From a virus: a DNA stretch of 33,042 nucleotides. Made by a program: the position numbers and the translations under genes. The DNA is taken from positions 1 to 33,042 of the IMG/VR virus record IMGVR_UViG_3300049448_000349; one strand, written 5' to 3'. Under the pieces are notes generated by a model that searched no databases, was not told the origin of the DNA, and saw only the letters and a list, made by a program, of their open reading frames with translations. Of this stretch, positions 1 to 33,042 are shown in pieces; the stretch's first letter is position 1, and every line of letters starts with the position of its first letter.

Positions 1-346
1 GCAAGCGCAGCAACAGCTCCTGACGATACTGATCAGGCTCAGTCACGATATAAGCATCATGCCAGTCGAGTTTGCAGTCCTTGGTCGCCTTAATCCGGTG
101 CATTCCTGTACCGACAAGGTATTTGGCTTGATCGACTGCAAAGACAACAATCGCCGGAAATGGAGCGCCCTCAAGCATGGCTAGGCCATACTCGTTGACG
201 AGCAAATCATCAATTTTTCGCCTTAGACGAGCTGGATTTTCCTCACTCGCCTTGAGATCAATATCGCTGAATAGCAGTTTCTCCACATAGCGAAACTTGT
301 AGTTACCCTGCTTAAATAGGGCTTCAGTTCCTGCGTGTTTTGTCAT
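1..346 (-). CDS. ParB-like domain protein (partial, C-terminus beyond window)
   Basis: The reading frame starts at the ATG at 346-344 behind GAAAGGA and runs off the left edge, giving 115 residues. It has the ParB/sulfiredoxin-like N-terminal layout: a segment ending GAPFPAIVVF, then YLVGTGMHRIKA, which matches the 'substrate strand, D/GxHR loop' of ParB-like (ParB_N) domains, followed by a helical part. In phages such proteins are usually DNA-binding regulators or nucleases rather than chromosome-partition factors; which applies here cannot be seen. It is the third of three minus-strand ParB-like genes and has its own TTGCAA-type promoter at 378-408. The missing C-terminus prevents a firmer call. 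Confidence 0.6.
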   Translation of the reverse strand, partial: MTKHAGTEALFKQGNYKFRYVEKLLFSDIDLKASEENPARLRRKIDDLLVNEYGLAMLEGAPFPAIVVFAVDQAKYLVGTGMHRIKATKDCKLDWHDAYIVTEPDQYRQELLLRL

Positions 347-377
347 AATCCTTTCCTTTCAATGTACGTCAGCAGTT

Positions 378-408
378 AGTATATATATGCTCGCGCAACA
401 CATTGCAA
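378..408 (-). promoter_or_regulatory. Sigma-70-like promoter for the leftmost ParB-like gene
   Basis: On the minus strand a -35 box TTGCAA (408-403) is followed after 17 nt by TATATA (385-380); TATACT (383-378) is an alternative with 19 nt. Transcription would start near 370 and give a short leader to the ATG at 346. The -35 box is also the left arm of the inverted repeat at 403-431, so a repressor bound there would block RNA polymerase. Confidence 0.55.
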
Positions 409-431
409 GCTATTTTTGCGACGGCTTGCAA
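403..431. repeat. Inverted repeat TTGCAAGC / GCTTGCAA, operator candidate
   Basis: Perfect 8-bp arms at 403-410 and 424-431 with a 13-nt spacer. The half-site is the same TTGCAA hexamer that recurs in the control regions at 2447-2549 and 8403-8448, and it overlaps the -35 box of the promoter reading left. A binding site for one of the neighbouring ParB-like or HTH proteins is plausible. Confidence 0.5.
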
Positions 432-436
432 TTCAT

Positions 437-1321
437 TCATTCTTCCTCTATTAGTCCAGCTTCTCGTAATGCAGTTATATACGATTCGAGGTATGGAATC
501 ATTAGTTTCAACCGATTGACTAATTCGGTTGCAGATCGACCAAAATCAATCTGTTCACCATTATCCGCCTCCCGACGTATATTATGTAAAAGTGCTTCTT
601 GTATGGCAGTTACAAGTTTTCCAGGACTGTAATGTCGCGAATTCATAAAGTTTGAGATACTCAGTAGTCGGTCATCAATTAGTACCTTATCTCGAAGTAA
701 GTTTGTAATTCTGGTGGGGTGTAGATGGACTCTACCATATTGTTGGGTAAAGGCTAGATGGTCCTGAATTGGTGCGTCTATTGGTGGACGTTCAACTTCA
801 CCCGGTTGTGTCCATGGTGTTAGGGTCATTGGTGGTATAACAATAGGTGTTCGCCTAACTGGTGCTTGGCGAACAGGTGTTTGTCTGGTTAATGGTGGGG
901 TGGTAGATCTTTGGGGTCGATTTTGTCTTAATTCCTTTATTTTGGCTGTTTGTTGAGTTTTGGTCATTCCTATGAAACGGTGTTGTTCAGGAATAGGTAG
1001 ATCTCGAGCGATGAACACAATTGAACCAATTGCAAATTCTTTTCGATCCATAAGCTCTATTATTTCTGGAATACCTTTCTCAACGACAGTCACTGCTTCA
1101 TATGCTGTGCTTCTATTACTAAGACCAACTCGTTTTGCTGCATCATCTGGACTTAGAAAAGCAACTCCAGTATACTGCAGTTGCTCTTGACGGTGGTCCC
1201 CACCATGCGGTCTCACAATCTTCTTGAACCAACCGGCTCGTTCACTGATCTTGTAACCGTCTCGCATTTCGTTCTCGTCTATTTCAGGTATTATGATTTC
1301 ATCGATGTTTATACTTGTCAT
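437..1321 (-). CDS. DNA-binding protein with ParB/KorB-type helix-turn-helix
   Basis: 294 residues. Residues about 55-125 carry the pattern seen after the ParB_N domain in ParB/KorB-like proteins: an HTH around DAAKRVGLSNRSTAYEA, then VVEKGIPEIIELMDRKEFAIG and a helix ending ARDLPIPEQ. This corresponds to the 'EKGIPELVEAV..GEISVSAA..IA.LPEEEQ' block. No ParB_N catalytic-like domain precedes it, so it is an HTH-only variant. Residues about 138-180 form a Pro/Thr/Arg-rich linker with the near-repeat TRQTPVRQAPVRRTP, followed by a C-terminal domain of about 110 residues I do not recognise. It is transcribed leftward after the 1385-2374 gene, with a terminator hairpin between them. A role as transcriptional or partition-like regulator is inferred. 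Confidence 0.65.
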   Translation of the reverse strand: MTSINIDEIIIPEIDENEMRDGYKISERAGWFKKIVRPHGGDHRQEQLQYTGVAFLSPDDAAKRVGLSNRSTAYEAVTVVEKGIPEIIELMDRKEFAIGSIVFIARDLPIPEQHRFIGMTKTQQTAKIKELRQNRPQRSTTPPLTRQTPVRQAPVRRTPIVIPPMTLTPWTQPGEVERPPIDAPIQDHLAFTQQYGRVHLHPTRITNLLRDKVLIDDRLLSISNFMNSRHYSPGKLVTAIQEALLHNIRREADNGEQIDFGRSATELVNRLKLMIPYLESYITALREAGLIEEE

Positions 1322-1335
1322 TGTTCTATCTCATA

Positions 1336-1368
1336 AAAGAGGAAGGCGGACGGCTGTTGCCGCCCGCC
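1336..1368 (-). terminator. Intrinsic terminator after the 1385-2374 gene
   Basis: Read on the minus strand, arms at 1368-1359 and 1354-1345 form a 10-bp GC-rich stem with one G-U pair and an AACA loop, followed by TTCCTCTTTT. It lies directly upstream of the start of the 437-1321 gene, so it may attenuate rather than fully stop read-through, because no separate promoter is obvious for that gene. Confidence 0.65.
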
Positions 1369-1384
1369 CCCTTTGATCAGTTTC

Positions 1385-2374
1385 TTATTGTGCTGCTTCG
1401 GCCAGTTCTGCAGGTTCGATAAAGCGCGGGAAACGCTCATCGGTGCGCAGAAAGAGACCATTGCGACCAATTCCCTTATCCTGTTTAAACAGATTGAATG
1501 CCTTGATCAGCAGAGCGAGACGTGGACCATACTTAAGATCCATGTCGTTCTCCTGAGTAGACAACAACTTGTTACGCAGGTGCAGGATGGGATCATGTTC
1601 GTCAAGATTTGCTCCGGAACCCAGAGGACGGAAGAAATCCTCAAGCACATCGTTCCCGTAAAGCGTCAAGATCTTCGAAGCACTAAAGATCGCCGCCGGT
1701 TTGTTACCGATGACTTTGACTGCCGTAGGGTAGTTGGCCGAAACGTGATGTGCAGCGGCTCCCACCTCAGGATGCTGGCGACTATAATTCAGCACTTCAA
1801 TATTAGTGAAGGGCCGAATGACAGGTTGCTTGTTGGTAACGACCAGTGCATTATGGTCGTATCGCCAAGCCAGCTTAATCGCACCCGCGACCGAAGCCGC
1901 CATGCCGTTTGCACCAGCTGTGTACAAGGCATCTGCCGCGTTCCTCGGCTTAGAATCGTCAATGAACGCAAACAGAGAGTCATGCACTGGTATATCACAC
2001 ACCACGTAAGTTTCGAATGTGACACCTGACATGTAGCAAGCCCATAGCCGATGCTGTGCATCCCACACTTGGCCATCAGTTGTGATCAAAATTGCCTGAC
2101 CAGTCTTGATCCACATGTCCGCAATCATGCAAGCGGCATACTTACGGATAGCTGAAAGTGAAAGCTTCCGATTTACCTTGTTACGCCGAAGGAGCTTCTC
2201 GGCGATTTCTGGTGTGATTGTGCACCAACCAGTGGTAACAGGAAGTTCGGTGGGAGGAAGTTGTGTAGCTGACCATTCATCGAACCTAGTGACCAACTCC
2301 TGAAAAGCTAGTGCACTACAAGTATCAAGGTCGATGGTGACAGCTGGACTCCAAGTGGTATTAGGTTCTGGCAT
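1385..2374 (-). CDS. ParB-like (DGQHR-type) protein
   Basis: 329 residues from the ATG at 2374, chosen because GAAAGGG lies just upstream and a promoter sits at 2424-2452; the frame is open for 55 more codons, but those run through the promoter. After about 80 residues, a helix (SLSAIRKYAACMIADMW) is followed by ILITTDGQVWDAQHRLWACY and FETYVVCDIP. This is the ParB-like fold in which the DGQHR motif is WDAQHR. Such proteins are frequent in phages and integrative elements; they are called ParB-like nucleases, but most are uncharacterised. The C-terminal half is helical and unassigned. It lies divergent from the 2695 gene across a palindrome-rich control region. Confidence 0.65.
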   Translation of the reverse strand: MPEPNTTWSPAVTIDLDTCSALAFQELVTRFDEWSATQLPPTELPVTTGWCTITPEIAEKLLRRNKVNRKLSLSAIRKYAACMIADMWIKTGQAILITTDGQVWDAQHRLWACYMSGVTFETYVVCDIPVHDSLFAFIDDSKPRNAADALYTAGANGMAASVAGAIKLAWRYDHNALVVTNKQPVIRPFTNIEVLNYSRQHPEVGAAAHHVSANYPTAVKVIGNKPAAIFSASKILTLYGNDVLEDFFRPLGSGANLDEHDPILHLRNKLLSTQENDMDLKYGPRLALLIKAFNLFKQDKGIGRNGLFLRTDERFPRFIEPAELAEAAQ

Positions 2375-2423
2375 TTTTACCCTTTCTTCTGTGCGGACGA
2401 CAAATTGTCTGTTGCACGCGCTT

Positions 2424-2452
2424 AATGTAGCGGAGTTCAAATTCGATTGCAA
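2424..2452 (-). promoter_or_regulatory. Promoter of the 1385-2374 gene
   Basis: Minus-strand -35 TTGCAA (2452-2447), 17-nt spacer, -10 TACATT (2429-2424). This predicts a start near 2417 and a leader of about 40 nt before the ATG at 2374. The -35 hexamer is the same as at 408-403 and 8408-8403. Confidence 0.55.
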
Positions 2453-2471
2453 GATAAAAATTTTGCGTGTA

Positions 2472-2549
2472 CTGCAATTGCAGATTATTGCATAACAGCT
2501 ATGCAAAAACGCTTCAATCAACGCATTTTCTGCTTGCAATGAATTGCAA
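2472..2549. promoter_or_regulatory. Cluster of three palindromes between divergent promoters
   Basis: Three perfect inverted repeats lie in 78 bp: CTGCAATTGCAG at 2472-2483, TTGCATA/TATGCAA at 2488-2494 and 2500-2506 (spacer ACAGC), and TTGCAAT/ATTGCAA at 2534-2540 and 2543-2549 (spacer GA). All share a TTGCA half-site, and the third overlaps the -35 box of the rightward promoter. This is the arrangement expected of a multi-operator switch between the ParB-like gene and the rightward transcript. Confidence 0.55.
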
Positions 2550-2562
2550 AATATGCTAGGCT
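2534..2562 (+). promoter_or_regulatory. Rightward promoter towards 2695
   Basis: TTGCAA (2534-2539), a 17-nt spacer and TAGGCT (2557-2562). The -10 is poor; CATAAT at 2563-2568 is an alternative with a longer spacer. The predicted transcript would begin close to the hairpin GCAGCA-GGT-TGCTGC at 2569-2583. Confidence 0.4.
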
Positions 2563-2694
2563 CATAATGCAGCAGGTTGCTGCGACCGTGTGCACAACGG
2601 GGTTCAATAACAGGGCAATCGCTCTGCCAACTATCTGGGTAGGAATGGCGAACCAGCAGCGACTTGTTGTACTATCTTTGGAAAGGACAGCATC

Positions 2695-2865
2695 GTGGTA
2701 TCAGCAAAAACATTACAAGAGATTGCAAAGGTCATCTTAAGGCATGTTACACCTGAAGTGGCTGATGCGATATGCCAAGACCTGATGAAGGTTCAGGGAA
2801 ACAAGAGTTATACAGATACAGTTCATCATCTGGGAATTCTGCTTCAAAGGATCACCCTAATCTAG
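2695..2865 (+). CDS. Small helical protein, 56 aa, unknown
   Basis: GTG start with GGAAAGGAC seven bases upstream; stop TAG at 2863-2865. The product begins MVSAKTLQEIAKVILRHVTP and ends LLQRITLI. It looks fully helical and has no motif I recognise. It is the first gene of the rightward transcript and is preceded by a leader of about 125 nt with short hairpins (2569-2583, and CCGT/ACGG at about 2588-2602). A small regulator such as an anti-repressor is a guess from position only. Confidence 0.5.
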   Translation: MVSAKTLQEIAKVILRHVTPEVADAICQDLMKVQGNKSYTDTVHHLGILLQRITLI

Positions 2866-3078
2866 CCTTGAATTGAGTCTTGATTTCAGGCCTTTCTAAG
2901 TCAAGACTCAATTAGCCTTTTCACTAATTCATAAAGTGATAAATAACTAAATTAACCTTTAGGTTAATGATGCGCGCGACCGTGCGTGCGCAGGCGTGCG
3001 TCATGCGCGCATATATACGCGTACGCGCGCAAGACGATGTAAGAGTCAAGAAATTTTTGGTGCTGGCTCAAATCAGGT
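2866..3078. other. Gene-free region with palindromes and an alternating purine/pyrimidine tract
   Basis: No convincing gene lies between the stop at 2865 and the promoter at 3080. It holds a 13-bp inverted repeat (2871-2913), a palindrome ATTAACCT-TT-AGGTTAAT (2952-2969), and a CG-rich stretch at 2970-3031. The last 30 nt of that stretch (3002-3031) alternate pyrimidine and purine without a break, a sequence type that can adopt Z-DNA. The 3199 gene to the right encodes an AT-hook protein. Together these could be an origin or a regulatory centre, but no iterons or DnaA boxes were found. Confidence 0.45.
2871..2913. repeat. 13-bp perfect inverted repeat
   Basis: Arms AATTGAGTCTTGA (2871-2883) and TCAAGACTCAATT (2901-2913) flank a 17-nt loop that contains AGGCCT. 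It follows the stop codon at 2865 by five bases, and AGCCTTTTC comes after it. It may work as a weak terminator, but the AT-rich stem and long loop fit a protein-binding site as well. Confidence 0.55.
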
Positions 3079-3079
3079 A

Positions 3080-3108
3080 TTGCTTTTCGTCGCAAGATCA
3101 GTTATATA
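3080..3108 (+). promoter_or_regulatory. Promoter of the AT-hook protein gene
   Basis: TTGCTT (3080-3085), 17-nt spacer, TATATA (3103-3108). The predicted start near 3115 coincides with the base of the first hairpin in the leader. Confidence 0.5.
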
Positions 3109-3114
3109 TATCTT

Positions 3115-3198
3115 TGGAGGTGTAGTACCTCCCAGGCCGGTTTTGATGCGTTCCGGCAACCCATCAATAAACGCACGCGGGCCAGGAGGCCCTATTAA
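3115..3198 (+). promoter_or_regulatory. Hairpin-rich 5' leader with an occluded ribosome site
   Basis: Three consecutive stems fill the leader: GGAGGT/ACCTCC (3116-3121, 3127-3132), GCCGG/CCGGC (3136-3140, 3153-3157) and GGGCC/GGCCC (3179-3183, 3188-3192). The Shine-Dalgarno AGGAGG (3184-3189) lies in the loop and right arm of the last stem, seven bases before the ATG at 3199. TGCGTT (3147-3152) could pair instead with AACGCA (3170-3175), which competes with the middle hairpin. Translation of the next gene is probably conditional on opening this structure. Confidence 0.5.
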
Positions 3199-3651
3199 AT
3201 GCCTGATGGTAACTTCAAACCACCCGCTCCACCCCTTCCAGCGACTATTGCTGATTGGGATGCAGCACGAGTCAATCGCAATTTGCCGAGGAGTCTCAAT
3301 GATATTGTTGAAGAGATTCATCGTCGGCTAGTTGTCGATGATTCAGAGACTGGTCGTGATTATCGTAAGTATCTGTTTGCTATTTGGCCAAGCGAAGCGA
3401 TCGAAGGTGCGATCGTTTATGACGACGCCAAGGCAGCGATGATCATCCAGCAATTTGCGCAGGATGTTGGCATTGAAATTCCTGCGAGTAGCAACAAGAT
3501 CGACCCGATCGTAAAGTCGCTGCACGTAACGCTAAGTCGTTATGAGCAGTCGAGAAAGCAACGTCGGGATGTGGTCCAAGGCATTCCTGTTACTCGTCGT
3601 CGTGGTCGTCCGCGTCGTAATCAGACCGACGATAACAACAACAACGAGTAG
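3199..3651 (+). CDS. Small DNA-binding protein with C-terminal AT-hook
   Basis: 150 residues. The C-terminus (about 120-142) is strongly basic and contains TRRRGRPRRN, a GRPR AT-hook core that binds the minor groove of AT-rich DNA. An Asn/Asp tail (TDDNNNNE) follows. The first 115 residues are proline-rich at the start and then helical, with no family I recognise. The gene stands alone between its own promoter/leader and a strong terminator, unlike the overlapping genes elsewhere, which suggests separate control. A nucleoid-like or origin/regulatory-region binding role is inferred. Confidence 0.6.
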   Translation: MPDGNFKPPAPPLPATIADWDAARVNRNLPRSLNDIVEEIHRRLVVDDSETGRDYRKYLFAIWPSEAIEGAIVYDDAKAAMIIQQFAQDVGIEIPASSNKIDPIVKSLHVTLSRYEQSRKQRRDVVQGIPVTRRRGRPRRNQTDDNNNNE

Positions 3652-3660
3652 GTATCTTGG

Positions 3661-3689
3661 GTGAGGGGGATCAGCCCCCCTCACTTTTT
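3661..3689 (+). terminator. Strong intrinsic terminator
   Basis: Arms GTGAGGGGG (3661-3669) and CCCCCTCAC (3676-3684) form a 9-bp stem, followed by TTTTTA. It ends the single-gene 3199 transcript, ten bases after its stop codon. Confidence 0.85.
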
Positions 3690-3703
3690 ATAAGGATGTA
3701 ACA

Positions 3704-4798
3704 ATGCCTGAGGATAATGTCTTTCCAATGCCAACACCGTTAGATCGACTAGCTGCCTTAATCCCACGAGATCTTGAGCGGCAGAAACTTGGCCGTCAAG
3801 AATGGATTGAAGGGTCATTCAATCTTTGTATCCACCTCGCTGAAGCTAAGGCACTTCATCCAGCGACTGTTGAATTCAGTCAGTGGTGTACTGATAACGG
3901 TTTTGGTGAGACCGTTATTAGTTCTGATAAAAGAGCCGCCGCTATTAAAATGGGTCAGCAACCTGAGGCTTTACGTGTAGCATTAGAAATAACAAAACGT
4001 AGTTCGTTAGAAACAATCTACGATAACGACTTTAGAAGCTCGACTTCGGAACGTTCCGAAGTCGATAGCCGCGCGGATAGCTCAAACGAACCAACACCAA
4101 CACCAACACCAACACCAACACCAACACCAACACCAACACCAACACCAACACCAACACCAACTAATACAACTACATCAAGACCAACACCAACACCAACTAA
4201 TACAACTACATCAAGACCAAGAACGGAGAGACCAGTGCAAGAGCCACCTCGTGATAGGGTAGACGAGGTTCTTCGTCGACTGGATGCAGGAGAACCAGTC
4301 ACTAGGGTTGTAATTGCTGAAGTGTTTAATTGTGGTGAAACCGCAGCATCAAATGCAATCCTTGTAGCGCAAGTGGAACGTCGGATTAGACAGGAACCCA
4401 CTCCAGTTGCTGTTACTGAGATGCCGGAGAATATGCGACAACGTTACGAAGCCGCAGTTCGAAAGGCAAGGCGGGAGTTGAAAGTAGAAATCACTGCTGA
4501 AGTAAGAGCAGAAGTTCATGCTAATTACGATGTAATGATTTCGGGTGTGAGGAGACGACTTGAGCGGGCAGATCGACTTATTGCGCGTGATCGTGGTCTT
4601 ATGCTTCGTCAGGATTATCGAAAACTTCTCGCTGCCTTGCATGTGGATCATAATACGTATGAACATGCGCGCGAGATGTTTGAACTAGTAAAACGGCTAG
4701 AAGATGTTCTGGTAAAACCAGATGATCCACCTAGCCTAACTTTACCAACCAGTGCTGCGGGTCTTGCCGAATGGGCTAGACAACATAGAAGCAACTAG
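3704..4798 (+). CDS. Phage protein with Pro-Thr repeat linker, unknown function
   Basis: 364 residues; AAGGATG precedes the ATG at 3704. The N-terminal 110 residues (helix RQEWIEGSFNLCIHLAEAKA, then FSQWCTDNGF and SSDKRAAAIKMGQ) resemble an N-terminal domain common in phage and Alphaproteobacterial DNA-associated hypothetical proteins. Residues 130-155 are a (PT)12 repeat, then two copies of NTTTSRPTPTP-like sequence. The following segment, LDAGEPVTRVVIAEVFNCGETAASNA, looks like a helix-turn-helix. The last 130 residues are highly charged and helical (RRELKVEITAEVRAEV), possibly coiled coil. The gene contains a 26-bp palindrome at 4040-4065. DNA binding is likely; the exact role is unknown. 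Confidence 0.6.
   Translation: MPEDNVFPMPTPLDRLAALIPRDLERQKLGRQEWIEGSFNLCIHLAEAKALHPATVEFSQWCTDNGFGETVISSDKRAAAIKMGQQPEALRVALEITKRSSLETIYDNDFRSSTSERSEVDSRADSSNEPTPTPTPTPTPTPTPTPTPTPTPTNTTTSRPTPTPTNTTTSRPRTERPVQEPPRDRVDEVLRRLDAGEPVTRVVIAEVFNCGETAASNAILVAQVERRIRQEPTPVAVTEMPENMRQRYEAAVRKARRELKVEITAEVRAEVHANYDVMISGVRRRLERADRLIARDRGLMLRQDYRKLLAALHVDHNTYEHAREMFELVKRLEDVLVKPDDPPSLTLPTSAAGLAEWARQHRSN
4040..4065. repeat. 26-bp perfect palindrome inside a coding region
   Basis: Each half is TCGACTTCGGAAC or its exact complement, with no spacer. The site encodes the SSTSERSEVDS segment just before the Pro-Thr repeat. A palindrome this long is not needed for coding and could be a protein-binding or cleavage site, or could cruciform. 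Confidence 0.7.
4091..4216 (+). repeat. CCAACA hexanucleotide array and 36-bp duplication
   Basis: Eleven exact CCAACA units (4091-4156) and one CCAACT encode Pro-Thr pairs. The last part is a 36-bp unit (4145-4180) repeated exactly at 4181-4216. Slippage would change repeat number without shifting frame, so the linker length is likely variable between isolates. Confidence 0.85.
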
Positions 4799-4807
4799 CG
4801 AATGTAA

Positions 4808-4826
4808 GCCTTTAATTCTTAAAGGC
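4808..4826 (+). terminator. Hairpin, first of two tandem terminator stems
   Basis: GCCTTTAA (4808-4815) and TTAAAGGC (4819-4826) with loop TTC. No T-run follows; it probably assists the strong terminator directly downstream. Confidence 0.5.
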
Positions 4827-4833
4827 TAAAAAG

Positions 4834-4860
4834 GCCCCGCCTTCGGGCGGGGCTTTTTTA
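4834..4860 (+). terminator. Strong intrinsic terminator after the 3704-4798 gene
   Basis: GCCCCGCC (4834-4841), tetraloop TTCG, GGCGGGGC (4846-4853), then TTTTTTA. AAAA before the stem could let it act in both directions. Confidence 0.9.
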
Positions 4861-4892
4861 TGTCTGATTTAATAATTCTAGATTGAATAGCC

Positions 4893-4922
4893 GTATATTA
4901 GCTAGGCGGAGGGAAGCCTAGT
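4893..4922 (+). promoter_or_regulatory. CGTATATTA motif and RBS hairpin before 4921
   Basis: CGTATATTA (4893-4901 region) resembles an extended -10 element and matches motifs before 9154, 22503 and 30786; no -35 is visible. Directly after it, CTAGGC (4902-4907) and GCCTAG (4916-4921) can pair, leaving the ribosome site GGAGGG in the 8-nt loop and the G of the GTG start codon at the base of the stem. Confidence 0.45.
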
Positions 4923-5700
4923 GATCGTTAAGCATGTCGAAATTAAACCAAAACAAGTAATCAGGAAATTTGAGTTTGAGCGGACTGAACGCTTTGTTCG
5001 GAATGCTGATAAGTGGTATCGTATTGTAGCTGAAATGCTGGCTGAGATTAGACTTGATCGCGCGCATATGCGGACCAGTGATCAACAGATTGTCAATTGG
5101 GTTAAGCAGATTAAGAGGTTTTCAAAGCAGTTAGCTGGTGGGGAACCTCCTATAGTCAGACTCTACACTCTGATTAAGTGGTACAAAGATCATTATGACG
5201 ATGATGAGTACATCCCTAGGGTTGAGTCTGCTACATCATTAGTCAGCAAGTTTGAGAGGCTTGAAGCTGCGATGATTCGTAGGGTCAAGTTAAAGACGGC
5301 TAACGGACATGATTTGTCAATCAAACAGGTGTTGCAGCAGAACGGTATTACACATCCTCGCATTGTTGATACAATCGAGAGGGATCTAGTTATTCCAGCC
5401 CGAAGGCTTCATCTGTCAGATATGACTAATGATGCGGTATTGACCGATAAGATTGTTGGACTGTATAACGAGATCCAGAATGAACGAGCAACGGTAAGAC
5501 TCTCCCCTGCCGTTAAGCTGAACATTGGTGGCCCATTGGAAGTTATGCGCAGGTATATTAGTTGGCTAGCTGAAAAGGATTGGGATGCCAGTAGTAGAGT
5601 ATTGAAATCAGACAGTCCAGCCTTTAACCAGTTTAGGCGGGATTTTCGTAATATGGAGGGTAATGACCCAGTAAACGGTAAGGAAAGGGTCTATGAATGA
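4921..5700 (+). CDS. Unknown protein, possibly replication-associated
   Basis: 259 residues from GTG at 4921 with GGAGGG seven bases upstream. The protein is basic and helical. Residues about 70-120 read VRLYTLIKWYKDHYDDDEYIPRVESATSLVSKFERLEAAMIRR, shown here in parts: a WYKDHY helix, then P-x-V-x-S-x-x-x-L-x-x-KF-x-x-L-x-x-A-M. This arrangement recurs in replication-initiation and helicase-loader-type hypothetical proteins, but I cannot name a family. It heads the operon that ends with the DnaB-like helicase at 6365, which supports a replication role by position only. Its 3' end contains the RBS of the next gene, within the repeated block noted at 5679-5701. Confidence 0.55.
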   Translation: MIVKHVEIKPKQVIRKFEFERTERFVRNADKWYRIVAEMLAEIRLDRAHMRTSDQQIVNWVKQIKRFSKQLAGGEPPIVRLYTLIKWYKDHYDDDEYIPRVESATSLVSKFERLEAAMIRRVKLKTANGHDLSIKQVLQQNGITHPRIVDTIERDLVIPARRLHLSDMTNDAVLTDKIVGLYNEIQNERATVRLSPAVKLNIGGPLEVMRRYISWLAEKDWDASSRVLKSDSPAFNQFRRDFRNMEGNDPVNGKERVYE

Positions 5701-5702
5701 GG
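5679..5702 (+). repeat. Repeated translation-start block, copy 1 (copy 2 at 5912-5935)
   Basis: AAGGAAAGGGTYTATGAATGAG occurs at the end of the 4921 gene and again at the end of the 5697 gene, with one base difference (C or T). Each copy supplies the ribosome site for the following gene and encodes KERVYE as the last residues of the preceding one. Confidence 0.7.
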
Positions 5703-5933
5703 AAGAAGATTATGTCACCTAGTCGTGGGTTTTACAAGAGAGAAGACCGGGTATTCTGTCGATGTGAATTGTGTCGCTTGCGTTTCGGTCGCTTGCTTTA
5801 CCGAAGAAACTCTAGTGGTCCGGCTTTGGGTATGGGTCGAGACGGTTGGAGTGAGTACAAACATGCCTATCCTGTATCAAGATGGGGTGGGCATCGAACT
5901 CGCTTTCCTCCCAAGGAAAGGGTTTATGAATGA
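5697..5933 (+). CDS. Small basic protein with CxxC-type cysteines, unknown
   Basis: 78 residues, overlapping the previous stop (ATGA). A short cysteine cluster (FCRCELC, residues 20-26) is followed by an arginine-rich stretch and a Gly/Trp-rich C-terminus that ends PKERVYE. The ending is the same as that of the upstream gene because both contain the duplicated start block. No family is recognised. A frame overlapping it (5725-6015) is also open, but the start arrangement favours this one. Confidence 0.45.
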   Translation: MRKKIMSPSRGFYKREDRVFCRCELCRLRFGRLLYRRNSSGPALGMGRDGWSEYKHAYPVSRWGGHRTRFPPKERVYE

Positions 5934-6124
5934 GTTATCCTGTTGCTTATGCTTTTATCTTTTACTTTGTAATGGGTGGTTTCTTTGCAAGTGGTGTTTA
6001 CCGGGGAATGCGTAAGAACCCTCGCTATACTAGACGTGTGATTGTGTGGGTCACCGTTGTTATGGTTGTCTTTATTTGGCCTTATGGTATCTACCTTTTG
6101 TTGAAGGAAAGCGGGTATGTCTGA
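5930..6124 (+). CDS. Small membrane protein, two transmembrane segments
   Basis: 64 residues, ATGA overlap with the previous gene and AAGGAAAGGG as ribosome site. Hydrophobic segments at about 3-22 (YPVAYAFIFYFVMGGFFASG) and 37-57 (VIVWVTVVMVVFIWPYGIYL) are separated by a basic loop RGMRKNPRYTRR. The positive-inside rule places that loop in the cytoplasm. The family is unknown. Confidence 0.6.
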   Translation: MSYPVAYAFIFYFVMGGFFASGVYRGMRKNPRYTRRVIVWVTVVMVVFIWPYGIYLLLKESGYV

Positions 6125-6142
6125 AAGTAGGTGGGGCGACCG

Positions 6143-6364
6143 ATGACTGAGCTGATCGGCAGCTCGACATATTCCGGCGACGCTTGCCCGTCCTGCGGCT
6201 ATCGCTACGGCCATGTTGAGCAAGACCACAAACCGGTGATTACGGTCTACTACTCTGATCGTGCCGACCTCGCCATCGTCGGGTTTCGCTGCCCGCAATG
6301 TAACTACGAGTACATGCCCAAGAGATGTTGTCCTGAAACAATTGTAAGGCGGAAGGATAATTAG
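6143..6364 (+). CDS. Zinc-ribbon protein, 73 aa
   Basis: The ATG at 6143 follows AGGTGGGG; a GTG four codons upstream would sit on that ribosome site. Cysteine pairs CPSC (about 15-18) and CPQC (about 51-54) form a two-knuckle zinc ribbon around a beta-rich centre (KPVITVYYSDRADLAIVGF). The stop is directly followed by the helicase ATG. The first two thirds of the gene are much richer in GC than its neighbours, which suggests separate acquisition. Function unknown; small zinc ribbons often mediate nucleic-acid or protein contacts. Confidence 0.6.
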   Translation: MTELIGSSTYSGDACPSCGYRYGHVEQDHKPVITVYYSDRADLAIVGFRCPQCNYEYMPKRCCPETIVRRKDN

Positions 6365-7963
6365 ATGTCTGAATTTATTGAGCGTAGGATAGTAACCGGA
6401 CTGATCGTAAGCAATGAATTTGCTCGAAAGATAGTCGCCTATTGGCGAGATGACTTGCTGGTCGCACCGGAATTACAGAAACTGGCTCGTTGGTGTGTAG
6501 ACTTTTATGAGCAATACCACAAGGTACCCGATCGTGATATTGAAATGATCTTTTTTGATCACCTGCGCTCCAATCGGATATCGAAACCAGAAGGTGAGTT
6601 GATTGAACAGATTCTGACTCGTATCAGCGATGATTACGAGCGTGGTGATCAATACAATGCAGGGTATCTGTTTGACCGAGCAGTCGCCTATTTCCGCTCC
6701 AGGGAACAGGAAAACCTAAAGGAACAACTGGAAGATCTGACAGATAGGGGAGAAGTAGAGAGGGCAGATGATCTGCTTAGGTCCTACACTCCAACCAGTT
6801 ACATTACTTCACTTGGGTTGGAAGTTGGTAGTGAAGAAGGTTACCGAGCAATTGAAGAAGCCTTTTCAATTGTCTCTCAACCTGTAGTAAAGTATCCCGG
6901 TGCCTTTGGTCGGATGGTCAATCCACATATGATTAGGGGTGGATTTGTTGCATTCTTGGCACCAGAAAAGCGTGGTAAGACTTGGTTGATGATGGATATT
7001 GCGTTTAGGGGATTACGACAAAAGGCAAATGTGGCATTCTTTCAAGCGGGTGACTTAACCCAGTCTCAGATGCTGCGCAGAACTTGTATTTATATGTCGC
7101 GGAGATCAGATCAGGAAGAGTATTGTAAATCTTACTATCGTCCGGTGGGGGATTGTGTAAAGAATCAATTCAATACTTGTCATAGATCGGATCGTAATTG
7201 TAACTTTGGTATTCACGATGAAGAGATAGATTCCTTTGATGAAGATCCTCGCGAGTTTGAGAATTATGATAAACTGAGCGACTTGGCAAAACGTAATTCT
7301 AAGTATCAACCTTGTGACAGTGCGACCTGTAATGAAAGGAGGGGAACTGTATGGTTGAAAAAGGAGCCTGCGCGTCAACCTTTAACGGCAAAACTTGCGG
7401 TAGAGTCTGCCCGTGGGTTCTTTGATAGGTATAAACGTCGATTCAAAGTAATGACTGTTCCCTCGGATTCGCTTAGTGCTGATGATCTGCGCGGAGCATT
7501 GGATGAATGGGAGCACAAGGATGATTTTGTCCCTGACATTATTGTGGTGGATTATGCAGACCTGATGACGGCAAGAGTAGCTGAGTTCCGTCACAGGATA
7601 GATGCTGTCTGGAAGGGCTTGCGCGCGATCAGTCAGGAGAGACACTCTCTGGTGGTCACAGCAACTCAAGCGGATGCGAGAAGTTATGCCCAGAACACGT
7701 TAAATCTGTCTAACTTCTCAGAGGACAAGCGTAAGTACGCCCACGTTACGGCAATGTATGGGCTGAATCAAGACCCTAAGGGTCGCGAAAAGATGCTGGG
7801 TATTATGCGCATCAACGAACTAGTCGTTCGGGAGGGCATCTTTAATGCCAATAATGACGTGATTATCTTACAGGATTTGCGGTCAGGGCGACCGTTTCTT
7901 GAGTCCTACGATAAGCTGAGCCATCACATGAGAGGACCCGCCGAAGCGGGTCCTGATTGTTAG
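6365..7963 (+). CDS. DnaB-family replicative helicase with cysteine-rich insertion
   Basis: 532 residues. The N-terminal 130 residues are helical, like the DnaB/gp41 N domain. The RecA-like ATPase starts near 180: the P-loop is APEKRGKT (199-206), a departure from the usual GxxxxGKT, and Walker B is DIIVVDYAD (391-399), followed by an AISQERHSLVVTATQ strand of DnaB type. Between the two lies an insertion (about 245-335) with six cysteines (254, 264, 272, 279, 317, 322) that probably binds zinc; ordinary DnaB proteins lack it. Its expected role is unwinding DNA at the fork together with the polymerase, clamp and loader encoded at 17-22 kb. No primase is visible in the window. The coding end overlaps a terminator hairpin. 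Confidence 0.8.
   Translation: MSEFIERRIVTGLIVSNEFARKIVAYWRDDLLVAPELQKLARWCVDFYEQYHKVPDRDIEMIFFDHLRSNRISKPEGELIEQILTRISDDYERGDQYNAGYLFDRAVAYFRSREQENLKEQLEDLTDRGEVERADDLLRSYTPTSYITSLGLEVGSEEGYRAIEEAFSIVSQPVVKYPGAFGRMVNPHMIRGGFVAFLAPEKRGKTWLMMDIAFRGLRQKANVAFFQAGDLTQSQMLRRTCIYMSRRSDQEEYCKSYYRPVGDCVKNQFNTCHRSDRNCNFGIHDEEIDSFDEDPREFENYDKLSDLAKRNSKYQPCDSATCNERRGTVWLKKEPARQPLTAKLAVESARGFFDRYKRRFKVMTVPSDSLSADDLRGALDEWEHKDDFVPDIIVVDYADLMTARVAEFRHRIDAVWKGLRAISQERHSLVVTATQADARSYAQNTLNLSNFSEDKRKYAHVTAMYGLNQDPKGREKMLGIMRINELVVREGIFNANNDVIILQDLRSGRPFLESYDKLSHHMRGPAEAGPDC
7933..7954. terminator. Hairpin between convergent genes
   Basis: AGGACCCGC (7933-7941), loop CGAA, GCGGGTCCT (7946-7954): a 9-bp perfect stem that encodes the helicase C-terminus (RGPAEAGP). 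It lies between the rightward helicase and the leftward gene ending at 7971. It lacks a good T-run on either side, so termination is probable but not certain. Confidence 0.55.
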
Positions 7964-7970
7964 CGTTTCT

Positions 7971-8285
7971 TTAGTGGATCGTATTGAGATCGACACCCTT
8001 ACGATCAAGCCAACCAACAATATCTTGGCAAGCTCTGAGTGCACGATCAAGTGTCTTGAGGCTGTACACTTCACCGTTGCTCTTCCTGATCTCCTCTTGA
8101 AGATCCCCGAGATTGATGTCGCGATTTAGTAGATAGTGCGGCATAATCTTGGCATAGCGACCATCGGGTTCCTTGGGCAGCTTCGGTTCTGGTTCCTTAA
8201 CCAGTCCGAGACGCTGTTCAAGGATTTTAAGACGTGACTCAATCGATACCATCATGAGGAGGTCTTTTTCGTCTTTTTTGAGCAT
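7971..8285 (-). CDS. Small coiled-coil/HTH-like protein, unknown
   Basis: 104 residues from the ATG at 8285 (GGAAATGCT upstream). The frame stays open to 8408, but that would place the start on the promoter's -35 box. The start is a heptad-like acidic/basic helix (VSIESRLKILEQRLGLV), then a proline-rich linker and a region LGDLQEEIRKSNGEVYSLKTLDRAL that could be a winged or simple HTH. It is the only minus-strand gene between 2.4 kb and the right end and is divergent from 8526, as expected for a regulator acting on the shared control region. Confidence 0.55.
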   Translation of the reverse strand: MLKKDEKDLLMMVSIESRLKILEQRLGLVKEPEPKLPKEPDGRYAKIMPHYLLNRDINLGDLQEEIRKSNGEVYSLKTLDRALRACQDIVGWLDRKGVDLNTIH

Positions 8286-8378
8286 AGCATTTCCATAGGT
8301 TTGGGTGATCCAATGAGCGGAAAATTCCCGCCCGGCTGGGTTAAGTGTCGTATGTGAATTCCCATCCTCATGATAAGG

Positions 8379-8408
8379 TACATATAAGCATTTTGCGGCA
8401 CATTGCAA
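8379..8408 (-). promoter_or_regulatory. Leftward promoter for the 7971-8285 gene
   Basis: Minus-strand TTGCAA (8408-8403), 16-nt spacer, TATATG (8386-8381), or TATGTA (8384-8379) with 18. TTGCAATGTG and the following bases resemble the promoter at 408-378, so the two are probably co-regulated. A leader of about 90 nt follows. It contains a 39-codon ORF (ATG at 8371) whose stop overlaps an internal ATG of the gene. Confidence 0.5.
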
Positions 8409-8424
8409 TAGCTGGTGTGGTAAA

Positions 8425-8448
8425 AAAATTGCTCAAAGTAGCAATTTT
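8425..8448. repeat. Inverted repeat AAAATTGCT / AGCAATTTT, operator candidate
   Basis: 9-bp arms at 8425-8433 and 8440-8448 with a 6-nt spacer, centred between the leftward promoter (8408) and the -35 box of the rightward promoter (8453). It shares the ATTGC half-site with the operators near 2.5 kb. Confidence 0.5.
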
Positions 8449-8452
8449 GTGC

Positions 8453-8481
8453 TTGTCATGCGCGACAGCATCAGCTATTAT
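8453..8481 (+). promoter_or_regulatory. Rightward promoter for 8526
   Basis: TTGTCA (8453-8458), 17-nt spacer, TATTAT (8476-8481), close to the sigma-70 consensus. The leader (about 8488-8525) contains the direct repeat TTCGCAA-A-TTCGCAA and the GAGGAG ribosome site. Confidence 0.6.
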
Positions 8482-8525
8482 CCGCTGTGTTCGCAAATTC
8501 GCAACACAGGATAGAGGAGCAAAAA

Positions 8526-9047
8526 GTGGTAACCAGAGCGCAATTGGTTGACGCGGCCAACGAGCTCAACACGGTTCTTTCGCTCGATCCAAAGATTGAT
8601 CTGAAGATGGCCGTCATTGAGCTTACAGCCAGCGTCCATGAGGCAGGTGAACTGCTGCGACCGGGAGACGATGTCTCTCCGGAAACACAGGCCATCGTTG
8701 ATGCGTTGAAAGCCGGTACCGAACCGGCCGAGGCGGAACAGGAGCCCGAGCCCGAGGTCGAAGAGGAGGGTGAGGTTGTCACCAAGCCTCGTCGTACTCG
8801 TGGTGACACGGCCGCACCCGCAACTACGCCAACTCGGCGTGGTGGTGGGTTCCGCTATGAAGGCAGTGGTGCTCAGAAGATGGACCTGGCGCTGATGCGC
8901 GGTGGGCCCATTAGCGATCTGGCCGAAGAGGCTGGTGTCAAGAAGGGAATGCTGCGCGCCCATGCAAAGTTTCGGGCGAAGAGCGGCAAGTGGTCGATGA
9001 GCGAGGATGGTGAATACATCCAGTTGACCAAGCTCGACGCTGCATAG
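8526..9047 (+). CDS. Phage DNA-associated protein, unknown function
   Basis: 173 residues from GTG at 8526, chosen for GAGGAG six bases upstream; an open extension to 8487 has no ribosome site. The N-terminal domain (VTRAQLVDAANELNTVLSLD...) is a helical unit I associate with phage hypothetical proteins. The middle (70-115) is acidic, then basic and low in complexity (EAEQEPEPEVEEEGEVV, then KPRRTRG). The C-terminal 55 residues (ISDLAEEAGVKKGMLRAHAKFRAKSGKW) look like a HTH. GC content is clearly above its neighbours. It has its own promoter and terminator, so it is expressed independently of the modification operon downstream. Confidence 0.6.
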   Translation: MVTRAQLVDAANELNTVLSLDPKIDLKMAVIELTASVHEAGELLRPGDDVSPETQAIVDALKAGTEPAEAEQEPEPEVEEEGEVVTKPRRTRGDTAAPATTPTRRGGGFRYEGSGAQKMDLALMRGGPISDLAEEAGVKKGMLRAHAKFRAKSGKWSMSEDGEYIQLTKLDAA

Positions 9048-9065
9048 CCCAATGTTGCTGAAATA

Positions 9066-9101
9066 GGGTGGGCGAAAATTTATTTTTCGCCTGCCCTTTT
9101 T
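9066..9101 (+). terminator. Intrinsic terminator after 8526-9047
   Basis: GGGTGGGCGAAAA (9066-9078) pairs with TTTTCGCCTGCCC (9083-9095) apart from one mismatch and one G-U pair, and is followed by TTTTT. It separates this gene from the folE operon. Confidence 0.85.
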
Positions 9102-9117
9102 CATGTGTTCGAATTCG

Positions 9118-9126
9118 CGTATAATA
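9118..9126 (+). promoter_or_regulatory. CGTATAATA element upstream of folE
   Basis: TATAAT at 9120-9125 inside CGTATAATA, with no recognisable -35 box 17 nt upstream. It lies just after the terminator and 22 nt after its expected start point comes the folE ATG. It is the best promoter candidate for the whole 9.1-17 kb operon. Confidence 0.5.
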
Positions 9127-9153
9127 ATTTGATGCCTATTTTTGGGGGAAGCA

Positions 9154-9723
9154 ATGGTTGATTGGTTAAAGGTCAGACAAGGAGTCATTGATATTCTGGA
9201 TGGTTTGGGATTGGATGCTAGAGATCCAAACTTTTTCGATACACCGGATCGGGTTGTGCGGGCTTATCAAGAGATCTTTGCAGGTCTAGATGAACGGAAT
9301 ACCGTTGAAGAGATGCTTAAAAGTGTGTTCCCCTGTGAACACCAACAGATGATTTTAGTTAAACATGTTGAAGTGTTTAGTATGTGTCCTCATCATCTTC
9401 TTCCAGTCCGTTATGATATTACGGCTGGGTACTTACCTGGTCCGGGGATTCGAGCAAAGGTCTTGGGCCTGTCAAAATTGGCTAGGATCACAAAGCTTCT
9501 AGCTGCCCGACCTGTTCTTCAGGAGCAAGTGGTTAACGATATCGCCAATACTCTAATGCGTATACCTGAATGTCGTGGGGCTGGCTGCATTGCTACTGGT
9601 GAACACTATTGTATGCGTATGCGTGGAGTCAATCAGAGTGGCTCAATTGTTGTTACCAGCGCCTTGCGTGGTGAGTTCTTATCTGATTCAATGGTCCGTG
9701 AAGAATTCATGGACTTTAGATAG
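9154..9723 (+). CDS. folE: GTP cyclohydrolase I
   Basis: 189 residues; ATG at 9154 behind GGGGGAAGC. FolE converts GTP to 7,8-dihydroneopterin triphosphate, the first step to folate, biopterin and the 7-deazaguanines. Diagnostic motifs are SMCPHHLLP (76-84, zinc Cys78 and His81), KVLGLSKLARITKLLAARP (102-120) and HYCMRMRGV (151-159, zinc Cys153). The length matches the family. With QueD, QueE and QueC elsewhere in the window, it most likely feeds preQ0 synthesis for DNA modification rather than folate. It opens the modification operon. Confidence 0.93.
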   Translation: MVDWLKVRQGVIDILDGLGLDARDPNFFDTPDRVVRAYQEIFAGLDERNTVEEMLKSVFPCEHQQMILVKHVEVFSMCPHHLLPVRYDITAGYLPGPGIRAKVLGLSKLARITKLLAARPVLQEQVVNDIANTLMRIPECRGAGCIATGEHYCMRMRGVNQSGSIVVTSALRGEFLSDSMVREEFMDFR

Positions 9724-9732
9724 GAGAAGTAG

Positions 9733-10392
9733 ATGGGTATCGCTGTTGTTACTGGAGCATCTTCTGGTATTGGTAAGGCAATCTATGATCACTTTAATAC
9801 AAGCGACCGGTTTGATAGTGTTGTTGGTATAGCTAAGAACGGTCCGGATCTTGAATATGACTTGTCGAGTGAGAAGGATATTCAAGAGATTGTGGATGAC
9901 CTGCGCACCGCAGGTGACATTTCTTGTCTTGTAAATTGTGCGGGAATTTTGAAGCTTGAAGAGGTTGGAAATGAAGGTCAGATATTTGACGTTAACTTTT
10001 GGGCGCCATACTACCTGACTAATGCACTAAAGCATGAGTTGATTGCTGCACGTGGTTGTGTTATCAATATTGCCTCAGTTAGTGGGATGATTGCCGAGCC
10101 TGAGATTCCGATCTATGCCGCATCTAAGGCCGCGCTGATTTCACTGACCAAGAGTCTCGCTATTAGGTTCTCACCCTTTTTTGTTAGGGTGAATTGCATT
10201 AGTCCTGGATTTGTTAAGACGAATCTGATTCCGGGTGATACACCAATTGAACTTCTCAACGCAATCCCCTTAGGGTTTGAAGCAGAACCCGCAATGCTCC
10301 TTCCAGTCGTCGATATGATACTTGATTGTCCTTACGTTACTGGTGCAAACTTTGTAGTTGACGGCGGGGGTTCTTGTAGAGCTGCAATGTAA
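9733..10392 (+). CDS. Short-chain dehydrogenase/reductase
   Basis: 219 residues, classical SDR layout: nucleotide-binding TGASSGIG (7-14), NCAG (68-71), catalytic Asn88 in DVNFW, Ser115, and YAASK (128-132) with Tyr128 and Lys132, then a PGFVKT segment and VDGGGS near the end. NAD(P)-dependent oxidation or reduction of a small molecule is expected. It sits ten bases after folE. It could act on a pterin intermediate, as sepiapterin/dihydromonapterin-type SDRs do, or on a sugar or side chain of the modified base; the sequence does not decide. Confidence 0.88.
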   Translation: MGIAVVTGASSGIGKAIYDHFNTSDRFDSVVGIAKNGPDLEYDLSSEKDIQEIVDDLRTAGDISCLVNCAGILKLEEVGNEGQIFDVNFWAPYYLTNALKHELIAARGCVINIASVSGMIAEPEIPIYAASKAALISLTKSLAIRFSPFFVRVNCISPGFVKTNLIPGDTPIELLNAIPLGFEAEPAMLLPVVDMILDCPYVTGANFVVDGGGSCRAAM

Positions 10393-10425
10393 TGTGAGAC
10401 ACGGTGCCACGTAAGGGAAGGTAAG

Positions 10426-11496
10426 ATGTCTGAATTACACACACCACGGTACTCCTGCATATTCCAGTCGAGAATGTGCCCACGTTCTTGTTCCTATTGT
10501 CTGAGCAAAGACGTTAGAGGAGATGGGACTTTTCTGTCACCGGAGCAATGGGCAGATGCATTACACATTCTGGAGTATCATGGTGTCCAGTTCCACTTGT
10601 TTATCGGTAATGAACTGTTTTCCTATTCCGATCCTGTTGGCTTTGTCAAGGCAATCAAACCCTTCTATGGGAGGTATGGTATCTATTCGACATTCCCACC
10701 AGGATGGACTGAAAAATATTTTGATGACTGTATTAACGCTGGTCTGTATAACATCTCTGGTGGTGTGGACGTCCTTCCCGGGTTACATAAGACAGGTGAC
10801 GTCCACATTGATCGCAAGGCTCAAGCGGTGCTTAGTTGGTTGGAGTATGCGCTGATGCGCGGTGTACCGGACGTGCAAGCGCAAATTACTATTCATCGAC
10901 ACAATTACGATAAGCTCTATCCATTGCTTGACTTGTGTACAGAAAAGGGGATGTGGGTTGGGTGTTCTCTAGTAGAAGCATCTGCGGATGGACTACACGA
11001 TTTTTACGGTACTGCTGATACAATGACTGAATGGTTAATACCAGCAGATGAACGTAACAAGTTTAGCGATGAGATGTACAAGTTAGCGGATGAGGTTGCC
11101 ACCGGCAGGTGGAAGATGCAGTTACCACCAACATACTTTCGTGAACTAGCAGATCGTGAAGTGAGGCGTGATCCTTGGCATTGCAGTTTGCCTATGCTGA
11201 TCTCAATTGAAGAGGATGGTTCTCTGCGCGGGTGCGGGTATAGGGGACCACTATCAGAAAAATATTCGATATTCGACCTTCGTGAGGGCGGAAAGTTGCC
11301 CATGTCTGAGTATATAAGGTTGCAGAGGGAAAAGACCAGTCAGTGCCCTGGTTGTGGAGTTGGTGGCGGGGCTTGGTCGTTCTGGTGGATGGCTGAGTAT
11401 TGGTTAAAGGGTGATGTGGCAATGGGAGACAGAATCTTCCAGACACATGCACCGGGGCATCTCTTTGAAGCGACGGTGAGACAGGATGAGCAATAA
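10426..11496 (+). CDS. Radical SAM protein with SPASM-like C-terminus
   Basis: 356 residues; GGGAAGG before the ATG. The 4Fe-4S motif that binds S-adenosylmethionine is CPRSCSYC (Cys18, 22, 25; CX3CX2C). The central part is barrel-like (ISGGVDVLPG; VPDVQAQITIHRHNYDKL). The C-terminal cysteines (HCSLP, RGCGYRG, QCPGCGVGGG) following an 'I-x-x-DGSLRGC' strand resemble a SPASM/twitch domain with one or two auxiliary clusters. Such enzymes modify peptides, sugars or nucleosides by radical chemistry. It is not QueE, which is encoded separately at 31754. In this operon it is a candidate for tailoring the base or its sugar. Confidence 0.8.
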   Translation: MSELHTPRYSCIFQSRMCPRSCSYCLSKDVRGDGTFLSPEQWADALHILEYHGVQFHLFIGNELFSYSDPVGFVKAIKPFYGRYGIYSTFPPGWTEKYFDDCINAGLYNISGGVDVLPGLHKTGDVHIDRKAQAVLSWLEYALMRGVPDVQAQITIHRHNYDKLYPLLDLCTEKGMWVGCSLVEASADGLHDFYGTADTMTEWLIPADERNKFSDEMYKLADEVATGRWKMQLPPTYFRELADREVRRDPWHCSLPMLISIEEDGSLRGCGYRGPLSEKYSIFDLREGGKLPMSEYIRLQREKTSQCPGCGVGGGAWSFWWMAEYWLKGDVAMGDRIFQTHAPGHLFEATVRQDEQ

Positions 11497-11743
11497 GCCA
11501 ACAGTTGCTGAAGTGATGATAAAATTTCTTGTTGAAGAAAAGATTGCCAATCCTCATTCGACATCTAAGAATGCCTCGGATGAAGAAGCGATAGCAATTT
11601 ACGATAATTGTGTGGCATTTGTTGAGCGTTATTACCCTGATGTTACTACAGAAGAACTCCGCAAGGCTTTTCGTAAAGTACACAAGACTCCAGCGTCGAA
11701 GATGTGGGCTATAGCGAATAAGTACAAGGGTGGTACTGCATGA
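11486..11743 (+). CDS. Small helical protein, 85 aa, unknown
   Basis: It overlaps the radical SAM gene by 11 bases and the methyltransferase gene by four, so it is translationally embedded between two enzymes. The protein is helical (AEVMIKFLVEEKIA; TEELRKAFRKVHKTPASKMWAIANKY) and has no motif I recognise. Tight coupling to a radical SAM gene makes an accessory or substrate-carrier role conceivable, but nothing in the sequence shows it. Confidence 0.55.
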   Translation: MSNKPTVAEVMIKFLVEEKIANPHSTSKNASDEEAIAIYDNCVAFVERYYPDVTTEELRKAFRKVHKTPASKMWAIANKYKGGTA

Positions 11744-12417
11744 AGTCCTATTCAAAGAAGACAATCAAGCGATTTAACCTAACCATTGAAGGTGATGAAT
11801 TTAATGATGCTGAACAGAATAAATCACTCTATGATGATCACGTGAGTGGATATGATGAGTTGACTAAGTTGTTAGACATCAATGATACAACCTATGTCTA
11901 TCGTAAGGTACTCAATGTTGGTGCAGGTTCGGGTTCTCCGTTAAAGTTTCCCCATCCAGTTGATATGTACTATCTTGAGCCCAATCCAGATCGGGTTGAA
12001 GAGATTGATGTCGATCGTGATGATAACATAATCTCTGGTTGGTGTGAGAACATCGAGACTGAACTAAAGTTTGATATGATTATCTGTTGGGGAACATTGT
12101 GCTTTGTACGTTCTATACCAGAAACCCTAATTCAGTTTAATGATCGTTTGTTTAAAGAAGGTATGTTGGTACTAGATGTAGTTAAATCAACATCATTCCC
12201 ACTATGCCAGACTGCTGATCCTGATAGTTTTATTAGAAATGTGAGTTTGTATGGGTTTGAATTACAACATCGTATCCCCTTTGATCATTTGGGACACAAT
12301 CGTGAGGGGATTCGCTTTAAGAAGGTTCGCGACTTTGACCCTAGGTATCTGCGGATGCCTCAGGCTAAGGATGGCTTGAGGAACTTCATCCCTGAGAGAG
12401 ACTGGTTTCTATCTTAG
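11740..12417 (+). CDS. Class I SAM-dependent methyltransferase
   Basis: 225 residues; ATGA overlap. Motif I is VLNVGAGSGSP (57-67), the acidic end of the second strand is MYYLEPNPDRV (76-86), and motif IV is FDMIICWGTLCFV, followed by a helix and a VLDVVKS strand. This is the small-molecule methyltransferase fold rather than a DNA methylase with DPPY or a PC loop. The lack of a target-recognition domain fits methylation of a nucleotide precursor, sugar or modified base side chain within this operon. Confidence 0.75.
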   Translation: MKSYSKKTIKRFNLTIEGDEFNDAEQNKSLYDDHVSGYDELTKLLDINDTTYVYRKVLNVGAGSGSPLKFPHPVDMYYLEPNPDRVEEIDVDRDDNIISGWCENIETELKFDMIICWGTLCFVRSIPETLIQFNDRLFKEGMLVLDVVKSTSFPLCQTADPDSFIRNVSLYGFELQHRIPFDHLGHNREGIRFKKVRDFDPRYLRMPQAKDGLRNFIPERDWFLS

Positions 12418-12427
12418 AGGAGATAAC

Positions 12428-12982
12428 ATGACACCTGGTCTAGTCGTTCTTACCAGCGGTGGTTTTGATAGTGCATTATTGTTACACATGGCAAAGCGGA
12501 TGAACTATAATCCAATCGCCCTATTGATTGATTATGGTCAGAAACACGTTCGGGAATTGGATGCTGCTGTTAAGTTGTGCGATGATCTCCAGGTTTCCTT
12601 TAAGCGGATGAAGGTTGATCTTGCTCAAGCAGTTGACTCTGGGTTGACTGGTACTTTGCAGGGTGGTAAGTATGAGGGACTGCATGAGATGCACGTCCCT
12701 GGACGCAACACTATCTTTGTTGGTCTAGCTCTGTCACTGGCAGAAGCTGTCGGTGCAACAAAGATTTGGTATGGAGCGAATTTTGAGGACCGGATAAATG
12801 AGTTTGCGGACTGCAAACAAGACTGGGTCCTCGAGATGAACAAGTCTCTAAAGATCGCGGGAAGCTACCCAGTGGAGTTGGAAGCCCCTTTGCTTGGGAT
12901 GCGCAAGGACACTATTGTGCGCATGGGTAAGCTGTACCACGATATTAAGGAAGAGGAGGTTCACAGTGGGTATGCCGTCTAA
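12428..12982 (+). CDS. queC: QueC-like 7-cyano-7-deazaguanine synthase, C-terminally short
   Basis: 184 residues. QueC converts 7-carboxy-7-deazaguanine and ammonia to preQ0 using ATP. The PP-loop is LTSGGFDSALLL (8-19), then IDYGQKHVREL and VPGRNTIFVGLALSLAEAVGA plus the conserved FADCK. Bacterial QueC is about 220-230 residues and ends with a zinc site (Cys, then CGxCxxC). This protein stops at EEEVHSGYAV, exactly where that motif should begin; no cysteine motif is found in the other frames downstream. It is either a compact phage form or impaired. The ribosome site of the next gene lies inside its end. Confidence 0.87.
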   Translation: MTPGLVVLTSGGFDSALLLHMAKRMNYNPIALLIDYGQKHVRELDAAVKLCDDLQVSFKRMKVDLAQAVDSGLTGTLQGGKYEGLHEMHVPGRNTIFVGLALSLAEAVGATKIWYGANFEDRINEFADCKQDWVLEMNKSLKIAGSYPVELEAPLLGMRKDTIVRMGKLYHDIKEEEVHSGYAV

Positions 12983-13793
12983 TAATGATAAGAAGATTCT
13001 TCACTGGAGATCCACGGCAAACGGAGGTGATCCTTCTTCTCCTACACAACCGGATTTGCCTGATGGGTTTATCACTATAAGGGAGGCTGTTAGTCTTACA
13101 GGTTTTTCTAAAACAACTATTCGTAAAACAAAAGTGACCCATCGACAAGAATGGCGTAGGATAGATGGGAGGGTATTTGTACGCAAAGACTTTATCTTGG
13201 AATATTGTGCGGTTAGAGCTAGGCTTAGGGCTAGACCTGAACCCAGGAGGCGGAAAAAGAAGTACCCTAATCGTGTACCTGCTCGTTTTTTACTGCCTCT
13301 TAAACCAGGTGAATGGTTTATTAGGACTGAAGTTGAGAGGAGAAAGGGAACAGAAGGTGTATACCTTCACTTTGTCTCTGGTGATGATCTTTCCGATCTG
13401 AATATCTACTCGTTTGATTGTATGTATAACGCGCTTAAAGCTGGTGGGTATTCTGAACTTAAAGGTTTACCAGAATGGACTGCAGTGACGGTTCCTAAGA
13501 ATCGTAATATTCCGCAGTTAGAATTTGAACACAAGTATACAAAGAGGGAACAGGGTTTAGGTCATGTATGCCGAATTGGTACAACGGATGGTGCAGCTAT
13601 TCCTTCCTGGATGAAGGCTCCTGGTTTGATGAAAGGTAAAATGGAGAGGGAATCGTTTGTAGGAAAGACTATTCTGCGAATTACGGCTACTCAAATGATC
13701 GAGATGGAGGGTTTTACACCTGGAGAGTTTGTGGACGAACGTATAAAAGAAGAAGGAAAAGCTTACTGGGGTCCTCTTTGGGATTTAACTTGA
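12966..13793 (+). CDS. HTH DNA-binding protein, unknown
   Basis: 275 residues from GTG at 12966 (GAGGAGG six bases upstream); ATG two codons later is possible. Residues about 32-82 read ITIREAVSLTGFSKTTIRKT, then IDGRVFVRKDFILEYC: a MerR/excisionase-like HTH with a wing. A basic stretch RARLRARPEPRRRKKKYPNR follows, and the remaining 170 residues are unrecognised. The site-binding architecture is clear; whether it regulates the operon or guides modification is unknown. It overlaps the end of queC by 17 bases. Confidence 0.55.
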   Translation: MGMPSNNDKKILHWRSTANGGDPSSPTQPDLPDGFITIREAVSLTGFSKTTIRKTKVTHRQEWRRIDGRVFVRKDFILEYCAVRARLRARPEPRRRKKKYPNRVPARFLLPLKPGEWFIRTEVERRKGTEGVYLHFVSGDDLSDLNIYSFDCMYNALKAGGYSELKGLPEWTAVTVPKNRNIPQLEFEHKYTKREQGLGHVCRIGTTDGAAIPSWMKAPGLMKGKMERESFVGKTILRITATQMIEMEGFTPGEFVDERIKEEGKAYWGPLWDLT

Positions 13794-13803
13794 GGGAATG
13801 AAA

Positions 13804-14184
13804 ATGGAAGAGCAGATCGCACACACTATGCTGATGAATAAGCACTATAGCCCGATGGTTGTCAGGAAGACCTCAACATGGGGCTTCCCAGTGTTTGTTG
13901 CTTTGATCACCGATGACGACTTGGCGGATCTGGATCAGGTTATTCTAAAGTTTATGCTGGATGCAAAGGCAGTCAACGGGTGGTCAGATAATATTCAAAA
14001 GATGCGCAACCTGGCGGGAGCAATGGTTGAGATGCTCAATAATAGGTATCCGAAGGTTGAAGGATCAGCTGTGATAATTTATTCAGACAAATGCTTCATC
14101 TCTAGTTTGCATGGCGATCTGATGACACATCTTAGTTGTAAAGTTGAACTTTTCGAGCTTCTCAATATGAGTACTGGAGTTTAG
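13804..14184 (+). CDS. Conserved-looking protein, 126 aa, unknown
   Basis: The ATG at 13804 has GAGGG at optimal distance; the ATG at 13798 is too close to it. The product is mixed alpha/beta (FPVFVALITDDDLADLDQVILKF; VEGSAVIIYSDKCFISS) with no motif I know. I tested it as a QueD candidate and reject that. It lies in the modification operon between two DNA-binding proteins. Confidence 0.5.
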   Translation: MEEQIAHTMLMNKHYSPMVVRKTSTWGFPVFVALITDDDLADLDQVILKFMLDAKAVNGWSDNIQKMRNLAGAMVEMLNNRYPKVEGSAVIIYSDKCFISSLHGDLMTHLSCKVELFELLNMSTGV

Positions 14185-14186
14185 TT

Positions 14187-14336
14187 ATGTCTCGTCCACG
14201 TGGGTATAAACATACTGAGGCTACCCGAAAGAAGCTTAGTGAAGGAACTAAATTACGTTATGAGGCTGGGATATTGATGGGGTTTCGTGCTAAACCGTTG
14301 TCTGAGGAGGCACACGTTATGCTCAATTCCGTGTGA
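14187..14336 (+). CDS. 49-aa protein with NUMOD3-like motif
   Basis: ATG at 14187, stop TGA at 14334-14336 overlapping the next GTG. SRPRGYKHTEATRKKLSEGT resembles the NUMOD3 DNA-binding motif (G-x-KHSEETRKKLSEA) of HNH and GIY-YIG homing endonucleases. No nuclease domain follows. It could be a remnant of a homing endonuclease or a free-standing small DNA-binding protein. GAGGAGG at its end serves the next gene or a five-codon frame at 14319. Confidence 0.45.
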   Translation: MSRPRGYKHTEATRKKLSEGTKLRYEAGILMGFRAKPLSEEAHVMLNSV

Positions 14337-14785
14337 CAAAAGATGAGAAGTCATCTAAGGAATTAGCCATCTATGTCAACCATGCAGTGGATGGACACGT
14401 TTGCGCTGACTGTTCTATGTTTGATCCACCTGCCTCTTGCAATGCAGTGGCTGGTCCAATTAGTCCAGCGGGTCATTGCAGTTTCTGGACGGCCAAAGAA
14501 AACAATCTAAGAATAAGCAGTTTCCAAGGCTTACCCGTATTTATTGAGACATCTAAAGGTGAAAGACGTAGACAAGATTGGCCTATTATGCCAGCACACT
14601 ATGGATTTATTACTATGACTAACTCACCAGAAAAGAATGATGGATTAGACGTCTTTATTGGAGACAATAAAGCCTGTCGTCACTGTTGGATTATTGACCA
14701 AATCCATCCAGATACAGAGGAGTTTGTCAATGACTTCCGAGATTCGTGGTCTTGTAACTTGCGAAATTCAAGAGATGCTCCATGA
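14333..14785 (+). CDS. Cysteine-motif plus inorganic pyrophosphatase-like protein
   Basis: 150 residues from GTG (GTGTGA overlap). Residues about 18-50 hold CADC, then C at +9 and C at +13 (CX2CX8CX12C, ending GPISPAGHCSFW), a pattern like small HiPIP-type iron-sulfur or zinc modules. From 60 on, LPVFIETSKGERRRQDWPIMPAHYGFITMT and DGLDVFIG, IIDQ resemble soluble inorganic pyrophosphatases (IE-G, R, YG-x-I, DG-x-D). The pyrophosphatase-type second half with the FDE-x-K segment is absent or diverged after EEFVNDF. Similar cysteine plus pyrophosphatase-like arrangements occur in phage proteins. Activity is uncertain. Confidence 0.55.
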   Translation: MTKDEKSSKELAIYVNHAVDGHVCADCSMFDPPASCNAVAGPISPAGHCSFWTAKENNLRISSFQGLPVFIETSKGERRRQDWPIMPAHYGFITMTNSPEKNDGLDVFIGDNKACRHCWIIDQIHPDTEEFVNDFRDSWSCNLRNSRDAP

Positions 14786-15243
14786 CGATAGCGATATGGG
14801 CTCCCCATGCAGATGACGAGATAATTGGTTGCTACCATGTACTTATGTCTAAAGAAAAGGTACAAGTATACTATGGGGGGATTGTTGAAGATGGCTGCAA
14901 GAGAGCCTCTAGACTATTCGGTTTCGAATTTTACCATCTCAGCAATCTCGCTCGTCCTTGGGATGTCGTCTATGCTCCTGATCCTAATGTGGATATGCAT
15001 CCGGAGCATCGCCGATTAGGCCAGATGGCCCATCAAATGTTTAGGGCGGGCAAGATAAGGCGAGTAATTCACTATTGTACAACGATGCAGGCGCCGTATA
15101 TATTTGAAGTACCAGATCCCGAGGCAAAGCGGAATGCGTTGAATCAATGCTATCCTGAAAAGGGAGATTTATGGCGATACGAATGGAAATATGTATTATT
15201 TGAAGGATACTGGGAGGTATTAAGATTGGATCATAGAAAATGA
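14782..15243 (+). CDS. PIG-L/LmbE-family N-deacetylase
   Basis: 153 residues; ATGA overlap on both sides. The zinc and catalytic motif is APHADDEIIGC (7-17; family consensus PHPDDE), and the second metal motif is HPEHRRLG (73-80). Members remove acetyl groups from N-acetylglucosaminyl compounds (PIG-L, MshB, BshB). It is shorter than the usual 200-250 residues, so the C-terminal part is minimal. The directly following glycosyltransferase is the standard partner of this family, so the likely substrate is an N-acetylhexosamine attached by that enzyme, here possibly to the modified base. Confidence 0.82.
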   Translation: MTIAIWAPHADDEIIGCYHVLMSKEKVQVYYGGIVEDGCKRASRLFGFEFYHLSNLARPWDVVYAPDPNVDMHPEHRRLGQMAHQMFRAGKIRRVIHYCTTMQAPYIFEVPDPEAKRNALNQCYPEKGDLWRYEWKYVLFEGYWEVLRLDHRK

Positions 15244-16187
15244 GACTGATAGTTGTACCCCAATATCCTGCGCAGCTACGATATCAATCCTGGTGGTTGA
15301 CACGACTTGAAGATTACTATCTGTACTTTGATAAGGTACTTATCCTCCACCCACCGCAGTTTACCAATCAAGCTCATTTAAGTGGTGAATTTGCCCCGGC
15401 AATGGCGGCAATTGATTATGAGGTTAGACAGATCAGTTTGTATAATCAGTTAGTAATTGATGAAGAGGATGATATATTACTTCTTTGTGATATTAGCTTT
15501 CCTGGACTATTCTCATCTGTTTTATTTCATAAGCGTCCTAAGAAATGCTTTGCCATTTGCCACGCAACATCGCTTAATAGGTATGATTACTTTGCTGCGG
15601 TGCGTCCCGGGAAGTGGAGAGTGGAAACAGGGACTAGCAAGATATTTGATAAGATTTTTGTGGCAAGTGAGTATCATAAGGAGCGGTTAGGCTGGAAGAA
15701 CACGGTGGTGATCAAGTTTCCGTTACCAAAGATTGATGAATTAGTGGAAAAGCGGTTGAGTAAGGAGCAACAACATCACCATAGTAGATCGTTTATTAGT
15801 GTGGCCCGGAAAGGGGTGCAAAAGATTGATTTAGAATTGGAGAGGTTTTTTGAATGGAGTGAGAGGACTAGTATACACAGGTTTTATCAAACTAAAGGTA
15901 AGACTTGGACTGATTACTATGGATTTGTTGAGGCTGGGCGGTTTATGATTATTACTTCCCGCGAAGAGACTTATGGCTATCAAGTCATAGACGCGTTATC
16001 AGTAGGCACTATTCCACTTGCTCCAAGAGCATTGTCCTACCCTGAATTGTTACCAGATGAAAATTTATACGAACCCGGAAGGGCTACTGATCTGATAGAT
16101 ACGTATAAAAGGTATGGAGATAAGCCCGCGCCTCCTTTGTGGGAAGACAAGTTCTTTGAGTTCACAGCAACTGAGATGAAAAGATGA
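15240..16187 (+). CDS. GT4-like glycosyltransferase
   Basis: 315 residues. The C-terminal Rossmann-like half contains FMIITSREETYGYQVIDALSVG and TIPLAP, then ELLPDENLY, the donor-binding signature of GT-B GT4 enzymes (E-x7-E variant: Glu243 with Asp251). FVASEYHKERLG and SVARKG are the preceding elements of the fold. The N-terminal half (VVPQYPAQLRYQSWW) replaces the usual glycine-rich loop. It overlaps both the deacetylase and the DpdA gene by four bases. Transfer of a sugar from a nucleotide donor is expected; the acceptor is inferred from context to be the deazaguanine or its precursor. Confidence 0.75.
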   Translation: MRLIVVPQYPAQLRYQSWWLTRLEDYYLYFDKVLILHPPQFTNQAHLSGEFAPAMAAIDYEVRQISLYNQLVIDEEDDILLLCDISFPGLFSSVLFHKRPKKCFAICHATSLNRYDYFAAVRPGKWRVETGTSKIFDKIFVASEYHKERLGWKNTVVIKFPLPKIDELVEKRLSKEQQHHHSRSFISVARKGVQKIDLELERFFEWSERTSIHRFYQTKGKTWTDYYGFVEAGRFMIITSREETYGYQVIDALSVGTIPLAPRALSYPELLPDENLYEPGRATDLIDTYKRYGDKPAPPLWEDKFFEFTATEMKR

Positions 16188-17272
16188 AAAACTATGTGGT
16201 AATGTTGGATAGCGGTGCCTGGACTGCCCATACCAAGGGTATGACGATTAACTTGGATAAGTATGCAGAATTTGTTCATCAGAATAAACATCTGTTTGGT
16301 GGTGGTGTGTTCAATTTGGACTTCATAGATCCACCGGTCTCTGCTGCATACCAGACTGAATCAGCTGAAAAGAGCTATAAGAACTGGATTGAGCTGCGCA
16401 AGCTTGGGATTGATACCATACCTGTTCACCATATTGGCGATGATGACGAGTCATACCTAAAGAAGTATTTAGAGCAGACTGATTATATTGGAATTGGTGC
16501 AATTGCCAAACTAAACGCTGAAGCTCGAATTTACGGACTTGATTATATCTGGAAAGAATATCTGTCAAATAAGGATGGTACGCCCAGGTATAGATGTCAT
16601 GGTCTTGGTTTGACTGATATCAAGATCACGCTGCGCTATCCTTGGTTCTCTGTGGATAGTACTCGTGCGATTATGCTGGCTGCACATGGTGGTATCTTGC
16701 TGCCTAAACTTGATGGTGACAAGTTCTCCTACAGAGAGATATACCAGGTTGCGGTGAGTAATCAAGGTCGTAGTCATTATCGGGGTAAGGGTGATAGTTT
16801 TTATGGCATGTCAAAGCTCATCCAGGGTCAGATAAAGCACTATTGTACTTCGTTAGGTTATGAGTTGGATGATTCTATTGCGGGACGTACACTTAATCCC
16901 CTGATGAAGAGTCGAAAGAAGGTAGATGGTAAGTGGACGTCAGATTTTGCTTCACGTCAATTGGGGTTCCCTGAAGAAGCTGCGCTTGCTGATGCTCCTT
17001 TAGTAAGTAACAATGTAGATGAGAAGAACTTGTCGGCAAGCTGGGTTCCCAGGTTTATCTTTAATCTATATGTGTCGGATCAGTTTATCAAGTATTGGCG
17101 CACACAAGGTAAAACGATCAGGATCTATAATGTAGTTGGTGGAGGCAATGTGTTCGACACGTTTGTTGTTGGATCACAGAGTGTCCCAGCTAATAGATGC
17201 TTGGTCAGTTATGCTAGGCTTTCCGGTTCCTTTCTTGATCGGTTAAAAGAGGTTGTCAATGGACATCACTAG
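16184..17272 (+). CDS. dpdA: DpdA-like DNA 7-deazaguanine transglycosylase
   Basis: 362 residues, TGT-like (beta/alpha)8 enzyme. Phage DpdA proteins exchange guanine in DNA for a 7-deazaguanine. Diagnostic stretches are VMLDSGAWTAHTKG (6-19, with the conserved Asp9), FNLDFID (43-49), TIPVHHIGDD, YIGIGAIAK, YRCHGLGLTD (136-145) and PWFSVDSTR (153-161, with the candidate nucleophile Asp158). These differ from tRNA TGT signatures and fit the phage DpdA group. It ends the deacetylase-glycosyltransferase-DpdA run and overlaps the sliding-clamp gene, so modification is coupled to replication genes. Confidence 0.85.
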   Translation: MKNYVVMLDSGAWTAHTKGMTINLDKYAEFVHQNKHLFGGGVFNLDFIDPPVSAAYQTESAEKSYKNWIELRKLGIDTIPVHHIGDDDESYLKKYLEQTDYIGIGAIAKLNAEARIYGLDYIWKEYLSNKDGTPRYRCHGLGLTDIKITLRYPWFSVDSTRAIMLAAHGGILLPKLDGDKFSYREIYQVAVSNQGRSHYRGKGDSFYGMSKLIQGQIKHYCTSLGYELDDSIAGRTLNPLMKSRKKVDGKWTSDFASRQLGFPEEAALADAPLVSNNVDEKNLSASWVPRFIFNLYVSDQFIKYWRTQGKTIRIYNVVGGGNVFDTFVVGSQSVPANRCLVSYARLSGSFLDRLKEVVNGHH

Positions 17273-18275
17273 AGAAGCATTAACAAAGGCAATTGGTTTA
17301 GTTGTACCAGGTATTGCGAGGAAGGAAGTCTTTGATCAGGCTAATAAACTAGCCTTTGATCAAGGTAATCTGATATCTTACAATGATCAAGTTTCGATCT
17401 TTCACCCGCTTGAAGGAAGCGAAGAACTTTCCGGTGCTCTTGATGGTCGTCGCTTGTACGACCTTCTGAACAAGACTGATTCTAGTAATGTTAAGATGAT
17501 CCAAAAGGGTAACAATATTGAAGTAAGTGTTGGAAGGACCACGGTCAGTCTAATCACAGCACCGGTGGCTTTACCCTTTGCTGAGATCGACTGGACTGGT
17601 GAGGATCAGATTTTACCGAATGATTTTAAGAAGGGGCTAAAGTTGGTTGCTAGTACCTGTGCGCGCGACATGAGTAGGCCCGTTTTGACCTGCGTTTATA
17701 TGGCGGGTGAGTATCTGACTGGGTCAGATGGGTATCGCGTAGCCCAGTTTAGGATTGAAGGGGCGGATCTTCCATCTATTCTGTTACCCGTTACTGCTGC
17801 TGAATTGTTAGAGGATGAGGATTACGTTATCAAGACTGTTGCCGTTGGAGAGAAAGGTGAGTGGGTTAGGTTTGCTACAGAAGACAATACTGTGATTTGT
17901 GCGCGTACGTCATCTGGTACTTACCCGGATCTCTCTGCCACATTGTCTACAGAGGGAGAGGATATTACTCTACCAAAGAGGTTAACCGAAACACTGGAGC
18001 GCGCGCAGATCTTTTCCAAGCGGGATCACAGGATTGACGAAGAGGTTAGAATCACTTTAAGTGGGACTCAAATTGTTGTTGGGGCTAGTTGTGATGGTGG
18101 AACGTTTAAGGAGATTGTGAGGGCAAGTCAAGAAGTCAGTGGTGAGTTTATGTTTAATATACATCCTGAGTTCTTGTCGAGAGCTTTAACCGAAGAGAAT
18201 GCAAACTGTGTCCTAAATACTTCGAAGATTAAGTTTACCGGACCGCAATGGGAACATGTGGTAGCACTTCGATGA
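17259..18275 (+). CDS. dnaN: DNA polymerase sliding clamp (beta subunit-like)
   Basis: 338 residues from ATG 17259 (AAAGAGG upstream). The three-domain beta clamp pattern is present: domain 1 with LSGALDGRRLYDLL, domain 2 with CTRDM-like ACARDMSRPVLTCVYM and LTGSDGYRVAQF (the tdgyRla motif), and domain 3 ending in a strand. It is the processivity factor for the family A polymerase encoded at 20136 and is loaded by the 21512 product. The length is slightly shorter than bacterial DnaN. It overlaps DpdA by 14 bases. Confidence 0.82.
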   Translation: MDITREALTKAIGLVVPGIARKEVFDQANKLAFDQGNLISYNDQVSIFHPLEGSEELSGALDGRRLYDLLNKTDSSNVKMIQKGNNIEVSVGRTTVSLITAPVALPFAEIDWTGEDQILPNDFKKGLKLVASTCARDMSRPVLTCVYMAGEYLTGSDGYRVAQFRIEGADLPSILLPVTAAELLEDEDYVIKTVAVGEKGEWVRFATEDNTVICARTSSGTYPDLSATLSTEGEDITLPKRLTETLERAQIFSKRDHRIDEEVRITLSGTQIVVGASCDGGTFKEIVRASQEVSGEFMFNIHPEFLSRALTEENANCVLNTSKIKFTGPQWEHVVALR

Positions 18276-18460
18276 AGAAAGCTCAAGGTAATGATTTAGT
18301 TGAGGTCTCCGGCGAAGTTCGCAGTGAAACGGAGAAAGCCTATAGGTTTTATGACGGGAAAGAATACGTTTGGCTGCCTAAATCTCTGTGTGAGTGGGAT
18401 AAAGGTGCTAAGGAAATGACAATGCCCGAATGGCTTGCGCAGGACAAAGGACTCATCTAA
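18272..18460 (+). CDS. Small protein, 62 aa, unknown
   Basis: ATGA overlap with the clamp gene. The product, DLVEVSGEVRSETEKAYRFYDGKEYVWLPKS in shortened form (EVSGEVRSETEKAYRF, then EYVWLPKSLCEW), is a beta-rich small protein of a type often found in phage replication regions. Function unknown. Confidence 0.65.
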   Translation: MKKAQGNDLVEVSGEVRSETEKAYRFYDGKEYVWLPKSLCEWDKGAKEMTMPEWLAQDKGLI

Positions 18461-18720
18461 TGCGTATACACATCTATGAAGAAGAACTAGGTGAAGGTGT
18501 CGAACTTATCCGCAAGGATAACGTTAATGGTAACGAGACTTTTTATGGTCTTCGTATATGGCTTAAATCACCAAAAGAGATACTTGAGCATTCTACACCA
18601 GAAGATGACGATCGTAATGCCGTAACTTTTTGGTGCCGCTCAAAGGATGACCTGTTTGGGATGCTGGTTTCCATGTCAGATGCACTTGGTTGTTCGAGAA
18701 TCACAAGGCTCGACGGGTGA
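18460..18720 (+). CDS. Small protein, 86 aa, unknown
   Basis: TAATG overlap with the previous gene. Beta-rich start (RIHIYEEELGEGVELI; FYGLRIWLKSPKEIL), an acidic loop EDDDRN, and a C-terminal helix (LFGMLVSMSDALG). No motif is recognised. It lies in a tightly packed replication operon. Confidence 0.6.
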   Translation: MRIHIYEEELGEGVELIRKDNVNGNETFYGLRIWLKSPKEILEHSTPEDDDRNAVTFWCRSKDDLFGMLVSMSDALGCSRITRLDG

Positions 18721-18723
18721 TAA

Positions 18724-19959
18724 ATGCCAATACCGAGGTTATTCGGGGATAATGAACCTCCAGCTAAAGGTGGGCTGGGTAAACCTCTGTCATGTGTATC
18801 TTGTGGTCTGTATAATGGACCAATCAACCCAAAGATGCCTCCCTTCGGGGATTTCAAGAAACAGATTATGGTTATTGGTGAAGGACCCGGTGAACAAGAG
18901 GATCGAAAAGGTAGACCATTCCAGGGACCAACCGGTAATGCTATCAAAGAAGCATTGAGTGATCTTGGTATTGATCTATTTCGTGATTGTATAAATTTGA
19001 ATGCAGTTAATTGTCGACCACCTAGTAATAGAGCACCATCTGTCCACGAGATTGCGTGTTGTAGAGCGCGGATAGTGTCCCCCGCTATAGCTGCGCATAG
19101 TCCTCGATTAATGCTGCTACTGGGCGGGAGCGCCGTTACTAGTGTCCTTGGAAGTGTGCTACCGGAAGCGCAGGACTCGAGCATTGGAAAGTGGCGTGGT
19201 TTTCACATCCCTCTACCGGAATTAGGTGCCTGGATTTGCCCAACGTATCATCCCAGTTATGTTTCCAGGTCCAGTGATAGGCCTGAAGTAGAGACAGTTT
19301 GGAAGAATGATTTGAAACAAGCTATTGACTTGCTAAATGTATCTGTACCCAGAGTAGAGATTTTACGTAATAGGATTGTTCTTCTTCATGGTGAAGAAGA
19401 GATTCTTAGAGCATTGAATAGGGTAAAAGTACGAAAAGGTCTGTTCTCATTTGATTATGAGACTGTAGGATTAAGTGCAAAGTTACACAGTATAGTTTGT
19501 GCGTCTTTTTGTCAGTCACCTGAGCGTGCGTATGCGTTTATGTTTACTGATGCTTCCGAGGCTGTTCGTCAAGCTTGGCGGGATATTCTAGTAAACGAAG
19601 ATATTGGTAAGATCTCACATAATCTATCATTTGAATATGAGTGGAGCCGCTTCCATTTTGATATTGATGAGATAAATTGGGCTTGGGATAGTATGCTTGC
19701 AGCACATGTTATTGATAATCGTACGGGTATTTGTGGGTTAAAGTTTCAATCTTTTATCAATTTTGGTGTTGTAGGGTATGAGAATTTAATCGATCCCTAT
19801 TTAAAGTCTGTAACACCGCGAGATCCCACTGCGCCAAACCGTATACTAGAGTTTATAGAGAGGCATGGTGAAGATGAATGCCTAATCTATTGCGGGATTG
19901 ACTCCCTTCTCGCCTATAGGTTAACCATGAAGCAAATGAAAGAGATTGAAGATGGCTGA
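18724..19959 (+). CDS. Uracil-DNA glycosylase-like domain fused to 3'-5' exonuclease
   Basis: 411 residues in two domains. Residues 15-205 match family 4 (4Fe-4S) uracil-DNA glycosylases: CVSC (24, 27), VIGEGPGEQEDRKGRPFQG (50-68), NAVNCRPPSNRAP (93-105) with Cys97, Cys112/113 as fourth ligand, and TYHPSY (174-179) with the family His. Residues 210-405 are a DnaQ/PolA-type DEDD exonuclease: FDYET (242-246), SHNLSFEYEW (298-307), and CGIDSLLAYRL near the end. The polymerase domain is a separate protein at 20136. The exonuclease would proofread for it; the glycosylase part may excise or sense uracil or a base analogue. Confidence 0.82.
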   Translation: MPIPRLFGDNEPPAKGGLGKPLSCVSCGLYNGPINPKMPPFGDFKKQIMVIGEGPGEQEDRKGRPFQGPTGNAIKEALSDLGIDLFRDCINLNAVNCRPPSNRAPSVHEIACCRARIVSPAIAAHSPRLMLLLGGSAVTSVLGSVLPEAQDSSIGKWRGFHIPLPELGAWICPTYHPSYVSRSSDRPEVETVWKNDLKQAIDLLNVSVPRVEILRNRIVLLHGEEEILRALNRVKVRKGLFSFDYETVGLSAKLHSIVCASFCQSPERAYAFMFTDASEAVRQAWRDILVNEDIGKISHNLSFEYEWSRFHFDIDEINWAWDSMLAAHVIDNRTGICGLKFQSFINFGVVGYENLIDPYLKSVTPRDPTAPNRILEFIERHGEDECLIYCGIDSLLAYRLTMKQMKEIEDG

Positions 19960-20158
19960 TGTTCACTTTGATTTTGGTATTTGGAATCAAAAGGCAGGTT
20001 GGATAGGAAAGTGCCCTAAACATGGTCCTCAGCAGAGTGGTCTTTCTATTTCCCTCCCACCCCTAATTAGAAATTATTGTGGTGAATGTTTAATTGAATT
20101 GTTAGATCAGTTTTGTCATCCTCTGGAGTACGTCAATGAAAATGATGGAAGCCTATAA
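19952..20158 (+). CDS. Small zinc-finger-like protein, 68 aa
   Basis: ATG at 19952 overlaps the exonuclease stop. CPKHG (about 21-25) and CGEC (about 44-47) form a CxxH...CxxC-type zinc site. It lies exactly between the exonuclease and polymerase halves of a split PolA, and overlaps the polymerase start by 23 bases. It could bridge the two, but this is only positional. Confidence 0.55.
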   Translation: MADVHFDFGIWNQKAGWIGKCPKHGPQQSGLSISLPPLIRNYCGECLIELLDQFCHPLEYVNENDGSL

Positions 20159-21515
20159 GCTGCTCCAACGAGGGGCTGAAGCTCTTACCCTTGTAGAGGA
20201 AGCGGGGATTTGTATTGATCTTGTTTATGTTAGGGAGAAACTGGCTTGGGTTGAGCAAAAGTTAAAGCAGTCAGAATTACGACTAAAGAGCAGTGAGTTA
20301 GGCATTGCTTGGCTTGGTCGCTATGGTGATGCAATGAAGATTCAAAGTGTCCCTCAATTGAGACACATCCTTTATCAGGATATGCGAGCTAAACCATTCA
20401 AGATGTCTGAGGGTGGTGAAGAGAGTACAAACGAGGAATCCCTTCGACAGACTAATGTTGATGGTGTTGTCCATTTGTTGCGGATGCGGAGGCTGAAAAA
20501 GGCTAAAGATGTTTTGAAAGTGTTGATTAGATCTACAGTCAATGGCAAGATCCACCCATCTTTTCTGTTGCATACAGTATCAACGTATAGATCGTCTAGT
20601 GCTGATCCCAACCTGCAGAATATACCAGCCCGAGATAAAGAAATTATGGACATCTGTAGAAGGGCGTTTCTTCCCAGCCCTGGTCATATTTTGATGGAGA
20701 TTGACTTTTCAGGTATTGAAGTCGGTATTGCAGCAACTTATCACAAAGATCCTGTAATGATTAAGTACTTACAGGATGAGACAAGTGATATGCACGGGGA
20801 TATGGCAGGTGAGATTTTCTTGCTGCCCAAATTGAATACCCCTCTCAAAGAGATGGAAGGTGGGTATACATTAAGGCAGTCAGCAAAGAACGGGTTTGTC
20901 TTCCCGCAATTCTACGGTGACTATTACGAGCCCTGCGCGCTTAATGTCGCTTGTTCCTGGTGCAAGCTACCAAAGGATGGAATGTGGAAGCCTAATCACG
21001 GTGTTGTATTTAATGGTAAACCCATAGGGGAACATTTGATATCTAAAGACATTGATTCGTTTAGTGTATTTGTTGATCACATGGAACGGGTACAAAACAA
21101 CTTTTGGGGCAAGCGTTTCAAAGTATATAATGCTTGGAGAAAGACTTGGCATTCTAAGTACCAAAAGACCGGTGAATTTGAAATGAAGACCGGGTTTAGG
21201 GTCTCCGGTGTTATGGAAAAGAATCAAGTAATCAATTTCCCTGTACAAGGGGCCGCATTCCATTGTTTGTTATGGTCTTTGATTGAAATGGTAAAGCAGT
21301 TAAAGGGTTGGCAGAGTAAGGTGGTTGGTGAGATACACGACAGTATGCTGATAGATGCACATCCAGACGAGATCTCTGATATTATTCTAATGGCGCAGCA
21401 AATCTGCACGGTCGATCTACCAAACCACTGGTCTTGGATAGATATACCTATGCGTATCGAAGTTGCTGCCTCAGAAATAGATGGTAACTGGGCTGAAATG
21501 AAAGGTGCAGCATGA
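20136..21515 (+). CDS. DNA polymerase, family A, polymerase domain only
   Basis: 459 residues; GGAG seven bases upstream of the ATG. STYRSSSADPNLQNIPARD (150-167) is the family A T/R-S-S-x-PNLQN-IP block. Motif A is LMEIDFSGIEVGIAA (187-200, Asp190), motif B is RQSAKNGFVFPQFYG (247-261) with one residue more than the E. coli spacing, and motif C is GEIHDSMLID (398-407, HDS for HDE). The 5' nuclease and 3'-5' exonuclease domains are missing; the latter is on the 18724 product. A 70-residue insertion (about 265-325, two Cys pairs) lies after motif B. It is the replicative polymerase of the phage. Confidence 0.88.
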   Translation: MKMMEAYKLLQRGAEALTLVEEAGICIDLVYVREKLAWVEQKLKQSELRLKSSELGIAWLGRYGDAMKIQSVPQLRHILYQDMRAKPFKMSEGGEESTNEESLRQTNVDGVVHLLRMRRLKKAKDVLKVLIRSTVNGKIHPSFLLHTVSTYRSSSADPNLQNIPARDKEIMDICRRAFLPSPGHILMEIDFSGIEVGIAATYHKDPVMIKYLQDETSDMHGDMAGEIFLLPKLNTPLKEMEGGYTLRQSAKNGFVFPQFYGDYYEPCALNVACSWCKLPKDGMWKPNHGVVFNGKPIGEHLISKDIDSFSVFVDHMERVQNNFWGKRFKVYNAWRKTWHSKYQKTGEFEMKTGFRVSGVMEKNQVINFPVQGAAFHCLLWSLIEMVKQLKGWQSKVVGEIHDSMLIDAHPDEISDIILMAQQICTVDLPNHWSWIDIPMRIEVAASEIDGNWAEMKGAA

Positions 21516-22471
21516 GTTTATATCAAAAATATCGTCCCCATTCTTTTGCTGAGATGGTCGGTAATGAAACGCTTGTATCTAATCTTAAAGGGTTGTTGGC
21601 TCTTGATGATCCTCCACATGCTTTTCTATTTCACGGACCCACTGGGTGTGGAAAAACGACACTGGGGAGGATAGTCGCAACCGAGTTAGGTTGTCATGAA
21701 CAAGACTTTAAGGAAATAGACACTGCTGACTTTCGTGGTATTGATACTGCTCGTACTATTAGGCATAACGCACACTATAAGGCATTGGGTGGCACCAGAC
21801 GTGCCTGGCTTATTGATGAGGCACATAAGCTGACTAATGATGCGCAAAATGCTTTGTTAAAGGGTCTGGAAGATCCACCAGATCATTGTTTTTATGTGCT
21901 TGCTACTACTGATCCTGATAAGCTTCTTGATACAATAAAGGGTAGATGCTCTGTTCACACGGTCAGTCCATTGACTATACCGAATATGGTCAGGTTAATG
22001 GTTAAGGTATGCGCCCGTGAGCATGTATCTTTACCAAAGAATGTACTAAGTGCTGTAGCGCTTAAGGCTTCACTTGGGTTTGACGCTGACAAAGTTGATA
22101 TTGATAAAGCCGAGATATGTTATCCCAGACACGCTCTTCAGCTTTTAGAAAAAGTCGTTGCGGCGGGTCCAGATGATTATATTAAGGTAATTGAAGCGTC
22201 CGACAATATAGCTAAGAATGCAGACAGGTTGGTGACATCGTTGCTTCAAAAACATCGTTGGCGTCAAGTTAGTTCGATTCTATCGATAATTCCTGAAGAT
22301 GATGTTGAAATAACCCGTAGGCGTGTAATTGGTTATGCTCGTCAGGTTCTGTTGAATGGAGATGGGAATGACGTTGCTGCTGAAATAATTCATCATTTTT
22401 CAGCACCATTCTTTGATAGTGGACCTCCTGGTCTAGCATTGGCATGTTATATGGTAATCAAAAGTGGGTGA
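21512..22471 (+). CDS. dnaX: Clamp-loader ATPase, DnaX-like
   Basis: 319 residues, ATGA overlap with the polymerase. It starts SLYQKYRPHSFAEMVGNE as in DnaX/RFC. Walker A is GPTGCGKT (42-49), Walker B is WLIDEAHK (99-106), sensor 1 is VLATTDPDKL, and the SRC arginine motif is GRCS (144-147). The zinc module of bacterial gamma/tau is absent, and the C-terminal region is short. It loads the 17259 clamp, possibly alone as a homo-oligomer, since no delta subunit is visible. Confidence 0.87.
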   Translation: MSLYQKYRPHSFAEMVGNETLVSNLKGLLALDDPPHAFLFHGPTGCGKTTLGRIVATELGCHEQDFKEIDTADFRGIDTARTIRHNAHYKALGGTRRAWLIDEAHKLTNDAQNALLKGLEDPPDHCFYVLATTDPDKLLDTIKGRCSVHTVSPLTIPNMVRLMVKVCAREHVSLPKNVLSAVALKASLGFDADKVDIDKAEICYPRHALQLLEKVVAAGPDDYIKVIEASDNIAKNADRLVTSLLQKHRWRQVSSILSIIPEDDVEITRRRVIGYARQVLLNGDGNDVAAEIIHHFSAPFFDSGPPGLALACYMVIKSG

Positions 22472-22477
22472 CGTAAT

Positions 22478-22486
22478 CGTATAATA
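22478..22486 (+). promoter_or_regulatory. CGTATAATA element before 22503
   Basis: TATAAT at 22480-22485 in the only gap of the replication block. Placement is tight: a start near 22492 would leave about 10 nt before the GTG, with part of the AGGAG site in the transcript. It matches elements before 9154 and 30786. Confidence 0.35.
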
Positions 22487-22502
22487 TAGTAGGAGATGTC
22501 AA

Positions 22503-22970
22503 GTGTCCTATGAGCAAGACATTGAGATTGATGAATCCGCTCTAGATGTAGAATGGGTAGATCATTCACGTAGGATGCTTGTGTACACAACCAATGCAGC
22601 TGAGGCACATCGCGATATGGATTTGGCAAAGGCGCAAGTTGACTATGTTAAAGCCCGACTTGATAAAGAAGTAAGAGAAGATCCCAGGGCGTTTGGTCTT
22701 GGAGATCGTATAACAGAGGGAGCAATTTCTTCTGTAATTACTATCAATGATGAATATGATGCAATTAATCGAGACTATATTGAAAAGAAGTATCAATATG
22801 AGGTGGCCACTGGAGTTGTTAAGTCGTTTGAGCATCGCAAAAGTGCCTTGGAAAATTTAGTGAGGCTGCATGGGCAAAGTTACTTTGCAGGACCCTCGGT
22901 TCCGCATAATTTATCCGAAGAGAGGCAAAAGCGAATTAATCGATCTATTAGACTACAGAGGAGAAATTGA
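22503..22970 (+). CDS. Phage protein of recombination region, unknown
   Basis: 155 residues from GTG with AGGAG at good distance. It is helical and charged, coiled-coil prone: DMDLAKAQVDYVKARLDKEVRED in part, then ITEGAISSVITINDEYDAIN and FEHRKSALENLVRLHGQSYF. This domain arrangement is frequent in phages next to SSB and RecA/UvsX genes, as here, so a recombination or SSB-related role is likely. I do not recognise a named family. Confidence 0.6.
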   Translation: MSYEQDIEIDESALDVEWVDHSRRMLVYTTNAAEAHRDMDLAKAQVDYVKARLDKEVREDPRAFGLGDRITEGAISSVITINDEYDAINRDYIEKKYQYEVATGVVKSFEHRKSALENLVRLHGQSYFAGPSVPHNLSEERQKRINRSIRLQRRN

Positions 22971-23156
22971 TTGGAATTTGCAATCGCAATCGTGGTTGTG
23001 GGTTTAGCCGCCTTGCCTTTCTATGTTTTTGTATTGGCTAAGTGCGCAGCATCGGGTTGGGCCGCTGGGACGATATCTTATCTGTCCTATACACGGAGGA
23101 AACAATCTAATGGCAAAGAGTCGCTTCACGAGTTTCAAGGACAAGATTGTCTTTAA
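22971..23156 (+). CDS. Small single-pass membrane protein, 61 aa
   Basis: TTG start immediately after the previous stop, with AGGAG seven bases upstream. Hydrophobic segment FAIAIVVVGLAALPFYVFVL (3-22), then a polar tail that overlaps the SSB gene by 47 bases. The hydrophobic N-terminus with a proper ribosome site supports it. Function unknown. Confidence 0.45.
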   Translation: MEFAIAIVVVGLAALPFYVFVLAKCAASGWAAGTISYLSYTRRKQSNGKESLHEFQGQDCL

Positions 23157-24261
23157 CGCTACTCAACAGCGTAACAAGGCAGCAAATTACGGTCATTTAT
23201 CCATCCCGCGAGGATTTACGGTCTTCAAGGAAGAGCCCGGTTCCCGCATTTCTATTGATATTATGTCTTATGTTGTCACAGACCCCAACCATCCAGATAA
23301 GGATGAGACAACGGGTAGTGCTGAAAAGGGTGGTCTTTGGTACCGTCGCCCTTACAAGTTGCATCGTAATGTTGGTGCTGATAAGTCATCGGTTGTCTGC
23401 CCCACAAGTATTGGGAAGAAGTGTCCGATTTGCGAGTATCGGTCAAAACTTCTTTCTGATGGTGTGGATTGGAAAGATGATGCAGTAAAGAACGCCCGTC
23501 CCAGTTCGCGGTCACTTTATTTGATTATTCCCAAGGATAACAAGAAGTTTGAAGAGAAACCGCATCTTTGGGATATATCGGACTTTCTGTTCCAGGCTAA
23601 GTTGAATAATGAGATTGAGGAAAACCCTGATGAGCTTGGGGATTTTCCGCATCCTGCTAATGGGTTGACGTTAAAGATCCGATTCTCTGAAGAGAAGCTT
23701 GGTGGGAACACGTTTGCGGAAACCTCGCGCATTGATTTTGAACAGCGTGGGTATGCTTACGATGATGCCACTATTGATGCACTGCCCTCACTTGACGAGG
23801 TCGTTACAATTAAGGATTACAAGGAAATCCAAAAGATGTTCCTTGAGGGTGGGGATGATGATGAACCAGAGGAAGAGAAACCAGTTATTCAGGTTACTCG
23901 TATCTCTGCGCGAACCGCACCCGCGCGAACTACACCAATAAGAACTGTTGTTGTACCTATAGAGGAAGAGACCGAAGAGGAACCAGAGGAGGAGCCCGAA
24001 GAGCCCGAAGAGGAGACACGTACGCCTTCTGTTTACCGTAGGCCTACACCGGTAGCGAAACCTGCAGAAAAGCCCGCAGCAAAGCCTCTAACACGTGGAG
24101 CGCCTCCGCCTGCTGCTCGTCCTGCTAAGGTAGCGGCCCCAGCTGAAGCTGGTACTTGTCCCCACGGATTTGTATTTGGTGAGGAATGCGATAAGCACGA
24201 TCAGTGCGAAGATTGTCCAGTTTGGACTGATTGCTACAATGCGAGTGGAAAAGCAGCATAA
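23110..24261 (+). CDS. Single-stranded DNA-binding protein, gp32-like
   Basis: 383 residues from ATG 23110 (GGAGG ten bases upstream). LWYRRPYKLHRNVG, then CPTSIGKKCPICEYRSKLL resembles the zinc-containing core of phage SSBs of the gp32 kind, followed by ARPSSRSLYLIIPKD and HLWDISDFLFQAKL. From about 265 there is a long acidic (EEETEEEPEEEPEEPEEE in part) and Ala/Pro-rich linker, usual in SSB tails that bind partners. Unusually, it ends with a second cysteine cluster (CPHGFVFGEECDKHDQCEDC, then CYN). It sits just upstream of the RecA-like gene. Confidence 0.72.
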   Translation: MAKSRFTSFKDKIVFNATQQRNKAANYGHLSIPRGFTVFKEEPGSRISIDIMSYVVTDPNHPDKDETTGSAEKGGLWYRRPYKLHRNVGADKSSVVCPTSIGKKCPICEYRSKLLSDGVDWKDDAVKNARPSSRSLYLIIPKDNKKFEEKPHLWDISDFLFQAKLNNEIEENPDELGDFPHPANGLTLKIRFSEEKLGGNTFAETSRIDFEQRGYAYDDATIDALPSLDEVVTIKDYKEIQKMFLEGGDDDEPEEEKPVIQVTRISARTAPARTTPIRTVVVPIEEETEEEPEEEPEEPEEETRTPSVYRRPTPVAKPAEKPAAKPLTRGAPPPAARPAKVAAPAEAGTCPHGFVFGEECDKHDQCEDCPVWTDCYNASGKAA

Positions 24262-25301
24262 TGACAGCATCACCTGATCTTGCACAACAAGTAGAGGCTA
24301 GGTTAAAGAAGCCTCTTGTAAGGCGTTCCCCCTTAGCAGGTACTGAGCACGTTATCTCCACAGGATCTACTTTGCTTGATATGGCAATCTCCGGTGGTCG
24401 CTTTAAAGAAGGCGGCCTACCGGGTGGGATCCTGGTTGAGATCTTTGGTCCTTCCAGTTGTGGCAAGACTGTGATGTTGTGTGAACTTGCGGGCGCTGTG
24501 CAACGCAAGGGTGGTAGGGTAATGTTTCGTGATCCGGAGGCTAGACTAAATGCGCAGTTCGCTAAGTTGTTTGGGTTTAAGGTTGAAGATTGCGACTACA
24601 AGCAACCTGATACGGTGCCTGAATTATTTGAGCCAGTCAGAAGTTGGAATCCTGAGTCCGAGAATGGCACGATTAATGGTGTCTTTGCGGACTCGCTTGC
24701 AGCGCTATCAACTAAGATGGAAATGGAGGATGCAGATAAATACGGGATGCGTAGAGCAAAAGAATTTAGTGAAGAATGCCGGAAAACGTGTCGAATCCTG
24801 ACCCAGCGCAATCTATTGATGGTTTGTTCTAATCAGGTTAGGCAAAATATTGATACAAACCCCTTTGCCGAAAAGTATACCAGTCCCGGTGGCGTCTCCA
24901 TTGGCTTTTATTCAAGTCTGAGGTTGCGTTGTCATACACCAAAAAAGATTGGGATTGAAAAAGATATTGGCAAGAGTAAGTTTAAGCGGGTTGTAGGTGT
25001 TGAAACTTCAGTTGAAGTGTATAAGAGCAGCCTGGATGTTCCATTCCGTACAGCACCATTGTATATCATGTACGACTTTGGCATAGACGACATCCGCGCT
25101 AATTTAATCTACAATAAGTCGATAGTGGGCTCCCAAACGTATAATATTGGTGAAAGAAGGTTGCATACTGGTCTTGATAAATCTATTAGAATAGTCGAAG
25201 AAGAGGGACTTGAACCAGAATTAAAGAAAGAGACTATTCAATTATGGCACGAAGTTGAAGAGAAGTTTAAGATAAATCGCAAACCAAAGAGGCGAGAGTG
25301 A
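24261..25301 (+). CDS. RecA/UvsX-like recombinase
   Basis: 346 residues; TAATG overlap with SSB. Walker A is GPSSCGKT (63-70), the catalytic Glu in FRDPEARL (Glu93 in place of the EAE/EH motif), Walker B is NGVFADSLAAL, loop 2 region NPFAEKYTSPGG, followed by SLRLR. It promotes strand exchange and recombination-dependent replication together with the SSB and the SbcCD-like proteins at 27-30 kb. The C-terminal region (VEEEGLEPELKKETIQLWHE) is short and acidic. Confidence 0.85.
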   Translation: MTASPDLAQQVEARLKKPLVRRSPLAGTEHVISTGSTLLDMAISGGRFKEGGLPGGILVEIFGPSSCGKTVMLCELAGAVQRKGGRVMFRDPEARLNAQFAKLFGFKVEDCDYKQPDTVPELFEPVRSWNPESENGTINGVFADSLAALSTKMEMEDADKYGMRRAKEFSEECRKTCRILTQRNLLMVCSNQVRQNIDTNPFAEKYTSPGGVSIGFYSSLRLRCHTPKKIGIEKDIGKSKFKRVVGVETSVEVYKSSLDVPFRTAPLYIMYDFGIDDIRANLIYNKSIVGSQTYNIGERRLHTGLDKSIRIVEEEGLEPELKKETIQLWHEVEEKFKINRKPKRRE

Positions 25302-25474
25302 GTGACCAAGGTAGAACAACCAGATATATTTACGCGGCAGGGTCCCTGGTTGAAGCTGACTTAGGGTCCAGATATAATTACTTGTATTTCTTTATTGGAG
25401 TTTTGATCGTGGCAGCAATAGGAGGTGGATTGTATGTAGGAACTTACGTAGTGTCTGCGTGTTTTTCGAAGTGA
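25298..25474 (+). CDS. Small membrane protein, 58 aa
   Basis: GTG start overlaps the recombinase stop (GTGA); stop TGA at 25472-25474. N-terminal 28 residues are polar, then one hydrophobic segment YLYFFIGVLIVAAIGGGLYV, and a short tail ending ACFSK. It fills what otherwise looks like a 180-base gap. Function unknown. Confidence 0.5.
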   Translation: MSDQGRTTRYIYAAGSLVEADLGSRYNYLYFFIGVLIVAAIGGGLYVGTYVVSACFSK

Positions 25475-25485
25475 AGGAGGAATAG

Positions 25486-25917
25486 ATGGAGAAGCGTCGT
25501 CTAGATGATCTGTGGGCCTATGACAAGTTCAGTCGTGCAGTAAAGGAAGAGCACGGCCTTGATCCTAGGAGCCACATTCGTTACCTTGAAGACCGTCGCG
25601 GTTGTTGCGTTGTTCTCGTCGTAAAGAAAAGCTCTTATAGCTGGGCTATCGACGAGGGCAATTTCAATTGGCTAGTCAACCTGCAGCGTCGCAATCGTGT
25701 AGACCAGACTTATGTTGCTCTGGTTGAGGATTGGGATAATGGAGAGATCATCAACTATGACACTGCGTTGAATGTTGACAGTCGCCTTCGCAATGTCCCA
25801 CCCAATAACGGTGATGACGGAGGCACTTATTGGTGGGTGGACGAGAATTTCACCCCCAGCGGTGGTACCGGTGGTGTGCTGAGTAGGGGTCGCACCCTCA
25901 CGAAGTCGCCGTTCTAA
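25486..25917 (+). CDS. Unknown protein, 143 aa
   Basis: GGAGG precedes the ATG. Mixed alpha/beta (GCCVVLVVKKSSYSWAID; QTYVALVEDWDNGEIINYD) with a Gly/Asp-rich loop (NNGDDGGTYWWVDE). The alternating strands and the DWDNGE segment are suggestive of a nuclease-like or beta-sheet binding domain, but I cannot assign a family. Its GC content is above that of the neighbours. The stop directly abuts the nuclease ATG. Confidence 0.55.
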   Translation: MEKRRLDDLWAYDKFSRAVKEEHGLDPRSHIRYLEDRRGCCVVLVVKKSSYSWAIDEGNFNWLVNLQRRNRVDQTYVALVEDWDNGEIINYDTALNVDSRLRNVPPNNGDDGGTYWWVDENFTPSGGTGGVLSRGRTLTKSPF

Positions 25918-26436
25918 ATGAAGGCAGGTTCCGGTAAAGGTAAAGGGGCAGCTTTCGAGCGTGAAGTCTCTCGAAGGCTGTCCCTTTGGTTATCGGAGGG
26001 TAAGCGAGATGATCTCTTGTGGCGCAGTGCTATGAGTGGTGGTCTCGCTACCTTACAATATAGAAAAGACAAGATAAATTTAACACAATCTGGAGATCTG
26101 AGTGCGGTAGGGGAAGGTGCGTACGAATTCTGTGAAAAGACCTTTGTTGAATGTAAGCACTATCAGGATTTGCAGATAGGCCGTTCCATTGTAAATAAGA
26201 CAGGTGGGTTGATTACCTTCTGGAAGATAGTGGTTAGGGAGGCTCGTAAGTATGATAAACGACCTCTGTTGATTGCAAAGCAGAATAGGTATCCCACTAT
26301 TGTAGTCACTGATACAAGGCATCCTCGTCTCTGGTTAAACCCTATTGTAACAGTGGACCACTGGGAAGTGCCTGCCTTCGTATATAATTTTGACAGTGTT
26401 ACAAGTGTACGTAGACCGCTTAGGAGAGGTAATTGA
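25918..26436 (+). CDS. PD-(D/E)XK nuclease, Holliday junction resolvase-like
   Basis: 172 residues. GKGKGAAFEREVSRRLSLWL (6-25) is the first helix with Glu14, then SGDLSAV (58-64) with Asp60, and KTFVECKHY (74-82) with Glu78 and Lys80: the E...GD...ExK core of the restriction-endonuclease/resolvase fold. The start GKGKG-x-x-FERE is the same as in archaeal Hjc-type and phage resolvases. It most likely cuts branched DNA during recombination or maturation. Confidence 0.7.
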   Translation: MKAGSGKGKGAAFEREVSRRLSLWLSEGKRDDLLWRSAMSGGLATLQYRKDKINLTQSGDLSAVGEGAYEFCEKTFVECKHYQDLQIGRSIVNKTGGLITFWKIVVREARKYDKRPLLIAKQNRYPTIVVTDTRHPRLWLNPIVTVDHWEVPAFVYNFDSVTSVRRPLRRGN

Positions 26437-26442
26437 AATGGA
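26428..26442 (+). repeat. 15-bp repeat at gene starts, copy 1 (copy 2 at 26627-26641)
   Basis: GGTAATTGAAATGGA spans the stop of one gene and the start of the next at both places. It carries the end of the ribosome site, the TGA stop and the ATG. Exact repetition at two successive junctions points to a duplicated gene-start cassette. Confidence 0.6.
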
Positions 26443-26635
26443 TATTAACTTGAAGAATGCTTATACAAAACTTATCAATAAGCATTATTCAGCGGTTCAA
26501 ACCGACACGCTTCTAGGTAATTGCGCAGATGATGATAAGTTTCTTAGACTTGAAAGAACTGCCAAACAATTCTGGGCAGACTATCACGAAGCTGAAAAAG
26601 AATTTCTCGCATTGTTGGAAGGAAAGGGTAATTGA
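26438..26635 (+). CDS. Small helical protein, 65 aa, unknown
   Basis: ATG within the 15-bp repeated start block. Helical and charged (MDINLKNAYTKLINKHY; LERTAKQFWADYHEAEKEFL). It has no recognised motif. Repeat copy 2 marks its end. Confidence 0.55.
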   Translation: MDINLKNAYTKLINKHYSAVQTDTLLGNCADDDKFLRLERTAKQFWADYHEAEKEFLALLEGKGN

Positions 26636-26636
26636 A

Positions 26637-26915
26637 ATGGACGACGAAAAGAAAGTAATGATTCCAGTCATTCAATTTGGTGGGATGCGCCCGCCGCGTA
26701 TCCGTGGCCCCGGTGAGGAGCTAAGCCGCCGCATGGGTGAAGGCTTTTCAGAGGCAATGGGTGATGAGGCGATTCGGGCTGACTTGGTGCTGGAAGTATT
26801 GGCCGTTTGGGTCACCGCACTGATTAAGGTACATCCGTCATGCCAGGAATATCTGGAAGGGTTCTTTATGGAGACGCTGGCGAATAGTTTATCCGAAGGT
26901 AATTCTATTCAATAG
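26637..26915 (+). CDS. Small protein, 92 aa, unknown
   Basis: ATG inside the second copy of the repeated start block. MIPVIQFGGMRPPRIRGPGE is a Pro/Gly-rich start, followed by long helices (AIRADLVLEVLAVWVTALIK; YLEGFFMETLANSL). High GC in its first part contrasts with its neighbours. Function unknown. Confidence 0.55.
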   Translation: MDDEKKVMIPVIQFGGMRPPRIRGPGEELSRRMGEGFSEAMGDEAIRADLVLEVLAVWVTALIKVHPSCQEYLEGFFMETLANSLSEGNSIQ

Positions 26916-26927
26916 AGTAGGTGGATG

Positions 26928-27161
26928 ATGACTGATCTAAGTGGATTCACGTTATTTAAGACAGGTGGGCGTTGGCAATTGTCAACTCGGCAGGAAGGAC
27001 GTGATGGTTGGGATGTCCGATTCATAGGTAATGAGCTTGCACAGGATATTTTTGAGAAGATCGCTACTGGTGTAGAACTTCCACCGGTTGTACATAGGAA
27101 AGTATTAGCATTATCACCGGATCCTATTGTAGCTAAGCCTAAGTTTGTTCGGGGAAACTAA
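26928..27161 (+). CDS. Small protein, 77 aa, unknown
   Basis: Start is one of two adjacent ATGs (26925 or 26928); the ribosome site AGGTGG abuts the first, so the second is more likely. Beta-rich start (FTLFKTGGRWQLSTRQ; WDVRFIGNELAQDIFEKI). TAATG-type overlap with the SbcD-like gene. No family is recognised. Confidence 0.55.
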   Translation: MTDLSGFTLFKTGGRWQLSTRQEGRDGWDVRFIGNELAQDIFEKIATGVELPPVVHRKVLALSPDPIVAKPKFVRGN

Positions 27162-28132
27162 TGTACCTGCTCTTTACCGACACCCATTGGGATGACAATC
27201 CTGTTAATGAATACCGGTGGCAGATCTTTGATAAAATCGAAGAGATTAAGACTCAATACCCGATTACCCACACGTTTAATCTCGGCGATGCGGTTGATCG
27301 TAAGGATAGGTTTACTGGTGCTTTTGTCAATCGTCTGTTTGAGCATCTTAAACAAGTGGCACCCATAACAATACTTCGTGGTAATCATGATACCACGCTT
27401 CGTCCTCCTAATTATTTTGATTTTATGTCTGAGGAGTTTCTCAGATCCAAGATCAACTATGTGGCAAAACCAGTCCCGTTCAATGATGGATTACTATTGT
27501 TACCATTCTCTGCAAAGCCAAAAGAAGATTGGAAGGGACTCAATTTTAGGGACTACAAAGCTGTATTTATGCACGCTACAGTCACCGGTGCTATCATTGA
27601 AAACGGGCAAGTAATGGAGAACCGAGGGTTCCCAATGATACCCGGTGATGTAAAGTTTTATAGTGGTGACGTCCATGTACCACAAGACGTTCGCAATATT
27701 ACTTATGTTGGTTGTCCTTACCCTATTAAGTTTGGTGATAGGTTTCCCTGCCGTATATTACTTCTTGATGAAGATACTTTTCTCATAATGGAAGAGATCA
27801 AACTAACCCCTCCACGTAAGCTCATGGTTGATATTAGGGATATTGAAGGGTTAGAAAAGATAAGAGTAAGGCAAGGTGATCAAGTAAAGATACGATTTTC
27901 CTGCAATCCTGCTGATATAGATTCCTTTGGACAGACCGAAGCTGCAATCTTGCGGTGGGCAAAAGAGCGTGGGGTAACGATCGCCGGTACAGAAGTGATC
28001 GTAAGCTCCACGTATAATAGGGATGTAGACACCAATCAGACACCTGAAATGATACTTAGGCGGTTTGCCGAACATGAAGGATTGACTGATGATATGCTTG
28101 GGGTTGGATTGATTATGTTGAAGGAGATGTAG
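27161..28132 (+). CDS. sbcD: SbcD/Mre11-like metallophosphoesterase (gp47-like)
   Basis: 323 residues. Metal motifs of calcineurin-like nucleases in order: LFTDTHW (4-10, Asp7 and His9), NLGDAVDRKD (40-49), LRGNHDTT (72-79), FMHATV, and YSGDVHVPQ. In phages this is the nuclease partner of the SbcC-like ATPase at 28963 and resects or processes ends for recombination-dependent replication. The C-terminal domain of about 120 residues is less conserved. Two small genes and a HAD-like gene separate it from sbcC. Confidence 0.85.
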   Translation: MYLLFTDTHWDDNPVNEYRWQIFDKIEEIKTQYPITHTFNLGDAVDRKDRFTGAFVNRLFEHLKQVAPITILRGNHDTTLRPPNYFDFMSEEFLRSKINYVAKPVPFNDGLLLLPFSAKPKEDWKGLNFRDYKAVFMHATVTGAIIENGQVMENRGFPMIPGDVKFYSGDVHVPQDVRNITYVGCPYPIKFGDRFPCRILLLDEDTFLIMEEIKLTPPRKLMVDIRDIEGLEKIRVRQGDQVKIRFSCNPADIDSFGQTEAAILRWAKERGVTIAGTEVIVSSTYNRDVDTNQTPEMILRRFAEHEGLTDDMLGVGLIMLKEM

Positions 28133-28366
28133 ATGTTAAAGGGGATCGCTGAAGAAAAGGACGGTCGCAAAGTTGTACTGATTGGCCTGTCACGTAAAAA
28201 TCTAGAAATACTTATGGCTGAAATGTTAGATACTCACATCAGGGTATCTGGCAAGGAAATGGGCATCCCCATGGATATACTCATTTTCTCTGGTGAGACC
28301 GAAGAAGTAATGTCGCTTATGATGACTCAGAAAAATACCAAGATGTATCTACATTCGGATGAGTAA
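28133..28366 (+). CDS. Small protein, 77 aa, unknown
   Basis: It starts directly at the SbcD stop. Alpha/beta (KVVLIGLSRKNLEILMAEML; PMDILIFSGETEEVMSLM). Compact and well formed; seen as a typical phage filler in SbcCD loci. No function can be read from the sequence. Confidence 0.6.
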   Translation: MLKGIAEEKDGRKVVLIGLSRKNLEILMAEMLDTHIRVSGKEMGIPMDILIFSGETEEVMSLMMTQKNTKMYLHSDE

Positions 28367-28598
28367 GCAACGATGGGGAAATTACGGTATTAGATGGGAA
28401 AAGGGCTTCTGGGTAGTTCATATCATCTGGATGTATTATGGTGGTGATCGTCATTGGTGTTCCAGTAGTCGTATGTTAAAGCGCAGATCCAAATCATTGC
28501 CTCGATTGTTAGAGAAGATGTCTAATGCTGAAGCGGTGATGCTGTTTCCTACTGCGGAGAAATGTAATGTCATCGTTCAAACCGACTCTTTGCATTGA
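28359..28598 (+). CDS. Small aromatic-rich protein, 79 aa, unknown
   Basis: ATG overlaps the previous gene end (GATGAG) and the stop lies inside the next gene by 32 bases. The N-terminus is rich in Trp/Tyr (RWGNYGIRWEKGFWVVHIIW), followed by a basic helix. No other gene fits this stretch, and translational coupling is good, but its long overlap lowers confidence. Confidence 0.5.
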   Translation: MSKQRWGNYGIRWEKGFWVVHIIWMYYGGDRHWCSSSRMLKRRSKSLPRLLEKMSNAEAVMLFPTAEKCNVIVQTDSLH

Positions 28599-28962
28599 TT
28601 TTGATGGTGTGATCCATCATTACTCTAGAGGTTGGCAGGATGGGGCTATCTATGATGATGCTGTCCCTGGATTCTTTGAATGGTTAAAAATAACGCAGAA
28701 GCACTTTCGGATCGTTATCTATTCTTCTCGATCGGATACACCTGAAGGTATTGAATTAATGAAAGATTGGCTAACTAAACAATACGCTGTATGGCTTCGT
28801 GGAACCGGGAATGTAGGGGTCATTGAGGAGATTGAGTTTTCTAATGTTAAGCCACCCGCTTGGTTGACTATTGATGATCGAGCAATTCACTTTAAGGGTG
28901 ATTGGTCTGCACCGGAACTTAGTGTTGATGCTATGCTTAACTTTAAACCATGGAATGGCTAG
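28567..28962 (+). CDS. HAD-like hydrolase/phosphatase
   Basis: 131 residues. HAD motif I is CIDFDGVIHHY (9-19), motif II the serine in VIYSSRSD, and motif IV the acidic pair in WLTIDDRAIHF; the cap is reduced. A small-molecule phosphatase, or a nucleotide/polynucleotide 3' phosphatase, is expected. Its location between the SbcD- and SbcC-like genes suggests DNA end processing or nucleotide clean-up, but this is positional evidence. The stop abuts the SbcC ATG. Confidence 0.72.
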   Translation: MSSFKPTLCIDFDGVIHHYSRGWQDGAIYDDAVPGFFEWLKITQKHFRIVIYSSRSDTPEGIELMKDWLTKQYAVWLRGTGNVGVIEEIEFSNVKPPAWLTIDDRAIHFKGDWSAPELSVDAMLNFKPWNG

Positions 28963-30747
28963 ATGAAACGGGTCGATTTAATACGAGTTGACCTGTCAAA
29001 CTTTCGTTCCTTTGTGCGGGCTACTAGTATTGAGTTTAGTCCTAGTGCTGGGCTGAAGCTTATTAGTGGCAGCAATGAAATGGAACCTGCACTGGGGGCA
29101 AATGGTGCGGGCAAGTCTACTGTATGGGATGCGGTATGTTGGTGTGTATCTGATAGATCGATCAAGGGGCTTAGGACATCTGAGTTAGTTAGTTATGGTA
29201 AGGATAAGACTCAAGTAACAACGTATTGGGATATTGAAGGTATAATAGTTAGAGTGGACCGCACGGGTCCACCCAGTCATGTCTTTATTGATGGTGATCC
29301 AGCCACCACAGAAGATGTTGAGCGTCTATTAGGATTGTCTCGGTCTAGATTTCTCAACTCAGTGATCTTTGGGCAAGCTGTACCCCTGTTTATAGACCTA
29401 CCCGTACCGGCACGTGGAGACCTGCTGGACGAGGTCTTAGATCTCGAGCTATGGATGCAGGCCGCAGATAAAGCTAGTGTACAGCACCGGAGCAAGGCTG
29501 CAGAGCTGGTGGAACTACAGAATACCATTGCAAGGGTCACTGGCCGCATAGAAGGTCTCCCAGATGTCGATAGACTAGCTGAAATGGAGGGTAACTGGGA
29601 GGATGAAAGAAAGGCTAGAGTACGTCAGTTAAAGACCAGGCTTAAGATTGTACAGGGTGAATTGAGAACATTAGGCATTCCAACTGAGGATGTAGTTGTA
29701 GATGTTGCAGCTCGAAAGAAGGAGTACGAAGCTCAGCGGTATAGGCTGCACGCATACGAAAGGGAAAGTGGAAAGCTTAGGGCAAAGTGGGATAGGTTTG
29801 TTGAGGAGATGACATTTATTGAAGAGAATAGTGCATGTCCCGTCTGCGGGCAGGATATTGGGAAGGAGTACGCTGAAATCCATGGTCAACACCTGAAGGA
29901 AGGGTGCGAGAAGGCATTTGAAGAGCTTGAGGCCCAGAAATCGCTGATAGAACGTGCTGCAAATCGACTAAAAGCCTTAGAATCGGCTTGGACGGCCGCC
30001 ATGCAAGCAGAATCTGCAGCCAAGCAAGCATTTGCAGTGATAAAGGCTAACGTGGTAGCAAAAACCAGGGAGGTAAAAGGCCTTCAGGAACAGGTAGACC
30101 AAGCTAATGCTGAAGTAAATCCCTATACAGAACAGAAGATCAAGGCTTTACATGATAAGGATCTTCTTGAAGCTGAATTACTATTTAAGCGAGATGAGGA
30201 AAAAGCACAGGTATCCCATCTTGCAAAACTTAACTATTGGCGGCAGGGGTTTAGAAAGGTTCGCTTGTTCTGTCTTGAAAACGTATTACAAGAGTTAACA
30301 GTAGAAACAAGGAATTCTCTGTTAGCATTGGGATTGATTGGTTGGAAGATTGCCTTTAAAACAGCAACAGAGACCAAGTCTGGATCAGTAAAGTTAGGTG
30401 TGCAGGTGGATGTTCACCCACCAAATGCTACACATGGTAGGTTTAGTAAGTTTGATGTCTTAAGTGGTGGTGAAGGGCAGCGGGCAAGACTGGCGGGTAG
30501 TTTGGGTCTTGCCAGTCTGGTGCAAAGATGGGCAGGAGTCCACTATAACTTTGAAGTGTGGGATGAACCGACCGCGTGGTTGTCCTCTGAGGGTGTTGAG
30601 AATTTGTTGGATTGTTTGTCTTACAGGGCAGATTCACAACAAAAGAGTGTTTGGTTGTGTGATCATAGAGCATTGATGCATAGTTCCTTTGCAGAGACTT
30701 ATTCAGTCGTAAAAAATAATTTAGGAAGCCACTGGGAAAGGGTTTAG
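28963..30747 (+). CDS. sbcC: SbcC/Rad50-like ATPase (gp46-like)
   Basis: 594 residues. Walker A is GANGAGKSTVWDAVCW (45-60), followed by the Q-loop-type IFGQAV; coiled-coil arms run from about 165 to 290 and 300 to 420 with the zinc hook CPVC (292-295) at the tip. The ABC signature LSGGEGQRARLAGSLG lies near 500 and Walker B with VWDEPTAWLS follows, then the D-loop. It is the partner of the SbcD-like nuclease. The length is that of compact phage gp46 proteins rather than bacterial SbcC. Confidence 0.87.
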   Translation: MKRVDLIRVDLSNFRSFVRATSIEFSPSAGLKLISGSNEMEPALGANGAGKSTVWDAVCWCVSDRSIKGLRTSELVSYGKDKTQVTTYWDIEGIIVRVDRTGPPSHVFIDGDPATTEDVERLLGLSRSRFLNSVIFGQAVPLFIDLPVPARGDLLDEVLDLELWMQAADKASVQHRSKAAELVELQNTIARVTGRIEGLPDVDRLAEMEGNWEDERKARVRQLKTRLKIVQGELRTLGIPTEDVVVDVAARKKEYEAQRYRLHAYERESGKLRAKWDRFVEEMTFIEENSACPVCGQDIGKEYAEIHGQHLKEGCEKAFEELEAQKSLIERAANRLKALESAWTAAMQAESAAKQAFAVIKANVVAKTREVKGLQEQVDQANAEVNPYTEQKIKALHDKDLLEAELLFKRDEEKAQVSHLAKLNYWRQGFRKVRLFCLENVLQELTVETRNSLLALGLIGWKIAFKTATETKSGSVKLGVQVDVHPPNATHGRFSKFDVLSGGEGQRARLAGSLGLASLVQRWAGVHYNFEVWDEPTAWLSSEGVENLLDCLSYRADSQQKSVWLCDHRALMHSSFAETYSVVKNNLGSHWERV

Positions 30748-30751
30748 TTAT

Positions 30752-30762
30752 CGTATAAAATA
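30752..30762 (+). promoter_or_regulatory. CGTATAAAATA element before 30786
   Basis: TATAAA at 30754-30759 in the 38-base gap after sbcC. It would start a transcript near 30766, 20 bases before the ATG. It is similar to elements before 9154 and 22503 and is the best promoter candidate for the queD-queE operon. Confidence 0.45.
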
Positions 30763-30785
30763 AGTATTCAGCTGTGGGGATAGCT

Positions 30786-31061
30786 ATGGTATGGATCCCT
30801 CCTCAAGATATTAACCTCTCTCCACCTCCTGAAGATGGTGAAGAATTAAAGAAGACATTGATGCGTCGTCGGGAGATACGTGGCACAGGTGTATGTGCCA
30901 TGTGTGAGAATTCGGTATTTGGTCGTGATTTAACACTTGATAATGATGATGGTATTTGTGAGCTCGGGGATTTTGAAGGGGGAGATATTTTGTGTTTTTG
31001 GTGCTTTGAGGATTACGTATTTGGTGACCCTAATGACTTTACACCTGGAGGACATGCGTGA
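30786..31061 (+). CDS. Zinc-ribbon protein, 91 aa
   Basis: ATG at 30786 follows GGGG-ATAGCT; GTG at 30774 is less well placed. CAMCEN (37-42) and CFWCFE (70-75) form two CxxC knuckles. The protein is otherwise acidic, with a proline-rich start. It opens the queD-queE operon and overlaps queD. Function unknown. Confidence 0.55.
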   Translation: MVWIPPQDINLSPPPEDGEELKKTLMRRREIRGTGVCAMCENSVFGRDLTLDNDDGICELGDFEGGDILCFWCFEDYVFGDPNDFTPGGHA

Positions 31062-31513
31062 TGTATCAGGTAGTCAAGCGCTACGGTCATGAAGAAGGTT
31101 GGTCTTGTACATTCCGGCAACATCGAGCAACTCACTCTCATTGCCGGTTTATACATGGTTACCCACTAGCATTTGAAATCACTTTTGAATGCGAATTTCT
31201 TGATGCTCGTAACTGGTGTATAGACTTTGGTGGACTGAAGCCACTAAAGGCTTGGCTCCAGTCAATGTTTGATCACAAGATGCTTGTTGCGGAAGATGAT
31301 CCGCAGATTGAGTTCTTTAAGCTAATCGCAGACGGTGGTAATGCCATTGCCGACATTGTTATTGTACCCGATGTTGGATGTGAAAAGTTTGCTGAAATGG
31401 CCTATTATGAAGCGGATCGAATACTTGGGGAGATTGGAGAGAAGCCTAGGGTTAAATTGAGGTCTGTGCGAGTGTCTGAGCATGGAGGCAATAGTGCCAT
31501 CTTCTCAGGATGA
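31061..31513 (+). CDS. queD: QueD, 6-carboxytetrahydropterin synthase
   Basis: 150 residues; ATG at 31061 (GTG at 31058 also possible, GGAGG upstream). It converts dihydroneopterin triphosphate, the FolE product, to 6-carboxytetrahydropterin. Pattern: HRATHSHCRFIHGYPLAFEI (21-40) with catalytic Cys28 and His32, WCIDFGGLKPLK (52-63), FDHKMLVAEDDP (70-81), SVRVSEH (135-141). The usual HGH zinc motif reads HGY (Tyr34), so one zinc His is missing or supplied by His25 or His27. The WCIDFGGLK/FDHK signature is otherwise typical of QueD in phages. Confidence 0.85.
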   Translation: MYQVVKRYGHEEGWSCTFRQHRATHSHCRFIHGYPLAFEITFECEFLDARNWCIDFGGLKPLKAWLQSMFDHKMLVAEDDPQIEFFKLIADGGNAIADIVIVPDVGCEKFAEMAYYEADRILGEIGEKPRVKLRSVRVSEHGGNSAIFSG

Positions 31514-31754
31514 TTTTTTTGAGTTTCGGCCGAGAGGTGTCTTAGCTCATCGAGGTGATCGATTGGAGCAGCTTCGCGAATTACGGCAAGCTGGTGCACC
31601 TCGTTTTATGGTGCGACATAATCAATTAAGTCTGTGGGCATACAGACAAGCGTTAAAGAACCCTGCATACTTTTGCAAGGATGTAACCATTCCTGGTCTG
31701 CAAGAGAATTTCGTTAAGTTTGTTATGATACACTATACAGCGGGACGAACATAA
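31494..31754 (+). CDS. Small protein, 86 aa, unknown
   Basis: GTG at 31494 has GGAGG five bases upstream inside the end of queD; an ATG at 31482 lacks a ribosome site. The product contains a basic helix (LEQLRELRQAGAPRFMVRH) and LSLWAYRQALKNPAYFCKD. No family is recognised. It overlaps queD and queE (TAATG), so it is part of the operon. Confidence 0.55.
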   Translation: MPSSQDDFFEFRPRGVLAHRGDRLEQLRELRQAGAPRFMVRHNQLSLWAYRQALKNPAYFCKDVTIPGLQENFVKFVMIHYTAGRT

Positions 31755-32458
31755 TGCCCGATACGATCCTCATAGCGGAATTGTTTGGTCCTGTTCTGCA
31801 AGGGGAGGGTGCACTAGCGGGAAAGGCTAGTCACTTTATTCGCACTAGTGGTTGCAGTTACCGTTGCACTTGGTGTGACTCTATGCACGCTGTTGACCCA
31901 GATCAGATTCAAGCAAATTCTAGAAAGATGCCTATTGAAGATATTCTTAGAGAGGTAGAGGAACTACCAAAGGTTCCCTGGGTTACATTATCTGGTGGTG
32001 ATCCGGTTGCTTGGGATTTGACTCATTTATGTCTTGAATTAAAGATGATGGGTTACAAGGTTGCTGTTGAAACGCAAGGTGCATTGTGGAATGACTGGCT
32101 TGAATTTTCTACCTTTGTAACCTGTTCCCCCAAACCACCCAGTAGTGGGATGGTGGATAGGCTGGACATTGCAATCTTACAAAAGTATTCAGTTAGGTTT
32201 CATGACAATATGGTGTTCAAGATAGTTGCTTTTGATGATGAAGATCTTGACTTTGTTCAACGTATACATCGCGCCTTCCCAATGATTCCGATGTACATCA
32301 CGGCTGGTACTCCGGCAGGTGAAGTGTTTGTCCGCAGGAACATTATCGAAGGGTTCCGCAAGATATCTGAATCTGTATTAAAACGTCCTCAGTTATTTGA
32401 TGTGACGGTGGGTATACAACAACATGCCCTAATGTATGGGCGGGAGTTGGGGAGATAG
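31754..32458 (+). CDS. queE: QueE, 7-carboxy-7-deazaguanine synthase
   Basis: 234 residues, radical SAM enzyme that rearranges 6-carboxytetrahydropterin to 7-carboxy-7-deazaguanine. FGPVLQGEGALAGKASHFIR (11-30) is the QueE N-terminus, the cluster motif is CSYRCTWC (34-41, CX3CX2C), then CDSMHAVD and WVTLSGGDPV, where the usual GGEP reads GGDP. IQQHALMYG near the C-terminus fits QueE. The length is normal. It follows QueD and completes the pathway between QueD and QueC. Confidence 0.9.
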   Translation: MPDTILIAELFGPVLQGEGALAGKASHFIRTSGCSYRCTWCDSMHAVDPDQIQANSRKMPIEDILREVEELPKVPWVTLSGGDPVAWDLTHLCLELKMMGYKVAVETQGALWNDWLEFSTFVTCSPKPPSSGMVDRLDIAILQKYSVRFHDNMVFKIVAFDDEDLDFVQRIHRAFPMIPMYITAGTPAGEVFVRRNIIEGFRKISESVLKRPQLFDVTVGIQQHALMYGRELGR

Positions 32459-32623
32459 ATGGAAGAGATTCGCTTTACCGAGTGTCCGGAATGCGGTAAA
32501 GAGGTAAAGTATCTGTGGGATGGAGGAGTCATCCCAACGGAACAATACGTTTTGATTGTCGATTCGATATATCATACCAAGTGCTGGGAGAAGTTAGTTG
32601 ACGAGCACCCGACAGAAGGTTAA
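32459..32623 (+). CDS. Small zinc-binding protein, 54 aa
   Basis: ATG directly at the queE stop (GGGGAGATAG before it); stop TAA at 32621-32623. CPECGK (9-14) with CWEK and His41-region (YHTKCWEK) suggests a CxxC...HxxxC zinc site. Function unknown; the coupling is consistent with the operon. Confidence 0.5.
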   Translation: MEEIRFTECPECGKEVKYLWDGGVIPTEQYVLIVDSIYHTKCWEKLVDEHPTEG

Positions 32624-33017
32624 TCTATTCTGGTCTGATATTGATCACGCGAGTAATCGTTTGATTAAGAAGATGCGAGAGGATTCAATTGTAAAGCCTA
32701 CAAGTATAATCATGCCGGTATATCGTGGTGGATTAGTTCCTGGTTCAATGCTTGCCTATGAGTTTGATATTAAGGAGTTGATATGTATTGATCCAAAGAT
32801 TAGTTATGTTATGTCTCATTACTCTGATTTGATAGTTGTTGATGACGTTTATGACACGGGTTCGACTTTTGCAAAATTGCAAAACTTCTACCCACACGCT
32901 ACTTACGTCGCATTGTTCTCCAAGATTCCTTACGGTTGTCATTACTATGGTAAGCTGGTGGATCCAGATGATTGGTTGGTGTTCCCTTGGGCAAAGAATG
33001 ATGAAGTAAACAGATGA
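32598..33017 (+). CDS. Phosphoribosyltransferase, type I (purine PRT-like)
   Basis: 139 residues from TTG at 32598, with GGGAGAAG seven bases upstream; no better start exists before the fold begins. The PRPP-binding signature is LIVVDDVYDTGST (78-90) after the strand IIMPVYRGGLVPGSMLA (37-53), as in xanthine/hypoxanthine PRTs. The hood is reduced. It converts a free base and PRPP to a nucleotide. Adjacent to queDE it could return released guanine to the pool, or activate a deazapurine base. Confidence 0.75.
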   Translation: MTSTRQKVNLFWSDIDHASNRLIKKMREDSIVKPTSIIMPVYRGGLVPGSMLAYEFDIKELICIDPKISYVMSHYSDLIVVDDVYDTGSTFAKLQNFYPHATYVALFSKIPYGCHYYGKLVDPDDWLVFPWAKNDEVNR

Positions 33018-33042
33018 ACCGTTACGAAGACCCAAAAGATCC
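33014..33042 (+). CDS. Start of a gene cut by the window end
   Basis: ATGA overlap with the phosphoribosyltransferase stop; nine codons visible (MNRYEDPKD). Too short to assign. Confidence 0.35.

Follow-up and report, generated by a model that had tools for sequence, protein, structure and literature searches.

The window, by which we mean the whole 33,042-nucleotide stretch of viral DNA analysed here, appears on balance to encode a pathway by which a phage modifies its DNA with a glycosylated 7-deazaguanine, the sugar probably being an amino sugar. That its glycosyltransferase (GT) and PIG-L deacetylase belong to a DpdA deazaguanine pathway is well supported, because their linkage is conserved, PIG-L is bound to one GT clade, PIG-L is found fused to a QueD-like domain, and the GT is near-absent from the cellular genomes covered.

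The overlapping gene run and its DpdA

The original prediction of an overlapping deacetylase, glycosyltransferase and DpdA run is confirmed, with the three plus-strand ORFs (Table 1) sharing four bases at each boundary and ATGA read directly from the sequence at both the PIG-L/GT and GT/DpdA junctions. The inorganic-pyrophosphatase-like ORF upstream also overlaps PIG-L by four bases; the window alone carries it among 92 GT loci, and its membership of the pathway is uncertain.

Table 1. Features of the window, with their coordinates and the evidence for each assignment
Feature	Coordinates	Strand	Length (aa)	Evidence
FolE, GTP cyclohydrolase I (listed with a TTG start)	9142..9723	+		PF01227 E=2.8e-51
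QueC-like PP-loop enzyme	12428..12982	+	184	PF06508; no C-terminal Zn-Cys motif, [ST]GY-type tail
h128, conserved unknown protein, operon part	13798..14184	+		In 30/60 PIG-L clusters
Inorganic-pyrophosphatase-like ORF	14333..14785	+	150	PF18823 E=5e-10
PIG-L/LmbE-like N-deacetylase	14782..15243	+	153	PHADDE and HPEH motifs; PF02585 E=8e-4, below cut-off
GT-B/GT4-like glycosyltransferase, largely virus-specific family	15240..16187	+	315	Family profile, model, BLASTP, tree
DpdA-like DNA guanine transglycosylase	16184..17272	+	362	phrog_887 E=1.2e-33 over residues 6-180
QueD-like 6-carboxytetrahydropterin synthase	31058..31513	+		PF01242 57.2 bits (cut-off 22.4); TIGR03367 E=2.8e-8, below cut-off
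QueE-like CDG synthase (radical SAM)	31754..32458	+		TIGR03365 192.6 bits, just under cut-off 206.1; PF04055 39.2 bits (cut-off 29.5)
Phosphoribosyltransferase-like protein beside QueE	32598..33017	+		PF00156 E=1.8e-4, below cut-off

The DpdA-like protein is homologous to known phage DpdA, matching phrog_7068 (E=3.7e-11) as well as phrog_887, with tblastn matching 179 phage records; among the matches listed, the N-terminal 47–63% of the query is covered and none spans more than 80% of it. In an alignment of 34 sequences, residues D9-S10-G11 (DSG) and D158 are kept in 95% or more, with D9 and D158 presumably catalytic-type Asp residues. Sequence profiles of three DpdA proteins gave chance-looking matches only in the PDB. 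At its cut-off, the canonical TGT family PF01702 finds no match in G001, a record with the same DpdA, and was exceeded in 0 of 12 records compared with 14 of 14 control genomes. Glycosylated queuosines (manQ/galQ) occur in animal tRNA, and the pathway might in principle build such a base in tRNA, not DNA; however, a transglycosylase that falls in the family shared by known DpdA phages, and not with canonical TGT, makes this scarcely probable.

Precursor genes

FolE, QueD, QueE and a QueC-like enzyme, which together constitute the preQ0 route, are also encoded in the window, outside 14782-17272, placing FolE, QueD and QueE on one genome with DpdA. The QueC-like ORF scores 122.7 bits against PF06508 (cut-off 22), with TIGR00364 falling below its own cut-off. 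QueF, which the earlier sequence reading had noted as not visible, was likewise not found here in the window or in a 93-kb sister contig. None of 16 records gave a QueF profile match above the cut-off, and the six weak matches coincide by coordinates with FolE genes; its presence was rejected. The conserved protein h128, for which Pfam and NCBIfam searches gave no match, lies within 5 kb of PIG-L in 28 of the 30 clusters having it (60 clusters in total). The phosphoribosyltransferase-like protein possibly serves in guanine salvage. Its relatives adjoin QueE in phages BUCT-ZZ01 and PA5oct.

The deacetylase and glycosyltransferase families

The window PIG-L reaches 20.3 bits against PF02585, under the Pfam gathering cut-off of 28.2, which is passed by its PhiXhv relative. 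The PHxDDE and HxxH motifs, which we take to be the PIG-L metal motif, are invariant in 15 aligned sequences including that of the window. Fold matches to teicoplanin-type and diacetylchitobiose deacetylases (6iiy and 4xm2, Z ~11) were obtained for residues 1-153 of the relative L048 rather than for the window protein itself, with a PDB sequence profile search using PIG-L giving no match. Of the 60 PIG-L clusters, 12 have PIG-L joined to a QueD-like T-fold in a single protein, one such fusion being modelled at pLDDT 90.8 with matches to QueD (Z 12.3) and to amino-sugar deacetylases (Z ~11); the PDB sequence profile of the T-fold gave chance-looking matches only. The iterated PIG-L HMM drifted onto T-fold proteins, because genuine PIG-L/T-fold fusions exist.

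The window GT is matched weakly in a library scan (phrog_4356, E=0.002), and Pfam, searched up to E=1, returns just a weak GT47 match. A profile of its family (35 sequences) matches group-1 glycosyltransferases in the PDB (E=4.5e-7), and the AlphaFold model of the window protein (pLDDT 82) is predicted to adopt a GT-B/GT4 fold, with Foldseek E down to 1.4e-8. Glycogen synthase ranks first among these matches, which include BshA and MshA together with capsule and teichoic-acid enzymes, suggesting a generic GT4 fold. Both BshA and MshA transfer GlcNAc and have a PIG-L enzyme as their partner. The E-x7-E motif of GT4 glycosyltransferases is seen by eye in the aligned GTs of X1 and ACP17, with E-x7-D in those of the window and PhiXhv, and BLASTP identifies homologues in X1, PhiXhv, ACP17, PA5oct and Phosso. 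The family is largely virus-specific and scarcely represented in the cellular genomes that were scanned, with 394 relatives in viral contigs against four in genome_contigs (the latter with a slightly longer pattern), all four on MAG contigs in the same gene context.

Linkage across viral loci

A scan of IMG/VR with the pattern PHxDDE[VIL]IG and query alignment A6 yielded 74 PIG-L relatives, from which five exact copies of the window protein were dropped and to which the window was added, giving 70 loci in 60 clusters at 90%. A GT is present on 60 of 60 of these non-redundant loci, within 5 kb in 59, and on 47 of 47 once the 13 clusters of query contigs are excluded, A6 having been built from loci already known as GT carriers. 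Another deazaguanine gene (QueC-like, T-fold, FolE, QueE, QueD or DpdA) is found on 58 of the 60, with DpdA on 29 by the profiles used here; a group including L036-L039 has a divergent DpdA 6-9 kb distant, with weak phrog_887 matches in three of four contigs. The order QueD-QueE-FolE-QueC-h128-PIG-L-GT-DpdA, drawn from profile-set genes only, recurs in eight distinct loci.

Starting from the GT, 92 loci were grouped into 77 clusters; 80 of the loci are the best 80 of 394 relatives, and the set is therefore biased towards X1-like GTs. Within 6 kb of the GT in these 77 clusters (best 80 of 394) lie a T-fold in 61, FolE in 56, DpdA in 55, QueE in 54 and QueD in 39, with any of DpdA, FolE, QueD, QueE or a QueD-like T-fold in 74, the HMM-based counts resting on profiles iterated on these same loci. 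In this same set (best 80 of 394) the GT and DpdA are no more than 100 b apart in 36 of the 77 clusters and overlap by exactly four bases in 16. In a small control of 17 ThyX loci (18 found, with the query's own contig dropped), the query for which came from a GT-carrying contig, no FolE, QueD, T-fold, PIG-L or QueE (E<1e-20) was detected, with one PAPS-like gene and a single DpdA and single GT, both on L127. The contig of L127 also bears GT locus L083. Set against this near-absence, the linkage counts of GT and PIG-L led us to reject chance adjacency.

Cell-envelope and thiol biosynthesis often employ GT4/PIG-L pairs, and with capsule and teichoic-acid enzymes among the Foldseek matches it could be supposed that the two proteins act on another target, such as a phage or host glycan, capsule or lipid, and owe their position near DpdA to chance or a loosely shared operon, the DNA then carrying plain dPreQ0 or similar. 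The persistence of the linkage across diverged viruses (60/60 and 74/77), the PIG-L/QueD-like fusion, the near-absence of the GT from cellular genomes and the near-absence of these genes in the 17-locus control all argue against such a target, which we regard as very improbable. As a leading interpretation, a role at the cell surface was rejected on the viral bias of the GT and the PIG-L/deazaguanine linkage.

PIG-L follows one GT clade: on a tree of 129 GT representatives its presence takes three changes, against a shuffled mean of 43.4 and with 0 of 500 shuffles as low, a result that is evidence of clustering and not a probability, with the PIG-L label of L020 assigned by hand and the deep split weakly supported (55). 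Two rows in the PIG-L half, L193 and L047, are without PIG-L; L193 starts at its GT and is therefore cut, and L047 is not cut. No PIG-L of this type lies within 6 kb in 62 of the 77 GT clusters (best 80 of 394; PhiXhv, with a more distant one, is among these), and deacetylation is therefore not general. Clusters of T-fold, FolE and QueE also occur in phages with no detected GT (phiST), the GT therefore being a supplement to the pathway rather than one of its core steps.

Proposed pathway

From the known activities of their families, FolE, QueD and QueE would convert GTP to 7-carboxy-7-deazaguanine (CDG), the QueC-like enzyme would convert the CDG carboxylate to an amide or nitrile, and DpdA would exchange guanine in DNA for the deazaguanine base. 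For the GT and PIG-L chemistry, the product, sugar donor and attachment point that we infer are as follows: the GT would place a sugar, most likely N-acetylhexosamine from a UDP donor, onto the C7 side chain after or before base insertion, and in the PIG-L clade the acetyl group would then be removed to leave a sugar with a free amine. Of the sugar-modified deazaguanine originally predicted, the membership of both enzymes in the pathway is thus borne out by the linkage counts (60/60 and 74/77), the fusion and the clade, with the placing of HexNAc on the base and its conversion to a free amine staying at the level of a prediction.

The GT and PIG-L could instead complete the sugar-bearing base before it reaches DNA, building it on free CDG, its amide or preQ0 for DpdA then to insert, so that glycosylation would not take place at the DNA level. 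The tight GT-DpdA coupling (36/77 within 100 b; best 80 of 394) is compatible with either order, and the QueD-like T-fold of the PIG-L fusions would be well suited to binding a free base that resembles a purine; however, the pockets of the TGT family are built for small 7-substituents, and we consider this order of events unlikely, if well worth keeping in view.

A further variant, confined to the PIG-L clade, would have the freed amine of glucosamine joined to the adenylated C7 carboxylate of CDG by an unusual PP-loop enzyme (a zinc-less QueC or PAPS-reductase-like protein), leaving the sugar held by an amide, with the GT family glycosylating deazaguanine DNA in many phages. By analogy, this would be bacillithiol-type logic (GT, PIG-L and ligase) put to building a DNA base, and we judge it quite improbable. 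A PP-loop gene is present in 37 of 60 PIG-L-first loci, some of which are cut by contig ends, and PP-loop and PIG-L genes co-occur (Fisher p=2.8e-8, relatedness ignored). Of 25 distinct QueC sequences aligned, including that of the window, 18 have the [ST]GY-type tail and lack the C-terminal zinc-binding Cys cluster of QueC, five carry the Zn-Cys motif (three by pattern, L234 and L242 by eye) and two are unclear. An ordinary QueC stands in the same position ahead of PIG-L in L234, L242 and L247, which weakens the case for the zinc-less QueC as necessarily a sugar ligase.

The existence of isolated phages with the GT opens the reading we favour, glycosylation of a deazaguanine in DNA, to direct test. 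Xanthomonas phages X1 and PhiXhv-15 have both GT and PIG-L, and Acidovorax ACP17, Pseudomonas PA5oct and Paride, Sinorhizobium Phosso and Synechococcus BUCT-ZZ01 have the GT with no PIG-L detected. In PhiXhv-15, FolE and QueE are present, with no DpdA detected and one sub-threshold TGT match. The main text of the one paper found on X1 contains no word beginning 'deazaguanine' or 'queu'.

Comparison with known systems

Phage 7-deazaguanine DNA modification by FolE, QueD, QueE and QueC with DpdA is reportedly also treated by Cui in 2023. As described by Hutinet 2019 (PMC6884629), this modification employs the same precursor enzymes (FolE/QueD/QueE/QueC), encoded on one genome together with a transglycosylase of the DpdA type, the window differing by its conserved cluster GT and, in one clade, PIG-L; the main text of that paper holds no word beginning 'glycosyl', 'sugar' or 'deacetylase'. 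No earlier report of GT or PIG-L in deazaguanine DNA modification was found in the literature searched, the coverage of which is incomplete.

The linkage of GT, PIG-L and deazaguanine genes in many viruses of microbes points to a new sugar-decorated DNA letter. If this is correct, phages would carry a sugar on a purine-like base, in one clade an amino sugar that is positive at neutral pH, and such DNA could evade restriction and Cas nucleases. Two new enzymes would be responsible, a glycosyltransferase for deazaguanine and a PIG-L deacetylase acting on DNA or on the base. To our knowledge, all glycosylated phage bases are pyrimidine-derived.

BshA-BshB of bacillithiol and MshA-MshB of mycothiol synthesis likewise place a GT-B/GT4 fold beside a PIG-L with PHxDDE/HxxH, whereas the pair in the window sits inside a deazaguanine/DpdA cluster. 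T4-type DNA glucosylation shares with our proposal a phage-encoded GT that puts sugar on a modified DNA base; its acceptor is 5-hydroxymethylcytosine, whereas that of the window would be a 7-deazaguanine, served by a GT4-like family and an optional deacetylase. Mannosyl- and galactosyl-queuosine likewise carry a sugar on a 7-deazaguanine nucleoside, but theirs is a tRNA modification made by eukaryotic enzymes.

Window genes and precursor route

The original prediction placed genes for a PIG-L/LmbE-like deacetylase (PIG-L), a GT4-like glycosyltransferase (GT) and a DpdA-like DNA guanine transglycosylase (DpdA) in one overlapping run, and these positions are correct, with each four-base overlap reading ATGA. 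The DpdA of this 33-kb virus record has 100% identical copies on seven further viral contigs (one partial; the longest 92,966 bases), and no megablast-level match to phage records was found for bases 9000–22000. FolE, a QueC-like enzyme, QueD, and QueE are also encoded, making the route from GTP to 7-carboxy-7-deazaguanine (CDG), towards preQ0, complete or nearly so. QueF, which the original prediction had not seen, was not found in the window or its 93-kb sister contig. The window's QueC-like enzyme has no C-terminal Cys cluster, a trait it shares with others: 18 of 25 distinct QueC-like tails, including its own, are of the [ST]GY type without a cluster, five carry one, and two are unclear.

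Coordinates of the features discussed
Feature	Record or locus	Position	Strand
FolE–QueC interval	window	9733–12417	
h128	window	13798–14184	
PIG-L	window	14782–15243	+
GT	window	15240–16187	+
DpdA	window	16184–17272	+
Phosphoribosyltransferase-like protein	window	32598–33017	
WEM34304.1 (PIG-L)	Xanthomonas phage X1 (L019)	14950–15675	
T-fold, phrog_17812	Xanthomonas phage X1 (L019)	18642–19013	
Possible tailoring island	PhiXhv-15 (L020)	3594–13551	
Region with 1735-residue open frame	L041	12263–17470	
PIG-L–GT region	L039	7571–9833	

Genes in the FolE–QueC interval encode an SDR, a radical SAM protein resembling PqqE (TIGR02109, E = 5.6e-5, well short of the cut-off), an 85-aa protein, and a methyltransferase, and perhaps provide another tailoring step. 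Profile searches for three of them (SDR, radical SAM protein, methyltransferase) found no matches in the 91 other loci of the GT set, and these genes thus resemble a lineage-specific insert. The conserved protein h128, which has no assigned function, lies near PIG-L in 30 of 60 PIG-L clusters and is probably an unrecognised pathway protein. A phosphoribosyltransferase-like protein adjoins QueE, as do its relatives in phages BUCT-ZZ01 and PA5oct, and might recycle the guanine released by DpdA.

Linkage of GT and PIG-L to deazaguanine genes

Scanning viral contigs with a GT profile returned 394 relatives; the best 80 were combined with five diverged PIG-L loci, six named phages, and the window itself into 92 loci in 77 clusters at 90% identity, with distances measured in the cluster representative. 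Counting genes up to 6 kb from the GT, these clusters, built on the best 80 of 394 relatives, show DpdA (any type) in 55, a QueD-like T-fold in 61 (PIG-L fusions included), FolE in 56, QueE in 54, and QueD in 39; at least one of these five was present in 74/77 and at least three in 51/77. The three exceptions are PhiXhv-15, L099, and L112, the GT lying near the end of the locus in the latter two. Most GTs in this same set of best-scoring relatives (62/77 clusters) have no PIG-L, and a PP-loop enzyme occurs in 10/15 PIG-L clusters versus 1/62 others, the sole case being PhiXhv, which itself has PIG-L.

The PIG-L family scan found 74 relatives, with removal of five exact window copies and addition of the window giving 70 loci in 60 clusters. 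GT is present in 60/60, at ≤5 kb in 59, and at least one deazaguanine gene in 58/60 (QueE 47, DpdA 29, FolE 29, QueD 27, QueC-like 24, T-fold 18); a PAPS-like gene is present in 13. The query alignment was built from GT-carrying loci, whose contigs make up 13 of the 60 clusters; outside these, GT is present in 47/47.

In a control of 17 loci drawn by their ThyX gene, with the query's own contig removed, FolE, QueD, T-fold, PIG-L, and QueC were each found in 0/17 and a PAPS-like gene in one, with GT and DpdA in 1/17, both on one contig already known for its GT; QueE gave weak matches only, at six loci (E = 2e-6 to 2e-9). Searching 84,980 species genomes with a nearly identical GT pattern yielded four relatives, so the GT is largely viral. 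All four are on MAG contigs and adjoin a T-fold and FolE/QueE or a TGT-like gene.

On a GT tree of 129 representatives (quick method, midpoint root, with weak support of 55 for the deep split), one half holds 64 of 65 PIG-L carriers and just two rows without PIG-L. The PIG-L label requires three changes compared with a shuffled mean of 43.4 (0/500 as low), indicating that PIG-L accompanies its own GT across a deep divergence, a co-distribution as would be expected if the GT product were the PIG-L substrate. The window GT model (pLDDT 82) most closely resembles GT-B/GT4 folds, including BshA, MshA, glycogen synthase, and teichoic-acid GTs, a mixture from which neither donor nor acceptor can be read.

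Gene order and the T-fold family

The order QueD-QueE-FolE-QueC-h128-PIG-L-GT-DpdA, counting profiled genes only, occurs in eight distinct loci, and PIG-L, GT, and DpdA are contiguous (gaps ≤50 bases) in 12/64 distinct GT loci of the gene-order set. Fifteen further loci have the order PIG-L GT QueE, with a divergent DpdA 6–9 kb away; phrog_887 matched weakly in 3/4 contigs tested from this group (E = 2.8e-8 to 7.8e-6), and the L041 contig gave a match at E = 1e-10. At L041 a DpdA-like match lies inside a 1735-residue open frame directly after GT, either a fusion or an embedded element, while L039 has a PIG-L–GT spacing of ~2.3 kb, versus <1 kb in most relatives, with a 204-aa ORF within.

A C-terminal T-fold is fused to PIG-L at 9/16 loci in one set and in 12/60 PIG-L clusters. 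In the fusion model (pLDDT 90.8), the C-terminal portion is of QueD type (4ntk, Z 12.3) and the N-terminal portion resembles teicoplanin-type and diacetylchitobiose deacetylases (Z ~11). Stand-alone T-folds retain three zinc-site His of QueD and a Ser-Cys-Glu in 46/46 aligned sequences; the position of the QueD catalytic Cys is not conserved. No T-fold was found in the window by BLASTP or HMM profile. The T-fold family phrog_17812 keeps the zinc His, occurs in most GT loci, and also lies near FolE/QueE in Cellulophaga phiST, where GT was not detected; it is possibly a CDG-modifying enzyme. A CDG decarboxylase was reportedly described in 2023, and the T-fold may be this enzyme.

Named phages and proposed modification

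With the X1 GT as query, 16 phage records matched, at <60% identity in all except X1. One neighbourhood was examined in each of ACP17, Phosso, BUCT-ZZ01, PA5oct, and its relative PAC2, and deazaguanine genes lie no more than a few kb from the GT in 5/5. A 540-aa protein adjoining the PA5oct GT carries DSGGFQ, a TGT-like motif. FolE was present in 7/7 and QueE in 6/6 of the named phage records searched. PhiXhv-15 encodes Gat-QueC, PIG-L, and GT consecutively, with FolE and QueE elsewhere in the genome; DpdA was not found there, with one sub-threshold TGT match. Ahead of this run lie an acetyltransferase-like protein (phrog_3810) and additional candidates of that kind, and behind it a GFO/IDH/MocA-type oxidoreductase; together they perhaps form an extended island for sugar or acyl tailoring.

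The original prediction withstands a strong test of gene association and becomes a family-wide one, the product chemistry being putative. The sequences show that GT and PIG-L are members of the deazaguanine pathway and that the PIG-L metal motif is conserved. No report tying either to deazaguanine DNA was found in the literature searched, although Cui 2023 and a 2024 MMBR review might mention one; the portions seen of PMC6884629, PMC12783734, PMC12028318, PMC13384950, PMC13282480, PMC11990801, and PMC13313380 contain no such link.

CDG synthesis and DNA base exchange would proceed as expected from known families, with GT predicted to add a sugar, putatively from an N-acetylhexosamine donor, to the deazaguanine via its C7 side chain, and PIG-L to expose the amine. 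ACP17, Phosso, BUCT-ZZ01, and PA5oct gave no QueC match, and their base may be CDG or a T-fold product of CDG; if the T-fold decarboxylates CDG, the acceptor in these phages is left open.

Phage X1 is the first independent example. A tblastn search of 50,697 phage records with the window PIG-L (E up to 1) matched X1 singly (29%, E = 1e-5), and the window GT matched five records, including X1 (E = 2e-3, neighbouring its PIG-L site) and the PhiXhv/Ep032 group (E = 6e-5). The annotated start of X1 WEM34304.1 lies just downstream of PHVDDE, with the frame open upstream, so the deposited protein lacks the active-site motif. The X1 run comprises FolE, a PAPS-reductase-like PP-loop protein, PIG-L, a 143-aa protein, GT, a transglycosylase (named as such in its record), the T-fold, and QueE. 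This transglycosylase belongs to phrog_10773, a different family from the window DpdA, with which BLASTP gave no significant alignment, and the association of GT and PIG-L therefore spans two transglycosylase types.
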